From Parabacteroides distasonis ATCC 8503 (GTDB lineage: Bacteria > Bacteroidota > Bacteroidia > Bacteroidales > Tannerellaceae): a stretch of DNA of 64,000 nt. The stretch spans positions 829,501 through 893,500 of the forward strand of contig NC_009615.1 in assembly GCF_000012845.1 (NCBI RefSeq). The letters are read 5' to 3'. This document shows, one piece after another, positions 1-64,000 of this stretch; within the stretch, counting starts at the first letter, position 1; each line of letters starts with the position of its first letter. The position numbers and the translations under genes are program-made. The notes under the pieces were generated by a model. The model did no database searches, was not told the origin of the DNA, and saw only the letters and a program-made list of their open reading frames with translations.

Positions 1-732
1 CAAAAACACCGTGTCTCCACCGTGGATGAATTGATTGCTATACGGGATCAATACCAAGAGCAATTGCGTGCGATCGATTCTTTCGATGAGCAAATCGGTT
101 TGTTAGAAAGTCAATTGGATGCCTCGTATAAAGAGTTGCTTCAACAGGCCTCCGTGCTTAGCGAGCAGCGTAAAGTCGCTTCCACGGCGATGGCCTCGCA
201 ATTGGTCAAGATGATTATTCCGTTGGGGATGCCGAATACCCGTTTCCGTGTGGACATCCTTCCTCGCAAAGAGCCGGAGAGCGATGGAATGGACGATATC
301 CGATTTATGTTCTCCGCCAATAAGAGCGCGGAATTGCAGCCGGTAGCCCAAACCGCTTCCGGAGGTGAGATCTCCCGGTTGATGCTCTGCATTAAGGCTA
401 TGATTGCCGGGTTCACCGCTTTACCTACTATTATCTTTGATGAGGTAGATACGGGGGTATCGGGTGATATCGCCGATAAAATGGGGGATATCATGCAAGA
501 ACTCGGAACAAAGATGCAAGTTTTCGCTATCACTCACTTACCTCAGATAGCGGCGAAGGGGCAAGCTCATTATTTTGTTTATAAGAAGGATACCAAAGAC
601 CGTACGCTGACCCGTATCAAGCAATTAGAGGGGGAGGAACGTGTGAACGAGGTGGCCCGTATGTTGAGCGGAGCCTCGTTGACAGAGGCTTCTCTTGCCA
701 ATGCGAAAGATTTGTTGGGTATCAAGGATTAA
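1..732 (+). CDS. recN: DNA repair protein RecN, C-terminal part (5' end outside window)
   Basis: RecN is an SMC-like ATPase that acts early in recombinational repair of double-strand breaks. The reading frame is open from base 1, so the N-terminal Walker A part lies upstream of the window. The visible piece has the end of the coiled coil, then the ABC-type signature region (TASGGEISRLMLCIKAM), the Walker B segment (PTIIFDEVDTGVSGDIADKM) and the switch histidine (VFAITHLPQIAAKG). These are the standard RecN C-terminal landmarks in the right order. The gene ends 75 bases before the next one. Identification is firm; only the N-terminus is missing. Confidence 0.95.
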   Translation, partial: QKHRVSTVDELIAIRDQYQEQLRAIDSFDEQIGLLESQLDASYKELLQQASVLSEQRKVASTAMASQLVKMIIPLGMPNTRFRVDILPRKEPESDGMDDIRFMFSANKSAELQPVAQTASGGEISRLMLCIKAMIAGFTALPTIIFDEVDTGVSGDIADKMGDIMQELGTKMQVFAITHLPQIAAKGQAHYFVYKKDTKDRTLTRIKQLEGEERVNEVARMLSGASLTEASLANAKDLLGIKD

Positions 733-807
733 ACCTTTCTGAAGTAGGGCAGTCTTAGATAAAAGAACAAACGATTCGCTTTATTATTAACTTAAAATTG
801 AAAAGAC

Positions 808-1440
808 ATGAAACGATTCAGCTTACTATGTGTGTTGGCTATATTGTGCAGTTTACCCGCTTACAGCCAGTTTTGGATCAGTTTTGGGTGGAATGAACCG
901 CATTGTCAAAATTGTCTTTGGATGGAGCAAGCGATGCATTTGCCCGCTCGCCAAGCAGCGGAATACCATAAGATTATCCATAAGTACGGACAGAAAATAG
1001 AGAAGGAGGCCCGCCGTGACTATCGGTATTGGGACCGTGCGGCTCGCCGTATTTACGATTTGCGTATGGAAAGGGATCGTAAGATCCAACGTCTATTGAC
1101 TCCGGCCCAGTTCAATCTATATGTCCGTTTTGTAAGGGAGCATCCGCAACGTATCCATGATTATCGGGGATGGTATGCGAATCCGAGATATCCGGATCGC
1201 CGCCCGTCCCATGACTGCCGTCGATATGAGGATAACTATTGGAATTACCGCTGGGGTACCATTCACCATGACAATCATTGGAGAGACGACCGGCATGACT
1301 CAGATAGACATTGGGATCGTGACAACCATCGTCATGACTATCGGAAACCAGCGAAACCGGATAAGCCCAAACCTAAAAAGAATAAGAAGGATCGGGACGA
1401 TAGAAAAGAACGGTATTATAGCAATGGGCGAAAGGTCTAA
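808..1440 (+). CDS. Secreted basic protein with His/Asp/Arg-rich tail
   Basis: Unrecognised 210-residue protein. A signal peptide is clear at residues 1-20 (hydrophobic core, then PAYSQ), so it is exported to the periplasm or beyond. Residues 25-115 are helix-prone and contain two nearby Cys (HCQNCLW). From about residue 120 to the end the chain is low in complexity, dominated by Asp, Arg, His, Tyr and Pro, and finishes with a Lys-rich stretch. Such a tail could bind metal or polyanions, but nothing proves it. The start is supported by an A-rich leader. It ends tail to tail against the two-component genes, overlapping the response regulator's end by 4 bases. Confidence 0.7.
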   Translation: MKRFSLLCVLAILCSLPAYSQFWISFGWNEPHCQNCLWMEQAMHLPARQAAEYHKIIHKYGQKIEKEARRDYRYWDRAARRIYDLRMERDRKIQRLLTPAQFNLYVRFVREHPQRIHDYRGWYANPRYPDRRPSHDCRRYEDNYWNYRWGTIHHDNHWRDDRHDSDRHWDRDNHRHDYRKPAKPDKPKPKKNKKDRDDRKERYYSNGRKV

Positions 1441-2215
1441 TAATTCAACCATAGCTTGAAAGAGGCCCATTTTTCTTTGCTGACCAATATTTTCTCTTTA
1501 TGTTCCGGCTTTATGTGGACAATGACCTTATTCTGAAAATAGGGCTCTATTTTCACGATGGATTCGATATTTATGATCGTCTGCCGGTTCGTCCGGAAAA
1601 ATTTATCGGGATCTAATTGTTCCATGAGTTTATCCAGCGGGAAATCGATTATGTACTCCTTGTTTTGGCGTGTGACAGCGAAGGTGATCTTGTTTAATGA
1701 ATAAAAGTGGGGATATCCTCCACCTGTAAAGTGATCAGTTTCTCGTTGCCGGAAATAAGGAAACGGGTCCTGTATTTCTTGCCGGGATACGTGAGGGAAT
1801 GGAGTACTTCCAATAAATCATTTTGCTCTAAGAGCTTCTGGTTGTACTTAGACGTGACATGCTCGAATTTTTGGATGGCTTCCTCCAATCTCTCTTGTCG
1901 TATCGGTTTGAGTAGATAATCAATACTGTTTACCGTAAAGGCCCGGACTGCATATTCATCGTAAGCGGTCGTAAAGATAATGAGACTTGTAGGACAAGCC
2001 TGTTCTATAAATAAAAAAGAATTTCCATCCGACAACTGGATATCCAGAAAAACGATATCCGGATGCGGATGGGAAGCGAACCAAGCCACGGATGATTCGA
2101 TGCTTCCGGGTATCTTGATGATATCCCATTGCGGGCGTAATTTCTTTATCATACCTTCCAGTAACCGGGCGGCCGGTTTCTCATCTTCGATAATGGCTAC
2201 TTGGATATTATTCAT
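1437..2215 (-). pseudogene. LytTR-family response regulator, frameshifted
   Basis: The first part (2215 down to 1694) encodes a receiver domain: MNNIQVAIIEDE start, acidic pocket, phospho-acceptor Asp in DIVFLDIQLSDG, then Thr and Lys positions (FTTAYDEYA, YLLKPI). It then runs into a stop after EDIPTFIH. One base off, the frame continues as a textbook LytTR DNA-binding domain (YSLNKITFAVT, then FFRTNRQTIINIESI) to 1437. A single missing base near 1706-1712 explains this. As read, the regulator keeps its receiver but loses its DNA-binding output. Its ATG overlaps the kinase stop by 8 bases (translational coupling). An assembly error remains possible. Confidence 0.8.
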
Positions 2216-3248
2216 AAATAAGTGGGATTGATACGGTGAATTGGTGATCATTTTTTCGGATCTGGATATCCTGCTTACATAGTAATTGATAACGCTCCGA
2301 CAAATTCTTTAATCCTTTACCGGATGCGTTTGAGACTTTTTTAGGCCGTAATGTATTGCTGACGCATAGATATCGACTGTTCCTTTCAGTATATACCCGT
2401 ATGGTCATCGGGTTAAAATCGTCGATATAATTATGTTTCACGACATTCTCGGCTAGTAGTTGCAGTGTCAGAGGGGGCAATTGATGGTCAATGACGTTGT
2501 CGGGAAGATCGCGTTCCAACGACAAACAATCTCCCAGCCGGACTTGATGGAGGAATATATAGGAATCCAGAAAATCAAGCTCCTCTTTTAAAGAGACGAT
2601 CTGGCACTGTTGCTGGCGGAGCACGTAACGGTATACCTCGGATAGATGCTGCGTAAACTTGACTGCCGTAGCCGGATCATACTCTATCTCTGCTATCAAT
2701 GTATTCAAGCTATTGAATAGGAAATGAGGATTTAGCTGGCTTTGGAGAGCGGTATATTTAGCTTGTATAGATTCTGCTTCCAATCTTTGTTTCTCCTTAT
2801 ATAAATTCAATGTATAACGCATCGAATAATTAATCAAGAGAAGGCTGAAAATGATCATCTCCACGAACCAGACGGCTATTACCAAACCGGCCCCTTTTGC
2901 CCGGATCACGAAAGGATCGCCAATGCTTGTGATCCATTTCAACGAGATAAACAGGGTACAATTCATAAGTAGCAATAGGATCGCTACCAGCAGATAATGC
3001 CATAACATCCGGCTTTTATCGATATAATATAATGGATAGTTGGTAGCCATCCAATGGCTGCTGACCAGTAAACTGAAACCGAACAAGTTGAATACCGCTA
3101 TCGTGATGGACAAAGCGATCAATGAGATCTTTATATCGGGGATGCGCTCTTGTAGCTCCGTATGATATAACAGCAAGAAATAGGAAAAGACCCCTAATGC
3201 CGAAAACAAAAGGATACATGCCGATTTCCCGTATGATATTTCTTTCAT
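2208..3248 (-). CDS. LytS/YehU-type sensor histidine kinase
   Basis: 346 residues. Four hydrophobic segments lie at about 10-28, 40-63, 82-104 and 119-142, then a short coiled linker, then a His_kinase domain (PF06580 type) with the motif QLNPHFLFNSLNTL, His at about 175. An HATPase follows, with the N-box (QLLAENVVKHN) and a G-box (SGKGLKNLSERYQ). These kinases phosphorylate LytTR regulators, and the partner lies directly downstream and overlaps the stop codon. It is the fourth gene of a leftward efflux operon, 3 bases after the TolC-like gene. The natural reading is an envelope-stress or drug sensor for the pump, but its regulator is frameshifted. Confidence 0.88.
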   Translation of the reverse strand: MKEISYGKSACILLFSALGVFSYFLLLYHTELQERIPDIKISLIALSITIAVFNLFGFSLLVSSHWMATNYPLYYIDKSRMLWHYLLVAILLLLMNCTLFISLKWITSIGDPFVIRAKGAGLVIAVWFVEMIIFSLLLINYSMRYTLNLYKEKQRLEAESIQAKYTALQSQLNPHFLFNSLNTLIAEIEYDPATAVKFTQHLSEVYRYVLRQQQCQIVSLKEELDFLDSYIFLHQVRLGDCLSLERDLPDNVIDHQLPPLTLQLLAENVVKHNYIDDFNPMTIRVYTERNSRYLCVSNTLRPKKVSNASGKGLKNLSERYQLLCKQDIQIRKNDHQFTVSIPLIYE

Positions 3249-3251
3249 GAC

Positions 3252-4562
3252 CTATTCTTTTTCGCGAAGATAATAAATTGCCCGTTCGAAATCCGTCTTC
3301 GCCATCTGTGCGTTTAGTTTGGATTGTATATAATTAACCTGAGCTTGCTGATGATATAATTGAGCGTTGATAACCTCGACGATGGAAACATTCCCCTCCT
3401 TATAACGCTCCATGGCCATTTGCTCACTTTCGGATGCTTTTGATAATGAGCTCTCGGTTAGTTCGACTTTATCGATAGCTTGTTTATAGTTGTAATGGGC
3501 GGTTTGTATTTCCAGCCGGATCTTATCTTGCGTCTTGCTGAGATTCTGTTGAGCCATATTGATGGCGTACGAGGAAGCGTTGCGGGTACTCTTACGTTTT
3601 CCCCATTCGAAGAGCGGGATACTGAGCTTGGCGTAGATCGCATAGTTCGGATCTAGGTCGGATTTGAAGTTATAGCCCGGTGAGGAATAACTTCCATCTA
3701 CTCCAATATGGAATTGGGGTAAGAAATGGGCATCCGCTATTTTCCGGGATGATTCCTGTAACTCGATCTTGTTTTTGGCGATCCGGTATTCCGGCCTGCT
3801 GGTTATCGCGTTATCTATCTCATCCGATAAAGGGATAAATTGTTTGAGGGCGATTACGGAATGATCGATCGGCAAGGTATCGCTCGGGTTTACACCAGCG
3901 AAAGAATTAAGGGCCAAACGTGCGATCTCGGCGTTATCACGAGTTTGCAATAACTGGAAATCTGCATCGTTTAGCTTTACCTCCGCCATAAGAAGATCGT
4001 TTCGATCGATGTATTCGACTTCTACCCGGTGGCGTACGACGTCCACCAGTTGCTGTATGGATGTACGAAATGCCTGTGCCACGAAAACCAGCTCGTGCTG
4101 GGCTACCGCATTCCAATAGTAGATATCGGCGTCGTGTAGGGTATTGCTTTTTATACGATCGGATTCATTGGATGCCAACTCTTTTTCTTGCCGTGCTTTT
4201 TGGTAGTTGGCACGAATGCCGCCTCCGGTATAAATCGGTTGCGAGAGGGAGAGAGTCGCCCCATATTTCAGATCTTTACCTTGAAAATAAAGGGGGGAAT
4301 TCATAGATGGCAAATCAATCGATAATTCTAGCGGATTACCGGTATAATTGAAATTACCTTCCGCCGAGAGTTTCGGTTTGAAATCCGCACGGGCCGATTT
4401 GATCATTTCCTGTTTCATGGCCTCGTTGTATCCCGCTGCTTTCAAGTCTTGGTTGTATTCCAAGACTTTTTCCCTATATTGCGCTTGATAATCGCTGTTT
4501 TGTGCGATTAACGGGAAGGATAGGAAGGATAAGAGACCGCTGATAATATATACTTTGTCCAT
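3252..4562 (-). CDS. TolC-family outer-membrane efflux channel
   Basis: 436 residues, the usual size for an OEP/TolC protomer. A signal peptide (residues 1-20, ending LIAQN) is followed by two long heptad-rich helical repeats containing the conserved proline-glycine turns typical of the family (QPIYTGGGIRANYQKAR near residue 110; IPLFEWGKRKSTRNA near 320). It forms the outer-membrane tunnel through which the RND pump expels substrates. It is cotranscribed with the pump (gap of 9 bases) and the sensor kinase (3 bases). No irregularities seen. Confidence 0.9.
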   Translation of the reverse strand: MDKVYIISGLLSFLSFPLIAQNSDYQAQYREKVLEYNQDLKAAGYNEAMKQEMIKSARADFKPKLSAEGNFNYTGNPLELSIDLPSMNSPLYFQGKDLKYGATLSLSQPIYTGGGIRANYQKARQEKELASNESDRIKSNTLHDADIYYWNAVAQHELVFVAQAFRTSIQQLVDVVRHRVEVEYIDRNDLLMAEVKLNDADFQLLQTRDNAEIARLALNSFAGVNPSDTLPIDHSVIALKQFIPLSDEIDNAITSRPEYRIAKNKIELQESSRKIADAHFLPQFHIGVDGSYSSPGYNFKSDLDPNYAIYAKLSIPLFEWGKRKSTRNASSYAINMAQQNLSKTQDKIRLEIQTAHYNYKQAIDKVELTESSLSKASESEQMAMERYKEGNVSIVEVINAQLYHQQAQVNYIQSKLNAQMAKTDFERAIYYLREKE

Positions 4563-4571
4563 TTTTATCGT

Positions 4572-7500
4572 TTATTTGTGAGGTGAATGAATCCGGTAAA
4601 ACAATGCGTATAACGTCGGGGTTACGAATAACGTAAGTAAGGTGGCGAAGGTGAGTCCGAAGATAATAGTCGCCGCCATTCCACCGAACGCTACGTCGAA
4701 AAGTAAAGGCACCATTCCTAAAATAGTCGTGGTAGCCGCCATCAAGACCGGGCGAGTCCTTGAGATGGTTGCCTCTATGATCGAGTCGTATGGAGAGATA
4801 CCGTTACGACGTTGCGTGTTAATCTCGTCTAATAATACGATTACGTTTTTGATAATCATACCCAAGAGCCCCAACCATCCGGCGATCGGGAAAAAGCCGA
4901 AATCGAACCCGGTAAGTAACATACCGATCGCTACCCCGATTAAGGAGAGAGGGAGCACGCAAAGGATGATTATCGGTTGACGGAAATTGGAGAATAAAGC
5001 GACCAATATAACAACCAACATCAAGAAAGCCAGCGGGAAGAATTTGACAAGGGCTTGCAATCCCTCTGTCTGGTCTTTATATTGTGAATCCCAGAAGAAG
5101 CTATATCCTTGGGGCAGGTTCATTTTCTCGATCTCTTCCCGAATCTCACCGTGTACCTCAGACATGGTGTAACCGTTTTTCACGCCGCACATCGCTGCCA
5201 TAGACAATTGCCGGTTGTAGGTCCTGATCTGCGGATATTCCCATGCGGAGGTTACCTGTCGGGTTACTTGCGACAAGGGCGCGGATTTCTCTCCGTTCCA
5301 CACCGAGAAATCACCTAATGAACGGGGGTCGTTGATCCCGCTCGTCTCCGATTTCAATAAGACCGGGACTTTCTTTTCCTCATCCCGGTAAATCCCGATA
5401 ACCGCACCTTCCTCGATGGATTTGACGGATTCCATCAAATGAGCCTTGGTGATACCTAAGGAACCGGCTTTTACCGGATCGTATGCCGGGCGTATCATAT
5501 AGGTCATATTACCCCATTCATTCCGGGCATCGGTTACTTTCGGGTTCCTTCGCATAATGTCGATAGCTACTCCAGCCAAAGAGTCCAATACCGCCGGGTC
5601 CGGCCCGAGGAAACGGGCTTCTATCAAGGCTTCCGTAAGCGGGCTCAGCTCAAACTTATTCACCTTGATGAGCGGTTCCGGATATTTTAAGCGAATAGAG
5701 TCTTGTAGCAAGGCATGCAATTCCCGGGCCTCTCCGGATGTCTTACATTTTACCAATAATTGGGCATAGTTTGGTTGGGGACCGAAGCTAACGTTCGATA
5801 GATAATAACGGGGCGGTGTCCGTCCGATATAAGAGGAAACCATTTCCGTCTGCGAATATTCTTGGATGGATTCGGCCATATCGGTAGCGTATCGATCGGT
5901 TTCCTCGATGGCTGTACCTTCCGGTAGCCACATATCTAAAGTGAAATACTGCTTATCGAGCGAGGGCACGAACACTTTCGGGATAAACTGGAAACTCCAT
6001 GCGGAGATAACCAATAGAACGGATAAGATACCTACTGTAGCGTATCGGTATTTGATGACAAGGCGTAGGGAAGACCGAAAATAATCATAGTATTTTCCGG
6101 AGAATAATTCCCCTGTTAACTCTTCCGGTCTGGGGCGCCGTACAAACTCTTGGATGAAGAATGGGGTTTGCGTAAGCGCGAACACCCAGCTGAACATCAA
6201 GGATACTCCGATCACGATCACTAAGGATGAAAGTAATTCGCCCGTGATATGCGGTGAATAGTAAATGGGCAAGAACGTGAGGATCGCGATAGCCGTAGCC
6301 GCCAGTAGAGGCAGGGCGGTGGATGAGCAAGCCCTCATGATCGCAATACGTTTGCGCATGCCTCGTTGCATATTTACCAAGGCAGAGTCCGATACTACGA
6401 TGGCGTTATCTACCAACATACCCATCGCGATGATGATAGCGGCAAGAGACATTCGTTGCAAGGCGATCCCGTTGGCGAACATGACAATTAAAGTGGCGAA
6501 GATAGAGAAAACCAATCCGCTACCGATCAAAAGGCCGTTTTTGAAACCGATAAAGAACAATAAGATCGCTACTACGGTCACGACGGAGATGATCAAGTTC
6601 AAGATAAATCCTTGGTTGGCCACGGCGGACTCATATCCTTGGTCGTATATGGAGGTGAGCTCAAAACCCTTGGGCATGGTCTCCGAAAATGATTGAATAC
6701 GCTTTTTCACGGCTTTGGCCATATCGACCACGTTCCCGGTCGGTATGGTAGAGATAGCGATACCGACCGCTTGCTTGTTATTGATGCGCATGAAGTTTTG
6801 GGGCGGAGTCTGGTAACCCTCTTCGATACGGGCGATATCGCCTAGCCGGAAATGCTCGCCGGAATGAGATACGATCGTAAGGTTACGGATATCATCCAAG
6901 GAGTAAAAATTACCGGTGGATTCGATACGTATGCGAGTGTCCCCGTTGCGAATACTCCCGGCGTCTACCACTTTATTCTGTCCGTCGAACGCCCGTTTGA
7001 TATCAGCTGTCGTAATACCCCGATTGGATAAGATCGTGGGGTTTATCCGGATATCGATTACGGGAGTTTGTATGCCGTAGATCTCTACCTTTGCCACGTC
7101 TTTTACTTTCAGTAAATCGTCTTTGATCAGTTTGGCTTGATCCTCCAGTTCCCGGTAGGTATAAGATTCTCCGGTCAATCCGTAGAAAACACCCAATACA
7201 TCGCCAAAATCATCATTGATGATGGAGGTTCCCGCTCCGGAAGGTAATTTGCCTTGTACGTCGTTTACCTTTCGGCGTAGTTTATCCCATAACTGCTGCA
7301 TCTCGTCGGCCCGGATTTCCTTTTTCACGTAGACCGTGATCTTGGAAAGTCCAGCCCGGTTCTCTGTCTTCAGATAGTATAACTCGCCTAAGGATTGAAT
7401 GGCTTCTTCCAGCACATCCGTCACTTGGGACTGAACTTCCGAGGGGGAGGCGCCGGGATAAGGGGTAAGTACCAAGGCTTGCTTGATCGTAAACGGGGCA

Positions 7501-7613
7501 TCTTCCAGTTTTCCCATCTTTGCGTAAGAGAACAGTCCCCCTGCCAAGATCAGGACTAGCAGGAGCCATGTAACCGCTTTGTTTTTCAGGAAATATTTGA
7601 TGAATTTTTGCAT
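4572..7613 (-). CDS. RND (AcrB/HAE1-type) efflux pump permease
   Basis: 1013 residues, full length for an RND transporter. It shows the N-terminal transmembrane helix, a porter domain with the conserved LTPYPGASPSEVQSQVTD motif, a second porter repeat, and two blocks of hydrophobic helices at about 335-500 and 850-1005. The charged proton-relay stretch (MGMLVDNAIVVSDSALVN) has the family's D near helix 4. It drives export from the inner membrane and periplasm using the proton gradient, as a trimer with the adaptor and outer channel encoded on either side. The sequence resembles the AcrB/CusA-like drug pumps common in Bacteroidales. Substrates cannot be read from sequence. Confidence 0.93.
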   Translation of the reverse strand: MQKFIKYFLKNKAVTWLLLVLILAGGLFSYAKMGKLEDAPFTIKQALVLTPYPGASPSEVQSQVTDVLEEAIQSLGELYYLKTENRAGLSKITVYVKKEIRADEMQQLWDKLRRKVNDVQGKLPSGAGTSIINDDFGDVLGVFYGLTGESYTYRELEDQAKLIKDDLLKVKDVAKVEIYGIQTPVIDIRINPTILSNRGITTADIKRAFDGQNKVVDAGSIRNGDTRIRIESTGNFYSLDDIRNLTIVSHSGEHFRLGDIARIEEGYQTPPQNFMRINNKQAVGIAISTIPTGNVVDMAKAVKKRIQSFSETMPKGFELTSIYDQGYESAVANQGFILNLIISVVTVVAILLFFIGFKNGLLIGSGLVFSIFATLIVMFANGIALQRMSLAAIIIAMGMLVDNAIVVSDSALVNMQRGMRKRIAIMRACSSTALPLLAATAIAILTFLPIYYSPHITGELLSSLVIVIGVSLMFSWVFALTQTPFFIQEFVRRPRPEELTGELFSGKYYDYFRSSLRLVIKYRYATVGILSVLLVISAWSFQFIPKVFVPSLDKQYFTLDMWLPEGTAIEETDRYATDMAESIQEYSQTEMVSSYIGRTPPRYYLSNVSFGPQPNYAQLLVKCKTSGEARELHALLQDSIRLKYPEPLIKVNKFELSPLTEALIEARFLGPDPAVLDSLAGVAIDIMRRNPKVTDARNEWGNMTYMIRPAYDPVKAGSLGITKAHLMESVKSIEEGAVIGIYRDEEKKVPVLLKSETSGINDPRSLGDFSVWNGEKSAPLSQVTRQVTSAWEYPQIRTYNRQLSMAAMCGVKNGYTMSEVHGEIREEIEKMNLPQGYSFFWDSQYKDQTEGLQALVKFFPLAFLMLVVILVALFSNFRQPIIILCVLPLSLIGVAIGMLLTGFDFGFFPIAGWLGLLGMIIKNVIVLLDEINTQRRNGISPYDSIIEATISRTRPVLMAATTTILGMVPLLFDVAFGGMAATIIFGLTFATLLTLFVTPTLYALFYRIHSPHK

Positions 7614-7618
7614 CTTAC

Positions 7619-8659
7619 TTATTTTTGGATGGTTACGGTACTATTTTCGGAAAGGAAACGTTGCCTTGTCAATACGACAAGGTCATTTTCCGTGATTCCT
7701 TCCACGATCTCTATCTGGTTATTTCTTTGCTCACCGAGTTTGACGGGAACGGAGTTAACCTTGTCTCCTTTAACCACCCATACATAATCTCCTTTTTGGG
7801 GGCGATGACAGATAGCCGTTAAGGGAAGCCATAGATTTTGAGACCGCTCTTCTTTGGGTAGGTCGATCGAGAGGATTCCACTCATTCCGCCCAGCCATTC
7901 CATATCTGGATTTGGGACAATGGCGGTCAGCAGATAAGAGAGGTTATTGTTTGTCGTACTTTTAGACACATATAAATCGGAAGGGGTGATTGTCCGTTCG
8001 GGAGCCGTATCGAAATGGATTCCTATTTGACATAGCTTCTGTTTTTCTTTATCATATAAGTGTAAGGCGACTTCCTCTGGTATATAGGTCTCGATCTTGA
8101 GCCTGTCCAGTTCTATGAAGGTAAGGATTGGCTCGGTCGCTTTCACGTCTTGGAAAGGTTCGATATGGATATTTTGGATATACCCGTCGTAAGGGGCGCT
8201 CAGATGGGTATCGCTTAGGGCGTTGACGGCGGTCTCGTAATTGGATTTGGCGACAAGGAAATCCGCTTTTGCCTTCTCATAATTACTTCCGGAGATGTTA
8301 TTCTTTTTGTAAAGGGCCTCGATCCGTTTATACTCTTGGTTGGTTTGCGAGTAGAGCGCCTCTGTTTGCTGCTTGCGAATCAAGAAGTCACGGTTATCGA
8401 TCGAGAGGATCGTGCTGTCTTTGGAGAACGCTTGTCCGGGCCGTAAGTCGAAATTTAAGACGGGGCCATTGATGCGGAAAGATAGGACCGTCTCATTGTA
8501 GGGCCTTGATAAAAAGGTGTATTCACGACTTCTGCCGATCTCTGTCTTTTTTATTGGAGAGATCACCTCGACAGGTAAGTTCGTGCCTTCGGACTTTGTG
8601 TTCTTTTGGCATGCCGATAAAAGGATGCCCAGAAGCAGGATGTATGAAATTCTTCTCAT
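7619..8659 (-). CDS. RND efflux periplasmic adaptor (membrane fusion lipoprotein)
   Basis: 346 residues. The N-terminus has a lipobox (LLLGILLSACQK), so it is a lipid-anchored periplasmic protein. The order is the MFP one: lipoyl/barrel-sandwich half (LRPGQAFSKDSTILSID), an alpha-helical hairpin (about residues 95-145), the second lipoyl half (LSAPYDGYIQNIHIEPFQDV), a beta-barrel and a membrane-proximal domain. It bridges pump and outer channel. It is the first gene of the leftward operon; a TATTTTTG box on the minus strand at 8688-8695 is a plausible promoter. Confidence 0.92.
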   Translation of the reverse strand: MRRISYILLLGILLSACQKNTKSEGTNLPVEVISPIKKTEIGRSREYTFLSRPYNETVLSFRINGPVLNFDLRPGQAFSKDSTILSIDNRDFLIRKQQTEALYSQTNQEYKRIEALYKKNNISGSNYEKAKADFLVAKSNYETAVNALSDTHLSAPYDGYIQNIHIEPFQDVKATEPILTFIELDRLKIETYIPEEVALHLYDKEKQKLCQIGIHFDTAPERTITPSDLYVSKSTTNNNLSYLLTAIVPNPDMEWLGGMSGILSIDLPKEERSQNLWLPLTAICHRPQKGDYVWVVKGDKVNSVPVKLGEQRNNQIEIVEGITENDLVVLTRQRFLSENSTVTIQK

Positions 8660-8687
8660 AAGATATACCTAGTTATTTGTTACCGGG

Positions 8688-8695
8688 CAAAAATA
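8688..8695 (-). promoter_or_regulatory. Putative -7 box for the efflux/two-component operon
   Basis: Read on the minus strand this is TATTTTTG, matching the Bacteroides -7 consensus TAnnTTTG, 29 bases upstream of the adaptor start. No clear -33 element was picked out. Confidence 0.4.
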
Positions 8696-8813
8696 GAGGC
8701 AATGGATGAAGGAATAAGGCGGATTTTTACTGAATCGGAAGATACCGTCGCTCAACTGGAAAATAGACCGGCCCAACCTTAATTTATAACGAGGCGGACG
8801 ATGGATGCCTTAT

Positions 8814-8881
8814 ACCGTGTATCACTATAGGCAATGCCCACTGCAACGCCTGTGCAGTGACAATTAGAACCGGTGATACGG
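8814..8881. repeat. Nested intergenic inverted repeats
   Basis: An inner hairpin (CACTGCA, loop of 7, TGCAGTG at 8839-8859) sits between outer arms (ACCGTGTATCAC at 8814-8825 and GTGATACGG at 8873-8881). It lies between divergent genes, just upstream of the tdk promoter. It could be a small structured repeat or a regulator-binding site. No T tract follows, so it is not an obvious terminator. Confidence 0.4.
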
Positions 8882-8913
8882 TGAGTAAGCTTCCGCGGTT
8901 CCGCTTTTTTATG

Positions 8914-8921
8914 TACTTTTG
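8914..8921 (+). promoter_or_regulatory. Putative -7 box for tdk
   Basis: TACTTTTG fits TAnnTTTG and lies 22 bases before the ATG at 8943. A purine-rich AAGGAGAAAG follows at the right distance from that ATG. Together they argue against the upstream TTG at 8919 as start. Confidence 0.5.
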
Positions 8922-8942
8922 CCGGCAAAAAAGGAGAAAGTA

Positions 8943-9533
8943 ATGACATTGCCTTCAGAAGAACATATATTCCAGTATCCGGGACAAGGGCGGATCGAGG
9001 TGATTTGCGGTTCCATGTTTTCCGGTAAGACGGAGGAGCTTATCCGCCGTTTGAAGCGGGCTAAATTCGCCAAGCAGCGGGTGGAGATTTTCAAGCCTGC
9101 GATTGATACCCGCTATTCGCAGGATAACGTGGTCTCGCACGATAGTAATTCGATTCCTTCTACTCCGGTGGATTCTTCCTCCAGTATCCTATTGTTCACT
9201 TCCGAGATCGATGTGGTGGGGATAGACGAGGCCCAGTTTTTCGATGAGGGATTGGTAAACGTGTGCAATCAATTGGCCGCTAACGGTATCCGGGTGATCG
9301 TGGCTGGGTTGGACATGGACTATAAGGGAGTTCCTTTCGGTCCTATGCCGGAGCTATGCGCTATCGCCGATGAGGTGACGAAAGTGCATGCCATCTGCGT
9401 GAAATGCGGACGTTTGGCTTACGTATCCCATCGTATCGTGGGAAATGATAAACGGGTCTTTTTAGGGGAACAATCCGAATACGAGCCTTTATGCCGGGAA
9501 TGCTATGCGAAGGCTGAAGGTTTGAAGAATTGA
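8943..9533 (+). CDS. tdk: Thymidine kinase (type II)
   Basis: 196 residues, typical for bacterial type II thymidine kinase, which phosphorylates thymidine to dTMP in the salvage pathway. Visible motifs: P-loop [11 protein letters not shown], Walker B-like [11 protein letters not shown] with the catalytic Glu, the lasso region, and four Cys of the structural zinc site (CVKCG and CRECY). The start at 8943 is chosen because it follows AAGGAGAAAG and lies downstream of the -7 box; a longer reading from TTG 8919 would begin inside the promoter. Followed by rlmB in the same direction, with its own promoter boxes. Confidence 0.95.
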
Positions 9534-9544
9534 TTATTTATCCC

Positions 9545-9569
9545 TACATTTGTGAAATTAATAGTTTTG
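9545..9569 (+). promoter_or_regulatory. Putative promoter boxes upstream of rlmB
   Basis: Two overlapping candidates, TACATTTG (9545-9552) and TAGTTTTG (9562-9569), match the TAnnTTTG -7 consensus 14-38 bases before the rlmB start. Confidence 0.4.
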
Positions 9570-9582
9570 CGTTATATAAAGT

Positions 9583-10329
9583 ATGAAAGAAAACGAGATG
9601 GTGTTCGGCATTCGTGCCGTGATTGAGGCTATACAGGCTGATAAGGAGGTAGATAAGATCCTTGTGAAAAGGGATTTACAAGGGGATCTATCCAAAGAGT
9701 TATTTGAGGTACTGAGAGGCCGTGAGATACCGGTACAACGTGTTCCGGCTGAACGCTTGGATCGTTTGACTCGAAAGAATCATCAGGGGGTGATCGCTTT
9801 TATGTCGGCGGTTACCTACCAGAGCTTGGAAGATATCATTCCTTTTGTGTATGAGCAAGGAAAAGATCCTTTCATCGTATTGCTGGATGGGGTTACGGAC
9901 GTGCGTAATTTCGGCGCTATTGCCCGTACCTGCGAGTGTGCGGGAGTCGATGCGATCGTGATTCCGGCAAAAGGAAGCGTTTCGGTGAACGCCGATGCGA
10001 TCAAGACCTCTGCCGGTGCCTTGCATGTATTGCCGGTTTGTAAGGAGAAGAGTATCAACCAAGCGATCCGTTTCTTGCAGCAAAGCGGGGTGAAGGTATT
10101 TGCCGCCAGCGAGAAAGCGGCGGAGAATTATACGGCGGTGAAGTATGAAGGACCGGTAGCGATCGTGATGGGAGCGGAGGATACGGGTGTGTCTCCGGAG
10201 AACTTGCGCATCTGCGATAATATGGTAAAGATTCCGCAATTCGGAACGATCGGCTCCTTGAATGTATCTGTAGCCACTTCTATTCTGGTGTACGAAGTGG
10301 TTCGCCAACGTATGAACGAGCAACAATAA
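9583..10329 (+). CDS. rlmB: 23S rRNA (guanosine-2'-O-)-methyltransferase RlmB, SpoU family
   Basis: 248 residues. The N-terminal substrate-binding domain begins NEMVFGIRAVIEAI. It is followed by the SpoU/TrmH knotted methyltransferase with motif 1 (LDGVTDVRNFGAIART), motif 2 (VMGAEDTGVSPEN) and motif 3 (IPQFGTIGSLNVSVATSIL). The E. coli homologue methylates a guanosine in 23S rRNA using S-adenosylmethionine; the exact target here is by homology. It sits 27 bases before ridA and may be cotranscribed with it. Confidence 0.9.
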   Translation: MKENEMVFGIRAVIEAIQADKEVDKILVKRDLQGDLSKELFEVLRGREIPVQRVPAERLDRLTRKNHQGVIAFMSAVTYQSLEDIIPFVYEQGKDPFIVLLDGVTDVRNFGAIARTCECAGVDAIVIPAKGSVSVNADAIKTSAGALHVLPVCKEKSINQAIRFLQQSGVKVFAASEKAAENYTAVKYEGPVAIVMGAEDTGVSPENLRICDNMVKIPQFGTIGSLNVSVATSILVYEVVRQRMNEQQ

Positions 10330-10356
10330 TAATATGTATATAAACTAAAGAAGAAA

Positions 10357-10737
10357 ATGAAGAAAGTTATCGCTACAAAAAACGCTCCCGCCGCTATCGG
10401 TCCGTATAGCCAAGCGGTGCAAGTAGGTAATATGCTGTTCGCTTCCGGACAGCTGGGTATCGATCCTGCTACGGGACTTTTCGTTGAGGGATCCGTAAAG
10501 GAACAAACCGCCCAAGCGTTCAAGAATGTTCACGCTATCTTGGCAGAGGCAGGTTATAGCATCAATGATGTCGTAAAAACAACCGTGTTTTTAGCGGATA
10601 TGGGCGACTTCGCCGTTATGAACGAGGTATACGCCTCTCAATTCGAAGGCGCATTTCCCGCACGTTCAGCGGTAGCCGTTAAGACACTGCCGAAGAATGG
10701 TTTGGTAGAGATCGAGGTGATCGCCGTGAAAGAATAA
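10357..10737 (+). CDS. ridA: RidA-family 2-iminobutanoate/2-iminopropanoate deaminase
   Basis: 126 residues, the standard YjgF/YER057c/UK114 length. Landmarks: AIGPYSQAVQVGNMLFASGQ near the N-terminus, the Arg of FPARSAVAVKTLP, and the C-terminal GLVEIEVIAVK with the active-site Glu. RidA hydrolyses reactive enamine/imine by-products of PLP enzymes, protecting metabolism from 2-aminoacrylate damage. It follows rlmB closely and ends at a strong palindrome that could terminate both. Confidence 0.92.
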   Translation: MKKVIATKNAPAAIGPYSQAVQVGNMLFASGQLGIDPATGLFVEGSVKEQTAQAFKNVHAILAEAGYSINDVVKTTVFLADMGDFAVMNEVYASQFEGAFPARSAVAVKTLPKNGLVEIEVIAVKE

Positions 10738-10747
10738 TCATAAGGAA

Positions 10748-10789
10748 TAACGAGAGTAGTCTCATCGCTTGTTGAGACTACTCTCGTTA
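10748..10789. terminator. Large perfect hairpin after ridA
   Basis: Arms of 17 bases (10748-10764 and 10773-10789, TAACGAGAGTAGTCTCA and its complement) enclose an 8-base loop. It lies between convergent genes, so it may stop transcription from both sides, although no T tract follows. Its right arm is also the first unit of a 22-base tandem repeat. Confidence 0.5.
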
Positions 10790-10841
10790 TCCATCAAGAC
10801 TACTCCCGTGATATGATGCGATTACTCTCGTAATTCATCGA
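10776..10841. repeat. Three tandem 22-base units
   Basis: Units start at 10776, 10798 and 10820 and share the core GA(C/T)TACTC(T/C)CGT followed by a variable half. Period is exactly 22. A second intergenic array with the same period but a different core lies at 19584-19671. Confidence 0.5.
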
Positions 10842-10863
10842 TACAGCTAATCTCAAAAGTCTA

Positions 10864-12714
10864 TTATCTTCTTTTTCTGGGAGCGGGATTCGTACCACCA
10901 TTCCGACCGAATAATTTCTCAATCAAATCCTTTCGTCCCATCTTTTGCAATACTTGCATGATCTGACGGCGTGACTCGGGTTTATACCAGAAGAAGAACT
11001 GGCGTTGTGCCAACTTCTGTTCTTTTGAGCGGGCCGTATATACTTTCTCCAACGTATAAGGATGATATCCAGTATAATACATCTCCGTAGCCAATGTCAT
11101 CGGCGTAGGCGTGAAGTCTTGTACTTGCTCCAACTGGAAATGCAAGCTCTTGGTGATCACCGCCAGCTCCGCCATATCCGCCTCGGTACATCCCGGATGG
11201 CTGGAAATGAAATAGGGGATGAGTTGCTGGTTCAACCCGTATTGCCGGTTTACCTTATCGAATATCTTCTTGAACTGTCCGAATTGCGAGAAAGACGGTT
11301 TACGCATTTGTTTCAACACCTCGTCTTGCGTATGCTCTGGGGCCACTTTCAAACGGCCGGATACGTGGCGGGCGATTAATTCCTCGGTATAGGTTTGAGC
11401 TGCCTTGTTTAAAGACTCATCCGCATAACGGTGCAATAACAGGTCATAGCGTACGCCGCTTCCGATAAACGACTTCTTTATCTCGGGAAGTCTATCTACC
11501 GCTTTGTAGATATCCAGTAGCGGCGTATGGTCCGCACTCAAGTTCTTGCAAACGACGGGGGAGATACAAGACGGTTTCTTGCATTTGGCGCAAATTCGCT
11601 CATCTTTCCCCTTCATACGGTACATATTGGCGGAAGGGCCTCCCAAATCGCTTAGATATCCTTTGAAATCGGGCATTTCGGTAATCGCTTTCACTTCCTT
11701 CAAGATCGATTCCTTGCTTCGGGAGGCGATGAACTTCCCTTGATGCGCCGATATGGTACAGAACGCGCATCCTCCGAAACAACCCCGGTGGATATTCACC
11801 GAGAACTTGATCATCTCGAAAGCCGGTATCACTTTCCCTTTATATTTGGGATGCGGCAAGCGGGTGTAGGGAAGGTCGTAGGAAGCATCTATCTCCGCTT
11901 CCGTCATTGGAGGGAAAGGAGGATTCACTACGATCACCTGTTTTCCTACCTTTTGCAAGATACGTGAGGCATTGTATTTGTTGGATTCCTCTTCGATATG
12001 CCGGAAATTCTTCGCTTGTTTCAATTTATCTTTTAGGCATTCCTCGTGTGAGAAGAGCACGATATCATCGTCTTTCGCATCCTCTTTGTCTGCCAGATAA
12101 ACCGTTTGGCGGATGTCCTTGATCTCGTTGAAAGGAATGCCGGACTTTAGGCGGCGCACCAACTCCTTGATCGGCTTCTCGCCCATGCCGTAAATCAATA
12201 AATCGGCCGGGCTACTGGCAAGGATTCCCGGTAATAGCTTATCTTGCCAATAATCGTAATGCGTAAGCCGGCGTAATGAGGCCTCGATGCTACCCAATAC
12301 GACGGGGACATCCGGATACAATTCTTTCAGTATTTTAGTATAGACAATGCTCGGATAATCCGGGCGCATTCCCGGACGTTGGTCCGGCGTATAGGCGTCG
12401 TCGCTGCGTAATCGCTTATTGGCAGTATAATGATTGATCATTGAATCCATGGCACCGGCGGATACACCGAAGAAAAGCCGGGGAACGCCGAGCTTCTTGA
12501 AATCCCGGTAATCTCCCCGCCAATCCGGTTGCGGTACGATCGCTACCCGTAATCCTTCCGCTTCCAATACACGACCGATCACGGCCGCCCCGAAAGAGGG
12601 GTGATCCACATAGGCGTCTCCAGAGAAAAGGATCACGTCGAGGTAATCCCATCCCCGTGCCTCGACTTCTTTCTTCGTTGTGGGCAACCAATTGTCTAGT
12701 TTAAATGTTTTCAT
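10864..12714 (-). CDS. YgiQ-family radical SAM protein (UPF0313)
   Basis: 616 residues. The N-terminal domain resembles cobalamin-binding-like folds of the family (YLDVILFSGDAYVDHPSFG), and the radical SAM core carries the CxxxCxxC cluster motif (HRGCFGGCAFCTIS, around residue 316-330) that binds a 4Fe-4S cluster. Extra Cys follow (ICAKCKKPSC). The very conserved GxEASLRRLTHYDYW stretch marks the family. Its reaction is unknown to me. The C-terminus ends in a Lys/Arg-rich tail. It is convergent with ridA and divergent from mdh. Confidence 0.88.
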   Translation of the reverse strand: MKTFKLDNWLPTTKKEVEARGWDYLDVILFSGDAYVDHPSFGAAVIGRVLEAEGLRVAIVPQPDWRGDYRDFKKLGVPRLFFGVSAGAMDSMINHYTANKRLRSDDAYTPDQRPGMRPDYPSIVYTKILKELYPDVPVVLGSIEASLRRLTHYDYWQDKLLPGILASSPADLLIYGMGEKPIKELVRRLKSGIPFNEIKDIRQTVYLADKEDAKDDDIVLFSHEECLKDKLKQAKNFRHIEEESNKYNASRILQKVGKQVIVVNPPFPPMTEAEIDASYDLPYTRLPHPKYKGKVIPAFEMIKFSVNIHRGCFGGCAFCTISAHQGKFIASRSKESILKEVKAITEMPDFKGYLSDLGGPSANMYRMKGKDERICAKCKKPSCISPVVCKNLSADHTPLLDIYKAVDRLPEIKKSFIGSGVRYDLLLHRYADESLNKAAQTYTEELIARHVSGRLKVAPEHTQDEVLKQMRKPSFSQFGQFKKIFDKVNRQYGLNQQLIPYFISSHPGCTEADMAELAVITKSLHFQLEQVQDFTPTPMTLATEMYYTGYHPYTLEKVYTARSKEQKLAQRQFFFWYKPESRRQIMQVLQKMGRKDLIEKLFGRNGGTNPAPRKRR

Positions 12715-12820
12715 AATGCAAAGGTACGTGATAATCTTGGAATAATCATAGAGACGCTATTCATAACTTTTATTTATGGGGGATTCGTTTTTATGATTAG
12801 GACAAGAGTTCTCAATCTCG

Positions 12821-12828
12821 TATCTTTG
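12821..12828 (+). promoter_or_regulatory. Putative -7 box for mdh
   Basis: TATCTTTG, an exact TAnnTTTG match, 40 bases upstream of the malate dehydrogenase ATG, followed by an A-rich leader typical of Bacteroidetes. Confidence 0.55.
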
Positions 12829-12868
12829 TGTCGAAAAGAAAAATAAACATTTAAAAACAAGGTTTCTT

Positions 12869-13870
12869 ATGAAAACACTCACAGACGAGAAGCTGACGAT
12901 TGTCGGCGCAGCAGGTATGATCGGTTCTAATATGGCACAGACCGCTATTATGATGGGACTAACTTCTAACATTTGTTTGTACGACCCTTACGCACCGGGT
13001 TTGGAGGGAGTCGCCGAGGAATTATTCCATTGTGGTTTCGAGGGTGTAAACATCACTTTTACCTCAGACATCAAGGAGGCTTTGACGGGCGCTAAATATA
13101 TCGTTAACTCCGGTGGTGCCGCAAGAAAGGCAGGTATGACCCGTGAGGATCTCCTAAAAGGAAACGCCGCTATCGCCGAGGAGTTCGGCAAGAACGTAAA
13201 GGCTTATTGCCCGGACGTAAAGCATATCGTGGTTATTTTTAACCCGGCGGATATTACCGGTTTGATTACCTTATTGTATTCCGGCTTGAAACCTTCTCAG
13301 GTTACGACGTTGGCCGCATTGGATTCAACTCGTTTACGCAGTGAGTTGGCAAAACATTTCGGTATCTCTATGGATCAGGTTGAGAATTGTCGTACGTATG
13401 GCGGTCATGGCGAGCAAATGGCTGTTTTCGCCTCTACCGCTAAGGTGGATGGCAAGCCTTTGACGGAACTTATCGGTACGGATGCCTTGACGAAAGATCA
13501 ATGGGCGGAGATACAAACCAAGGTTACGAAGGGCGGCGCTAACATTATCGCTTTGCGGGGCCGTTCTTCCTTCCAAAGCCCGTCATATGTATCTATCGAG
13601 ATGATCGCAGCTGCGATGGGTGGTAAACCGTTCCGTTGGCCGGCTGGCGCTTATGTATCAAACGGTAAGTTCGATCATATCATGATGGCTTGGGAGACCT
13701 CAATTACGAAAGACGGCGTAGCGTTGAAAGAGGTGCACGGTACACCGGAAGAAGAGGCTGCCTTGGAGAAGAGCTACAAGCACCTTTGCGCTTTACGTGA
13801 CGAGGTGATCGCTATGGGCGTGCTTCCCGCTATTTCCGAATGGCATAAATTGAATCCGAATATCAAATGA
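12869..13870 (+). CDS. mdh: Malate dehydrogenase
   Basis: 333 residues. The Rossmann NAD-binding motif GAAGMIGSNMAQTA lies near residue 11; substrate-binding arginines occur in GAARKAGMTRED and STRLRSELAKHFG; the catalytic His is in TYGGHGEQMAVF. It interconverts malate and oxaloacetate, feeding the reductive branch to fumarate and succinate used by anaerobic Bacteroidales. Single-gene unit: its own promoter box upstream and a strong hairpin terminator downstream. Confidence 0.92.
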   Translation: MKTLTDEKLTIVGAAGMIGSNMAQTAIMMGLTSNICLYDPYAPGLEGVAEELFHCGFEGVNITFTSDIKEALTGAKYIVNSGGAARKAGMTREDLLKGNAAIAEEFGKNVKAYCPDVKHIVVIFNPADITGLITLLYSGLKPSQVTTLAALDSTRLRSELAKHFGISMDQVENCRTYGGHGEQMAVFASTAKVDGKPLTELIGTDALTKDQWAEIQTKVTKGGANIIALRGRSSFQSPSYVSIEMIAAAMGGKPFRWPAGAYVSNGKFDHIMMAWETSITKDGVALKEVHGTPEEEAALEKSYKHLCALRDEVIAMGVLPAISEWHKLNPNIK

Positions 13871-13907
13871 TCGAATAACAAGTCATTTAGATTTTCACGG
13901 ATATATG

Positions 13908-13948
13908 AAATCCCCGCTTAGATGGCTTCGTGCCGGAAAGCGGGGATT
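13908..13948. terminator. Bidirectional rho-independent terminator
   Basis: AAATCCCCGCTT and AAGCGGGGATT form a GC-rich stem followed by T-rich sequence on the plus strand, between convergent mdh and the decarboxylase-family gene. Confidence 0.75.
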
Positions 13949-13954
13949 CTTGTT

Positions 13955-15109
13955 TTATTTTATCTTTAGTCCGGGGATCAGGGGCGTGCTATCTACCAGC
14001 TCCAACTCTTGCACCATCTGTAATGTTCCTTGTTTGTATTTCTGGAAATGGGGCGTTTGGATATGGCTTTTATAAGCGTCTTGATCTGCGTAAATCTCTA
14101 GGATGGTTACTTTATTTGGATGTTCTTTCTCCGATACGGCATACAGTGTAAGAACACCCGGCTCTAGACGCATGGAAGCCTCGATCTCTTCTTCCAGAAA
14201 GGCGTTATAACGCTCCAACTGGGCGGGATCGACCGTGATCTTGGATAGGCGGACTAAGTTCTTCTTTGGGGCGGGCTGAGAGGATTCCTTAATGATTTTC
14301 AACGCTTTGATAGCGGAAGGGAAGCCGATATAAGGAAGACATTGTATAACCGCCGCCGTTAAGGTCTCCTTGCTATTGCCGGCCAGTAAGTTCCCTTCGA
14401 GATGCGAGTGTAGTTGGCTTTCGGCTTCAAGGGTCGTTAGTATGCAATAAGCCAGTAACTCCCGGGTTTTCAGGTCTAGCCCGTTGCGAGTATAGATATC
14501 TCCGAAGCAGAATTCGGTGAGGAATCGCTCTACTTCCGGACCCATATTTCCCGGGACGTTCCTCATGGCCTCTTTGATTCCCTCGCCGTAAAGCCGGCTT
14601 TGTATGGCTTGTCCTTTCTCGTGGCGATCTTCTTCCGTAACGGTAGCTTGTCTCTCCAGAGGCAAAGCGATGCCTTGTTGCTTAAAGACTTCGTTGATGG
14701 TATTTAAGGCATTCAATGTCTTCGGGAAACCGATAAACGGAGCGCATAGGTATATCGCCTCCCGTAGCTCGATGGGAGTGACGCCTACGTTTAGCGCCGC
14801 TTTGGCGTGGGCGTTCAGTTGGGGCAAGGTTTGCATCGTGGCTAATACGGTGCAAGTGATAAGCTCCCGGGTCTTTTTATCAAGATCTCCTGTGCGGAAT
14901 ACCTCCCCGAAGATGAATTTCTGGAGAATGTCCATCATTTCCGGATCTGTTCCTTGTCCGGTCAATGCCTCGCCTCCGAATAGCTCGGTGTAATTCTTTT
15001 TACAGCGTTCGATTCTGTCCATATTTTGTTCTGTTTTAGAAGTTGGGATATCTTGTGCGAAGGCTGGTATGAAGCCTAGCAGGAAGAGTGCGATTGCTTT
15101 TGTTTTCAT
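13955..15109 (-). CDS. Secreted carboxymuconolactone decarboxylase-family protein with C-terminal ABM domain
   Basis: 384 residues from the ATG at 15109, chosen because it begins a clean signal peptide (MKTKAIALFLLGFIPAFAQ); the frame stays open further upstream but without secretion features. Two CMD (AhpD-like) repeats follow, each with the helix pattern GEVF..GDLDKKTRELI and GDIYTRNGLDLKTRELL, and a C-terminal antibiotic-biosynthesis monooxygenase-like domain (about 290-384, LTLYAVSEKEHPNKVTILEIYADQ). Family members are small alkylhydroperoxidase- or decarboxylase-like enzymes. The fusion and export suggest a periplasmic redox or detoxification role. No specific substrate is proposed. Confidence 0.8.
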   Translation of the reverse strand: MKTKAIALFLLGFIPAFAQDIPTSKTEQNMDRIERCKKNYTELFGGEALTGQGTDPEMMDILQKFIFGEVFRTGDLDKKTRELITCTVLATMQTLPQLNAHAKAALNVGVTPIELREAIYLCAPFIGFPKTLNALNTINEVFKQQGIALPLERQATVTEEDRHEKGQAIQSRLYGEGIKEAMRNVPGNMGPEVERFLTEFCFGDIYTRNGLDLKTRELLAYCILTTLEAESQLHSHLEGNLLAGNSKETLTAAVIQCLPYIGFPSAIKALKIIKESSQPAPKKNLVRLSKITVDPAQLERYNAFLEEEIEASMRLEPGVLTLYAVSEKEHPNKVTILEIYADQDAYKSHIQTPHFQKYKQGTLQMVQELELVDSTPLIPGLKIK

Positions 15110-15250
15110 AAGGATATCATTATTGTTTAACATTACAAAGATATTCGGATTTATCTCAGGCGCATGTATACATATTACGGATCTTTGTATCAAAATTACC
15201 GTTCGTAAACGGAGCTGATCCGGATGACAGCCGGGGTTGGGCAAACGAAT

Positions 15251-15290
15251 AAAGCGCCTGCGATTCCCTCGCGGGAGACACAGGCGCTTT
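15251..15290 (-). terminator. Terminator after the S9 peptidase
   Basis: AAAGCGCCTG and CAGGCGCTTT arms with a 20-base loop; on the minus strand the right-hand stem is followed by TTATTCGTTT. Confidence 0.6.
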
Positions 15291-15307
15291 CGTTCAAATA
15301 AATATTC

Positions 15308-17800
15308 TTATAAAGTACGATCCGGATATAAGGCTTTCCACCATTCCGGCTCGTCTTTCAGCCATTTGGCGAACCATGCGTAGATGGTATTTTGCCAGCC
15401 TATACGCTTCTGATAACCTACGATACCATGATTCTCGCCATCTACCTGCACGAATTCCACGGTCTTTCCTAGGATCTTCAAGGCGGCGAACATCTGGATA
15501 CTTTCCCCGATGGGTACGTTCGTATCGGCGTTGCCGTGAAGCAATAGGAGCGGGGTATTGATCTTATCGGCGTTGAACAACGGGCTTTGCTTGGTAAAGA
15601 ACTCCGGGGCGTTCCAAGGATAAGTCCCGGCGTTCGCTACGGAGCAATAGCCATATCCCCAATAACCTTCTCCCCAATAGCTACTCAACGCGCTGATACC
15701 GGCATGGCTGATAGCGGCGGCGAAAATGTCCGTACGGGTTTGTAGGTATTGTGTCATGAATCCGCCGTAGCTGGCACCGATGCAACCGATTTTCTTCTCG
15801 TTCACGAACGAATGCTCCTTACAGAACAGCTTGGTACCTTGGATGATCTCATCGGCGGTCTTCAGGCCCCATGCGTTCACATGGCGGGCGGCGAATTCCT
15901 GTCCGAAGCCCGTTGTTCCACTCGGATTCAAGGTGTAGACCACGTATCCGAGGGCGGCGTACATATGCATGGAATAACGCATCTCCAGCGCACGGTTCGT
16001 CGGGGAAGTACCGCCATAGTAATAAACGATCATCGGATATTTCTTATTCGGATCGAAATGAGGCGGCAGGTAATAACGACCTTGGATAGTCGTCCCGTCA
16101 TCCGACTTGAAGTTCCAGTCGTGTACCTCTCCTAAGGCGATATCTTTTAATTTATCTTGCGAGAGATCATACACCAAGCGGTTCTTTCCTCCTTTCAGGT
16201 CGTAAGCGTAAAGGCGGTTGGCGTTGGACGCGCTCTGTCCGTAATAGAAGAGAACCGGAGCGTTGTCGGCCAACGCATACGACATGATAATATCCTCGGA
16301 GGCGGCTACTTGCTTGATCTTCCCGTTTGCTGGGTCGCACGTATAGATCCGTTGATAATCCTCATCCTCGCAGAGGATATAGATTTGCCCGTTGAAGCGG
16401 TTCCATACGGCATCGATCACGTTCGGATTGAAGTCCTTGGTGAGAGGGGAGGCTTTACGGCTTGCCAGATCGTATAGGAATAACTGCCCGTCGTACGAGT
16501 TGGAGATCTGTCCTTGCTTGATATTTCGTCCGATCCCGTCGAAAGCGTCGCCTGCCCCAGCTACCAATAACTGTTTACCGTCGGGCGAGAAGGCGGCTTG
16601 GTTTACGTACGGGGCTTTCTCCCAGATCGTATCGATCGCCATGGTCTGCAAATCCAATTTATAAAGGGAGTTGCGGGAGTGCGGCAAGGAGGTGTACACC
16701 CGGTCGCTGGTGCTGAACAATAGATAGCGGCTATCAGCGCTGATATCATTGATATAAGTGTCCGTATGCCCGAAAGTAAGTTGCTCGTACAAACCTGTTT
16801 TTAAGTCATAACGCCAGATGAAGGAGCGGTCACGGAAACCCGGGATGCGGTCTGCCGGCTCTAATACACGGATCAAGTCCGTCCCTTCCTTGGGACCTTC
16901 CTCTTCTACGGTATAGAGAAGCGTGGACTCATCGGGGGTGAATACGAACCGCCCTTTCGGAAGGTTCGGGACTAATACCGTTTGTTGGTAGGTAGACGGA
17001 TCTACGGTTACCAACTCCGTACCGTCCAGACCGGTGCGGGTGTAATACAATCGGTTGCTTTTAGGCATCCATTTGGCGGTTGTCAAGAAACCTCCGTCTT
17101 GCAATAAGACCCGTCCCGTAGCGGCATCCATCAATTGCCCGTACGATTCGCTCTTGCTCTCCGGGAACCGGTTGACGTATTTTACCAAGGCATACTTTCC
17201 GTTCGGGGAGACACTTACGCCTTGGAAATCCTTTCCTTCTAGGATATTCAGAAGGGTGTAGCGTTTCTCCGGGTTCAAGGAAGCTACGACTTTCGCTTCC
17301 GCCTCGCTCTTGAAGGTAGCCTTTAGGCTGGGAGGACAAGTGTCTGTTTCCGCTGTCAGGTATTTAACGACTACTTGATAGCGGCGGGGTTCCATCACCA
17401 ACTCGGAGGAGGCTCCGACCGGTTTATCATTGACGAATACTTCGAACGCCCCGGGACCCGATATATCGAGCGTGCCTTTTACGTATCGGTCGCTGTTCAA
17501 GAAGAAAGAGAATAGATGCAGGGCATATCCTTTTCGCGGGGCAGCGAAGGTGATTGCGCCTGCCGTGTCAGCGTCGAGTACCGTGGCGTTCGCAAGCGTT
17601 TGCTCGAACGGTAAGGTCGCTTTTAATAGATTCTTCGCCTCGAAAGGCTTGCCGTTTACGTTGAGGCTGTCCGCTAGGATCGGCTTGTTGACCGTGAACG
17701 GGCCTGCGTGCTGGAATTGCGTTACTTTCACGTCTTCCATGGCGTAAAGCGAAAGGGCGGAAAGAAGCAATGCCGGAATTAAGTTAGTTTTTCTGTCCAT
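15308..17800 (-). CDS. S9-family prolyl oligopeptidase / dipeptidyl peptidase, secreted
   Basis: 830 residues. A signal peptide occupies about 1-20. A small N-terminal beta domain is followed by a WD-like beta-propeller (roughly 190-560), then the alpha/beta hydrolase domain. Catalytic Ser677 lies in GASYGGFMTQY, Asp759 in HGNADTNVP and His791 in DGENHG. The propeller gates access so that mainly short peptides are cut, usually after proline or a related residue. Its exported nature fits peptide scavenging in the gut. It is followed 11 bases from its start by the methyltransferase gene upstream, so the ispE-methyltransferase-peptidase set may be one leftward unit. Confidence 0.88.
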   Translation of the reverse strand: MDRKTNLIPALLLSALSLYAMEDVKVTQFQHAGPFTVNKPILADSLNVNGKPFEAKNLLKATLPFEQTLANATVLDADTAGAITFAAPRKGYALHLFSFFLNSDRYVKGTLDISGPGAFEVFVNDKPVGASSELVMEPRRYQVVVKYLTAETDTCPPSLKATFKSEAEAKVVASLNPEKRYTLLNILEGKDFQGVSVSPNGKYALVKYVNRFPESKSESYGQLMDAATGRVLLQDGGFLTTAKWMPKSNRLYYTRTGLDGTELVTVDPSTYQQTVLVPNLPKGRFVFTPDESTLLYTVEEEGPKEGTDLIRVLEPADRIPGFRDRSFIWRYDLKTGLYEQLTFGHTDTYINDISADSRYLLFSTSDRVYTSLPHSRNSLYKLDLQTMAIDTIWEKAPYVNQAAFSPDGKQLLVAGAGDAFDGIGRNIKQGQISNSYDGQLFLYDLASRKASPLTKDFNPNVIDAVWNRFNGQIYILCEDEDYQRIYTCDPANGKIKQVAASEDIIMSYALADNAPVLFYYGQSASNANRLYAYDLKGGKNRLVYDLSQDKLKDIALGEVHDWNFKSDDGTTIQGRYYLPPHFDPNKKYPMIVYYYGGTSPTNRALEMRYSMHMYAALGYVVYTLNPSGTTGFGQEFAARHVNAWGLKTADEIIQGTKLFCKEHSFVNEKKIGCIGASYGGFMTQYLQTRTDIFAAAISHAGISALSSYWGEGYWGYGYCSVANAGTYPWNAPEFFTKQSPLFNADKINTPLLLLHGNADTNVPIGESIQMFAALKILGKTVEFVQVDGENHGIVGYQKRIGWQNTIYAWFAKWLKDEPEWWKALYPDRTL

Positions 17801-17811
17801 ATATAATTAGT

Positions 17812-18393
17812 TTAGGATAAACGTTTTCCGCAAACGATGTAAAGCTGTTCGGTATCCTCTACGACGAGCGGAAGAAGATAAGGCTCCATCAATGCCGCCA
17901 CCTCTCGGGCCGGGGGCAAGGGCAGCGATAATCGATCGGCGTGCCGATGGTGGTGCGTATTGATCTTTTCCTTGCTCTCGCTGTGGCAGATAACCAATTT
18001 ACCGCCGGGCGCGAGCAAGCCGCTCATATGCTCGATCAACCGTTCCGGCCGCATGAAATGCGGGTAAGCGCTATATAGGATAATATAGTCGAATCCTTTC
18101 CCCTCGTAGCTCATAGCGTCCTCTTGGAGGAACTCTATGAGCGGATGATCCGGATATTTCATGCGTGCTTTCTCGATCATTTGGCCCGCTATATCGATAG
18201 CTACGATTTGGCGGGGTTCGTACGGCAGCAGGTAACTTTCCAATATCCCCGTGCCGCAACCGACATCGAGGATGCGGGCGTTCTGCCGCAGGTTGGTACG
18301 ATCCAATATCGTCCGGATCTTTCCCGGATCATGTACGCAGACAGCGTCCCAGCGTTCCGCCATCGTATCAAAAAAAGTCTCTATTTGATTCAT
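17812..18393 (-). CDS. Class I SAM-dependent methyltransferase
   Basis: 193 residues from the ATG at 18393. That start overlaps the ispE stop as ATGA, a strong sign of translational coupling; an upstream in-frame extension to 18717 only reads antisense of ispE codons and is rejected. SAM-binding motif I is ILDVGCGTGILESYL, followed by an acidic residue at IVAIDIAGQMI and motif at YDYIILYSAYPHF-like GFDYIILYSAYPHF. Substrate unknown; such enzymes often modify small molecules or quinones. Confidence 0.82.
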   Translation of the reverse strand: MNQIETFFDTMAERWDAVCVHDPGKIRTILDRTNLRQNARILDVGCGTGILESYLLPYEPRQIVAIDIAGQMIEKARMKYPDHPLIEFLQEDAMSYEGKGFDYIILYSAYPHFMRPERLIEHMSGLLAPGGKLVICHSESKEKINTHHHRHADRLSLPLPPAREVAALMEPYLLPLVVEDTEQLYIVCGKRLS

Positions 18394-19205
18394 GATAATT
18401 GTCCTTCCCATAGAAAACAATCGCTGAACAGGGATTGTTCCTTGAAATGGGTTGGTTTTTCGAACAAACCGAACACGGACGATCCGGAGCCGGACATGGC
18501 GGCATATAAGGCGCCTCCCTCGTATAAGGTATCCTTGATCCGCTCGATCACGGGATGTCTCGGGAATACGCTTCGCTCGAAATCGTTCACCATCCGCTCT
18601 TTCCATTCGGATACCGGTAGCCGGATGATCTCTTTCAAGGAGGTCTCGGGCGCGGCGGGTGTTACCATCGAATAGGCTTCGGGGGTGGAGACGGCTACAT
18701 CCGGTTTTACCAAGCATAGATAATAATCCTTCAAGGACAAGTCCACGGGCTCGAATTGGTTTCCCGTGCCGGTCGCGAATACCGGCGTGTTACGGATAAA
18801 GAACGGGCAATCGGCTCCGATGGTGGACGCTATCGCCTCCAACTCATCCGGGTGAATATCCAAACCGCAGAAATCATTGACCAGCTTCAACATAAAAGCG
18901 GCATCGGCGGAACCTCCTCCAAGCCCGGCGCCAAAAGGTATCGCTTTCAACAAATGGATCTCTAGCGGGGGAATCTCGTATCTCGTCTTTAGGGCGTTCA
19001 GTGCTTTTATGACGAGGTTCTTCTCTTGGGGAGCGTCTACCGGGATTCCGGTTTGCGTGAAACAGGTCCGATCCGAGGCGACGATCTCGAGGGCATCCCT
19101 CACGGGGATCGGATAGAAGATGGTCTCTATATTATGATAACCGTCCGGACGTTTGCTTACCACGTTCAGACCTAGGTTTATCTTGGCATTCGGGAAACAG
19201 ATCAT
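18390..19205 (-). CDS. ispE: 4-diphosphocytidyl-2-C-methyl-D-erythritol kinase
   Basis: 271 residues, GHMP-kinase superfamily. The N-terminal PNAKINLGLNV and the ATP-binding PFGAGLGGGSADAAFML loop (about residue 88-105) are diagnostic, as is the C-terminal MSGSGSSVFGLF glycine-rich motif. IspE phosphorylates CDP-methylerythritol in the MEP isoprenoid pathway. It heads a leftward unit with the overlapping methyltransferase and probably the S9 peptidase. It is the last backbone gene before the accessory island. Confidence 0.93.
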   Translation of the reverse strand: MICFPNAKINLGLNVVSKRPDGYHNIETIFYPIPVRDALEIVASDRTCFTQTGIPVDAPQEKNLVIKALNALKTRYEIPPLEIHLLKAIPFGAGLGGGSADAAFMLKLVNDFCGLDIHPDELEAIASTIGADCPFFIRNTPVFATGTGNQFEPVDLSLKDYYLCLVKPDVAVSTPEAYSMVTPAAPETSLKEIIRLPVSEWKERMVNDFERSVFPRHPVIERIKDTLYEGGALYAAMSGSGSSVFGLFEKPTHFKEQSLFSDCFLWEGQLS

Positions 19206-19583
19206 AGTATTTAATGTTTGTTTTATGTGATACGCGAAGATAAGAAGATATCCTTATAAACGTTCTGTTTTATAGGGTGAACTATATATGGCTTTAATAA
19301 GGGGCCCACGATGGGCATCACGCGTAAAAGAGTAGGTTTGACGTTTTGACATTCTGTAATCTAAACTCCCGGAGAAGCGTTTTTTCCGGGCTAAGGTATG
19401 CCTTGCTTCCGAAAATGGCATAGAATAATAGCATCTGGTTGTCTTGTAGTGTTTTATGGAAATAGGCCTTTTTATTCTAGCGAGATTAATTCATCGTATC
19501 TCATATTTTTAGGTGAAAATAGCCATTTTATACGGGTGTATCGATCAATTCTATAGGATGCGAGGGCTGTTTCTTCCGTATGT

Positions 19584-19671
19584 ATCGCCTAATACATACG
19601 GTTGCGTTACCTAATACATACGGTCGTGTTGCCTAATACAGCCTTTTGTGTTACCTAACTCTATTACTTTT
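19584..19671. repeat. Four tandem 22-base units
   Basis: Units start at 19584, 19606, 19628 and 19650, each with the core (A/G)CCTAA(T/C) and mostly ATACATACGG after it. The first is preceded by CCGTATGTAT, the complement of the unit core, giving a hairpin at 19576-19602. Confidence 0.6.
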
Positions 19672-19696
19672 GAGTCCAAACAGGGGTATTTAGGCA

Positions 19697-19748
19697 AGAA
19701 AAAGAGGGAAAACGTATGATTTCATCATAGGTCTCTCCCTCTTTTTCT
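19697..19748. terminator. Hairpin with A/T-rich flanks
   Basis: AGAAAAAGAGGGA (19697-19709) pairs with TCCCTCTTTTTCT (19736-19748); an inner ATGAT/ATCAT palindrome sits in the loop. It looks like a bidirectional terminator. Confidence 0.55.
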
Positions 19749-19869
19749 CTATTTGTAAAAAGGTCTTGACATCGTTATTCTGTTATTTCGATCATAATGT
19801 CAAGATTATCTCATTTTCGCTTACGGTCTCTATAATCGATACTTATTTATCCTTTATGATTTCATGGAG

Positions 19870-19895
19870 TGTAGATACTAATTGAAAAGTGCACC
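19870..19895. repeat. Left terminal inverted repeat of IS21 copy 1
   Basis: 26 bases, exact complement of 22399-22424. A partial second copy (CCAATTGAAAAGTGCGCC) begins at 19902. Confidence 0.9.
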
Positions 19896-19939
19896 AATAT
19901 TCCAATTGAAAAGTGCGCCGCCATAGGATAAGTATAATG

Positions 19940-19966
19940 ACCTTTGTATCATCCAAATACAAAGGT
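19940..19966 (+). promoter_or_regulatory. Hairpin covering the istA ribosome-binding region
   Basis: ACCTTTGTAT and ATACAAAGGT (10-base perfect arms, 7-base loop) end 3 bases before the ATG at 19970. The right arm includes the AAAGG ribosome-binding sequence, so folding would hide it. This could limit transposase expression from read-through transcripts. The same structure is at 37677-37703. Confidence 0.5.
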
Positions 19967-19969
19967 AAA

Positions 19970-21568
19970 ATGAAGACTATGGTAGAAAGACAATCAATAA
20001 TACACATGTATAGAGTATGCGGTTATAGCAAACGGCGTATCTCTCGTGAACTTCATGTCAGCCGTCATACCGTTGACAATATTCTTTCAGAATACGAATC
20101 AGCCATCCGTACTGATAATCCGGAAGAGGCTTTGAGTGATTTGCTTACCGTCCAGCCCAAGTATGACAGTTCCAAACGCCGCCCTCGCCGCCTTACACAA
20201 GAGATTAAGGACGAGATCGGGTTTTGCCTGAAGAAGAATGCCGTTAAGGTAGCTACGGGGCTTCGCAAGCAGCGCATGCTGAAGAAGGATATCCACCAGT
20301 TTCTGTTATCCAAAGGATATACCATCAGTTATGCCACAGTGTGCAGTTATATAAAAAATATAGAGTCATACAAAGAGAAGAAAAAGAGCGAAGCCTTTAT
20401 CCGGTTGTTCTATGAGCCGGGATGCATTGTTGAGTTTGACTGGGGTGAAGTCCTTCTTTTTATTGACGGTGTCAAGACCAAGTTTTATCTGGCCGTATTC
20501 ACTTTCGGGCATAGCAATGGCAGATACGCCTACCTTTTCAGGCATCAGAATACGCTTGCCTTCATGGAATCCCACCGCAACTTCTTCAGGGATATACATG
20601 GTGTCCCCGCCATGATGGTCTATGACAATATGCGTGTAGCCGTCAAGAGCTTTGTCGGTGGTGACAAGAAGCCTACGGAAGCCCTGATGAAGATGTCCGG
20701 TTTCTATTGTTTTGAGTACCGTTTCTGTAATGTACGGGCCGGATGGGAGAAAGGGCATGTGGAACGCAGCGTGGAATATGTCAGGAGGAAAGCTTTCTGC
20801 CTGACTGACCATTTCAATGACATACGTTCCGCCCAGGAGCATTTGAACCGAATGTGTACGCAGGTCAACAACGAGCAGGGCAGTCTTTCAACAGCGGAGA
20901 AATCATCGCGTCTGGAGGCTGATTTGTCATCGCTGAAGCCTTTTCCCGGCAACCTTGGCTGTTTTGAGGTCAATGAGTACATCGTGGACAAGTGGTCGAC
21001 TGTCAGCATGAAAAATGTTCATTATTCCGTACCTGATTCCCTTGTAGGAGAAAAAGTACATGTCAAGGTCTACAGTGAAAAAATCGTCATCCTGTACGGG
21101 AAGGAGAAAGTGGCCTCGCACCAACGCAGTTATTGTGGTGGCGACTGGTGCATCAAGCTGGAGCACTACTTGCGTACACTTTCCCGTAAACCGGGTGCAT
21201 TACCTCATTCTGTGGTCTGGCAAAGAGCACCGGAAGAACTGAAAAGACTGTATGACAGCTATTTCAAGAATGACAACAGGGCATTCGTCCTGCTGCTGGA
21301 CTATGCATGGGAAAATGGTTTTTCCGGGACAGACATCATCAGGGCATGCAGGGAACTGACCGGACGTGGTGTCAGAAAGATATCTCCGGAACAGGTAAAG
21401 GCCATGTTGCATGGCAACGCACAGGAAGAGATGGAAGAATCCATGGAGTCGCCTGTTCTTCCGGCACAACAAGAGAATATAGAAAGAGAAGCCGTGGATA
21501 TGCTTGAAGGCATTACGGCACTCATGACAGGATACAATGAAGCGCATGATATAATACCAACCATTTAA
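19970..21568 (+). CDS. istA: IS21-family transposase IstA, copy 1
   Basis: 532 residues from ATG 19970 (longer in-frame readings to 19913 run into the terminal repeat). An N-terminal helix-turn-helix ([21 protein letters not shown]) is followed by an RNase H-like integrase core: first Asp in [17 protein letters not shown], second in [11 protein letters not shown], and Glu in [15 protein letters not shown]. IstA carries out strand transfer together with the IstB ATPase encoded 11 bases downstream. Confidence 0.93.
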
Positions 21569-21579
21569 GTTTATAATAT

Positions 21580-22335
21580 ATGAAATCAGAAAAAGAAACC
21601 ATTTATGACTATGCGACAGAACTGAAGCTGCTGGCCTTCAAAGAGGAACTGGAATACACCCTTTCATTGGCAGCCGGAGAAAACTGGAGCCATTTGCATT
21701 TCTTGACCGAATTGCTTGGAAAGGAAAGTGTCAGAAGAAGGGAATGTAGAAGAAAATCAAGGATAAAATCTGCGGGATTCCCACAAATGAAGTATCTGCA
21801 TGAACTTGTCATGGAAGACATGCCCAAAGAGGCACAGATAATATTGCCTGAATTGGAAACACTGGACTTCATCAGGGAGGGAAGAAACATAGTCCTGTAT
21901 GGAAATCCGGGGACGGGAAAGACTCATATTGCTACGGCTTTAGGAATAAAGGCCTGCCAGCAGGATTTTACCGTATTGTTTACTTCAGTCCCTGTCTTGC
22001 TTACCCAGATAAGGGAAGCCAAATCCGCAAAGACACTGCGGGCGTTGCAATTACGGTTTGAAAAATACGATCTGGTTATCTGTGATGAATTCGGATATGT
22101 CAGTTGTGACAAGGAAGGAGGAGAACTGCTTTTTAACCACTTGTCCTTAAGGGCCGGGAAAAAAGCTACAATCATTACTACTAATTTGGCTTTTAACAGA
22201 TGGAATGAAATCATAAAGGACAAGGTGCTTGTAGCGGCAATGGTCGACAGGCTTACACATAAAGCCTATCTGGTAAATATGACCGGACTCTCTTATAGGC
22301 TCAAAGAAACACAAAAAATGAGACAAGATAAATGA
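21580..22335 (+). CDS. istB: IS21-family ATPase helper IstB, copy 1
   Basis: 251 residues, AAA+/DnaC-like. Walker A is GNPGTGKTHIATALG and Walker B LVICDEFGYV, with sensor-like ITTNLAFNRWNEI. IstB loads onto target DNA and directs IstA. It is coupled to istA with an 11-base gap, and the protein is identical to that of copy 2. Confidence 0.93.
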   Translation: MKSEKETIYDYATELKLLAFKEELEYTLSLAAGENWSHLHFLTELLGKESVRRRECRRKSRIKSAGFPQMKYLHELVMEDMPKEAQIILPELETLDFIREGRNIVLYGNPGTGKTHIATALGIKACQQDFTVLFTSVPVLLTQIREAKSAKTLRALQLRFEKYDLVICDEFGYVSCDKEGGELLFNHLSLRAGKKATIITTNLAFNRWNEIIKDKVLVAAMVDRLTHKAYLVNMTGLSYRLKETQKMRQDK

Positions 22336-22398
22336 AGATTTTAAACTTATATGTAATTTTGTAACAAGTATGGATGGAGCTCTTTTCAATTAAAATAC

Positions 22399-22424
22399 GG
22401 TGCACTTTTCAATTAGTATCTACA
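22399..22424. repeat. Right terminal inverted repeat of IS21 copy 1
   Basis: Exact complement of 19870-19895. A further CTTTTCAATTAAAATACGG-like partial copy lies just inside. Confidence 0.9.
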
Positions 22425-22469
22425 ACGCTCTGTTTGACCGTATTATCGTGAACAAATAAAATAAATCGT

Positions 22470-23177
22470 ATGAGAAAATTAGTTACCGCCTTGTGCGCTT
22501 TGGTCTTTTTGTCGTCTTGCGACGACGAACTGAAACTTGTCAGCCGGGATTTTTCCGTGACGCTGAAAAGTATAGACGGCAATACGGCCGTAGTGGGGAA
22601 GCCCATTAATTGCACCCTTACGATCTCGGATCTTGATCCGGACAACGGGGATCAGATATTGACACGCTTTGAGGTCAGGGACGGGGACGGCGTTATCCTG
22701 GTGGATAACAACGAATACAGCCCCGGAGAAACGTTTGAATATGATTTCAAGGCAAACAATCGGCTGGATTTCGATTTTATCCCGGCAACCGAGGGAGAGG
22801 CGTATATCGTCATGGGGGTAGCCAGCGAACTTGTGACACGATCCGACAGCATCAAACTGAAAGTTTCCAGCCCGGAGATAAACATACGTTTCCAGAACGT
22901 GCCGGATCTTATGCTGGTATCGGAGGAAGCGGAATTTTATTTGCAGCTTGATACGGAACTTTACGGGGTGAAAGCGTCGGCCAGGTTCGTAAAGGGAAGC
23001 GGCCGGGTGTATATTTCCGGGTATGATGCGACAAGGGGCGAGGGCGTGGCACTGGAAAAAAACAACCTGGTGACGTTCCGGCCGGATGCGACCGGGCAGG
23101 CGGTGATCGAGTTTACCGTTTCAAGCCGTTACGGTCTGCCAGTGAAAGAGAATGTAACGATACAAGTAAATCAATGA
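22470..23177 (+). CDS. Lipoprotein with two Ig-like repeats, TraQ (DUF3872)-like
   Basis: 235 residues. The lipobox (LVFLSSCDD) anchors it to a membrane. Two similar beta-rich halves follow (about 25-130 and 131-235), each opening with a pattern like VVGKPINCTLTI and closing with a Y-hydrophobic strand, resembling conjugal transfer protein TraQ/DUF3872 but duplicated. It is followed after 4 bases by a TraO-like gene, and TraO and TraQ are neighbours in Bacteroides conjugation operons, which supports the call. The rest of a tra operon is absent from this window, so this may be a remnant cut by IS21. Family assignment is moderate. Confidence 0.5.
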   Translation: MRKLVTALCALVFLSSCDDELKLVSRDFSVTLKSIDGNTAVVGKPINCTLTISDLDPDNGDQILTRFEVRDGDGVILVDNNEYSPGETFEYDFKANNRLDFDFIPATEGEAYIVMGVASELVTRSDSIKLKVSSPEINIRFQNVPDLMLVSEEAEFYLQLDTELYGVKASARFVKGSGRVYISGYDATRGEGVALEKNNLVTFRPDATGQAVIEFTVSSRYGLPVKENVTIQVNQ

Positions 23178-23181
23178 GGTT

Positions 23182-23688
23182 ATGAGAAAAATTGCCGTAT
23201 TATCGCTCTTTTTGTGCCTGGTGGCCGTGTGCAGGGCACAATATATCGGAAGCCAGTATATGAACGTGAAGCTGGGCTATATCGTGGATGAAAGTCAGGT
23301 GCAGGGGACGTTCGGTTTTGGAAAGGTGTACAAGGCTTTCAAGGTGGGGGCAAACCTTAATTACCGGAATCTAAACCGGGATCTGGTAAAGGCAAACACC
23401 GTGACGGTCGGCCCGGAGCTGGCCTATTACGCCCTGAAAGGACGGAAATTCTCGCTCCTGGGGATCGCAGCCGGGACGATCGGCTACCAGAAAGCCAAGG
23501 CGAAAAGCGATCTTGTGTACCTGGAGAAAAGCAAGGCTTTCGTGTATGGGTACGAGGTCGGGATAAGGCCGGAAATGTTGCTAAGCCCGAAAGTGGCTCT
23601 TTTTGCCGAATACAGGTTTGAAATGTTGTTTAACTCCATTCTCCGGAATAACAACCATGTCGGCCTGGGGTGCGTGATCTATTTATAA
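23182..23688 (+). CDS. Outer-membrane beta-barrel-like protein, TraO-like
   Basis: 168 residues with a signal peptide ending at CRAQY. The alternating strands, and especially the end (GTIGYQK, KAFVYGYEVGIRPEMLLS, VALFAEYRFEMLF, HVGLGCVIYL), fit the conjugal-transfer TraO family, whose members have FIYGgxxGxExE and a C-terminal glycine-rich aromatic strand. Cotranscribed with the TraQ-like lipoprotein (4-base gap) and the next lipoprotein (18 bases). If the call is right, it belongs to the mating apparatus of a conjugative element. Confidence 0.5.
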   Translation: MRKIAVLSLFLCLVAVCRAQYIGSQYMNVKLGYIVDESQVQGTFGFGKVYKAFKVGANLNYRNLNRDLVKANTVTVGPELAYYALKGRKFSLLGIAAGTIGYQKAKAKSDLVYLEKSKAFVYGYEVGIRPEMLLSPKVALFAEYRFEMLFNSILRNNNHVGLGCVIYL

Positions 23689-23706
23689 ACTTAAATAATT
23701 GAAGGT

Positions 23707-24162
23707 ATGAGAAAGTATTTGTATTTGTCAGCCGTATGCGTGTGCATGGCATTGTGTTTCGTCGGTTGCAGCAAGGACGACGACGAACCGGGAGGAAAAG
23801 GGGCGATGTATGAGGTAACGATCGAGCAGTCGGGAGATTTCCGCAGCTTCATTAAGTCGGTCGTGGTAGTCGCCAACGGTACGCAGTTGAAAGACGGGGC
23901 GACGGGGGAAAGCCTCGCAAGCCCGGTGATTCTAAGCGATGAAGAACTGGCCGTCGAAAAGGTGACGTTAAGTACGACGGGAAAGGCGATCGAGTTTGCC
24001 GTTTCCGGTGGTGTCGTGGACGGAGAGGACGGCGTTGTGAACGAGCCGATGCAGTGGGTAGTGACCGTTTACAAAAACGGAAAGGAGATCGAGAAAAAGA
24101 GCCTTGTTTTCCGGGACGGGAAGGAGATAAGTACGGATGATCTGAATCTGTATTATAATTGA
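23707..24162 (+). CDS. Small lipoprotein of unknown function
   Basis: 151 residues, lipobox FVGCSKDDD. After an acidic linker it is beta-rich, with a segment resembling secreted Ig-like or beta-sandwich domains (YEVTIEQSGDFRSFIKSVVVV). It closes the three-gene set and is followed by a terminator at 24180. Role inferred only from position, possibly part of the transfer-envelope module. No family recognised. Confidence 0.6.
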   Translation: MRKYLYLSAVCVCMALCFVGCSKDDDEPGGKGAMYEVTIEQSGDFRSFIKSVVVVANGTQLKDGATGESLASPVILSDEELAVEKVTLSTTGKAIEFAVSGGVVDGEDGVVNEPMQWVVTVYKNGKEIEKKSLVFRDGKEISTDDLNLYYN

Positions 24163-24179
24163 CGTGACGGCCTGAATGT

Positions 24180-24211
24180 CCCCCGGATGAATGTTCGGGG
24201 GATTCTTTTTC
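24180..24211 (+). terminator. Rho-independent terminator
   Basis: TCCCCCGGA ... TTCGGGGGA stem followed by TTCTTTTTCTTTT, 17 bases after the stop of the preceding gene. Confidence 0.75.
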
Positions 24212-24213
24212 TT

Positions 24214-24265
24214 TTGGGCGTTCCCGTGGGACGGTCGGGCTTTACCCTGCAATCCCTAACGCAAT
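24214..24265. repeat. GGGCGTTCCC repeat element, copy 1
   Basis: Starts TGGGCGTTCCCGT, then ACGGTCGGGCTTT, and ends CTGCAATCCCTAACGCA. The same blocks occur at 36448-36530 with a longer middle. It is non-coding and structured. Confidence 0.55.
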
Positions 24266-24300
24266 TTTGGGTGTCCGCTTTGTCATTCTGTTACCGGGAT

Positions 24301-24409
24301 TTGTCCGCATGGTGGGAGACCCGCCCCGATCAGCCGGACACGCAATATCATTTTGTAATAACCGGCTAGCTGTTTTTATGGTGTAACGCTCCGATATTGC
24401 TTTCTTTTT
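24301..24409. repeat. 109-base direct repeat, copy A1
   Basis: Highly similar to 27284-27392 in the same orientation, from TTGTCCGCATGGTGGGAG to the T-rich TTTCTTTTT. Both copies lie upstream of plus-strand genes. Function unknown. A short in-frame peptide pattern (SAWWE.R.DQP) is conserved, but no start codon or longer frame supports a gene. Confidence 0.65.
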
Positions 24410-24422
24410 GCTTATTGTATGT

Positions 24423-24465
24423 GCAAATGCAAGAAGCCCCCCGGCGAAAACCCCGCCGGAGGCAA
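24423..24465. repeat. GC-hairpin repeat, copy B1
   Basis: GCAAATGCAAGAAGCCCC then a GGCG/CGCC hairpin; near-identical to 25768-25810 in the same orientation. It could act as a terminator. Confidence 0.55.
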
Positions 24466-24654
24466 TTATAGAAAGTCTGTGTATCATTTCCACATTTTGT
24501 GGAAATGATACACAGATAACAGTTCTTCAATAAATATATGTGTTTTTTGTATGCTTTTGATTATCAGGTATATATGACTTGTTTATTTGTTTGGCACAAT
24601 GTTTGTTCTTTGTCTTTCAGAAACCATATGTTAAATATTTAAATAGATTGGATT

Positions 24655-24960
24655 ATGAAAAAGGTATTATTTGCAGTAGCACTTGTTATGGGATTGGGTA
24701 GTTCAGTGGCATTCGCCGGCAACATGGTATCGGATGTTGAGATTGTGGTAATGGTGAACGATTATAAGCCAATCGAGGTAAAGGATCTGCCGCAGGCGGT
24801 TCAGGACACGATCAAGAAGGATTTCGCAGACCTGACAATCAAGGAAGCCGCAGTTGAGGAAAGCGAGGAAGGCACAAAGACCTACAAGGTGACATTTACC
24901 GATGCAGAAGGCACGGACAGCGAAGTGTTCTTCAACGAGAAGGGCGAAGTCCTGAAATAA
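24655..24960 (+). CDS. Periplasmic PepSY-like (DUF2874/BLIP-like) protein
   Basis: 101 residues: signal peptide to about residue 21 (SSVAFAGN), then one beta-alpha-beta domain with the pattern LPQAVQDTIKKDFADLTIKEA and a closing GTDSEVFFNEKGEVLK, which matches small PepSY-like putative beta-lactamase-inhibitor-like proteins abundant in Bacteroidales. Function unknown. It stands alone between repeat copies upstream and a strong bidirectional terminator downstream. Confidence 0.75.
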   Translation: MKKVLFAVALVMGLGSSVAFAGNMVSDVEIVVMVNDYKPIEVKDLPQAVQDTIKKDFADLTIKEAAVEESEEGTKTYKVTFTDAEGTDSEVFFNEKGEVLK

Positions 24961-24991
24961 AGCAAATGAACAGCAAAAAGAGAATTCAATT

Positions 24992-25039
24992 AAACTGTGT
25001 CAGCAAAATTAATATTTTATTGCTTTGCTGACACAGTTT
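24992..25039. terminator. Bidirectional terminator
   Basis: AAACTGTGTCAGCAAA and TTTGCTGACACAGTTT (16-base perfect arms) between convergent genes, followed by TGTTTT on the plus strand. Confidence 0.8.
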
Positions 25040-25042
25040 GTT

Positions 25043-25486
25043 TTACAGCCCCTCCGGTTCCGGTGACTTGTAAGGCTTGAAAGCAACCCGAACCTCCTTA
25101 TGCTCATCGATGACGAAAGTCTGCTCCGGCTCCACAGAACGAATAATGACGCCATTGACTTTCCAATACATGATTGTCCATGATTTGGAATGGGTAGCAC
25201 GAAAATGCACCGTTGTGCCTTTCGCTATTTCAGCCGGAGAGATCAATTCTCCTATCTTTTCCGCAGCCGTATTTTCCAACTCCGGTTTAGCCGAAAGCTG
25301 ACCTTCACCCTGATCCACACCAAATGCCAGCACTACTTTTTCCACTGCGGGAGGAAGAGGAGGATCTTCATCATTGTCACAAGAAACCGCAAATAGCGTA
25401 AGCCCATACAACAAAACAACGACAAAAGAGAGATAACCGATCTGTCTCATTAAGCCGATTTCTTTTTTTTCCATAGCAGTTTTCAT
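25043..25486 (-). CDS. Small lipoprotein of unknown function
   Basis: 147 residues from 25486; ATGs at 25474 and 25450 are alternatives, the last giving the tidiest lipoprotein signal (hydrophobic core then LFAVSCDND). A Pro-rich linker is followed by a small beta domain with aromatic residues (SWTIMYWKVNGVIIRS). No family recognised. Its promoter region is a repeat found again at 27125-27170. Confidence 0.6.
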   Translation of the reverse strand: MKTAMEKKEIGLMRQIGYLSFVVVLLYGLTLFAVSCDNDEDPPLPPAVEKVVLAFGVDQGEGQLSAKPELENTAAEKIGELISPAEIAKGTTVHFRATHSKSWTIMYWKVNGVIIRSVEPEQTFVIDEHKEVRVAFKPYKSPEPEGL

Positions 25487-25499
25487 AAGCTTATTTTTT

Positions 25500-25545
25500 G
25501 TTTACGACCGCATAAAGATAACAATTTGTTGGCTAAAAGGGTTTA
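25500..25545 (-). promoter_or_regulatory. Repeated promoter-like segment, copy C1
   Basis: 46 bases repeated at 27125-27170 with about two mismatches. Read on the minus strand it contains TATCTTTA (copy 1) or TATCTTTG (copy 2), the -7 type box, just upstream of the lipoprotein gene. Confidence 0.5.
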
Positions 25546-25767
25546 TTAAATATAGTGTTTATCACTTAATGATTTAAGGTTAATATCCTGTAGGTTGCAG
25601 GGAGAACAAACGGGAACAGCCGTTCCCGCCCCTTTCGGATTGTATGCCAGCACCCCTAAAAAATGCCTTGTCAAAGACAAGTAGTAACACGCCTGTGTTA
25701 CGTTTTCGACTTTTCAGCCGTCCGACCGCCACCCCGTCCGATTTGACTTGCCTTTGAGGTTATATAT

Positions 25768-25810
25768 GCAAATGCAGGAAGCCCCCAGCGAAAACCCCGC
25801 CGGGGGCAAT
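25768..25810. repeat. GC-hairpin repeat, copy B2
   Basis: GCAAATGCAGGAAGCCCCC, then a stem closing with GGGGGC. It lies just after the stop of the minus-strand gene at 25826, so it probably terminates that gene. Repeat of 24423-24465. Confidence 0.6.
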
Positions 25811-25825
25811 ATTTTTAAACAGGCT

Positions 25826-26062
25826 TTAAAAATACACGTTCAGCATAAGGTATAAAAAGACGTTCTTATCCTTAGTGCTGTGGTGTTCAAGTTCGAATTG
25901 GATTTTGTCCTCACGTGCGAGCCAACCTATTGCGCTGGCAGCTTCCAGGTCATTGAACCCTGTTGCATCCTTGACTTCTTGTAAAGTCCATTTTCGGTGT
26001 ACGTCTGTGCTTAATAAGCGCCAGAGTTTCCCTGCGTTCTCTCCGATGATGTGCTTATCCAT
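25826..26062 (-). CDS. Small winged-helix protein (DUF2582-like)
   Basis: 78 residues. One compact winged-helix unit: GKLWRLLS, the recognition-helix region LQEVKDATGFNDLEAASAIGW, then LAREDKIQFE as wing. It resembles the DUF2582 winged-helix family. Its neighbour at 26187 is a paralogue sharing the AA.A.GWLARE(D/N)KI core. Likely DNA-binding, possibly regulating the surrounding island genes; no direct evidence. Confidence 0.7.
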   Translation of the reverse strand: MDKHIIGENAGKLWRLLSTDVHRKWTLQEVKDATGFNDLEAASAIGWLAREDKIQFELEHHSTKDKNVFLYLMLNVYF

Positions 26063-26186
26063 ACTTTGTTATTTGTTATAAATTGATAAATGGTTTCAAA
26101 TGGATAATGAAAAGCACTTTTACATCAATAGTGTTACGCACTGCAAACATTCCAGCGTTTATCGTTTATCCTTTTGATACGTTGTA

Positions 26187-26387
26187 TCACTCTTTCCTGA
26201 TATACAGCAAACCGTTTCGCCGTTCGATGTATATCTTATTCTCACGTGCGAGCCACCCGGCGGCGAGTGCGGTTTCATCAGCCGCAAAATTTAGCCTTCT
26301 CGCAAGCTCGGCAATGGTTATAAGTCCGGTTTCTCCTAATTTTTCAAAGATGATCCCGGCTTTAAATCCTATATTTGCTTTTTCCAT
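26187..26387 (-). CDS. Small winged-helix protein (DUF2582-like), paralogue
   Basis: 66 residues, the most typical DUF2582 protein of the pair: GFKAGIIFEKLGETG, ITIAELARRLNF, ALAAGWLARENKIYIERR. It appears to be a minimal winged helix. It lies 124 bases upstream of the paralogue in the same direction, so the two may be cotranscribed. Partner or target unknown. Confidence 0.75.
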   Translation of the reverse strand: MEKANIGFKAGIIFEKLGETGLITIAELARRLNFAADETALAAGWLARENKIYIERRNGLLYIRKE

Positions 26388-26560
26388 GATAAAGTTTATA
26401 TTTTAATGGTTCAAAAATATGTATATATTTTATTATTCAAAGCGTGTAGAAATACAAATTAGAATTTACCCCGTTAATAAATTTTAACAATATAGATATT
26501 ACGTTCTATTCATTTCATTTTGCGGATGAAAAGAACTTTACAACTCTATCTTATAGGGGG

Positions 26561-26887
26561 TTAATTTAGTAATACCTTACTGAAAAACAACGCTCTGAAA
26601 CATTCCCTGTCACCGTTAAACAGGCACAAATATCTCCCCTTTACATCCTCAAAGAAGATATAATACAGGCAGGAATTAATGCCGAATCTATTTGTTCCGA
26701 TGATCTTTGCATGGCTTAATTTTTGGCGTACTTGTTTTTCCGTCAGCCCTTCGATGTATATCAACCCTTTCATGTTTCCCATTTGTCCGGGGGTGATCTT
26801 AAGCGAACTAAGTAGTTCTTTGAGGTCAAACAGCTTAGGAGTGTTTGACAAGCAGTTTAGGGACTGTTTTCGCTGTGTCTTTTCCAT
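26561..26887 (-). CDS. Hypothetical protein
   Basis: 108 residues, unrecognised. It has a helix-turn-helix-like stretch (LKELLSSLKITPGQ, then LTEKQVRQKLSHAKIIG) and an aromatic C-terminal half (CLYYIFFEDVKGRYLCLF). No signal peptide. The composition is ordinary and the frame has few competitors, so I think it is a real gene, perhaps DNA-binding. Confidence 0.5.
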   Translation of the reverse strand: MEKTQRKQSLNCLSNTPKLFDLKELLSSLKITPGQMGNMKGLIYIEGLTEKQVRQKLSHAKIIGTNRFGINSCLYYIFFEDVKGRYLCLFNGDRECFRALFFSKVLLN

Positions 26888-27124
26888 TGCTATAAGGATT
26901 TCGCTTGTGCCCTACACCAAGCCAATAAACATAAAAAAAGCGGAAGGGCATTCGCCTATCCGCAAGCGAGGGAGTCCAAGCCCTATACACACAAACAGGA
27001 GATACCCCCCGCATATCACGGGGAGCATTTATCTGTTTCTCTGTGTATAATGCAATTTTTGGACTTTTCGCTTGCACAGAAATCAGCTAAACGCTTTTTT
27101 TCTCAAAATGTAAAAACACGGTCG

Positions 27125-27170
27125 GTTTACGACCGCACAAAGATAACAAATTGTTGGCTAAAAGGGTTTA
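27125..27170 (-). promoter_or_regulatory. Repeated promoter-like segment, copy C2
   Basis: Near-identical to 25500-25545. On the minus strand it has a consensus TATCTTTG box and points toward the hypothetical gene ending at 26561, about 240 bases away. Confidence 0.45.
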
Positions 27171-27283
27171 CGAACCTTTTATTTTTTTGCCCTATTATCT
27201 TAAATTCAGTGTTTATGAAATACCAAGTTCTTTTTGAACATCCTTGTTTGCAGATGAAAAGATACTTTTGCAGTACCTTAATG

Positions 27284-27392
27284 TTGTCCGCATGGTGGGA
27301 GAACCGTACCGATCAGCCGGGTGCGCAATATCATTTTATAATAACCGATAGGTTGTTTTTATGGTGTAACGCCCCGATATCGCTTTCTTTTT
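27284..27392. repeat. 109-base direct repeat, copy A2
   Basis: Second copy of 24301-24409, same orientation, with scattered substitutions. Confidence 0.65.
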
Positions 27393-27447
27393 TTGTATCT
27401 TTATGTAGAAAATATTGCGTATTAACTGTTAATTTCGAAAAATGATG

Positions 27448-27455
27448 TATCTTTG
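27448..27455 (+). promoter_or_regulatory. Putative -7 box of the fimbrial operon
   Basis: TATCTTTG, an exact consensus match, about 200 bases upstream of the DUF3575 gene. Transcripts from it would include the upstream ATG at 27570 and the AC tract. Confidence 0.5.
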
Positions 27456-27614
27456 CGGCTTTCAAAATTGTAAGTATAGAATTTATAATTAAAATATTAG
27501 GTTTCAAAAGTATAAAGGTTTTTGGTTAGTTGCTCTTTCTGGGGTAGCAGATATTTTATAGTAAGTTATATGCAAAAAAAACAGAAAAAAGTTGGAAATA
27601 TTGATTTTTTTTAT

Positions 27615-27651
<37 letters not shown>

Positions 27652-27652
27652 T

Positions 27653-28921
27653 GTGTGTAGAAACCTATATTTAAGACTTTTCAAGGTAATTCTCCTTTCT
27701 TTTTTATCGTGTTCCGTTCTTTTCGTTTCCGCTCAAGAGACACGGGATTCCGTGAAAATATATTTCCACAAGGGTAGAACGGAAATAGATCTCTCTTTAC
27801 GGGATAACAGGCGGTCGTTAGAGAAGATCAGCCGCCGGATATTGGAATACAGGCCGGACACGGCTTTCTCTATCTGCAAGATTATGGTGGTCGGTGCGGC
27901 GTCCCCCGAGGGGAGCATCGAACTGAACAGGCGTTTGTCTGAACTAAGGGCGAAACGTTTGTTCGATCACGTGTGCGGTTACTCGCCGCTACCCGACACG
28001 CTGAAAACGTCGGTATTCGTGGGGCGTGACTGGAGGGGATTGCTGCGTTTGGTGGAGAATGATCCCGGAATGCCCGGTAAATCGGAAACGGTGGAGCTTC
28101 TGCAAGGTATTGTTTCCGAGGTGGAAGCAAGTGGAAACGGGGAGAACAAGATAAATGAATTGAAACGCTTGCGGTACGGCATCCCATATCGGTACATGTA
28201 TCGGAATTTGTTTCCGGATCTTCGTGCATCTTGTTTGTATATTTGGTATGAATCGAAACGGAAGTCGTTCCCTGCCATGCAGGTTATCTCCCACCTGCAT
28301 GATACATTGTACTTACCTTGTAAGCTTTCTCCGTTCGGTGGAGAAACGGGCGGTTTCCAGTCTGGGGAAAAACATGGGCCTTTTTACATGGCCGTGAAAA
28401 CGAACATGCTTTATGATGCGTTGCTTGTGCCGAATATAGGGGTGGAGTTTTACGTCGGAAAGAACTGGTCTGTGGCCGGGAATTGGATGTATGCCTGGTG
28501 GAAAAGTGATCGGAAGCATAATTATTGGCGTATCTATGGGGGAGATGTGGAGTTGCGCCGCTGGTTCGGTCGGAGAGCGGTGGAAAAACCGTTTTCCGGG
28601 CATCATGTCGGATTGTACGGGCAGATCGTCACCTATGATTTCGAATTGGGTGGGAAAGGTTACTTGGGGGATAAATGGAGTTACGGGGGAGGCGTGGCTT
28701 ACGGCTACTCGTTACCTGTGGGACATCGGTTCAATGTGGATTTCACGTTGGGAATCGGCTACCTTGGAGGATTGTACAAGGAGTACATCCCTTTGGACGG
28801 TCACTATGTATGGCAGACCACTAAAAAACGCCGCTGGTTCGGCCCGACCAAGGCGGGTATCTCTTTGGTGTGGTTGATCGGGCGGGGGAATTATAGCCGG
28901 AAGAAAGGAGGCAGGCAGTGA
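27653..28921 (+). CDS. DUF3575 / OmpA-like protein, first gene of a fimbrial operon
   Basis: 422 residues from GTG 27653. A signal peptide (ending LFVSAQE) is followed by an OmpA-like domain (DSVKIYFHKGRTEIDLSLRDN, then VVGAASPEGSIELNRRLSELRAKRL), and the C-terminal half is a DUF3575-type outer-membrane barrel (YMAVKTNMLYDALLVPNIGVE). Such genes commonly precede Mfa2/FimB-type genes in Bacteroidales fimbrial loci. The start is uncertain: an in-frame stop at 27614 leaves only the GTG, while an upstream ATG at 27570 is out of frame by one AC unit. It overlaps the next gene by 4 bases (GTGA). Confidence 0.8.
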   Translation: MCRNLYLRLFKVILLSFLSCSVLFVSAQETRDSVKIYFHKGRTEIDLSLRDNRRSLEKISRRILEYRPDTAFSICKIMVVGAASPEGSIELNRRLSELRAKRLFDHVCGYSPLPDTLKTSVFVGRDWRGLLRLVENDPGMPGKSETVELLQGIVSEVEASGNGENKINELKRLRYGIPYRYMYRNLFPDLRASCLYIWYESKRKSFPAMQVISHLHDTLYLPCKLSPFGGETGGFQSGEKHGPFYMAVKTNMLYDALLVPNIGVEFYVGKNWSVAGNWMYAWWKSDRKHNYWRIYGGDVELRRWFGRRAVEKPFSGHHVGLYGQIVTYDFELGGKGYLGDKWSYGGGVAYGYSLPVGHRFNVDFTLGIGYLGGLYKEYIPLDGHYVWQTTKKRRWFGPTKAGISLVWLIGRGNYSRKKGGRQ

Positions 28922-29838
28922 TACTGATACGCTTTAGTCTGGTGTTCATATTTTTATGGATGGGACTGACGGCTTGTGAGCATAAGGATTTATGTTACGA
29001 TCATCCGCACTTTGCCACGGTGCGGGTAGTATTCGACTGGACCAAGATTTCCAATCATGACAAGCCTGAAGGCATGAGGGTCGTATTTTATCCGACCGAT
29101 GATGAAAGCAACACGTGGATATTTGATTTCCCCGGAGGAGAGGATGGGGAAGTGGAGCTCCCCGAGAATGATTACCGGGTAATTTGCTTCAACTACGATA
29201 CCGACGGGATGGTTTGGAAAGAAAACGGCAGTTACACGCTTTTTACTGCCGATACGCGTGATGTTCGGTCGCCGGATAACCAGACAATGGCCGTCACCCC
29301 ACCCTGGCTGTGTGGCGACCATATAGACAGAGTTATCCTCAAGGACATTCCGGAAGGAAGCACGAAGATAATACGGCTAACTCCCGTAAACATGGTATGT
29401 CACTACACGTATGAGGTGAACGGAATTCGGGGACTGGACAGGGTGGCGGATTTGCGGGCCGCTCTTTCCGGCATGTCCGGCTCGCTTAACATGTCCGGCG
29501 ACAGTTTGCCCGCCGATCTTTCGGAGAGCCTGCTCTTTGATGGAATGGTTTCACGGAATCAGATTATAGGCGGATTCTATACGTTTGGACATTCCGCACT
29601 TGAAGGAGAGCCCAATGTTTTCCGGCTGTATCTCAAGAACCGTTCAGGCAGCATGTCTGTATTGGAACAGGACGTGAGCGACCAAGTGCATGATGTCCCG
29701 GTAGCGGGGCATATCGGTGATGTGCATCTGGTGTTGAATTTTGATTATGAGGTACCATCCGAGCCGGGAAGTGGCGGTCCGGGATTTGATGTGGACGTTG
29801 ATGATTGGGATGATGTGAATGTGGATATAGTGTTGTAA
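28918..29838 (+). CDS. FimB/Mfa2-like fimbrial anchor lipoprotein (DUF5119)
   Basis: 306 residues. Lipobox at MGLTACEHKD, then a beta-rich domain beginning VRVVFDWTKISNHDKPEGMR, as in DUF5119/Mfa2-type subunits that anchor and limit fimbriae at the outer membrane. The acidic C-terminal tail is DVDVDDWDDVNV. The GTG start overlaps the previous stop and is preceded by AAAGGAGGC, a stronger Shine-Dalgarno than usual here. It is followed 43 bases on by the fimbrillin gene. Confidence 0.8.
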   Translation: MILIRFSLVFIFLWMGLTACEHKDLCYDHPHFATVRVVFDWTKISNHDKPEGMRVVFYPTDDESNTWIFDFPGGEDGEVELPENDYRVICFNYDTDGMVWKENGSYTLFTADTRDVRSPDNQTMAVTPPWLCGDHIDRVILKDIPEGSTKIIRLTPVNMVCHYTYEVNGIRGLDRVADLRAALSGMSGSLNMSGDSLPADLSESLLFDGMVSRNQIIGGFYTFGHSALEGEPNVFRLYLKNRSGSMSVLEQDVSDQVHDVPVAGHIGDVHLVLNFDYEVPSEPGSGGPGFDVDVDDWDDVNVDIVL

Positions 29839-29881
29839 TCGAGTTTTATTAATTATATTTATTAACAATTTTATTCATTTT

Positions 29882-31003
29882 ATGAAAAAAAGTACAATAA
29901 TGCTTTGGGCAATCTTTGGAGTACTACTGATGAGTTGCTCAGAAGAGGAGATTGCGAATGTGGAAACCTCCTCACGAAATGCGATTGGTTTTAACGTGTT
30001 AAGTAATGCGGCGGAAACGAGGGCTACCCCTACTACCAACACCAACTTGAAGAACACCGATTTCGACGTGTTCGCTTTTACGGCGGATGGTACTGCCTTC
30101 ATGGGAAAGAACGACACGGAATTTGAACATGACGGAGTGAAGATCGTGTACAAAAATGGTAAGTGGGATTATGACAATGCGAGCGACCTTCGTTATTGGC
30201 CTACCGAGGCTTTGGACTTTTACGCGTTCAATCCCGGAACGGTTAGTGAAGACATGATGGCGTTTTATAGTTGGGAAGCCACCAAGGATGTCCAAAAGAT
30301 AAGTTATACCTGCATGGATGAGTATGGAAGCGGTACTACTCATGCAAACTACGACGTGATGTATGCCATGGCCAAAGGCCAGACAAAAGACATGAACAAC
30401 GGAATAGTGAAATTTAATTTCAAACATATTCTGTCACAGGTCGTATTCAAAGCAAAGACCCAATACGATAACATGCAGGTGGACATCGACGTGATCAAGA
30501 TTCATAATTTCAAATTTGCCGGCGCCTTCACATTGCCTGCGGCAGCCGATGGAACGGGAAGTTGGAGTTCGTCTGATTTAGCATTTCCACACGCATTTAC
30601 CGTAGTGAAAAACGCAAACATCACGGTCAATAGCAATACCGAAGCTACCGATATTACCACAAATACTCCTATGCTGAATATACCACAGGAGCTGACTGCT
30701 TGGAAAGTTTCCGAAACAGCCACCAAAAGCAAGTTGGAGGCCGATAATGCGAAGCAATGTTATCTGGAGATCGCCTGCAAAATCCGGCAGTCCGGAGCTT
30801 ATCTGTTGGGTTCAGCAAGCGAATACAAAACAATTTATGTTCCGTTCGGAGATACATGGGAACAGGGCAAGCGTCATATCTACACGTTGATTTTCGGTGG
30901 TGGTTATGATGATCAGGGAGAGGCTGTGTTGAATCCGATCCAGTTTGATGCAGAGACAACAGGCTGGGTTGATGCAGATAAAGACGTAAACGTCCAACCT
31001 TAA
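29882..31003 (+). CDS. Fimbrillin-family major subunit lipoprotein
   Basis: 373 residues. Lipobox LLMSCSEEE; then the AIGFNV ... ETRATP segment typical of fimbrillins, where an arginine-specific cleavage site exposes the polymerising strand; then a two-domain beta sandwich (KWDYDNASDLRYWP; VKFNFKHILSQVVFKA) and a C-terminal VDADKDVNV donor-like end. These are secreted as lipoproteins and polymerise into surface fimbriae for adhesion. The operon ends at a strong terminator at 31027. Confidence 0.88.
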   Translation: MKKSTIMLWAIFGVLLMSCSEEEIANVETSSRNAIGFNVLSNAAETRATPTTNTNLKNTDFDVFAFTADGTAFMGKNDTEFEHDGVKIVYKNGKWDYDNASDLRYWPTEALDFYAFNPGTVSEDMMAFYSWEATKDVQKISYTCMDEYGSGTTHANYDVMYAMAKGQTKDMNNGIVKFNFKHILSQVVFKAKTQYDNMQVDIDVIKIHNFKFAGAFTLPAAADGTGSWSSSDLAFPHAFTVVKNANITVNSNTEATDITTNTPMLNIPQELTAWKVSETATKSKLEADNAKQCYLEIACKIRQSGAYLLGSASEYKTIYVPFGDTWEQGKRHIYTLIFGGGYDDQGEAVLNPIQFDAETTGWVDADKDVNVQP

Positions 31004-31026
31004 TCCAAACGTTTATTAATATCGTA

Positions 31027-31077
31027 CCCGTTGGCAGGTTAAACATACGCAAGATTAACCCTGCCAACGGGTTTTTT
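31027..31077 (+). terminator. Rho-independent terminator of the fimbrial operon
   Basis: CCCGTTGGCAGG and CCTGCCAACGGG arms followed by TTTTTT, 24 bases after the fimbrillin stop. Confidence 0.9.
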
Positions 31078-31191
31078 ATAGGGAATCGCATTTTCAATAT
31101 ACTTTTTGATGTGTAGGGGTGCTTTTTGCGTACCTTTTTCCTGGAGAATTTCTTTTGTGGAGTGTTTGCCCTGTATATTCCCGATACGCTG

Positions 31192-31449
31192 TTATAGCAG
31201 GGAACTGTTTTTATCCAAGTAGTCAGATATAGCCTCTTGCAATACCGATTTTAGCGAATCGCCTTTGCGGATCGCGATCAGCTTTAAGTTCTGGTGATAG
31301 GTTTCGTCCATGACAAAATTACAATGCACGGTTTTCGCTTTCTTCGGCTTTTGAGCCTCTTTTTGCCCGGCCGTGGATTGGATCAGGCTGTCTAATCCCC
31401 CGGTCAGCCCGGCCGACATACTGTTTTTTAAATCGTTCTTCTTTGCCAT
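31192..31449 (-). CDS. Small ribbon-helix-helix protein, ParA partner
   Basis: 85 residues. The N-terminal half is flexible and basic; the C-terminal half (VHCNFVMDETYHQNLKLIA, then SLKSVLQEAISDYL) fits a ribbon-helix-helix DNA-binding unit. It starts 4 bases after parA and is cotranscribed with it, the arrangement of a two-gene plasmid-type partition module, where a small RHH protein acts as centromere binder. Likely binding sites are the TACTAAAATACTA clusters at 32260, 36398 and 37062. Confidence 0.65.
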   Translation of the reverse strand: MAKKNDLKNSMSAGLTGGLDSLIQSTAGQKEAQKPKKAKTVHCNFVMDETYHQNLKLIAIRKGDSLKSVLQEAISDYLDKNSSLL

Positions 31450-31453
31450 ATGG

Positions 31454-32212
31454 TTACTTTATTTCTGTTAGCAGTTCGTTACATACCTTCTCGTAGTCCT
31501 CTGCCCCGGCAGATTTTGGGGCATAGTGAAAAATATCCTGCCCTTGTGTCGGGGCTTCGGCCAGCGTAATGGCGTTGCGTATATGGGTGCTGAACACTTT
31601 GCCCTGGAATGTTTCCTGTACCAGTTCCGAAACGCTCTTGTTCAGGTTCTTTCTTCCGTCGTACTGGGTTATCAGGACCCCGGCGATCGAAAGATCCGAG
31701 TTCAAACGTTGCTGCACCTTGTGGACGACCTGCATAAGTTTGGCCATTCCACGCATTGCCAGGAATTGAGCCTGAACCGGGATAATCAACCGATCCGAGG
31801 CCGTCAGTGCGTTAAGCGTGAGCAGCGACAGCGAGGGGGGGCAGTCGATCAGGATATAATCGAATTTTTCCTTTTGGCCCTTGATAAGGTGGGCTAAGAT
31901 AAGTTCCCGCCCGGCCTCGTTGATTAACTCCGTTTCAACGGCCGAGAGATCCAGGCAGGAGGGAACGACTCTAAGACCGTCCTTATGCTCGTAGATCGGC
32001 AGGTCGTATTCGCCTTTCATCGCGCCGTAGATCGTTTGGGGAAGCTCCGCGGAGAAGCCCAGCGATTCGGTCAGGTTGGCCTGCCCGTCAAGGTCGATCA
32101 AAAGAACCTTGTACCCTTTTTGACGTAACGCACCGCCCAGGTTGATCGTGGTTGTGGTCTTTCCTACTCCCCCCTTGTGATTCAATACGGAGATTACTTT
32201 TGCTTTGCTCAT
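31454..32212 (-). CDS. parA: ParA-family partition ATPase
   Basis: 252 residues, small ParA/Soj class without an N-terminal HTH extension. Deviant Walker A NHKGGVGKTTTTINLGGAL, Walker A' DLDGQANLTESLG and Walker B DYILIDCPPSLSLLT are all present. Such ATPases segregate plasmids and stabilise some ICEs by moving DNA bound by a small partner. The -7 box (TATATTTG on the minus strand) sits beside a 30-base AT-rich motif, suggesting autoregulation. Its presence argues that the 22.4-37.6 kb segment derives from a plasmid or ICE. Confidence 0.9.
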   Translation of the reverse strand: MSKAKVISVLNHKGGVGKTTTTINLGGALRQKGYKVLLIDLDGQANLTESLGFSAELPQTIYGAMKGEYDLPIYEHKDGLRVVPSCLDLSAVETELINEAGRELILAHLIKGQKEKFDYILIDCPPSLSLLTLNALTASDRLIIPVQAQFLAMRGMAKLMQVVHKVQQRLNSDLSIAGVLITQYDGRKNLNKSVSELVQETFQGKVFSTHIRNAITLAEAPTQGQDIFHYAPKSAGAEDYEKVCNELLTEIK

Positions 32213-32244
32213 AAATTCAGTTTTTTAAATGGTTGTCATGTCCG

Positions 32245-32289
32245 CAAATATAGTTAAAATACTAATATACTAAAATACTAAAAGTAGTA
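32245..32289 (-). promoter_or_regulatory. parA promoter and putative partition/operator site 1
   Basis: TATATTTG on the minus strand (32245-32252) is a -7 box 33 bases before the parA start. The adjacent 32260-32289 contains iterated TACTAA/ATACTA units and a GTAGTA inverted end. The same 30 bases occur as an exact inverted copy at 36398-36427. Confidence 0.55.
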
Positions 32290-32436
32290 TTTTTCGTTTT
32301 TTGCGTGTTTTTTGTGCCGATCGGGGAAGCGTACCGAAATAAATCCTGTTTCCGTCTTTCGGTACGTTTTGTTTCTGTACCGGAATTAATCAAAGAATTA
32401 TTTCATTATCTTTGTGACTGAACAAGCTAATAAGAA

Positions 32437-32724
32437 ATGAACAACAAAGAAAAATCATACTATGCCAATATTACCAAGCATTTGAACAGTGTTTATAAAA
32501 GTGTTGAACTTGATATAGATAGCATATGTTCCATTTTGGAACATGTGGGTAATGACGGCAAACAAAGATATACTACTAATTATGCTATTCTGCCAATAGA
32601 ATATTGGATTAAAGGTAAGAACGCAGCTTTTTCGGTAAAAAAGGCGAATGGCGTATCAGAACTTGAAAATCATTTTGCTACATTTGTTAACGCTAAGAGG
32701 ATAAAAAGAAAAACCCGTTCTTGA
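32437..32724 (+). CDS. Hypothetical small protein
   Basis: 95 residues, unrecognised, with no signal peptide or membrane segment. It begins KEKSYYANITKHLNSVYKSVEL and ends in a basic tail (KRIKRKTRS). A TATCTTTG box at 32407-32414 lies 22 bases before the ATG, and a terminator overlaps its stop, so it looks like an independent gene. Its position before the Abi gene makes a role in a defence or maintenance cluster possible, but this is only context. Confidence 0.55.
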   Translation: MNNKEKSYYANITKHLNSVYKSVELDIDSICSILEHVGNDGKQRYTTNYAILPIEYWIKGKNAAFSVKKANGVSELENHFATFVNAKRIKRKTRS

Positions 32725-32733
32725 TGAACGGGT
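32713..32733 (+). terminator. Terminator-like hairpin overlapping a stop codon
   Basis: ACCCGTTC and GAACGGGT with a 5-base loop; the left arm overlaps the last codons of the small gene. The following sequence is only weakly T-rich. Confidence 0.5.
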
Positions 32734-32823
32734 ATATCCTTAACTTGGTTACGTGTTTTGATAACAGAGGCTTTACCAAGCATTACAATGCAAAGATAGT
32801 AATCTTATTCCAAATACCAAAAA

Positions 32824-33540
32824 ATGAAATATAAAAAAATAGTTAGGTTATATTCAAATTCACGTGTGGCTAAGTATTATCGGGCTACAAGTGGAGATAA
32901 AAATAAGGCGGTAATGCTTTATTTTGCCAATATGAAGATAGCGCAGGCTTTTCATCCGCTACTTTCTTCCTTTGAAGTTATCTTGCGGAATCAGTTACAT
33001 TATGCCCTGGCGCATCATTTTTCGGACGGGAACTGGATCATAAATCAGAAAAACGGGTTTATGGTAGCTTCTTCCTTGACGCACACGAATAAGCGTACAA
33101 AGAAGCAAGTAACCAATAGATACTTGCTGACGGAAGTGCAAAAAGCTGAAAAGAAAATTTCCGATCGTGGCGCGAGGATTACAGCAGGGAGGGTTATAGC
33201 GGAACAGACCTTGGGCTTCTGGAACAGTTTTTATGAGGTTCATCATTATATACTATTATCCGGTGTCCCTTGTACCATATTTAAGAAACTGCCTTCCGGA
33301 TATGGACGGAAACAAGTCAATGATGTTATCACACAAGTTCGTGAATTGAGGAATCGCATTAATCATAATGAGCCTATTTGCTTTGTAAATAAAAAATGTG
33401 ATTTTTCTTATGTAAGGGAAATGTATAGGTTAATTAGCAAATTTCTTTCTTGGATAGATCCGGAAATAATGCCGTCCTTGAAAGAGGTGGATAAGGTGAT
33501 TAAAACAATAGATAAGGAAGAGCAAAAGCAAAAGGGATGA
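32824..33540 (+). CDS. Abi-family (AbiD/F-like, HEPN-type) protein
   Basis: 238 residues. It matches the Abi_2/AbiD-F pattern: an N-terminal YSNSRVAKYYRA and AQAFHPLLSSFEVILRNQLHYAL, and near residue 185 the motif RELRNRINHNEPICF, with the R-x4-H arrangement of HEPN ribonucleases. Homologues abort phage infection by RNA cleavage or act as toxins. The stop overlaps the start of the serine recombinase (ATGA), an unusual coupling that ties a possible toxin to a DNA-rearranging or cointegrate-resolving enzyme. Function by homology only. Confidence 0.8.
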   Translation: MKYKKIVRLYSNSRVAKYYRATSGDKNKAVMLYFANMKIAQAFHPLLSSFEVILRNQLHYALAHHFSDGNWIINQKNGFMVASSLTHTNKRTKKQVTNRYLLTEVQKAEKKISDRGARITAGRVIAEQTLGFWNSFYEVHHYILLSGVPCTIFKKLPSGYGRKQVNDVITQVRELRNRINHNEPICFVNKKCDFSYVREMYRLISKFLSWIDPEIMPSLKEVDKVIKTIDKEEQKQKG

Positions 33541-34175
33541 ATGTGGTTATCTATTCACGTGTAAGCTCGCAGTCGGCCAGGCAATCGACCGAACGGCAGG
33601 TTGTCGATCTGGAGAGGTTCGCAGCCGGACGGGGGTACGAGGTGACAGCGGTCTTTGAGGAAAAGATAAGCGGACGAAAGGCCAATATCGAACGCCCGGT
33701 TTTAAGCCGTTGCCTGGAATACTGCACAGATCCGCAGAACCGGGTGGATATGTTGTTGTTGACCGAGATCTCACGCCTGGGGCGTTCCACCCTGGAGATC
33801 CTAAAGGCACTCGATACGCTGCACACGCATAAAATATGCGTGTATATCCAAAACCTGAACCTGGAAACATTACGGTCGGACAAGACGGTAAACCCCTTGT
33901 CCTCTCTGATTACTACCCTATTGGGGGAACTGGCCGCAATCGAACGCCAGGGGATCATCGACCGCCTTAATAGCGGACGGGAGTTGTACATCCAGAAAGG
34001 GGGCAGGCTGGGACGGAAGCCGGGAAGCCGGAAAACGGCCGAGCAGAGGAAAGAGGAATACCGGGAGGCGATCGCCTTGTTAAAGAAAGGCTACTCGATC
34101 CGGAACGTGGCGAAGCTCACGGGAAAAGCCGTTTCGACGATACAACAAGTAAAAAAAGACTTCATTAATAGCTGA
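33537..34175 (+). CDS. Serine recombinase / resolvase
   Basis: 212 residues. The catalytic domain starts VVIYSRVSSQSARQSTERQ with the nucleophilic Ser of YSRVS and has LLLTEISRLGRSTLEILKAL and the ERQGIIDRL region. A C-terminal helix-turn-helix (YSIRNVAKLTGKAVSTIQQVKK) completes a small resolvase/invertase. It could resolve plasmid multimers or cointegrates, which suits the nearby parA. The ATG overlaps the Abi stop. Confidence 0.88.
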   Translation: MNVVIYSRVSSQSARQSTERQVVDLERFAAGRGYEVTAVFEEKISGRKANIERPVLSRCLEYCTDPQNRVDMLLLTEISRLGRSTLEILKALDTLHTHKICVYIQNLNLETLRSDKTVNPLSSLITTLLGELAAIERQGIIDRLNSGRELYIQKGGRLGRKPGSRKTAEQRKEEYREAIALLKKGYSIRNVAKLTGKAVSTIQQVKKDFINS

Positions 34176-34189
34176 TTATCGGAACAAAT

Positions 34190-34271
34190 ATTGTATTTTT
34201 GCAACAAATACGAGTAAATGCGCAAAATTAAAAACGAGTATTTGCACATGTCTAAAAACGAGTATTTGCAC
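34190..34271 (+). promoter_or_regulatory. Leader with tandem operator-like repeats upstream of fic
   Basis: AAAACGAGTATTTGCAC occurs twice with a 24-base period (34231 and 34255), and a related AAATACGAGTAAATGCGC lies just before. A TATTTTTG box (about 34193-34200) precedes them, together with GTATTT/AAATAC inverted halves. The layout suggests operators bound by the Fic protein's N-terminal domain or another regulator. A longer fic reading from 34218 would translate these repeats into a repeated KNEYLH peptide, which favours the ATG at 34305. Confidence 0.5.
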
Positions 34272-34304
34272 GAAAATAATCAGAATCTAAATAAAAACGG
34301 TAGT

Positions 34305-35813
34305 ATGGCAACAATGGCGGAGAAAATGGTGGCTTCACTGGAGGAATTAAGAAAGCTCCAGGAGAAAGACCGCTGTGTCGTTCTACAAGGGACGGCCGAG
34401 ATAGGGAGGACGCATTTAACCCGGCTGTTGGATAACGGCTGGTTGCAGGAAGTAATGAAAGGCTGGTATATTGCGGCCAGGCCGGGAACAGAGGGGGATA
34501 CGACGGTCTGGTACACCTCATTCTGGTATTTTATTGCGAAATATGCGGCCGTCCGGCTGGGGGAACGGTGGTGTTTGACGGCCGACCAGTCGCTGGATCT
34601 GTATTCGGGGAAAACGACCGTGCCCGTGCAGGTGGTTATCAAGTCGCCGAAAGGCCATAACAACACGCAAAAGCTGATGTATGATACCTCGCTTTTGGTG
34701 TTTCAAAGCGAGATTCCGGATCAGGTATATAAAGAGCCGGAATACGGCCTTAATCTCTATCCGCTTGCCGAAGCCCTGGTATATGCCACGCCGAGATATT
34801 TCCAAGTGGAGAAGATCGCAGCCCGCACCTGCCTGGCCATGATACGGGACGCTGCCGATATATTAAAGGTACTGACGAAAAACGGGGCTTCGCTTCGTGC
34901 CGGAAGAATAGCCGGGGCGTTCCGGAACATCGGGAACAGCGAAATCGCCGACAGCATCGTTTCCACGATGCGGGGGTTCGGGTATGACGTGAGAGAAGAA
35001 GATCCGTTCGAGGATCAGCCACGAACGCCCCTTGTTTATGAGGTGTCGCCTTACGTCACACGCTTGCGCCTGATGTGGGAGAACATGAGGGATAAGGTTG
35101 TAGAACTGTTTCCCGAAGCCCCTGGAAAGATTGATGACGTGGAGGGGTATTTGAGATCCGTCGATGAAAAGTATTCGGAGGACGCTTATCATTCTCTCTC
35201 GATCGAGGGATATAGGGTTTCCCCGGAACTGATCGAGAAAGTGCGTGTCGGGAACTGGAAGCCGGAGGAAGAAGATAAGGAGCATAAAAACGCACTGGTG
35301 GCACGTGGGTATTACCAGGCGTTCCAGGCTGTCAGGGGGACGATCTCCGATATACTGAAAGGAAAGAACGCAGGGGAAGCGGTAAGGGCGGATCATCCCC
35401 TCTGGTATATGCAGATGTGGATGCCGTTCGTTACGGTGGGGATCTTGCAAAGGGAGGATCTTGTGGGTTATCGTACCGGGCAGGTCTATATACGGGGATC
35501 GCAACATATCCCGTTGAACCCGAAAGCGGTCAGGGACGCTATGCCCGTCCTTTTCGATCTCTTGAAGAATGAGCCGCACCCGGCGGTAAGGGCTGTCCTG
35601 GGACACTTCTTTTTCGTGTATATTCACCCCTATATGGACGGGAACGGGAGAATGGGACGGTTCGTCTTGAACGCCATGCTTGCGTCTGGAGGCTATAACT
35701 GGACGGTTGTTCCGGTGGAGCGTAGAAAAGAATATATGAAAGCGTTGGAAAAGGCCAGCGTGGAGGGGGATATTTCCGAATTTGCCAAAGTGATAGCCTC
35801 GCTGGTCAAGTAA
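34305..35813 (+). CDS. Fic-domain protein with N-terminal regulatory domain
   Basis: 502 residues from ATG 34305. The N-terminal 200 residues resemble AbiEi/winged-helix type regulators (GTAEIGRTHLTRLLDNGWLQEVMKGWYIA). A linker follows, with a segment SIEGYRVSPELIEKV that looks like the inhibitory helix (S-x-E-G) of self-regulated Fic proteins. The Fic core has the catalytic motif HPYMDGNGRMGRF. Fic enzymes usually AMPylate proteins using ATP. The fusion to a DNA-binding-like domain plus tandem repeats upstream suggests autoregulated expression, as for toxin-antitoxin loci. It is followed by a small gene 22 bases on. Confidence 0.85.
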   Translation: MATMAEKMVASLEELRKLQEKDRCVVLQGTAEIGRTHLTRLLDNGWLQEVMKGWYIAARPGTEGDTTVWYTSFWYFIAKYAAVRLGERWCLTADQSLDLYSGKTTVPVQVVIKSPKGHNNTQKLMYDTSLLVFQSEIPDQVYKEPEYGLNLYPLAEALVYATPRYFQVEKIAARTCLAMIRDAADILKVLTKNGASLRAGRIAGAFRNIGNSEIADSIVSTMRGFGYDVREEDPFEDQPRTPLVYEVSPYVTRLRLMWENMRDKVVELFPEAPGKIDDVEGYLRSVDEKYSEDAYHSLSIEGYRVSPELIEKVRVGNWKPEEEDKEHKNALVARGYYQAFQAVRGTISDILKGKNAGEAVRADHPLWYMQMWMPFVTVGILQREDLVGYRTGQVYIRGSQHIPLNPKAVRDAMPVLFDLLKNEPHPAVRAVLGHFFFVYIHPYMDGNGRMGRFVLNAMLASGGYNWTVVPVERRKEYMKALEKASVEGDISEFAKVIASLVK

Positions 35814-35835
35814 TGATATTTATAATAATGACAAT

Positions 35836-36234
35836 ATGAAATCAACGGAATATATCGAATGGGATAAACTGGAGCAGATCCCGTTCTGCCTTTGCCGGAT
35901 CGCGGAGGATGAAGAAAACCAGGAAATAGATGTTTATTATCTGGATAAACGGGTTTGCCATGATTACGATCATGTGGGGCATTATTTTCGTACTGCGATA
36001 ATCATGTTTAGAAGGATCAGGAACATAACGGCCGATTGGGTGAACCTCAAAAACCTTTGGTTGCTAAGGGACTGTATCAGGGAGAATTTTAATCATGGCC
36101 TGGAGGTGGACGATCTGATCTTCGGGGAAACATTCGACGGTGAGGATCCGGAAACTATAAAGCCGCTAACCAAAGAACGGCTGTTCAAGATTAAAAAGGT
36201 GATTCAGGAAAAAGATCCATACGCTACCGTATAG
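35836..36234 (+). CDS. Hypothetical acidic protein downstream of fic
   Basis: 132 residues, unrecognised, without signal or membrane segments. It is rich in Asp/Glu and aromatic residues (DVYYLDKRVCHDYDHVGHYF) and probably mostly helical. A 22-base gap after the Fic gene suggests the two are cotranscribed. It could be an immunity or regulatory partner, but only position supports that. Confidence 0.5.
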   Translation: MKSTEYIEWDKLEQIPFCLCRIAEDEENQEIDVYYLDKRVCHDYDHVGHYFRTAIIMFRRIRNITADWVNLKNLWLLRDCIRENFNHGLEVDDLIFGETFDGEDPETIKPLTKERLFKIKKVIQEKDPYATV

Positions 36235-36397
36235 GGGGGAGTATATAAAAACAAAACCCTGGAGTTTGTCTTGCGACAGGGACAACAGGGGATTACTACG
36301 CAAATATAGGGAGTATATCTCGTTTATACAAGGATTTTATGGCTTTTCTGGATTGATTTTAAAAAGAATAGAGGCTTGTTCCCTGGAATGTAGTATT

Positions 36398-36428
36398 TAC
36401 TACTTTTAGTATTTTAGTATATTAGTAC
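36398..36428. repeat. TACTAAAATACTA cluster, site 2 (inverted copy of the parA site)
   Basis: Exact complement of 32260-32289 over 30 bases. No gene starts here, so it is better explained as a partition (parS-like) site than as a promoter operator. Confidence 0.6.
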
Positions 36429-36447
36429 GCTTTTCTTTTGGAGGATT

Positions 36448-36530
36448 TGGGCGTTCCCGTAAACGGTCGGGCTTTCCGCCTCCAAGTCCTCGCCTAAAGG
36501 CTGTGGGCTTTCCACTGCAATCCCTAACGC
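36448..36530. repeat. GGGCGTTCCC repeat element, copy 2
   Basis: Shares TGGGCGTTCCCGT, ACGGTCGGGCTTT and CTGCAATCCCTAACGC with 24214-24265, separated by extra sequence containing a second GGGCTTTCC block. Confidence 0.55.
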
Positions 36531-36711
36531 ATGAATACCCCCACCCACCCGATTAAGGTAGGCTATTTCCGGATAGAGCCGTTCGGTGAAGCCAGCCGGA
36601 TAAAAGCCGCCTGACTTTTCACTGATCGGCACAATCCGGGTACTCCGGTAGCCGATTGTCGAACCCGGTTTTAAACCCCCTTTCAGGGGAGAGAGGTATT
36701 TTAGTTTTTCC

Positions 36712-36938
36712 GGTGTGGCCGCCTTGCGTTTACCTTGACCGGGGTTTTTGTCTGCAAAGGTCAAACGGCTTTTTCCATATCCCAAGTTGAGCCGCAAGCG
36801 GCTTTTAGAAAAAATCTCCAGCCTGGCTAAAGCCAGGTAGTATTTTTCCTAAAAAACTTGTGCTATGGAAAAAACCGTTTGGGGTGTTCTCATACAAAAA
36901 CCCCTCGGAACTCAAGGTAAACGCAAGACGACCACACC
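36712..36938. repeat. Large imperfect palindrome with hairpin centre
   Basis: A left arm of about 75 bases (36712-36786) is complementary, with small gaps, to 36857-36938; shared blocks include CTTGCGTTTACCTTGA, GGTTTTTGT and TTTTTCCATA. Between them are two small hairpins (AGCCGC/GCGGCT and CCTGGCT/AGCCAGG). A further direct partial copy (ATACAAAAAC ... CGCAAG) follows at 36973-37006. With TACTAAAATACTA clusters on both sides it looks like a replication, transfer or partition region rather than a gene. Confidence 0.6.
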
Positions 36939-37061
36939 GACAGCCCCGAAAAACCAAAATGAGGTTGTCTTGATACAAAAACATCGGAATCTTAGGCATC
37001 CGCAAGGTTTTTTGGGGGGGGAGAGGGTGCGAGGTGGGGAGTTTACTATCGGAAAAAATCA

Positions 37062-37100
37062 GGTAGTAAATACTAAATTTAGTATATACTAAAATACTAC
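37062..37100. repeat. TACTAAAATACTA cluster, site 3
   Basis: Contains GTAGTAAATACTA, AATTTAGTATATACTA and AAATACTAC; related to sites 1 and 2. It lies 150 bases upstream of the truncated ardC gene. Confidence 0.55.
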
Positions 37101-37252
37101 TTTTTCATATAATTATCTGATAAATAGTTAGTTAAATGTTGTTTAAATACTTGCATATCTCAAATAAAAGTGCTATCTTAGAGGTATAGAAAAAGAGATA
37201 ACAACCTTTAGAACTGGCTCACCCACCAGGATAAAGAACGGGGGACGTAGTT

Positions 37253-37606
37253 ATGAAAACTGATTATTTCGACAAGGCAGCGCAACAGTTTGCAAATTTG
37301 ATGATTGAGAAGATCCAGCAGGTAGAGGACAATTGGCAAAAGCCCTGGATCACCATTGCGGCGAATACACGCAATTTCTTTCCGCAGAACCTCACAGGAC
37401 GCAGGTACACCGGAGGCAACGCCTTTTTACTCCTTTTCCTTTGCGAGAAATTCCAGTACCAGACACCCGTATTTATGACATTCAACCAGGCGAAAGAGGC
37501 CGGGATCTCCGTGCTGAAAGGATCGAAATCGTTTCCGGTCTATTACTTCCTTTTCTACGTGTACCACAAGGAAACACGCAAGAAAATAACCTTTGAGGAA
37601 TACAAG
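37253..37606 (+). pseudogene. ArdC-like antirestriction/primase gene, cut by IS21
   Basis: 118 codons are left of what is normally a gene of about 300 codons or more. The visible part, KAAQQFANLMIEKIQQVEDNWQ to SVLKGSKSFPVYYF, is the conserved ssDNA-binding N-terminal domain (DUF1738/ArdC-N). The zincin-like metallopeptidase half is absent from the window. The frame enters the IS terminal repeat at 37607 and stops after three further codons. ArdC proteins protect incoming plasmid DNA from restriction; this copy should be inactive. Confidence 0.8.
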
Positions 37607-37632
37607 TGTAGATACTAATTGAAAAGTGCACC
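37607..37632. repeat. Left terminal inverted repeat of IS21 copy 2
   Basis: Matches the left end of copy 1; exact complement of 40136-40161. Confidence 0.9.
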
Positions 37633-37706
37633 AATATTCCAATTGAAAAGTGCGCCGCCATAGGATAAGTATAATGACCTTTGTATCATCCAAATACAAA
37701 GGTAAA

Positions 37707-39305
37707 ATGAAGACTATGGTAGAAAGACAATCAATAATACACATGTATAGAGTATGCGGTTATAGCAAACGGCGTATCTCTCGTGAACTTCATGTCAGCC
37801 GTCATACCGTTGACAATATTCTTTCAGAATACGAATCAGCCATCCGTACTGATAATCCGGAAGAGGCTTTGAGTGATTTGCTTACCGTCCAGCCCAAGTA
37901 TGACAGTTCCAAACGCCGCCCTCGCCGCCTTACACAAGAGATTAAGGACGAGATCGGGTTTTGCCTGAAGAAGAATGCCGTTAAGGTAGCTACGGGGCTT
38001 CGCAAGCAGCGCATGCTGAAGAAGGATATCCACCAGTTTCTGTTATCCAAAGGATATACCATCAGTTATGCCACAGTGTGCAGTTATATAAAAAATATAG
38101 AGTCATACAAAGAGAAGAAAAAGAGCGAAGCCTTTATCCGGTTGTTCTATGAGCCGGGATGCATTGTTGAGTTTGACTGGGGTGAAGTCCTTCTTTTTAT
38201 TGACGGTGTCAAGACCAAGTTTTATCTGGCCGTATTCACTTTCGGGCATAGCAATGGCAGATACGCCTACCTTTTCAGGCATCAGAATACGCTTGCCTTC
38301 ATGGAATCCCACCGCAACTTCTTCAGGGATATACATGGTGTCCCCGCCATGATGGTCTATGACAATATGCGTGTAGCCGTCAAGAGCTTTGTCGGTGGTG
38401 ACAAGAAGCCTACGGAAGCCCTGATGAAGATGTCCGGTTTCTATTGTTTTGAGTACCGTTTCTGTAATGTACGGGCCGGATGGGAGAAAGGGCATGTGGA
38501 ACGCAGCGTGGAATATGTCAGGAGGAAAGCTTTCTGCCTGACTGACCATTTCAATGACATACGTTCCGCCCAGGAGCATTTGAACCGAATGTGTACGCAG
38601 GTCAACAACGAGCAGGGCAGTCTTTCAACAGCGGAGAAATCATCGCGTCTGGAGGCTGATTTGTCATCGCTGAAGCCTTTTCCCGGCAACCTTGGCTGTT
38701 TTGAGGTCAATGAGTACATCGTGGACAAGTGGTCGACTGTCAGCATGAAAAATGTTCATTATTCCGTACCTGATTCCCTTGTAGGAGAAAAAGTACATGT
38801 CAAGGTCTACAGTGAAAAAATCGTCATCCTGTACGGGAAGGAGAAAGTGGCCTCGCACCAACGCAGTTATTGTGGTGGCGACTGGTGCATCAAGCTGGAG
38901 CACTACTTGCGTACACTTTCCCGTAAACCGGGTGCATTACCTCATTCTGTGGTCTGGCAAAGAGCACCGGAAGAACTGAAAAGACTGTATGACAGCTATT
39001 TCAAGAATGACAACAGGGCATTCGTCCTGCTGCTGGACTATGCATGGGAAAATGGTTTTTCCGGGACAGACATCATCAGGGCATGCAGGGAACTGACCGG
39101 ACGTGGTGTCAGAAAGATATCTCCGGAACAGGTAAAGGCCATGTTGCATGGCAACGCACAGGAAGAGATGGAAGAATCCATGGAGTCGCCTGTTCTTCCG
39201 GCACAACAAGAGAATATAGAAAGAGAAGCCGTGGATATGCTTGAAGGCATTACGGCACTCATGACAGGATACAATGAAGCGCATGATATAATACCAACCA
39301 TTTAA
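37707..39305 (+). CDS. istA: IS21-family transposase IstA, copy 2
   Basis: 532 residues, identical in translation to the copy 1 transposase, with the same HTH and DDE motifs and the same hairpin (37677-37703) over its ribosome-binding site. Confidence 0.93.
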
Positions 39306-39316
39306 GTTTATAATAT

Positions 39317-40072
39317 ATGAAATCAGAAAAAGAAACCATTTATGACTATGCGACAGAACTGAAGCTGCTGGCCTTCAAAGAGGAACTGGAATACACCCTT
39401 TCATTGGCAGCCGGAGAAAACTGGAGCCATTTGCATTTCTTGACCGAATTGCTTGGAAAGGAAAGTGTCAGAAGAAGGGAATGTAGAAGAAAATCAAGGA
39501 TAAAATCTGCGGGATTCCCACAAATGAAGTATCTGCATGAACTTGTCATGGAAGACATGCCCAAAGAGGCACAGATAATATTGCCTGAATTGGAAACACT
39601 GGACTTCATCAGGGAGGGAAGAAACATAGTCCTGTATGGAAATCCGGGGACGGGAAAGACTCATATTGCTACGGCTTTAGGAATAAAGGCCTGCCAGCAG
39701 GATTTTACCGTATTGTTTACTTCAGTCCCTGTCTTGCTTACCCAGATAAGGGAAGCCAAATCCGCAAAGACACTGCGGGCGTTGCAATTACGGTTTGAAA
39801 AATACGATCTGGTTATCTGTGATGAATTCGGATATGTCAGTTGTGACAAGGAAGGAGGAGAACTGCTTTTTAACCACTTGTCCTTAAGGGCCGGGAAAAA
39901 AGCTACAATCATTACTACTAATTTGGCTTTTAACAGATGGAATGAAATCATAAAGGACAAGGTGCTTGTAGCGGCAATGGTCGACAGGCTTACACATAAA
40001 GCCTATCTGGTAAATATGACCGGACTCTCTTATAGGCTCAAAGAAACACAAAAAATGAGACAAGATAAATGA
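39317..40072 (+). CDS. istB: IS21-family ATPase helper IstB, copy 2
   Basis: 251 residues, identical to copy 1 IstB; Walker A GNPGTGKTH and Walker B LVICDEFGY are intact. Confidence 0.93.
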   Translation: MKSEKETIYDYATELKLLAFKEELEYTLSLAAGENWSHLHFLTELLGKESVRRRECRRKSRIKSAGFPQMKYLHELVMEDMPKEAQIILPELETLDFIREGRNIVLYGNPGTGKTHIATALGIKACQQDFTVLFTSVPVLLTQIREAKSAKTLRALQLRFEKYDLVICDEFGYVSCDKEGGELLFNHLSLRAGKKATIITTNLAFNRWNEIIKDKVLVAAMVDRLTHKAYLVNMTGLSYRLKETQKMRQDK

Positions 40073-40135
40073 AGATTTTAAACTTATATGTAATTTTGTA
40101 ACAAGTATGGATGGAGCTCTTTTCAATTAAAATAC

Positions 40136-40161
40136 GGTGCACTTTTCAATTAGTATCTACA
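40136..40161. repeat. Right terminal inverted repeat of IS21 copy 2
   Basis: Exact complement of 37607-37632; abuts the truncated integrase. Confidence 0.9.
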
Positions 40162-40857
40162 GGTTATGCGATTGATACCGTCCGCCATCATCTTGCCATC
40201 CTGAAGAAGATATGCCGTCTGGCGTATAAGGAGGGATATGCCGACAGAATCCACTTCCAGCATTTTACCTTACCAAAGAAGACAGAAACGACACCACGGG
40301 CATTGAGTCGTGAATCGTTTGAGAGAATCCGTGATGTGGAAATACCCGCTTACCGCAAATCCCATATACTGGCAAGGGATATGTTTCTCTTCGGGTGCTA
40401 CACCGGGGTCTGTTATGCGGATGTTGTCTCGATTACCCACGAGAACCTATATACGGATGAGGACGGTGCTTTGTGGTTGAAGTATCGAAGAAAGAAAAAC
40501 GAACTTCGTGCCAGTGTGAAACTGTTACCGGAAGCGATTGCGCTGATTGAAAAATATCATAGTGGGGATAGGGACACCCTGTTCCCTTTGCTGCATTGGT
40601 CAAATCTCAGACGACACATGAAAGCGTTGGCGGCACTGGCAGGCATCAAGGATGATTTGTGCTATCATCAGGCGAGGCACAGCTTCGCCTCGCTGATTAC
40701 GCTTGAAGCAGGTGTGCCGATAGAAACCATCAGCAGGATGCTGGGACATTCCGACATTTCTACAACACAGGTCTATGCCCGTGTCAGCCCGAAGAAACTT
40801 TTCGAGGACATGGACAAGTTCATAGAAGCCACCAAAGATTTTCAATTAATTCTTTAA
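40162..40857 (+). pseudogene. CTn-type tyrosine recombinase, N-terminus removed by IS21
   Basis: The frame is open from the IS end through 231 codons. What remains is the catalytic domain: GCYTGVCYADVVSI (box I, where Bacteroides integrases such as IntDOT often lack the usual Arg), HQARHSFASLI, MLGHSDISTTQVYA with the Tyr nucleophile. The arm-binding and most of the core-binding domain are missing. It is followed 13 bases later by a complete integrase, so this was the first of a tandem pair. A start within the IS is unlikely to give a working enzyme. Confidence 0.85.
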
Positions 40858-40870
40858 TACAGAAAACGAT

Positions 40871-42082
40871 ATGCGAAGTACATTTTCACTTTTACCCTAC
40901 ATTAACCGCAGCAAAGTAAAGGCTGACGGTACGACTGCCATACTCTGCCGCATAACCATTGACGGCAAACAGACTGCCATCAGTACGGGGATTTATTGCC
41001 GACCGGAAGAATGGAACAGCAAGAAAAACGAGATTAAATCCGTAAGGGAAAATAACCGTTTACGAGAATATTTACGACTGACAGAGGAAGCCTACAATGA
41101 GATACTGAAATCGCAAGGCGTGGTCAGTGCCGAGATTTTGAAGAACCACATATCCTTGAACAACATCCATCCGACCACTCTTCTACAGATGGGTGAATGG
41201 GAACGTGAGCGGTTGAAGAAACATTCCGAAGAAATAGACTCGACTTCTTCCTATCGAAGTTCAATGTATTATCAGAAGTACCTGACGGATTTTCTTACGT
41301 CCATCGGTAAAAAGGACATTCCCCTTGAAGAAGTGACGGAGGATTTCGGCAAGTCCTATAAAGCCCACTTGAAGAAATGCAAGAACTTCGGGGTTTCCCA
41401 GACCAACCATTGCCTGCGTTGGTTGAACCGCCTGTTGTATCTGGCAGTCGATAAGGAGATTCTTCGTGTAAATCCCTGTGAGGACTTGGAGTATGAGACA
41501 AAGCCGGAAGCAAGGCACAGGTACATCAGCCGTGAGGAGTTCAAGAAGATACTTTCCACACCGATGTATGACAAGCGTATGGAACTGGCAAGACGGGCTT
41601 TCATATTTTCCACCCTGACGGGACTGGCTTATGTGGACATCAAACTTCTTCATCCCCACCATATCGGAACAAACGCTGATGGCAGACGGTACATCCGCAT
41701 CAACCGGAAAAAGACAAAGGTAGAGGCATTCATACCCTTACATCCCATAGCGGAGCGGATATTGTCGCTGTATAACACGACCGATGACGAGAAGCCCGTG
41801 TTTCCTCTTCCCAACCGTGATGCCTTATGGTTTGAGGTTCATGAATTGGGAATAACCATAGGGAAAGAGGAAAACTTGACCTATCACCAAAGTCGGCACA
41901 GCTTCGGCACTTTTTTGATTTCGGCGGACATACCGATTGAGAGTATCGCCAAGATGATGGGACACTCCAATATCAGGACGACACAGGGATATGCACGGAT
42001 AACCGATGATAAAATTTCCAAAGATATGGACAAACTGATGGAACGAAGAAAGGAAATATCGGCTGGCGAAAAGAAGAAATAG
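40871..42082 (+). CDS. CTn-type tyrosine recombinase (integrase)
   Basis: 403 residues, full length. N-terminal arm-binding domain (SLLPYINRSKVKADGTTAILCRI), SAM-like core-binding region (about 110-200), and a catalytic domain with STLTGLAYVDIKLL, HQSRHSFGTFL and MMGHSNIRTTQGYA (Tyr nucleophile near residue 377). These enzymes integrate and excise Bacteroides conjugative or mobilisable elements. It is second in a tandem pair and is followed by a small DNA-binding-like gene. Confidence 0.9.
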   Translation: MRSTFSLLPYINRSKVKADGTTAILCRITIDGKQTAISTGIYCRPEEWNSKKNEIKSVRENNRLREYLRLTEEAYNEILKSQGVVSAEILKNHISLNNIHPTTLLQMGEWERERLKKHSEEIDSTSSYRSSMYYQKYLTDFLTSIGKKDIPLEEVTEDFGKSYKAHLKKCKNFGVSQTNHCLRWLNRLLYLAVDKEILRVNPCEDLEYETKPEARHRYISREEFKKILSTPMYDKRMELARRAFIFSTLTGLAYVDIKLLHPHHIGTNADGRRYIRINRKKTKVEAFIPLHPIAERILSLYNTTDDEKPVFPLPNRDALWFEVHELGITIGKEENLTYHQSRHSFGTFLISADIPIESIAKMMGHSNIRTTQGYARITDDKISKDMDKLMERRKEISAGEKKK

Positions 42083-42110
42083 CAAATAATCATCATAAAA
42101 TAAAGGAATT

Positions 42111-42485
42111 ATGAGCAGAGGCATAATAACAATCAGTGAAACGGGTGCAGTCACTATGCCGACCGCACCCGTATGGATGATGCAATTTGAGATTGCCGAC
42201 CTGTTCGGGGTGTTCTCGTGCGATGTCCGCAAGACGATACGGGCAATCTATAAGAACAATGAACTGAATGAAGCCGATACGATGCGATATATCAGGCAAC
42301 CGGATGGTATCAGTTATGACGTTTACAACCTTGAAATGGTTATAGCCATTGCATTCAGGATATGCAGTAAAGAAAGTGCTTTGTTCAGACGGTTTATAAT
42401 AAATGAAATCAGCACCACCAAAAGAGAAACGCCTGTTACGTTGTTTGTTTCCTGTGGCAGGAGTAATAACCGATGGTATAGTTGA
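42111..42485 (+). CDS. Small RhuM/Bro-type putative DNA-binding protein
   Basis: 124 residues. It has MQFEIADLFGVFSCDVRKTIRAIYKNNELNEADT, a helix-turn-helix-like region, then YDVYNLEMVIAIAFRICSKESALFRRFI, reminiscent of RhuM or KilA/Bro N-terminal proteins that accompany integrases in Bacteroides mobile elements. It lies 28 bases after the integrase in the same direction. Probable regulator of the element; evidence moderate. Confidence 0.6.
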   Translation: MSRGIITISETGAVTMPTAPVWMMQFEIADLFGVFSCDVRKTIRAIYKNNELNEADTMRYIRQPDGISYDVYNLEMVIAIAFRICSKESALFRRFIINEISTTKRETPVTLFVSCGRSNNRWYS

Positions 42486-42574
42486 GGTTCATCCCGTCAG
42501 CCACTTGTTTCCGTTGCCACACGTTTGAAAGGCATCCGGCAACGAAAAATAAGCAACTGATGGGTAAAGAGCAG

Positions 42575-42640
42575 AAAAGGAACGGCTTACAGACGAAGCG
42601 CAGTATTGACACTTCATCCGTAAGCCGTTCCTTTTTTCTT
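42575..42640. terminator. Terminator-like hairpin between convergent genes
   Basis: AAAAGGAACGGCTTA and TAAGCCGTTCCTTTT arms, with extra imperfect pairing inside and a T-rich tail on the plus strand. Confidence 0.75.
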
Positions 42641-42717
42641 TTTGTCGAAAGTCTATTGCTGCCGCAATACAGGGCATACGGCAAACTACACTCCTTCAAG
42701 AAAAATCAAGTTATCCT

Positions 42718-43011
42718 CTATCGGTAGGCGGAGCGGTAGCCGTCATTCAGCATCCGTTCGATGTCGGATTCACGGTAGAGAATTTTACCGCCCAACTGGA
42801 TATAGGCTATATGCCCTTCATTGCGGTAGTCCTGAAGTGTCCGGCGGCTCACCTTCAGCCGTGCCGACACCTCCTTGTCAGTGAAGAAACGCTCACCGCC
42901 CAATGTCGGGCGGTAATTGGCGGTCAGATGCTCTACATTATCAAGCAGTCGGTCAAGACTGCCCATAAAGTGGATTATCCACTTGTTGTCCTTGTTAATC
43001 AACTCATTCAT
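42718..43011 (-). CDS. Excisionase-like helix-turn-helix protein
   Basis: 97 residues. The N-terminal helical part is followed by a MerR/excisionase-type winged HTH: FFTDKEVSARLKVSRRTLQDYRNEGHIAYIQLGGKILYRESDIERML. Proteins of this type accompany the integrases of CTnDOT-like elements and promote excision or control transfer. The second such gene is upstream at 43051. Confidence 0.82.
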   Translation of the reverse strand: MNELINKDNKWIIHFMGSLDRLLDNVEHLTANYRPTLGGERFFTDKEVSARLKVSRRTLQDYRNEGHIAYIQLGGKILYRESDIERMLNDGYRSAYR

Positions 43012-43050
43012 ATTACTCTGGATTTAGTGGGTGTTGTCATTATATTTAAT

Positions 43051-43362
43051 TCATATAGTCTTTCCTTTGAACTTCGCTTCCTTTCTTCTATCCTCCACAA
43101 CGGAGACAATGAACTCCACGTCTTCGGGACGGTAATATGTCTTGTGGTTTATCTGTGAATAAGCCAGCGTGCCGTTATCCCGAAGCGTCTGTAACGTGCG
43201 AGGGCTGATGTTGAGCATACGGCACACGTCCTGATTATCCATCCATTCGCTCATTTTCTTTTCCCCGTGCCGATGGCAGATGGCATCCATACGGCTGACG
43301 AAACGGTCGAACTTGGCGACCATTGCCTCAAAGGTCTTTCTTTCGATTGATACAATTTCCAT
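43051..43362 (-). CDS. Excisionase-like helix-turn-helix protein
   Basis: 103 residues. A helical N-terminus (IERKTFEAMVAKFDRFVSRMD) precedes the HTH: WMDNQDVCRMLNISPRTLQTLRDNGTLAYSQINHKTYYRPEDVEFIV. Paralogous in design to 42718-43011, from which it is separated by 39 bases; probably cotranscribed. Likely directs excision or regulates mobilisation genes. Confidence 0.82.
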   Translation of the reverse strand: MEIVSIERKTFEAMVAKFDRFVSRMDAICHRHGEKKMSEWMDNQDVCRMLNISPRTLQTLRDNGTLAYSQINHKTYYRPEDVEFIVSVVEDRRKEAKFKGKTI

Positions 43363-43815
43363 ATTGCCTTTCTTTTAATTGTTACTGTTTCTTTTGCCAC
43401 AAAGAAATACATTATCTGCTGTCATGCAATGGATTTTCAAAAAGTGGCAGCGTGTTGCGCCGATACGGTAGTCATTGTCCGGGGTACTGCTTGCCGGTTA
43501 TCTGTGAGCAAGCCGGTGGAATACGATTTCCGTTCAGCCTTTAATTCCCATTTTTTATAAGGAAGCCACAGCCAAAATAAGGGCTTAATTTAAAATAGCC
43601 CCCAATCGTACCTTTGTCCTTTCAGCTATTCATATCCGGTAAATCGGTGAAGTCCGCACCGATTTGTCAGTCTCCATAAAGCAAAACCGTACAAAAATGC
43701 CTAAGAAAATCCAAGTACTTGACTGACTGCATTAAAGCACCTTACTTCGCTCCCGATAATCGGTCGAGGTATAGACCAAGACCACATTCAATAACTTAAT
43801 CAATTTGTTTTTACA
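43363..43815. other. Regulatory intergenic region before DUF3408
   Basis: About 450 bases between divergent genes. A TACCTTTG box (43609-43616) points right, and a hairpin (AAATCGGT/ACCGATTT, 43641-43665) follows in the leader. No gene seen. Confidence 0.5.
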
Positions 43816-44283
43816 ATGAAAAAAGAACCAAACATTACAGAGCAGCAGGCTCGTGAAATCGTGGAAAAAATGGGGCGCAGGGAACCCTACACCTCCAAGT
43901 CGATAGACGACTTCTACAGGAGTATCGGTCTGGAACCGGAGGAGCCGGAACAGCTCGGCAAGACCGTCACGGAAGAAGCAGAAATTCCTATGGCAGATGA
44001 ACCGTCAGGAGTGGCGACCGGAGAAGCGGCAATGCCGCAGAAGCGCATCAGCAGCAAACAGCGCAGGCTGTCTTTGGATGAGTACCGCACCACTTATCTC
44101 AAAGTTCCCAAAATTATCAACCGCAAGCCCGTGTTCGTCAGTGAGACGGTGCGTGACGAGCTGGACAGGGTTGTCCGCTACCTCGGAGGGAAGGGCATGA
44201 GCGCATCCGGACTTATAGAGAACCTTGTCCGCCTGCACCTCGATGCCTACCGGAATGACATCGAGCAGTGGCGCAAACTCTGA
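43816..44283 (+). CDS. DUF3408 protein of conjugative/mobilisable elements
   Basis: 155 residues. The disordered acidic N-terminal half leads to the conserved DUF3408 region (LSLDEYRTTYLKVPKIINRKP, VFVSETVRDELDRVVRYLGG, MSASGLIENLVRLHLDAY), a ribbon-helix-helix-like end. It is usually encoded near mobilisation genes in Bacteroides CTns, as here, 280 bases before mobA. Probably DNA-binding, role in transfer. Confidence 0.82.
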   Translation: MKKEPNITEQQAREIVEKMGRREPYTSKSIDDFYRSIGLEPEEPEQLGKTVTEEAEIPMADEPSGVATGEAAMPQKRISSKQRRLSLDEYRTTYLKVPKIINRKPVFVSETVRDELDRVVRYLGGKGMSASGLIENLVRLHLDAYRNDIEQWRKL

Positions 44284-44339
44284 CGGGATTACGGTGGAAC
44301 AGGTTGAGCCGTTGGATGCACTCCATCGGTTCGACCGAT

Positions 44340-44515
44340 ACACAAAGTGAGTTATTACACTCGGAAATCAATCCGATAGGCGGAGGATTTTTGTGTCCTC
44401 AAAGACACAGCAAGGTATGTTTTCAGTTACTCGGATGTTCCGGAGTAACTAAAAACCCTTGCACCGCCGTGGGCAGAATTATCCTCCGAAGTCGGATAAT
44501 TTCGGGGTTCCTTAA
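44340..44515. other. Candidate transfer origin region
   Basis: Between DUF3408 and mobA lie nested inverted repeats: GGCGGAGGAT against ATCCTCCG, GTTACTC.GGA against TCCGGAGTAAC, and GTGTCCT/AGACAC. Such structured DNA directly upstream of a relaxosome gene is where oriT normally sits in these elements. No nick site can be assigned by eye. Confidence 0.4.
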
Positions 44516-44563
44516 TCAAAGATTAAACAAAGGATAAACTATAAAATTGAAAGAATAAGAAGC

Positions 44564-44986
44564 ATGAAAAAGAACAACAAGTACGGGAGAAATCCCAAGT
44601 TGAACCCGAAGACGCACTGCGTGATGGTGCGCTTCGATGATGAGGAATGGAACAAATTTCTCACGATGTATGAGGAATCACAGGTGTACGCGAAAGCTGT
44701 CTTTCTGAAGGCGCACTTCTTCGGGCAGAAGTTCAAGGTGTTGAAGGTAGACAAGGCAATGGTGGACTACACAACCAAGCTGTCCGATTTCCACGCCCAG
44801 TTCCGTGCCATCGGCACGAATTATAATCAAGCCGTAAAAGAGCTGCGTTGTCATTTTTCTGAGAAGAAAGCGATGGCTTTGCTTTATAAGTTGGAAAGAT
44901 GTACCATTGAACTTGTGAAGTTAAGTCGGAAGATTATAGAACTTTCAAGGAATATGGAGAAGTGTTACCAATCAAAATCCGACTGA
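44564..44986 (+). CDS. mobA: MobA-like relaxosome accessory protein
   Basis: 140 residues. It begins NPKTHCVMVRFDDEEWNKFLTMYE, a ribbon-helix-helix of the type found in Bacteroides MobA/MobC-like accessory proteins, then YAKAVFLKAHFFGQKFKV and a helical tail with FHAQFRAIGTNYNQAVKEL. It helps the relaxase bind oriT. Normally the relaxase gene mobB follows; here a tyrosine recombinase begins 2 bases after the stop, so the mobilisation pair is broken and the C-terminus may be altered. Confidence 0.8.
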   Translation: MKKNNKYGRNPKLNPKTHCVMVRFDDEEWNKFLTMYEESQVYAKAVFLKAHFFGQKFKVLKVDKAMVDYTTKLSDFHAQFRAIGTNYNQAVKELRCHFSEKKAMALLYKLERCTIELVKLSRKIIELSRNMEKCYQSKSD

Positions 44987-44987
44987 T

Positions 44988-46196
44988 ATGGCATCGGTAA
45001 AAGTCAAGTTTCGCCCTTCTACCATAGTCGGCAAGGAGGGTACACTTTACTATCAGGTGATTCACAACCGCGTGGTCAGACAGATATATACCGACTATAA
45101 GCTTTTCGCTTCGGAATGGGATATACATTCCGAAGCGGTTGCCATGCATTGTACTCCGAACGAACAAGAGCGAAACAACTATCTGCTTTCGATAGGTTCC
45201 CGTATCAGATGGGACAAGGAGAGGTTGAATAAGATTATACACACGTTATCTCAATCCGGCACATTCGTAACGGATGATGTAGTCATGCGCTTTCATGAAA
45301 ACAGGCAAGAACTGTCATTCAACGCTTACATCAGCCAGCAGGTAGCGAGACTGAAACGTTTAGGGAAGATACGCACCTCGGAGACTTATACAGCCGCACT
45401 CAGAAGTTTCAGCAGTTTTATGAATGACACAGAGGTTTTATTTGACCAACTTAATGCGGATTTGTTTGCGGAGTACGAGGCTTATTTGAAAGGCAGGGGA
45501 AATACGCCCAACACCATATCATTCTATATGCGAATTCTGAAAGCCGTCTATAACCGTGCGGTGGAAAATGGACTGACGGAGCAACGGCATCCGTTCAAGT
45601 CTGTCTACACGGGAGTGGAGAAAACCATGAAGCGAGCCTTATCACTCAATGACATCAGACGTATCAAAGGACTGGACTTGTCATTGAAGCCCAATCTTGA
45701 CTATGCCTGCGATATGTTCCTGTTCTGTTTCTATACAAGGGGAATGTCGTTCATTGACATGGCTTATCTGAGAAAGAAAGACTTGCTGAATGGCACTCTT
45801 TCCTATCGTAGACGCAAGACAGGACAACAACTGTTCATCAAATGGGAAAAATGTATGCAGGAGATTGTTGATAAATATCCAATAAACGAAACGGAATACC
45901 TCTTGCCTATCATTACAAAACATGATGAAGATTATCGGAAACAATACACCAACGAACTTCATCGGGTAAACCATCTGTTGAAGAAAATCGGGAAACTGCT
46001 GGATTTGCCAATACCCTTGACGATGTATGTCGGTCGGCATTCATGGGCAAGTATTGCCAAGAGCCGTAATGTGCCTATCTCTGTCATCAGCGAAGGTATG
46101 GGGCATGATTCTGAGAACACTACGCAGATTTATCTTGCATCGTTGGATACCACCGTGGTAGATAAAGCCAATAAGAAAATACTGGATCTGCTGTGA
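44988..46196 (+). CDS. Tyrosine recombinase of the Bacteroides invertase type
   Basis: 402 residues, complete. N-terminal arm-like domain (VKFRPSTIVGKEGTLYYQVIHN), core-binding region (about 105-205), and catalytic domain with FCFYTRGMSFIDMAYL (Arg present), LTMYVGRHSWASIAKSRN and GMGHDSENTTQIYLASL (Tyr nucleophile). The strongly conserved end (DTTVVDKANKKILDLL) is characteristic of the chromosomal invertases that flip promoters in Bacteroides. It lies 31 bases before a segment bounded by exact inverted repeats, so I infer it flips that segment and controls the operon beyond. An integrase role for a mobile cargo is the alternative. Confidence 0.85.
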   Translation: MASVKVKFRPSTIVGKEGTLYYQVIHNRVVRQIYTDYKLFASEWDIHSEAVAMHCTPNEQERNNYLLSIGSRIRWDKERLNKIIHTLSQSGTFVTDDVVMRFHENRQELSFNAYISQQVARLKRLGKIRTSETYTAALRSFSSFMNDTEVLFDQLNADLFAEYEAYLKGRGNTPNTISFYMRILKAVYNRAVENGLTEQRHPFKSVYTGVEKTMKRALSLNDIRRIKGLDLSLKPNLDYACDMFLFCFYTRGMSFIDMAYLRKKDLLNGTLSYRRRKTGQQLFIKWEKCMQEIVDKYPINETEYLLPIITKHDEDYRKQYTNELHRVNHLLKKIGKLLDLPIPLTMYVGRHSWASIAKSRNVPISVISEGMGHDSENTTQIYLASLDTTVVDKANKKILDLL

Positions 46197-46227
46197 GGCA
46201 GTGGATGTTTAGCGAATCTGTCCAACG

Positions 46228-46245
46228 CTTGCCAAGAGACGGATA
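46228..46245. repeat. Left 18-bp inverted repeat of the invertible segment
   Basis: Perfect complement of 46405-46422; pairing stops at both edges. Confidence 0.9.
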
Positions 46246-46404
46246 TTACAATGCAAAGTTACGCAAAATAATGATTTTTAAGTTATAAAACGCTGAAAAT
46301 CTTATCTATTATGTTCTTTTTGTTTTGCGAAAAATATCAGATGTTTTGCGAAGTTATCTTTGCAAAAGTAAAATATTACTCATTATCAACGAGATAAAGA
46401 TGCT

Positions 46405-46422
46405 TATCCGTCTCTTGGCAAG
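46405..46422. repeat. Right 18-bp inverted repeat of the invertible segment
   Basis: TATCCGTCTCTTGGCAAG, perfect complement of the left repeat. Confidence 0.9.
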
Positions 46423-46455
46423 AGACTATATATAAACTTTATATAATTACATTAA

Positions 46456-47643
46456 ATGAACAACAAAATATTTGCAATCACTGCTATAAGTACTCTTATA
46501 CTACTGCTTAGTTGTAGTGGAGATGAAATTATAGTCAATTCGGATAATAATCCAAATCAAATTAGTGATATAAAACCTATACTCAAGGTTTATATTGAAA
46601 ACTCTGGAAGTATGGATGGTTATATGTGCGATGGGTCTCAATTGAAAGATGCCATTTTTGATTATGTAAGTGATTTGAGCACTTGTGTAGATACGACTCA
46701 ATTATATTATATAAACAATCGTGTTATACCATATCATGCTGATTTGGAGCAATATATTAAGACAATGAATCCAATAACATTCCAAAAGGCTGGTGGCAAC
46801 CGATCCAATTCGGATTTAAGTAAAATGTTAAGTACAGTATTGGACGCGATGACTGATTCTACAGTGAGTATATTTGTGTCGGATTGCATCTTAGATCTTC
46901 CTGTCTCTGATGCACAGAGATTTCTAAGTACTTGTCAAATATCAATTAAGAATACTATAAATAAAGGCAGAAAAAATATTCCTCTTCTTGGCGTTGAAAT
47001 ATTGAAGATGAAATCTGATTTTAATGGTAAGTATTTTTATCAGAATGGAGGAAGTGAAGTTCTGACCAACGTAAAAAGACCATATTATATTTGGATTTTT
47101 GGTAATAGCAACGTACTGGCTAAATTAAATACGGAAGTACTTTTCAAGGGATTGGAAAAATATGGATATGATAATATTATCTCATATTGCCCAAAAACCT
47201 CTATACCATATGATATAACAAACAGAGCTTTAATAAGCAAGACAATTAATCCCATCAAAGGTGATTATAATGCAACTATTCGTGCCGACTTTTGTACAAC
47301 ATTACAATCAGAAGATGTTCTGCTGAATCTTGATAATTATTCTTTTAATAATCAGAACCTCATAATAGAAAATATTAAACCGATAATAGCGACTGAGAGA
47401 GAATATTCTCATTTTATTAATATTACAATACCCAAAGGAGTAAATATTGCAGAAGATTACTTGATACTGAAGGCTCCGAATATGCCAAGTTGGGTTCTTG
47501 AATCGAACGATGAATCTGGGGAAAATGTAAAGGGTAATCTCGATAAAACGACAGGTATAAAATATTTAATCGGAGGAGTCTCTGATGCTTATAAAAAAGA
47601 TAATGTATTAACTACGCTTAAATTCACTGTTAAACGAAAATAA
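46456..47643 (+). CDS. VWA-like lipoprotein, gene 1 of the phase-variable operon
   Basis: 395 residues. The lipobox is ILLLSCSG (Cys20), so it is membrane-anchored outside the cytoplasm. Residues 43-53 (LKVYIENSGSM) look like the first strand and metal-binding loop of a von Willebrand A domain, with Glu in place of the usual Asp (E-N-S-G-S); a later NRSNSDLSKML supplies the third-loop Ser region and SIFVSDCILD the second Asp. The C-terminal 130 residues are beta-rich. VWA proteins mediate regulated protein contacts, so it may sense or bind something at the envelope. The next gene starts 3 bases later. Confidence 0.7.
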   Translation: MNNKIFAITAISTLILLLSCSGDEIIVNSDNNPNQISDIKPILKVYIENSGSMDGYMCDGSQLKDAIFDYVSDLSTCVDTTQLYYINNRVIPYHADLEQYIKTMNPITFQKAGGNRSNSDLSKMLSTVLDAMTDSTVSIFVSDCILDLPVSDAQRFLSTCQISIKNTINKGRKNIPLLGVEILKMKSDFNGKYFYQNGGSEVLTNVKRPYYIWIFGNSNVLAKLNTEVLFKGLEKYGYDNIISYCPKTSIPYDITNRALISKTINPIKGDYNATIRADFCTTLQSEDVLLNLDNYSFNNQNLIIENIKPIIATEREYSHFINITIPKGVNIAEDYLILKAPNMPSWVLESNDESGENVKGNLDKTTGIKYLIGGVSDAYKKDNVLTTLKFTVKRK

Positions 47644-47646
47644 ATT

Positions 47647-48105
47647 ATGGGCGAATTATTTGGAAGTATTTATTGCTGGTTTGAAGAATTCTTTGGAATA
47701 GAACTAGCGAACTATCTTTGGGGACAGTCCTCTCCATTATCTCAGACTAACTCTTATATAGGAATTGGTTGGACAATGCTTGGCATAAGCTTGGCAATAG
47801 TTTTAATATTTTATTATGCAATCAATCACCCTCGCTTGAACCATTGGTGGGGATGGGGGATTTTCCTTATGGTAAATGCTCTAATAAACTTTATTGTGGG
47901 CTGGCAATTGGTGCTTAAAGACTATTATGGAGGAAAGATGGTAACAATTGATCCAGCAACAGATTTACAAATTCCTCTCAATATTGGTGGAGCAGAGATA
48001 ATTTGTTTTGGAGTTTCCAATATGTTTCTCTCTGTCTTAGCTTTTATAGTTTTCACATTTATATTCAAATGGTGGAGTCCCAACTGCTCTGGTGCACCAT
48101 TCTAA
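47647..48105 (+). CDS. Small polytopic membrane protein, gene 2 of the operon
   Basis: 152 residues, no recognised family. Three hydrophobic segments lie at about 38-58 (GIGWTMLGISLAIVLIFYYA), 66-88 and 115-140, with a short loop between the last two that contains DPATDLQIP. Aromatic residues cluster at the membrane edges. Packed 3 bases after gene 1 and 11 before gene 3; it probably belongs to the membrane part of the complex. Confidence 0.7.
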   Translation: MGELFGSIYCWFEEFFGIELANYLWGQSSPLSQTNSYIGIGWTMLGISLAIVLIFYYAINHPRLNHWWGWGIFLMVNALINFIVGWQLVLKDYYGGKMVTIDPATDLQIPLNIGGAEIICFGVSNMFLSVLAFIVFTFIFKWWSPNCSGAPF

Positions 48106-48116
48106 TCGTAGAAGTT

Positions 48117-49511
48117 ATGTCTAAAATATTTGTTTTCGGAATAGGGGGGACGGGGTCAAGAATCCTTCGCTCTCTTGCCATGATGTTAGCCTCTGGAGTA
48201 AAGTTCGGAGCCAATGAAATTGTACCCATAATAATTGACCCAGATGTTGCAAACGCAGATCTTACTAGAACTGTATCATTATTAAATAATTATACTGCAA
48301 TCAGAGAAAAATTGCAATTTAGTAACGACAATAGAAGTAGGTTCTTTCATACTGAAATAGAAAGAATTTTACCTAATTACACTCTCCGTATTAACGACAC
48401 CGATGATAAGTCGTTTCAACAGTTTATCGAATACGCCTCAATGTCAAAGCCTAATAAAGCAATGACCAAGATGCTGTTTTCAGACAAAAATCTTGAATCA
48501 TCAATGGAAGTGGGATTCAAAGGTAATCCTAATATTGGGAGTGTGGTGTTAAATCAAATAGCCCATTCAGCAGATTTTAATGATTTCGCTAATTCTTTTA
48601 GCGACGGAGATAGGATATTCATCATAAGTTCTATCTTTGGAGGAACTGGTGCGAGCGGATTTCCATTACTTTTAAAAACACTACGTGAGGGGAAACATTT
48701 TCCCAATTATGACCTCATCAACAAAGCCACAATAGGTGCTGTAACTATACTTCCATATTTTAAGCTAAAGCCGAATGATGAAAGTGAAATAGATTCGTCA
48801 ACCTTTATTTCTAAAACAAAGTCAGCATTAGCGTATTACGAGAATAACATAAGTAAAAATGGAAGTATTGATGCTTTATATTATCTTGCTGACGATGTGG
48901 TAAGTACATACGATAATCACGAAGGAGGTTCAGCCCAACAAAACGCAGCTCACTTAATCGAATTTTTGGGAGCTACGGCTATCGTTGATTTCTCTAAATC
49001 AAAGTTTGATACCCCGGCAAATATGGAACTTGGGATAAAAGAGACATCTGGAGCTGTATCATTTGATTCATTCTATCGTAAGATGTATGAAATGCTTTAC
49101 TACCCGTTGGTTCAATTTACGATGACAGCTAATGCGTTGACTCAGAAACTTGATGTTTATCGTTCCAGTGGTTTTAACGCAAATAAGGGTAATTTTGAGA
49201 ACTTTTATTCTGGAGTTTTTTTCAGTGACTTAGCGACATTTTTGAAAAAGTATCAGGAATGGTTAAGGGAGATGAAAGATAATAAGCGTTCTCTTGATTT
49301 GTTCAATCTTGCTTGTGGAAATAAGCCTTTTGACTTAGTAACAGGTGTAAAACCTAAGCGGATTTTTAGCAAATTTTCAGATTACAACTTGATGACAGAC
49401 CGCTTAAATAGTGCTGTAAAAAATTGCAAGAGTAAAGGTGTTGAAGATAAGTTTCTTGAAATGTTCTTTCTCGGAACGGAAAAACTTGTATCAGAAAAAT
49501 TAAGTAACTAA
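48117..49511 (+). CDS. Tubulin/FtsZ-like GTPase, gene 3 of the operon
   Basis: 464 residues from ATG 48117, chosen because the preceding 38 in-frame codons overlap gene 2. The N-terminus has a Rossmann-type glycine motif (KIFVFGIGGTGSRIL, Gly8-Arg15), and residues about 170-180 contain SSIFGGTGASG, the tubulin signature loop (GGTG(A/S)G). Strands between them (IVPIIIDPDVANADLT) fit the T3 region. This combination is that of FtsZ/tubulin-superfamily proteins outside the classical families. It would bind GTP in the cytoplasm and perhaps polymerise. The C-terminal 200 residues are helical and lack an FtsZ-like tail. Confidence 0.72.
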   Translation: MSKIFVFGIGGTGSRILRSLAMMLASGVKFGANEIVPIIIDPDVANADLTRTVSLLNNYTAIREKLQFSNDNRSRFFHTEIERILPNYTLRINDTDDKSFQQFIEYASMSKPNKAMTKMLFSDKNLESSMEVGFKGNPNIGSVVLNQIAHSADFNDFANSFSDGDRIFIISSIFGGTGASGFPLLLKTLREGKHFPNYDLINKATIGAVTILPYFKLKPNDESEIDSSTFISKTKSALAYYENNISKNGSIDALYYLADDVVSTYDNHEGGSAQQNAAHLIEFLGATAIVDFSKSKFDTPANMELGIKETSGAVSFDSFYRKMYEMLYYPLVQFTMTANALTQKLDVYRSSGFNANKGNFENFYSGVFFSDLATFLKKYQEWLREMKDNKRSLDLFNLACGNKPFDLVTGVKPKRIFSKFSDYNLMTDRLNSAVKNCKSKGVEDKFLEMFFLGTEKLVSEKLSN

Positions 49512-49518
49512 TTTCACT

Positions 49519-52500
49519 ATGTCAAAAGTATTCAGATTATATAAAGAGGGAACAACAACTTATGAAGACTGGAACAATAGTCCTGCGTTCCCATATAATT
49601 CAGCAAGTCGTGATACCATTGAGGATCCTGATGGAGCATCAGCCTGCCATGAAATAACTTCAATACCATCTCCATTCGCCCGGATTGATTTGATAAAAGC
49701 CGCCTTTAAGGAAGTTTGTAAATCAGGGAAAAATAATTTGTCCAATCTTGATGGCAATACCATTTTTCATAAGATGGTATCTGATACTCTTGATGTTGCG
49801 GAAATATTTTTCAATATCGATAAATTCAATGGTAAAGTAGAAATCATTAAATGGGATTGGTCAATTATGCTTACTGAACTTGACCAATCTGGCATTTCTG
49901 GTCATCGTTATTTTGCAGATGCACTCCGTAAGTATATGTCCTCAGACTCCAAAACGTACAACTTCGAAGCACTGAGAAACATATATTTATTAAATTATGT
50001 AGAAGGGCCAGATGAATTAAATATTATCGGTGCTACATCACCAGCTACGTTATTTTTTAGCAATGCCAATGATTTAGGATATGTTAATGATATATTCTTT
50101 GGAGAGGATAAACCATTTGATTCTAACTACCAACCATTGTACAGACGAGATTTTGAATTTGTTAAATATTTCTTTGCGTTAAGAAAGAACATACCCAATT
50201 TTGCAGGATTGTTCCCTGAATTTGACACCTATCTCACAAAAACATTTTCAGCAATCACAGACCAAAGAAAGAAGAACGAGTTACTTTCTATAACATCAAC
50301 TGTACTTGATCAGTTGTCTTCAATCTCTGTCGTTGATGTACAACAAAATGACATTGTAGAAGTTTTGGGCTATCCACTATACAAAAAGACTTCTCGCCCT
50401 GTAACGACAACTAGTGATTTTACCATAAAAACCACGAAAGAATGTGAGTTCTCTCCATTAGTTCTCCCAATAGAGGCGGGAAACCGCTATGGCGACCTTC
50501 AGTATACCACAAGCAAATGGGGTAAGACTAATGTTGCTCCGTATATTGATTCGGAATTGGATTTAATGAAAAGAACACTTCCGTTTGATGGTTCTCTTAA
50601 TCCATATCTGACAATTAGTGACTTATTGGAAGATACAATTATTCGAGTTCCTCATAGTCTGAATGTTGAAAATTATTTTGATGGAAATTTGAAACTAGAA
50701 GAAAAAGAATTGTCATATCTGCTTCCTTTAAAACCTCTGTTGTTTGAATATTTCACCCCGGAAGAGATAAGAGGAAATATGATGGATGGAAAACCAATGT
50801 TTGAGATGCAAACACTTGCAGGTAATTCAGGTGTAAAGGTTACACTCCGTGTACCCATTAAAGGAGCTGGAAATATCAGATACGTTGAATACATACGGCT
50901 TTACTATAATAATAGATGTGCAGATGTACAGAATAATGAGGGTGGAATGACTGAATTTAAGTTCACAGGATTCATTATGCCGCAAGTTAGATTCAACAAT
51001 GAACAGGACGCTATTTATACTGTATCATGTGTTCAGTCTGCAACAGGAAGAAACGAATTCCGTTTTTTTAGTGATGGTGAAAAAATCCTACCAAAAAGCT
51101 GCACTTGTCGTAATGAAGACCAACAGATTATGGTTAAGGCTGATAATTATTTGTTGGAAAAAAGGAATTTTGATTTCGTTCAAGTTCGTAACACACATGG
51201 ATATTGTGGTATTTTGCTGCCGATTTTCAAACAGCAAAGGAATGTTGAACGGTTTGAGTTCGCTATAGATTTAGGTACATCTAATACCCACATAGAGTTC
51301 CGCAAAGGAAATGAAAAACCAGAGGTTTTTACTTTCACGGCTAAGGATAGACAGTTATGTGAAATGTTCATCCCTATAAAGAATGAATATGGTTCAATTG
51401 AAGATTTGATTGAAGAAACCGAACTTATAGAGAAAGATTTTATTCCTTCAGAAATCGGCTTGTCCGATTTTCATTTTCCAACTCGGACTGTGCTTTCCTG
51501 CGCAAAGACAATAGATTGGACAAATGTAGTCGAACCATTTACGCTTGTGAATCTTCCATTTACTTATGATAAGCGCAGTGAGTTGTCTTACAACAATTTC
51601 AGATGTAACATCAAATGGGGTAATGGTGATGATCTTTGTGTGATGGAGTCGTATGTCAGATGCCTTATGCTTATCATTAGGAATAAGGTCCTTCTTAATA
51701 ATGGCGATTTGCAGCATACTAAAATCACATGGTTTTATCCTATAAGTATGGCACCTAAGCGATTGCGTAGATTGAAATCTACATGGGATGATGCTTACCA
51801 AAAATATTTTGGAAATGGTGTTACTGGATATATGACGGAATCTTCCGCACCAATTCAATATTTCTTCAAGAGATATTCAACGGCTACGGATTTAATCAAT
51901 GTTGACATTGGTGGAGGCACTACTGATATTGCGTTTGCGAAAGATAAGAATATAAGTCATGTGACATCATTTCGGTTTGCATCAAATACTCTGTTTGAAA
52001 ATTCATTTTCAGAACTTGATGAAGATAACGGTATAGTTGACTGGCATAAGAATGAAATTCTGAAACTTCTTGAAGAGAAGAATTTAATGGATCTTATTCG
52101 CGTGTTCAATAGCCCGAATAACACCAAACCTGCTAATATGGCATCATTCCTATTCGGTCTTAAAGACAACACTATTCCCCAAAGAGCCGGAGTTAATGTC
52201 AAAGCTATTGATTTTAATTATATACTCCAAGAAGATGAAGATTTTAAGATTGTATTTATTATTTTCTATACGGCAATAGTATATCACATAGCGCAAATTG
52301 TTAAGTCACTTAACCTTGAAGTTCCTCGTCATATCTCTTTTAGTGGCAATGGCAGCAAGGTAATACGTGTTATTACAACCGACTCCAAATTACTCGCGCG
52401 ATATACCAAAATGGTATTTGAAAAACTGCTCGGAAAACCGTATGGTAAGGAATTGGATTTGCTGGGTCTTGAAAAAGACTCTAACCCTAAAGAATCAACT

Positions 52501-52911
52501 TGTAAGGGTGGCATTATCGGTACGGAAGATGAAGACAACAGAGATAAGACTATTGTTTTCAAGAGTGATTGTACAGGATTAGTGACACCAAAAGATACCT
52601 ATGCCAACATTAAAGATGATTACAAGAGGCGTACAGTTACCGCAGTTGAGGATTTCTTCAAGTTCGTACTTGTTGATATGAATTCTGCATTCAATTTTGA
52701 TAAAAATTTCGGAGTTAAACCATCATCTATTCGTATCGCACAAGAAATGGCAAAGAAAGATCTTCTCACGTTCCTTGAAAAAGGAATAAGTCAGCGTTGT
52801 GAAGAAACTGAGGCGGAAGATATGATAGAGGAAACATTCTTCTATTATCCCATAAAAGGGGTGTTAAATGCAATTTCAGCAGAAATATATAACGAATTAC
52901 AACAATCATAA
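49519..52911 (+). CDS. Large actin/Hsp70-like ATPase, gene 4 of the operon
   Basis: 1130 residues. The first 570 or so are unrecognised, mostly beta and helix without membrane segments. Then comes an actin-superfamily ATPase: phosphate-1 DLGTSNTHIEF (from residue 584), phosphate-2 VDIGGGTTDIAFAKD (796), and the adenosine motif SFSGNGSKVIRVI (942). The spacing (about 210 and 145 residues) is within the Hsp70/actin range. A helical tail follows. It is cytoplasmic by composition. With a tubulin-like protein next door (7-base gap) it suggests two nucleotide-driven cytoskeletal or chaperone activities in one machine. Classical Hsp70 substrate-binding regions are not apparent. Confidence 0.75.
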   Translation: MSKVFRLYKEGTTTYEDWNNSPAFPYNSASRDTIEDPDGASACHEITSIPSPFARIDLIKAAFKEVCKSGKNNLSNLDGNTIFHKMVSDTLDVAEIFFNIDKFNGKVEIIKWDWSIMLTELDQSGISGHRYFADALRKYMSSDSKTYNFEALRNIYLLNYVEGPDELNIIGATSPATLFFSNANDLGYVNDIFFGEDKPFDSNYQPLYRRDFEFVKYFFALRKNIPNFAGLFPEFDTYLTKTFSAITDQRKKNELLSITSTVLDQLSSISVVDVQQNDIVEVLGYPLYKKTSRPVTTTSDFTIKTTKECEFSPLVLPIEAGNRYGDLQYTTSKWGKTNVAPYIDSELDLMKRTLPFDGSLNPYLTISDLLEDTIIRVPHSLNVENYFDGNLKLEEKELSYLLPLKPLLFEYFTPEEIRGNMMDGKPMFEMQTLAGNSGVKVTLRVPIKGAGNIRYVEYIRLYYNNRCADVQNNEGGMTEFKFTGFIMPQVRFNNEQDAIYTVSCVQSATGRNEFRFFSDGEKILPKSCTCRNEDQQIMVKADNYLLEKRNFDFVQVRNTHGYCGILLPIFKQQRNVERFEFAIDLGTSNTHIEFRKGNEKPEVFTFTAKDRQLCEMFIPIKNEYGSIEDLIEETELIEKDFIPSEIGLSDFHFPTRTVLSCAKTIDWTNVVEPFTLVNLPFTYDKRSELSYNNFRCNIKWGNGDDLCVMESYVRCLMLIIRNKVLLNNGDLQHTKITWFYPISMAPKRLRRLKSTWDDAYQKYFGNGVTGYMTESSAPIQYFFKRYSTATDLINVDIGGGTTDIAFAKDKNISHVTSFRFASNTLFENSFSELDEDNGIVDWHKNEILKLLEEKNLMDLIRVFNSPNNTKPANMASFLFGLKDNTIPQRAGVNVKAIDFNYILQEDEDFKIVFIIFYTAIVYHIAQIVKSLNLEVPRHISFSGNGSKVIRVITTDSKLLARYTKMVFEKLLGKPYGKELDLLGLEKDSNPKESTCKGGIIGTEDEDNRDKTIVFKSDCTGLVTPKDTYANIKDDYKRRTVTAVEDFFKFVLVDMNSAFNFDKNFGVKPSSIRIAQEMAKKDLLTFLEKGISQRCEETEAEDMIEETFFYYPIKGVLNAISAEIYNELQQS

Positions 52912-52917
52912 GAGCAC

Positions 52918-53841
52918 ATGAAACAAATTATAATCTCATTACTCACATTAGCCTTGGCGGACATCTGCTTGTGTAGTTGTGGCAATGATGTGGCTGCCAA
53001 CACTTCTCTAGAAGAGATGCATAAAAAGAGTTCCATAACGCAATCTGATGAGAAGCATAAAAAAGCGATAACTGATTCTATCAACAATCTACGAGAAAAA
53101 ATAATGGATTTAACCGAAAAATATGAAAAGGTTTATCAGGAATTAAGCGAAGTAAAAATGGACAATAAGAAAATCAATGATGAAAAAGCAACGAATAAAT
53201 GGTATATTCTTATTGGTGGAGGTATTGGATTGCTTGGTTTGATAGTATCAATTTTTGCATTTGGAAAAACAGGGAAATGTAATAATAGATTAAGTCGTCA
53301 TCGTGAAGAAATCGAATCACTGAGACAGCTATTAAATGAGCGTCGATTTGAACCAAATGTTACTGGTACTAAACGTACAAATTATTCAGCCTCGTCATCG
53401 ATACCCAATAATGAAATCTCTGATTTGTCTCGAAAAATACAACATTTAGAGAATGAACTTTTAAAAATACAAAAGACTACTCTTGTTCATGGAACACCGA
53501 CTCCATCTACAATTACCCCACCGATAAAACCAACTAGAATAGGTTACTTTGGAACAGCTATAAGTGGTGAAAACGGCACAGGGTATTTTAAAAAAGTACT
53601 TGAATCAAAAGATAGTGATGCAAGATTTTCAGCACAAATTATTGATGGTTCAGCTAATTTTGAGCCTATAGCATCTCTTTCCTCTATCAAATCCAGCGAC
53701 TATATGGACTTGGCTGTAGAATTTGAAGGGGTATCTAAAAATGAGGCAACTGATATGTCCGTTCATTACAAAGGACTGGCTCAACAAATAGGAGATAAAT
53801 GGATTATTGTAAAAAAAGCAGTTATAACTTTAAAAAAATAA
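52918..53841 (+). CDS. Membrane-anchored coiled-coil protein, gene 5 of the operon
   Basis: 307 residues. A signal sequence with a possible lipobox (LCSCGND), a coiled coil at about 40-90 (heptads in NNLREKIMDLTEKYEKVYQELSEV), one transmembrane helix at about 93-115 (WYILIGGGIGLLGLIVSIFAF), a second coiled coil (about 120-180), a Pro/Thr-rich linker and a C-terminal beta domain beginning IGYFGTAISGENGTGYF. It may span the inner membrane with the C-terminus in the cytoplasm, linking envelope and cytoplasmic parts. No family recognised. Gaps of 6 and 9 bases to its neighbours. Confidence 0.65.
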   Translation: MKQIIISLLTLALADICLCSCGNDVAANTSLEEMHKKSSITQSDEKHKKAITDSINNLREKIMDLTEKYEKVYQELSEVKMDNKKINDEKATNKWYILIGGGIGLLGLIVSIFAFGKTGKCNNRLSRHREEIESLRQLLNERRFEPNVTGTKRTNYSASSSIPNNEISDLSRKIQHLENELLKIQKTTLVHGTPTPSTITPPIKPTRIGYFGTAISGENGTGYFKKVLESKDSDARFSAQIIDGSANFEPIASLSSIKSSDYMDLAVEFEGVSKNEATDMSVHYKGLAQQIGDKWIIVKKAVITLKK

Positions 53842-53850
53842 TCAACTATT

Positions 53851-55479
53851 ATGCATTCAATAGTACCTATAATAATTATTATTATCATATTTATGCAATT
53901 GTTTTTCTTTGTGAAGAACTTTTTGCGTATGCGCCAATTCAGTAACATCTTTACTGGTACAACTTCATGGCGAATAAGACGTAATGCAGAAACCTCTCTT
54001 GTGGATGGCATATATGGGGATGGTAACAAAATATTTATCGGCATTATTACATCCATCAATAAATATCTTGGAAATAACTCCGGTTCAGTTATTGATTTTG
54101 GTCTTCTGAAAGATGCGGTTGACCGTCACTGTGATTCTGTAGAAAATGACATAGCTACACAGACACCTATTCCACTTTATTGGGGATTGGCTGGTACAAT
54201 GGCTGGTGTTATTATGGGATTGTGGGATTTGTTACAGTCTAATGCAATAATGACTCTTATGAGCAGCGGTGGCGGAGTTATCGATAATGCTTCACAGAGT
54301 GCCGCTTCTGGAATTAATTCTCTTTTAAGTGGTGTCGCATGGGCAATGCTGGCTTCTATTTGTGGTATTCTGCTTACGACAGTCAATTCTCTTCTCTTCA
54401 AAAGATGCAAACTTAATGAGGAAGACGGGAAAAATTCTTTTTTTGCTTGGATGCAATCAGAACTTCTTCCTGAATTACCATCTGATACATCCGAGGCACT
54501 TAACAATCTCGTAAGAAATCTCAATAAATTCAACAATACATTCGCACAAAACACATCAAATCTTGGGAATACGCTAAATGCCGTTAATCAGTCCTATGCA
54601 ATACAAGCGGATATAATAAAAGCGGTTCATGACATGGATGTTATGAAAATGGCAAAAGCTAATGTGCGTGTTCTTGAAGAATTACAACAATGCACAGACA
54701 AATTGGAAGTATTTAATCAATATCTCAATGATATTGAAGGATACACCGAAGCTATACATAGATTTGAATCATTGTATAATGAACAAGCAAATCGAATCCA
54801 CATACTTGAAGAAATAAGAGATTTCTTTGGACGTCATAAAGGAGAAATAGCTAAAACAACAGCTGATGCAGACAGGACACTTCAAGAGTCTCTCCAAAAT
54901 ATAAAGGAATCTACATCATCAAATGTCGAAGAACTGCACAAAAGGTTTATTGAACAAAGTGAGTCATTCAAAGAAATTCTTAAATCTGAACGAGAGTCAT
55001 TTGAACAATTTACAAATGATTTAAAGGCTCAATTTAGTGCCCAAATGACACAAATGCCACAATTGTCTGAACAATTGGAAGAAATTTCAGCAATTCCTGT
55101 CAGACTTGACAAGCTGATTGAAAAAATAGAAATGTCAAACATCCGTTTAGCGAATGACATATCCCAGTCTATCAAACAAACCTTGATGACCACAAAGGTA
55201 AATAAAATACTTGATACAAATGATAGTGTTCGTGTTGGCGATTCCATACCAGCGTGGATGAAAGTCTCAGGATGGGCTGCATTAGTAATCATTGCCATTA
55301 CCTGCATTTTAAATATCGTGTTTATGTTTTTCCCCGTTAAAAAGGATAAGAGCCAGCCACAACAAATCCATATTCAGCCAACAGAGTTGCCGATGCAAAT
55401 AGTTAATAAACAAGCAGAAAATACTACTGATGCGGTCTTAAATACAACAGATTCTATTAAAGATAATAATAAAAAGTAA
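53851..55479 (+). CDS. MotA/TolQ/ExbB-like (ZorA-like) channel protein with long coiled coil, gene 6
   Basis: 542 residues. TM1 at about 4-24; TM2 in PLYWGLAGTMAGVIMGLWDLL (108-128); TM3 in LLSGVAWAMLASICGILLTTV (about 158-178). This trio with the short cytoplasmic domain between TM1 and TM2 is the MotA/TolQ/ExbB fold. A long helical coiled-coil region (about 205-440) follows, like the tail of ZorA in the Zorya anti-phage system, and unusually a further TM at about 475-495 and a Gln/Pro-rich end. It should form the pentameric stator around the MotB-like dimer encoded next (2-base gap), driven by proton or sodium flow. Confidence 0.82.
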   Translation: MHSIVPIIIIIIIFMQLFFFVKNFLRMRQFSNIFTGTTSWRIRRNAETSLVDGIYGDGNKIFIGIITSINKYLGNNSGSVIDFGLLKDAVDRHCDSVENDIATQTPIPLYWGLAGTMAGVIMGLWDLLQSNAIMTLMSSGGGVIDNASQSAASGINSLLSGVAWAMLASICGILLTTVNSLLFKRCKLNEEDGKNSFFAWMQSELLPELPSDTSEALNNLVRNLNKFNNTFAQNTSNLGNTLNAVNQSYAIQADIIKAVHDMDVMKMAKANVRVLEELQQCTDKLEVFNQYLNDIEGYTEAIHRFESLYNEQANRIHILEEIRDFFGRHKGEIAKTTADADRTLQESLQNIKESTSSNVEELHKRFIEQSESFKEILKSERESFEQFTNDLKAQFSAQMTQMPQLSEQLEEISAIPVRLDKLIEKIEMSNIRLANDISQSIKQTLMTTKVNKILDTNDSVRVGDSIPAWMKVSGWAALVIIAITCILNIVFMFFPVKKDKSQPQQIHIQPTELPMQIVNKQAENTTDAVLNTTDSIKDNNKK

Positions 55480-55481
55480 TT

Positions 55482-56114
55482 ATGGCTCAGAAAAAGGAAT
55501 CGTTTTTTTGGACAAGTTACTCAGACTTGATGACAAGTTTGTTTTTTGTCATGTTAGTATTATTCATTCTTGTAATTGTTCTTCTACATAAGCGTATGGA
55601 GGCAACAGAAGCTCAGTTACAAGAGATTAAAAAGGTTGAGCAATCAACAAAAGATTTAAGTCGAGATTATTTTCAATATCGTTCAGATTACAAAAAATAT
55701 GTTCTAACAATTCAAGTTCGCTATCCTGCCGGAAAGTCTGACTTGAATGATATTGTATCTACGGATAAAGAAGCCCAATTACGTCAATTGGCTGCGGCAG
55801 GACGCGAAATACGAGATTTCTTAAAAAACCATAGTGAGAATCAATATATTCTTATAATAGAGGGGCAAGCGTCAAAAGACAACTTCCTTTATAATTATGA
55901 ATTAAGTTACCAACGGGCATTAGCACTTATGCGTTTTTGGATTGAAGATTCACGTATTACATTTGGGAGTAATTGCGAAATTCTAATATCTGGCAGTGGA
56001 GATGGCAAACTTGATACTCATTCTATGCGAGAAACAAATGACGAAAGAGAGAATCAGCGTTTCCTTATTCATATATTGCCAAAAAACATTTTTGAAAACA
56101 ATGAAAATAAATAA
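55482..56114 (+). CDS. MotB/OmpA-like (ZorB-like) motor partner, gene 7
   Basis: 210 residues. The N-terminal WTSYSDLMTSLFFVMLVLF has the membrane-embedded Asp15 that corresponds to the proton-accepting Asp of MotB/ZorB; TM 15-36; a short coiled coil; then an OmpA-like peptidoglycan-binding fold (YILIIEGQASKD, YELSYQRALALMRFW, ENQRFLIHI). It would bind the cell wall and pair with gene 6 to make an ion-driven rotary or pulling unit. Its end overlaps the start of gene 8 by 14 bases. Confidence 0.82.
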   Translation: MAQKKESFFWTSYSDLMTSLFFVMLVLFILVIVLLHKRMEATEAQLQEIKKVEQSTKDLSRDYFQYRSDYKKYVLTIQVRYPAGKSDLNDIVSTDKEAQLRQLAAAGREIRDFLKNHSENQYILIIEGQASKDNFLYNYELSYQRALALMRFWIEDSRITFGSNCEILISGSGDGKLDTHSMRETNDERENQRFLIHILPKNIFENNENK

Positions 56115-56856
56115 TTTCATAATATCAACAGTTTCTATTATATGTCTGTATTCATGCGCTCATAAATCAGGACATGGTGAAAGGAATGATAAGATTGTAA
56201 CTTCACAACAGTCACAGTCAGTACTAGTGTCTCCTAATAAAAAAGCAAGGAACGTCACAATATCAGTTGTAAATAATCGTGGTGATAAAAATAAGCTTGA
56301 TGGTTCTCAAATTTTTTCGAAATATAATACGTCAGTTTTTATGGTGTTTACTTCGGATGGCTACAATATGTACCAAGGTTCTGGATTCTTTATCAACAAA
56401 GATGGTTTGGCTGTCAGCAATTATCATGTGTTCAAAGGAACTGGCATTGGTGAGGAAGGGATTAAATTAGCTGGAAGCGATAAGGTGTACAAAGTAGAGG
56501 AAGTGATCATGAGCAGTGAAAATGAAGATTTTATTCTATTCCGTGTAGATGTTTCCAATACAGATTTTATTCCCGTTGCCAAATACAAACCGAATGTGGG
56601 TGAAAAAGTCTATGCTATTGGTAGCCCCCGTGGACTTGAAAATACCTTTTCTTCAGGAGAGGTATCGCAATGGCGTGACAAAAATTTAATGCAAATTTCT
56701 GCTTTAATTGATCACGGTAGCAGTGGTGGCGCATTGATAAATGAATACGGAGAAGTAGTCGGTATCACATCCGGTTCGTTTGCAGACGGCTCACAAGCCA
56801 ATCTAAATTATGCATGGAGCATTGATGTGATAAAACCATATGTAAAAAACAAATAA
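56101..56856 (+). CDS. Trypsin-like (S1C/DegP-type) serine protease lipoprotein, gene 8
   Basis: 251 residues from ATG 56101, which gives a proper lipoprotein signal (STVSIICLYSCAHKSG, Cys19); longer readings overlap gene 7. Catalytic triad: His109 (VSNYHVF), Asp143 (NEDFILFRV), Ser208 (DHGSSGGAL). There is no PDZ domain. A linker of about 50 residues keeps the enzyme away from the membrane. It acts on the outer side of a membrane, so it may be the effector or a processing enzyme of the complex. It overlaps gene 7 by 14 bases, showing it belongs to the operon. Confidence 0.82.
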   Translation: MKINNFIISTVSIICLYSCAHKSGHGERNDKIVTSQQSQSVLVSPNKKARNVTISVVNNRGDKNKLDGSQIFSKYNTSVFMVFTSDGYNMYQGSGFFINKDGLAVSNYHVFKGTGIGEEGIKLAGSDKVYKVEEVIMSSENEDFILFRVDVSNTDFIPVAKYKPNVGEKVYAIGSPRGLENTFSSGEVSQWRDKNLMQISALIDHGSSGGALINEYGEVVGITSGSFADGSQANLNYAWSIDVIKPYVKNK

Positions 56857-57123
56857 TGCAGGCTTGTAGGCATTGATTAGAGTTCTCATATTAATAATAA
56901 CAGTAATTGCTTTTTTTGATTGCGACTCTTGTTCGATATAGGTGATTGTCATTTAGCTTGATTATATAATCTAAGAAAGTGATGTGGTTTGCTCAGTTCT
57001 ATGATAACACAGTGGATTATTCAAAATAATAATATTACCTTTGCATTTAGAAAAAGCGTTCTTTTGAATTACTGCAAAACGAGGTAAAACACGGAATTTC
57101 GCTGGTTTCTAAATCGTTACCTA
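56857..57123. other. Gap between the operon and the truncated integrase
   Basis: 267 AT-rich bases with no gene and no clear terminator. GTTACCTATCAAGCCGA at 57116-57132 weakly resembles GTTACCAATCAAAATCCGA at 44965-44983, a possible but unproven attachment-site pair. Confidence 0.35.
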
Positions 57124-58230
57124 TCAAGCCGAAATATATTGTAATACATTGTATCTTAGCAAGAAAGAAAAATCGCTATGCCTTCCGACATGCGGGCTGA
57201 CGCGGACACTGCAGCCGGCCTTCTCGCCGATACGTTTCAGACTGTCCTCCATACTCCCTATTTCCCCCACGGGGAACACCCTGTCCGGAGAAACCTTGAA
57301 TTCGTTCACCCCCCTGTATTTCTCGATCAGCTCGACGGCTATCGGGAGCAGCTTGACAACATAGGGTGCCTTGGTCTTCACACGGTTTCCAACCAGCCAG
57401 GTGTTCCCGTCCGAATCCGTGTGGACATTCCGGTAAGAAAGTTCCTTCAGGTCGGCATGGGCCAGGCCGCTGAAGCACATGAAAACAAACATGTCCCGGA
57501 TGGCCTGCTGCCGCCTGTAGCTCAGCTTGACGCTGATAACGCGTTGCAGGTCCTCCTCCGAGAGGAAAGGACGTTTCTTGTATTCCGGCTTGCACACGAA
57601 CTTCTTGAACGGGTGCTTGTGGATCCATCCCTCGTCCATTGCCAGATACATCAGCCATTTCAGTGTGTTGACGCGCTCGAAGGCCGTTGACTTGGCCAGC
57701 CCGCGCACGGAAAGCATCCAGTTGTAATAGTTCTTGATGAAATCCATGTCCAGCGACATCAGGGGGATATCCTCCGTACCCAACTTGTCCTTCAGGTAAC
57801 AGGACAGACACTTGTACTCGTCCACCAACCCCCGGTAGGTGCTTTGGGCTTTCGTCTTGCCGATCTGCCGTTTGTAATCCCGGATCTGGATATTGAAGAT
57901 CTCCATCAACGAATGGATCTCCTCGCCAAAGCCGTTATAGCGGTCATAGACCTTCTTGGCTGTCAGGAACGAATCGTGGTCCGAGAGATATTGATAGTGC
58001 TTGCCGATCTGTGCCTTGATGTTCTCCAGCTCCCGGTTCAGCCGTCTTGCCTCCTCGGATTTGCCTTTGGCACAGTTGCCTTTGGCATCCCAAAGGGCAA
58101 GGGGAACATCACGCTTGCAGCTGAAACTCGCCGTCGTTCCGTTGACGGTAATACGCCCCATGACAGGGACACGGCCATTTTTTATGGCCTGGTTCTTGGT
58201 GTAGAACAGAACTCGAAAGGTACTCCTCAT
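57124..58230 (-). pseudogene. CTn-type tyrosine recombinase, C-terminus lost
   Basis: 368 codons. The N-terminal arm domain (FRVLFYTKNQAIKNGRVPVMG), core-binding part and the first catalytic boxes (MCFSGLAHADLKEL, VSPHVGRHS) are normal. After GRHS the frame enters unrelated AT-rich codons (DFSFLLRYNVLQYISA) and stops, so the LGH box and the Tyr nucleophile are missing. The loss of similarity at about 57172 probably marks a recombination junction. It is GC-richer than the adjacent operon. Should be catalytically dead. Confidence 0.8.
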
Positions 58231-58271
58231 AACTCGATTATTTTTGTTACAAAATTACTATTTATCGAGTT
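58231..58271. repeat. Inverted repeat upstream of the truncated integrase
   Basis: AACTCGAT and ATCGAGTT around an AT-rich loop that includes TTTTTGTTAC. It overlaps the likely promoter and could be an operator or integrase arm site. Confidence 0.4.
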
Positions 58272-58610
58272 GTTTTAAGCTATGAAGAATAATGCAAACA
58301 ATTGAAAAATAACTGCTTATATTGTCTGTTTTATAGACTTGGACAAGGTAACGATTAGGTAACGTAACTCATGCTCAAATGTGCTTTTTGCAGCGTCGTT
58401 TTTCAAATGGAAGTGAAAAACAATCCCATTAATTCGCTGAATTCAAGCGGTGTGTCGCCATTATGCAACTATTTCTAAAAATCTCCGACTTTTTTATTAA
58501 TATTACCGCTAAAAAAGATTTTATGAATAAGGCATATTGTAGTTGTTTCGCTACTCCTCTTTTTCAAACGAACTTTTTGTGTGTTCCAATGACGATGGTT
58601 TTCAGTCATC
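58272..58610. other. Gene-free right border of the accessory island
   Basis: About 340 bases, AT-rich, no convincing gene. Backbone resumes at the MFS transporter. No tRNA or direct-repeat attachment site recognised. Confidence 0.45.
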
Positions 58611-58648
58611 AAAAAGAAAGGCGCAGTAAATCAAGTTTACAGCGCCTT
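58611..58648 (-). terminator. Terminator of the MFS/folC unit
   Basis: AAGGCGC.GTAAA and TTTAC.GCGCCTT arms; on the minus strand the stem is followed by TTTCTTTTT. Confidence 0.8.
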
Positions 58649-58674
58649 CCATTTATTTAGGGTTATGAGCTTTA

Positions 58675-60090
58675 TTAAGGCTCCGCGATCATCTCTTTAG
58701 CGATTATCTCGGCCTCGGCTTTATCGGCGTCCTTTTGGATGTTCGGCAATTCAAGGCCGTAGCCTTTGATCCGGTCCTCACGTTTCAACATCAAGGCGAT
58801 GAAGAGGGCGAGTACACCGAAGCAGGTGAAGACTGCCATCGGTATCGTATAGTCGTAAGCCGGTTTGCCCGTACCATTGTCGATCTTGCAATACGTATCC
58901 AATATCCAGCCGATTAATAAGGGAACCATACTCAGACCGATATTCTGTACCCAGAAAATCAAGGCATAAGCCGTGCCTAATTGCTTCTCCGGGATAATCT
59001 TCGGAACAGATGGCCACATCGCCGATGGGACCAAGGAGAAAGCGATACCCAATACGATCATCACGATCGTGGCGAACCACCACTGATTCAAGATCGGAAG
59101 CGTGAATAATAAATGCACGCCGATCAACATCAAGGCGCCAAAGATCATGATCGTCGCCCCTTTACCCTTGCGGTCGTATAAATTACCGAAGAACGGAGTC
59201 AGAAGAATCGTGCCGAAAGGTAAGATAGCCGGGATATTTCCCGCCAACTCCGGATCTACGTTATATTTATTGACCATCAAGTCCGTAGCGTATTTCAAGA
59301 AGGGGAATACGGCCGAATAGAATAATACGCAAAGCAGAGCGATCAACCAGAAACCCTTATTGGTAACGATCAATAAGATATCTTTCAAACGGAAAGGCTC
59401 TTCCTCCTCGGCTTGCTCGATAGCGTCCATCGAAGCGTCCAGCTTGCGATCCATCACGCAAAATACGAGGAAGGCGATCAAACCGATACACAACATACAA
59501 AGACAAAGCAAGATAGGAGCGGAGATACTACCGAAGTACTTGGCGGCGGGAACCGTGATAGATAAAGCCAAGGCCGTACCCAAACGAGCCGTAGCCATCT
59601 CCAAGCCCATAGCCAACGCCATCTCTTTTCCCTTGAACCACCGTACGATAATCTTAGATACCGTGATACCGGCGGTCTCCACGCCGACACCGAAGATCGC
59701 GTATCCGAGGGCGGCCACCATCACTTGCGCTTTCCATCCGAAAAGCTCTCCTTCCATCGTAAACGCATCCGAGATGGCGTAATATTTAATGGAACAACCG
59801 ATAATCATCAAGATACAGGAAGCGACACCCGTGAAACGGACACCCATCTTATCCAGAACGATACCACCAATGATCAACATGAAGAGAAATACGTTGAACC
59901 AGCCGTAAGCGCTGGTGAACCAACCATATTCCGTACTCGTCCAGCTTAGCTGTTCTTCCAACATCGGTTTAAGCGGAGCCATTACATCCGTAAGGAAGTA
60001 TCCGCAAAGCATCGTGAATGCCGCCAAAGCGAGTACACTCCAGCGTGCGACTTTCGAGTCGCTTAGTTTCTGATGAATTTTTTCTATCAT
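58675..60090 (-). CDS. MFS transporter
   Basis: 471 residues with 12 predicted hydrophobic helices and a cytoplasmic loop (about 215-245, acidic EQAEEEEPF) between the two halves. The motif-A-like loop GGIVLDKMGVRF follows TM2, and GNLYDRKGKG lies between TM8 and TM9. The general shape fits sugar- or metabolite-type MFS carriers (MFSD1-like proteins have similar opening helices), but the substrate cannot be told. It lies 23 bases downstream of folC and probably shares its transcript. Confidence 0.85.
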   Translation of the reverse strand: MIEKIHQKLSDSKVARWSVLALAAFTMLCGYFLTDVMAPLKPMLEEQLSWTSTEYGWFTSAYGWFNVFLFMLIIGGIVLDKMGVRFTGVASCILMIIGCSIKYYAISDAFTMEGELFGWKAQVMVAALGYAIFGVGVETAGITVSKIIVRWFKGKEMALAMGLEMATARLGTALALSITVPAAKYFGSISAPILLCLCMLCIGLIAFLVFCVMDRKLDASMDAIEQAEEEEPFRLKDILLIVTNKGFWLIALLCVLFYSAVFPFLKYATDLMVNKYNVDPELAGNIPAILPFGTILLTPFFGNLYDRKGKGATIMIFGALMLIGVHLLFTLPILNQWWFATIVMIVLGIAFSLVPSAMWPSVPKIIPEKQLGTAYALIFWVQNIGLSMVPLLIGWILDTYCKIDNGTGKPAYDYTIPMAVFTCFGVLALFIALMLKREDRIKGYGLELPNIQKDADKAEAEIIAKEMIAEP

Positions 60091-60113
60091 GATATTTGTT
60101 TTATAGAGTTATA

Positions 60114-61433
60114 TTATTTGTATTCGTCTTCTTTCATGAACAAGGGGAGAGCGTCCGCTACGATAAACGTACTGCCTCCGATAAAGATCAGGTCGTTCTC
60201 ACGAGCCCTTCTTAACGCTTTCTCGACAGCGTCTTGCACCGTATCGCAAAGGGTACCGGACAGTCCGTGACGCATGGCTTTCACGGCGAAATCCTCTACG
60301 GGCATCGCTCTCTCCACGGAGGCTTGCGTGAAGAAATAAAAAGCGTCTTGCGGCATCAAGGATAATACGCCATCGATATCCTTGTCGTTTACCATGCCGA
60401 CGATCATATAGATTTGCCCGCAATATTGACGCAAGACTTTCAGATGCTCCGCTAGATGCTCCCAGCCTCCTACATTATGCCCCGTGTCGCAAATGACGGT
60501 CGGTTTGGATCGCAAGGTTTGCCAACGTCCCATCAATCCCGTCAGTTTCGTTACGTGGGCGAAACCCTCGTGTACCGCTTCCGGGATGATATCTACACCC
60601 AATTCCGTTCGTAATATATGGATGGCGGATAATACGGTGACAGCATTTCTTACCTGCACCTCACCGCCAAGTTCTCCTTGGATTTCTCCATATTCAACGG
60701 AAGGGAAGAACCATTTGCCACCGACCGTCAGCCTGCACTCGTCTTTTACCATGTCCATTCGTTGGGCGTAGTAGAAAGGTGCGCCAACTTCTTCCGCCTT
60801 GTTTTTGAAAACGTCGTAAACCGATTGTTTCTCGGCTTCCCCAAGAAGTGCCGGTACGCCTTTCTTGATAATGCCGGCTTTCTCCGCCGCTATCTTCTCC
60901 TCCGTATCTCCCAAGAATTGCGTATGATCCAGACTGATATTCGTGATAATACTCAAGATCGGAGTGATAATGTTCGTACTGTCCAAACGACCGCCAAGCC
61001 CGACCTCGATAACCGCGTAATTTACCTGCTGGTCGCGGAAATACTCAAAAGCCATGCTGGACGTTAACTCGAAGAAAGAAGGATGGAGAGGCTCGAAGAA
61101 AGAACGATGACGCTCGACGAAATCAACCACGTAATCTTGGGAGATCTTTTTCCCGTTCACCCGGATGCGTTCCCGGAAGTCCACTAAGTGGGGAGAGGTA
61201 TAAAGCCCGACCTTGAAACCGGATTGCCGGAGAATGGCCGCCAATAGATGGCTGACCGAGCCTTTGCCGTTTGTCCCGGCTACATGGATGGTCTTATAGG
61301 CTTTATGCGGATTTCCCAGATAATCATCTAGGGCGATACTTGTACCAAGACCGGGTTTGTAAGCGGAAGCTCCGCTGTGTTGGAAGACCGGGATGCTGGT
61401 ATATAGATAGTGTAGCGTTTCCTCGTATGTCAT
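60114..61433 (-). CDS. folC: Bifunctional folylpolyglutamate/dihydrofolate synthase
   Basis: 439 residues, Mur-ligase family. P-loop HVAGTNGKGSVSHLLAAIL, the omega-loop region (TSPHLVDFRERIRVNGKKIS), the DGR-like GLGGRLDSTNIITP, and the C-terminal ATP-dependent part (ICDTGHNVGGWEHL). FolC adds glutamate to dihydropteroate and folates in the cytoplasm, using ATP. A TACATTTG box on the minus strand lies 22 bases upstream. Confidence 0.92.
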   Translation of the reverse strand: MTYEETLHYLYTSIPVFQHSGASAYKPGLGTSIALDDYLGNPHKAYKTIHVAGTNGKGSVSHLLAAILRQSGFKVGLYTSPHLVDFRERIRVNGKKISQDYVVDFVERHRSFFEPLHPSFFELTSSMAFEYFRDQQVNYAVIEVGLGGRLDSTNIITPILSIITNISLDHTQFLGDTEEKIAAEKAGIIKKGVPALLGEAEKQSVYDVFKNKAEEVGAPFYYAQRMDMVKDECRLTVGGKWFFPSVEYGEIQGELGGEVQVRNAVTVLSAIHILRTELGVDIIPEAVHEGFAHVTKLTGLMGRWQTLRSKPTVICDTGHNVGGWEHLAEHLKVLRQYCGQIYMIVGMVNDKDIDGVLSLMPQDAFYFFTQASVERAMPVEDFAVKAMRHGLSGTLCDTVQDAVEKALRRARENDLIFIGGSTFIVADALPLFMKEDEYK

Positions 61434-61454
61434 GTTTTTGTAAATTAGATGCTA

Positions 61455-61484
61455 CAAATGTAGTTAATTTTATTTATACCTTTG
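61455..61484. promoter_or_regulatory. Back-to-back -7 boxes for folC and the TSCPD gene
   Basis: TACATTTG on the minus strand (61455-61462) serves folC; TACCTTTG on the plus strand (61477-61484) serves the TSCPD gene. Both match TAnnTTTG. Confidence 0.5.
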
Positions 61485-61516
61485 CGACTCGTTTATAAAA
61501 AGGAGAGAAAAAGAAA

Positions 61517-61774
61517 ATGGAAACACGACGTATAACCTATACGCCTCAAGGAGGTGTTTGTTCTAAGTTGATGGTGATCGACGCGAAGGATGGCGTGATC
61601 GAGAATGTGCAGATTGTAGGAGGTTGCCACGGTAACGGGCAAGGCATGTGCGCCTTATTGAAAGGTATGCGCATCGAAGACGCTATCGGTCGTTTGTCTG
61701 GCATCGATTGTCATGGAAGGGGAACTTCATGCCCGGACCAGATGGCACAGGCATTGAAGCAATTCAATCAATGA
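61517..61774 (+). CDS. TSCPD-domain protein (TIGR03905-like)
   Basis: 85 residues. The conserved pattern is RRITYTPQGGVCSKLMVIDAKDGVIENVQIVGGCHGNGQGM, ending near GRGTSCPDQMAQAL. The three Cys and TSCPD motif define the family, which also occurs as a C-terminal domain of B12-dependent ribonucleotide reductases. Role of the free-standing protein unknown; a redox or zinc function is likely. Its end overlaps the end of rprY on the opposite strand by 11 bases. Confidence 0.88.
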   Translation: METRRITYTPQGGVCSKLMVIDAKDGVIENVQIVGGCHGNGQGMCALLKGMRIEDAIGRLSGIDCHGRGTSCPDQMAQALKQFNQ

Positions 61775-62447
61775 TCAGTTTATATCCGATTCCCCGGATA
61801 TTCAAAATCTTGATAGACTCGTCTTTCGATAACTTATGACGTAGCTTGGTGATAAAGACATGCAGGCTGCGTGCGTTGAAGAAAGAATCATCCCCCCAAA
61901 GGTCTATCAAGATCTCTTTCATCGGTAATACTTGGTCCTTATTGTCGCAAAGGCGCTTCAATATCTCGGATTCCCGGTTACTGAGGAGTTGTTTCTCTCC
62001 CCGGTAGACCAATGTCTGCGTGATGGAATCGAACGTATAAAGCCCGATACGGAAAGAGGTGGCTTCCGGTCTTTGGACGGACACCTTATGCAGTAACGCC
62101 TTGATGCGCACGATCAATTCCGCCATGCCGAAAGGCTTTTTCAAGTAATCGTTGCCGCCCAGCTCGAAGCCCTCTACCACGTCGTTGGCCGCGGAACGGG
62201 CCGATAGGAATAGGACAGGGGTGTGCGTATCCGTCTTACGGATCAATTTGACCATCGTGAAACCATCCATCTTGGGCATCATGATATCCGCTACGATAAT
62301 GTCCGGGTTGATCTCCGCATAACGGGAGAGGCCCTCCTCGCCATTCGCAGCTAGGGTGATATCGAACTCGTTCCCATCCAGCGTATCCTTGATGATCATG
62401 GCCAATGTAGGCTCGTCTTCTACTAGTAGTACTTTTATCTTTTCCAT
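61764..62447 (-). CDS. rprY: OmpR-family response regulator (RprY-like)
   Basis: 227 residues. The receiver has VLLVEDEPTL, phospho-acceptor in DIIVADIMMPKMDG, FLSARS and the Lys of YLKKPF. The C-terminal winged helix follows (LSNRESEILKRLCDNKD ... RSLHVFITKLRHKL). Paired with the sensor upstream, 24 bases apart. The B. fragilis RprXY pair was linked to tetracycline-related and envelope regulation; assignment here is by family and gene order. Confidence 0.88.
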   Translation of the reverse strand: MEKIKVLLVEDEPTLAMIIKDTLDGNEFDITLAANGEEGLSRYAEINPDIIVADIMMPKMDGFTMVKLIRKTDTHTPVLFLSARSAANDVVEGFELGGNDYLKKPFGMAELIVRIKALLHKVSVQRPEATSFRIGLYTFDSITQTLVYRGEKQLLSNRESEILKRLCDNKDQVLPMKEILIDLWGDDSFFNARSLHVFITKLRHKLSKDESIKILNIRGIGYKLIID

Positions 62448-62471
62448 ATTTGATACTTTATTTTCGGATTA

Positions 62472-63992
62472 TTATTTAAAATGCAGGGTAAAGGTGGAGC
62501 CTTTGCCGGGGACGCTTTCCACACGGGCTGTTCCTCCATGTTTACCCATCATGTCTTTTACGTAATATAATCCTAGGCCATAACCTTTCACGTTGTGGAT
62601 ATTCCCGCTGGGAACCCGGAAGAACTTGTCGAATATCTGCCGCTGGTTGGCTTCGCTGATACCCGGGCCGTTATCGGTTATGGAGATTGTCGTTTCGTGA
62701 TTGTCTTGCCGGGCTGTCGCTTCGATGCGGCAAGGTTCCTTGTCGGCGTATTTGATCGCGTTATCGATAAGGTTGCTCAACATATTATATAGGTGGGTAC
62801 GATCGGCCACCAATTCTATATCCTCGGGGATGGAGCAAGTAAACTCCACGGGTTTGCTCGCTTTCAGTTTGTATTGCTCGATGAGGGAGTTCACCAACTC
62901 GTTTAATGAGATGGTTTCGGGGCGCAGGCGGAAGGTACTGCGGTTCTCTACGGCGAGTGTCAAGATTTGTTCCACCAATCCGGTAAGATGGATAAGTTGG
63001 TCTTTAACGATCGTCAGGTATTTCTTCTGTTTCTCGTTGACGGGATCGCTAAAGTTCAATAATGCGTCTACGGCGGCATAGCTGACGCTGATCGGGGTTT
63101 TCAGCTCATGCGTCATATTGTTGGTGAAATCGGTCTTCAATTCTTCCACGGTCTTTTGCTTTAAGATGGTGCGGAGTAAGTATATGAAAGCGCAAATGAT
63201 CAGCAAAAGTAATAGGAAGGAGGAGATCAGGATGCCTTTCATCTGGGTGAGTATCACGCTGGCCGGCGATTTGAGGAACAGGCGATATTGTAACGTGCTC
63301 TCGTTATGGAGCGGGTAATCGAAATGCACGGGGTTTTTCCACGTAGTGAATCGTTCCGGCTTGTCCAGATGCATCCAACCCTTCTCGTCCCCGTTGTTTG
63401 GTTTATAAATCGTTACCAGCTCATGTTCCGTTACGATGTTTCTTGCCTCCAGCTCCGAGGTTAATAATTTGTTGTAGGTCTTGAAATCAATTGGTTTTAT
63501 AGAATCTATATTCGCGTGCATCGCTTGCTGCACCATGTCCTCCACCTCGCCGATTACATATAGGTAATCCGTTAGGGTAGAGTCTATCGAGCTAAAGTCC
63601 TCCTCATCCCCGTAATCGATATGTAGTTTCATGTGTGAGTCGGGATTTGCCGTCTTGAAGATATCTTCCCGGTTAAGGTCAGGATCTTCTTTCTGCGGAT
63701 GGATCGAAGCTTTTGCGTCCATCTTCTGCTTATTAGACGGATCTAGCTCTGAGCTGAAGTACACATCTTGGGTTTGAGGTCCCAGCGCTCCCTGTTCTTT
63801 TTTGATAGATCGGATGCGCAGGAACAACTCCTTATAGTCGGCGATCTTCATCGCTTCCTCTATATTGATCTCCATCTGTTTATATAATGTATCATATAAA
63901 CCTTTCAGCCAGTATCCTTGGAAAACCAAAAGCCCGGCCAGCGATAGGACGATCAACAAAGCGATTAACTTAAAACGAAGTCTGATGTTCAT
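62472..63992 (-). CDS. rprX: Sensor histidine kinase (RprX-like)
   Basis: 506 residues. TM1 at about 9-29, a periplasmic sensor region (30-265), TM2 at about 266-287 (ISSFLLLLLIICAFIYLL), then HisKA with MTHELKTPISVSYAA and an HATPase with LIDNAIKYA, DNGPGIS and GKHGG/GKGSTFTLHF. It autophosphorylates on the conserved His and passes the phosphate to the regulator encoded 24 bases downstream. Start is the first ATG, giving a clean signal anchor. Confidence 0.9.
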   Translation of the reverse strand: MNIRLRFKLIALLIVLSLAGLLVFQGYWLKGLYDTLYKQMEINIEEAMKIADYKELFLRIRSIKKEQGALGPQTQDVYFSSELDPSNKQKMDAKASIHPQKEDPDLNREDIFKTANPDSHMKLHIDYGDEEDFSSIDSTLTDYLYVIGEVEDMVQQAMHANIDSIKPIDFKTYNKLLTSELEARNIVTEHELVTIYKPNNGDEKGWMHLDKPERFTTWKNPVHFDYPLHNESTLQYRLFLKSPASVILTQMKGILISSFLLLLLIICAFIYLLRTILKQKTVEELKTDFTNNMTHELKTPISVSYAAVDALLNFSDPVNEKQKKYLTIVKDQLIHLTGLVEQILTLAVENRSTFRLRPETISLNELVNSLIEQYKLKASKPVEFTCSIPEDIELVADRTHLYNMLSNLIDNAIKYADKEPCRIEATARQDNHETTISITDNGPGISEANQRQIFDKFFRVPSGNIHNVKGYGLGLYYVKDMMGKHGGTARVESVPGKGSTFTLHFK

Positions 63993-64000
63993 GAAGTCTC

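Follow-up and report, generated by a model that had tools for sequence, protein, structure and literature searches.

An operon of Bacteroidota joining tubulin-like, actin/Hsp70-like and stator-type proteins with interchangeable exported enzymes

Neighbourhoods that join FtsZ-like, vWA and OmpA-type proteins were predicted in 2010 by Makarova and Koonin, and GTPases and protein kinases are frequent partners of the FtsZ-like-1 proteins in the available part of that text (PMC2875224). The GTPase-centric conflict systems are built on a DO-GTPase and GAP1, with a tubulin form found mainly in Firmicutes and Actinobacteria, according to the accessible sections of that study (Kaur et al., 2020; PMC7159879). 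For the Zorya systems, the portions of the source at hand state that defence requires the peptidoglycan-binding domain, the ion-conducting Asp and the ZorA tail (PMC11890865). Periplasmic vWA domains have been proposed to act as force transducers with a pentamer:dimer Tol/Ton-type motor (PMC12204202, partial text). Here, we describe an operon of Parabacteroides distasonis ATCC 8503 that resembles each of these systems in part. It lies in a stretch of 64,000 nucleotides (NC_009615.1, positions 829,501 to 893,500), which is referred to as the window. In the literature covered, which excludes most subscription papers, no paper was recognised as describing this combination of genes or its effector logic.

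Composition of the operon

Eight plus-strand genes at 46456-56856 of the window are spaced 2-11 bases apart or overlap (Table 1). This bears out the tight packing on one strand that an earlier, sequence-only reading of this DNA had noted, and the eight-gene operon is a confirmed observation. The gaps from g1 to g7 are 3, 11, 7, 6, 9 and 2 bases and the overlap of g7 and g8 is 14, computed with g3 starting from ATG 48117 and g8 from ATG 56101; a longer g3 frame from TTG 48003 would overlap g2. Counted in windows, the G+C content is 34-36% within the operon and 45-49% on both sides of it.

Table 1. Genes of the operon and integrase genes nearby, in coordinates of the window
Feature	Position	Strand	Basis
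g1: vWA-fold lipoprotein, 395 aa	46456..47643	+	fold
g2: small membrane protein, 152 aa, without family	47647..48105	+	Pfam, hydrophobic stretches
g3: tubulin/FtsZ-like protein, 464 aa	48117..49511	+	Pfam, conserved loops
g4: 1130 aa, actin/Hsp70-type ATPase fold at residues 576-1007	49519..52911	+	fold
g5: coiled-coil protein, one membrane span, 307 aa	52918..53841	+	hydrophobic stretches
g6: ZorA/TolQ-like stator subunit, long coiled-coil tail, 542 aa	53851..55479	+	profile matches
g7: ZorB/MotB-like subunit, OmpA-type domain, 210 aa	55482..56114	+	PADLOC, ZorB chains
g8: trypsin-like lipoprotein, 251 aa	56101..56856	+	Trypsin_2
Tyrosine integrase adjoining the operon upstream	44988..46196	+	Pfam
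Second, convergent tyrosine integrase, downstream of the operon	57124..58230	-	Pfam
Another integrase	40871-42082		

The sequence-only reading had taken g1 for a VWA-like lipoprotein, g3 for a tubulin-like protein and g4 for a member of the actin superfamily, and all three assignments hold. A vWA-type fold is found in g1. The g3 protein matches Pfam Tubulin PF00091 (E 1.8e-6) and Tubulin_2 PF13809 (E 8.1e-6), both slightly below the Pfam cut-off for the window protein (25.8 bits against 27 for Tubulin_2); 33 and 28 of its 38 homologues, respectively, match these families at E<=1e-3, and the glycine-rich nucleotide loops are kept across the 38. The fold test could have refuted the placement of g4 but upheld it: the region given in Table 1 has the ATPase fold of the actin/Hsp70 type, and its motifs are conserved. 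Pfam gives no family for g2 at E<=1, and the protein has three hydrophobic stretches. The g5 protein begins with a signal or lipoprotein start and has hydrophobic stretches at 1-23 and 94-117. Among 28 dereplicated operons, g5 is the fastest-evolving part, followed by g1, with mean pairwise identities of 20% and 34% against 46-54% for g3, g4 and g7; the exposed parts diverge fastest, as sensors of an enemy might. Most loci have one g5-like gene, and six operons (L058, L059, L064, L071, L073 and L076) have two.

The membrane part of g6 matches ZorA (8qyy) weakly (E 2.3e-4), and an ExbB-type profile matches at the same place, also weakly (E 6.6e-4). For g7, matches were obtained to PADLOC ZorB1 (E 5.5e-14; 32.2 bits, with a curated cut-off of 400), to solved ZorB chains (E 4.9e-12 and 4.1e-8) and to OmpA (E 3.2e-4, below cut-off), and its membrane Asp15, a feature of MotB-type B subunits, is invariant in 23 of 23 sequences. 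The similarities to ZorA, ExbB-type proteins and ZorB are in line with the earlier reading of g6 and g7 as a putative MotA/TolQ/ZorA plus MotB/ZorB-type pair.

Exported enzymes of the last slot

Gene 8 had been read as a trypsin-like exported lipoprotein, in agreement with its match to Pfam Trypsin_2 (E 3.9e-23) and its lipoprotein signal, in which the leader is SCAHKSGH. The triad His109, Asp143 and Ser208 is intact in all 26 trypsin-like frames, and the protein is similar to DegP/DegS-type proteases. The components and the co-occurrence put forward by the sequence-only reading stand; beyond that reading, the protease proves to be one of several interchangeable enzymes. One or more recognised exported enzymes are present in 31 of 40 dereplicated stator-bearing clusters: trypsin-like in 23, endonuclease in 10, retropepsin-like in 4, and staphylococcal-nuclease, endonuclease/exonuclease/phosphatase, GH25 lysozyme and transglutaminase-like types once each. 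A nuclease occurs in 12 of the 40, together with a protease in 9, and 9 clusters have no recognised enzyme, in some cases because the contig ends. The count took same-strand genes within the fetched stretch; it includes the endonuclease of L075 although this is upstream and split, and a retropepsin-like frame of 683 aa far upstream in L049 was excluded beforehand. In L186, a lipoprotein that looks SNase-like by eye adjoins g7 on the opposite strand.

Family assignments at the 3' slot reach E-values of 4.3e-54 (DNA/RNA non-specific endonuclease), 2e-14 (retropepsin-like), 4.1e-29 (staphylococcal-nuclease type), 1.2e-8 (endonuclease/exonuclease/phosphatase), 5.7e-28 (GH25 lysozyme) and 4.2e-6 (transglutaminase-like), and three unrelated nuclease folds are found among the exported enzymes near the end of the operon. 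A loose lipobox rule is passed by 44 of 48 effector frames, the RGH motif occurs in 9 of the 13 endonuclease-like frames, and all 6 retropepsin-like ones have D[TS]GA. The loci L037 and L038 are 86-90% identical in g3, g4 and g7, yet they carry different enzymes. The last slot of the operon is a cassette of interchangeable exported enzymes, which is new here.

A leader of the form C[AS]H-x-SG is common to three unrelated effector folds. Of the 1105 frames of these loci, 24 have the pattern C[ASNR][HR][KRST]SG near the start. Every one of them is an effector (20 trypsin-like, 2 retropepsin-like and 2 endonucleases), a count that is descriptive because the pattern was drawn up after the effectors had been seen; the pattern is absent from 6 of the 26 trypsin-like frames, 11 of the 13 endonuclease-like ones and 4 of the 6 retropepsin-like ones. 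The coding pattern for CAHKSG occurs once in the organism's own genome, within gene 8. Samples of 123 family and 295 order genomes, few of them in both, gave 21 raw matches against 8 for the reversed control (family) and 28 against 10 (order). Among 48 matched loci in the family and order samples, only two, both gene 8, have the pattern as the lipoprotein leader of a long frame. We infer a docking role for the shared leader, which would make it a handle on the docking partner of the effectors.

Distribution, variants and chromosomal setting

A gene-4 profile scan of named genome contigs yielded 49 loci and the order genomes 8 larger stretches, giving 58 loci with the window, one of them (L020) being the allele of the window itself; the loci form 50 clusters at 95% gene 4 identity. 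The order g1-g2-g3-g4 on the same strand is kept in 49 of the 58 loci and g1 to g7 in 31, unlabelled frames in between not being held against a locus, and the exceptions include contig ends, uncalled genes and true variants. The genes are therefore together beyond chance by this neighbourhood survey, as had been supposed. Gene 4 is found at 100% identity in a genome record titled Bacteroides muris. Four loci (L026, L043, L059 and L068) come from MAGs with titles of other phyla and have a gene 4 resembling those of Bacteroidales; the titles are taken for probable binning errors.

Presence of the operon is patchy, with gene 4 in 9 of 123 family, 3 of 38 genus and 11 of 295 order genomes after removal of short matches, and in 9 of 395 genomes of a phylum sample at E<=1e-20. 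In the family sample, 103 of the 123 genomes had raw matches, of which 94 cover only profile positions ~794-877, almost all in frames of ~340 aa; these were read as MreB and rejected. The order sample had 13 raw matches, two of which, with 39-65 matched residues, were dropped. Gene 4 is without a match in 50,697 phage records, and viral contigs gave no confirmed locus in a scan that reaches only close relatives. A plasmid collection searched with gene 3 gave six records, one from Prevotella (36.5% identity) and five cyanobacterial (24-29%).

Two types of variant were found. Seven loci (L032-L035, L050, L039 and L057) have a short g6 and lack g7 and a recognised effector. L032-L035, from four Prevotellaceae genomes, have common upstream genes that are FtsK-like, M64-peptidase-like and TPR-like by eye, so that this form looks like a resident chromosomal locus. 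The second type, without recognised g6 or g7, comprises L070, L071, L073, L076, L185, L188 and L189; L071 and L185 have a retropepsin-like lipoprotein although no stator is recognised. From the stator-less types it follows that g1 to g5 are the heart of the system, with the stator and enzymes as frequent additions, and in relatives without stator or effector this core may have another role. There are also decayed copies, as shown by a gene-4 relative in L080 (genome G412) that three stop codons interrupt. In Bacteroides acidifaciens (L031:17437-18690), the gene directly after g8 resembles an additional, ordinary FtsZ by eye.

The tyrosine integrase gene that adjoins the operon upstream is accompanied by one MobC-like and one DUF3408 gene, and no convincing direct repeats were found at the segment ends. 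At E<=1e-80, 45 of the 123 family genomes have relatives of this integrase. Of the 12 top matches in genomes other than the own one, ten were followed (G363:C232 and G342:C33 were omitted); they are 53-90% identical to the query (44988-46193), and L182 ends at a contig edge, which leaves nine readable loci. In five of these nine, restriction-modification genes come right after the integrase, recognised by PADLOC and Pfam in L175, L178 and L179 and by 76-85% identity to those in L177 and L180. The integrase of L176 (89% identical) is followed by other genes with no restriction-modification among them. L176:3454-12656 (genome G328) has an operon-like set that encodes small proteins, a kinase-AAA fusion, a g5-like membrane coiled-coil protein and an Hsp70 (1.2e-70), and this set may be another, related system that uses this slot. 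In L181:7235-11989 (genome G362), a 59% identical integrase is followed by a run of genes that look FHA-, PP2C- and kinase-like by eye, and an rRNA-dimethylase family gene without restriction-modification follows in L183. In L184, where the integrase is truncated, no defence-type gene was found after it. The flanking integrases, together with the same integrase family carrying other cargo in sister genomes, fit the suggestion that the operon is borne on a mobile element; the upstream family is present in only 7 of the 58 operon loci. The restriction-modification cargo is the strongest circumstantial evidence that ties the operon to defence, from an integrase comparison without a matched control.

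Among flanking genes as a whole, defence models are not clearly in excess. At E<=1e-10, 52 PADLOC model families were matched in 128 flanking proteins and 40 in 127 proteins from random stretches of the own genomes, and no enrichment is claimed because the counts are of models and not of proteins; from 180 candidates, 135 were listed (32 loci), and seven effectors or effector neighbours were removed. Elsewhere in the window, two pairs of frames at 19913-22335 and 37650-40072 agree in length (551 and 251 aa) and in spacing, as if from two copies of one insertion element, and a Fic-domain protein (2.1e-13) is encoded at 34218-35813 with a resolvase gene just upstream.

A proposed machine and its relation to known systems

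The operon is a conserved, modular envelope system of Bacteroidota with a new effector logic, and the envelope-spanning machine that had been proposed for it fits. With about even confidence, we infer that it is an envelope-sensing, ion-driven, Zorya-like machine with periplasmic effectors, probably directed against phages. In this scheme, g7 would sense a change in peptidoglycan or envelope tension together with g5 and g1, the trigger being phage or other incoming DNA that disturbs the cell wall. Ion flow would then move the g6 tail, which may act on a cytoplasmic assembly of g3 and g4 whose GTP/ATP-driven state sets the threshold. This state could be relayed back via g2 and g5 to g1, which would hold or free the effectors through their shared leader, and lipid-anchored periplasmic proteases and nucleases would likely be switched on. 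A periplasm-facing nuclease would leave the host chromosome untouched and encounter no DNA other than that passing through the envelope; a protease could cleave the ejection proteins by which incoming DNA is carried. For this reading speak the conserved order, the stator similarity, the swapped exported enzymes with their common leader, the fast evolution of g5 and g1, the patchiness and the restriction-modification cargo. Counted against it are the stator-less and effector-less forms, the enzyme-less clusters, the flanks without an excess of defence models and the low number of loci with the integrase.

A broader claim is made more tentatively, namely that the operon represents a new class of immune machine, in which tubulin-like and actin/Hsp70-like NTPases are wired via an ion-driven stator to leader-docked periplasmic enzymes, which would destroy phage DNA and ejection proteins on their way to the cytoplasm. 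If true, this would mean that bacteria have a defence operating in the periplasm and that NTPases of the tubulin and actin types serve as its switches. FtsZ-like-1/vWA operons have been without a known function since 2010, and the enzyme cassette supplies a logic that can be tested.

The main rival to an envelope-sensing defence, which we consider rather unlikely, is a machine for membrane remodelling or envelope maintenance, in which the cytoplasmic tubulin- and actin-like proteins act via the vWA protein, and via the stator where present, and the role of the exported enzymes is to mature or clear proteins of the envelope and to clear stray DNA. Remodelling is the proposal published for FtsZ-like-1/vWA/OmpA neighbourhoods, as given in the part of the paper available (PMC2875224), and it would suit the stator-less, effector-less form found among the same neighbours in the four Prevotellaceae genomes, as maintenance would suit the resemblance of g8 to DegP/DegS-type proteases; however, patchiness even within the genus and a slot in which unrelated nucleases and proteases replace one another would be unusual for maintenance. 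A device for delivery or antagonism that offers lipoprotein enzymes to other cells is improbable: variable exported enzymes driven by a predicted energised envelope complex would suit it, but no obvious outer-membrane channel or immunity gene was seen in the gene lists and family matches, from which this was judged. That the operon is simply a Zorya system is very improbable, since the PADLOC models of ZorC, ZorD and ZorE have no match at E<=1 in any of the eight proteins and g7, although nearest to ZorB models and accompanied by a g6 with a long, ZorA-like tail, scores far below the ZorB1 cut-off.

Among described systems, the link drawn earlier to the FtsZ-like/vWA/OmpA neighbourhoods is apt as far as the available text goes (PMC2875224): the Tubulin_2-type FtsZ-like, vWA and OmpA-type proteins of the FtsZ-like-1 system are all present here, likewise in a predicted operon and an envelope setting. 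At 464 aa, g3 differs from the FtsZ-like-1 type protein of 1051 aa in that source; the FtsZ-like protein of that system is marked by a long coiled coil and a helical C-terminal domain. The accessible text of the source does not mention actin-like or MotA-type proteins, defence or exchangeable exported enzymes. The operon shares with the GTPase-centric conflict systems a tubulin/HSP70-type protein and a vWA protein in a predicted conflict operon, but it has a putative stator pair, whereas no MotA- or TolQ-type protein is named for them in the sections at hand (Kaur et al., 2020; PMC7159879), and no TRAFAC GTPase, DO-GTPase or GAP1 family of Pfam matches any of the eight proteins at E<=1. The vWA force transducers, in the partial text, are TonB-like and membrane-tethered (PMC12204202), whereas g1 is a lipoprotein encoded together with a MotB-type subunit. 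With Zorya types I-III the operon appears, from sequence similarity, to have in common a ZorA/ZorB-type stator, a tail, a peptidoglycan-binding domain and exchangeable effectors. It is thus Zorya-like in part, but not Zorya by membership: the tubulin-like, actin-like and vWA proteins are extra, and its enzymes are exported, whereas ZorC, ZorD and ZorE are cytoplasmic according to the portions of the source available (PMC11890865).
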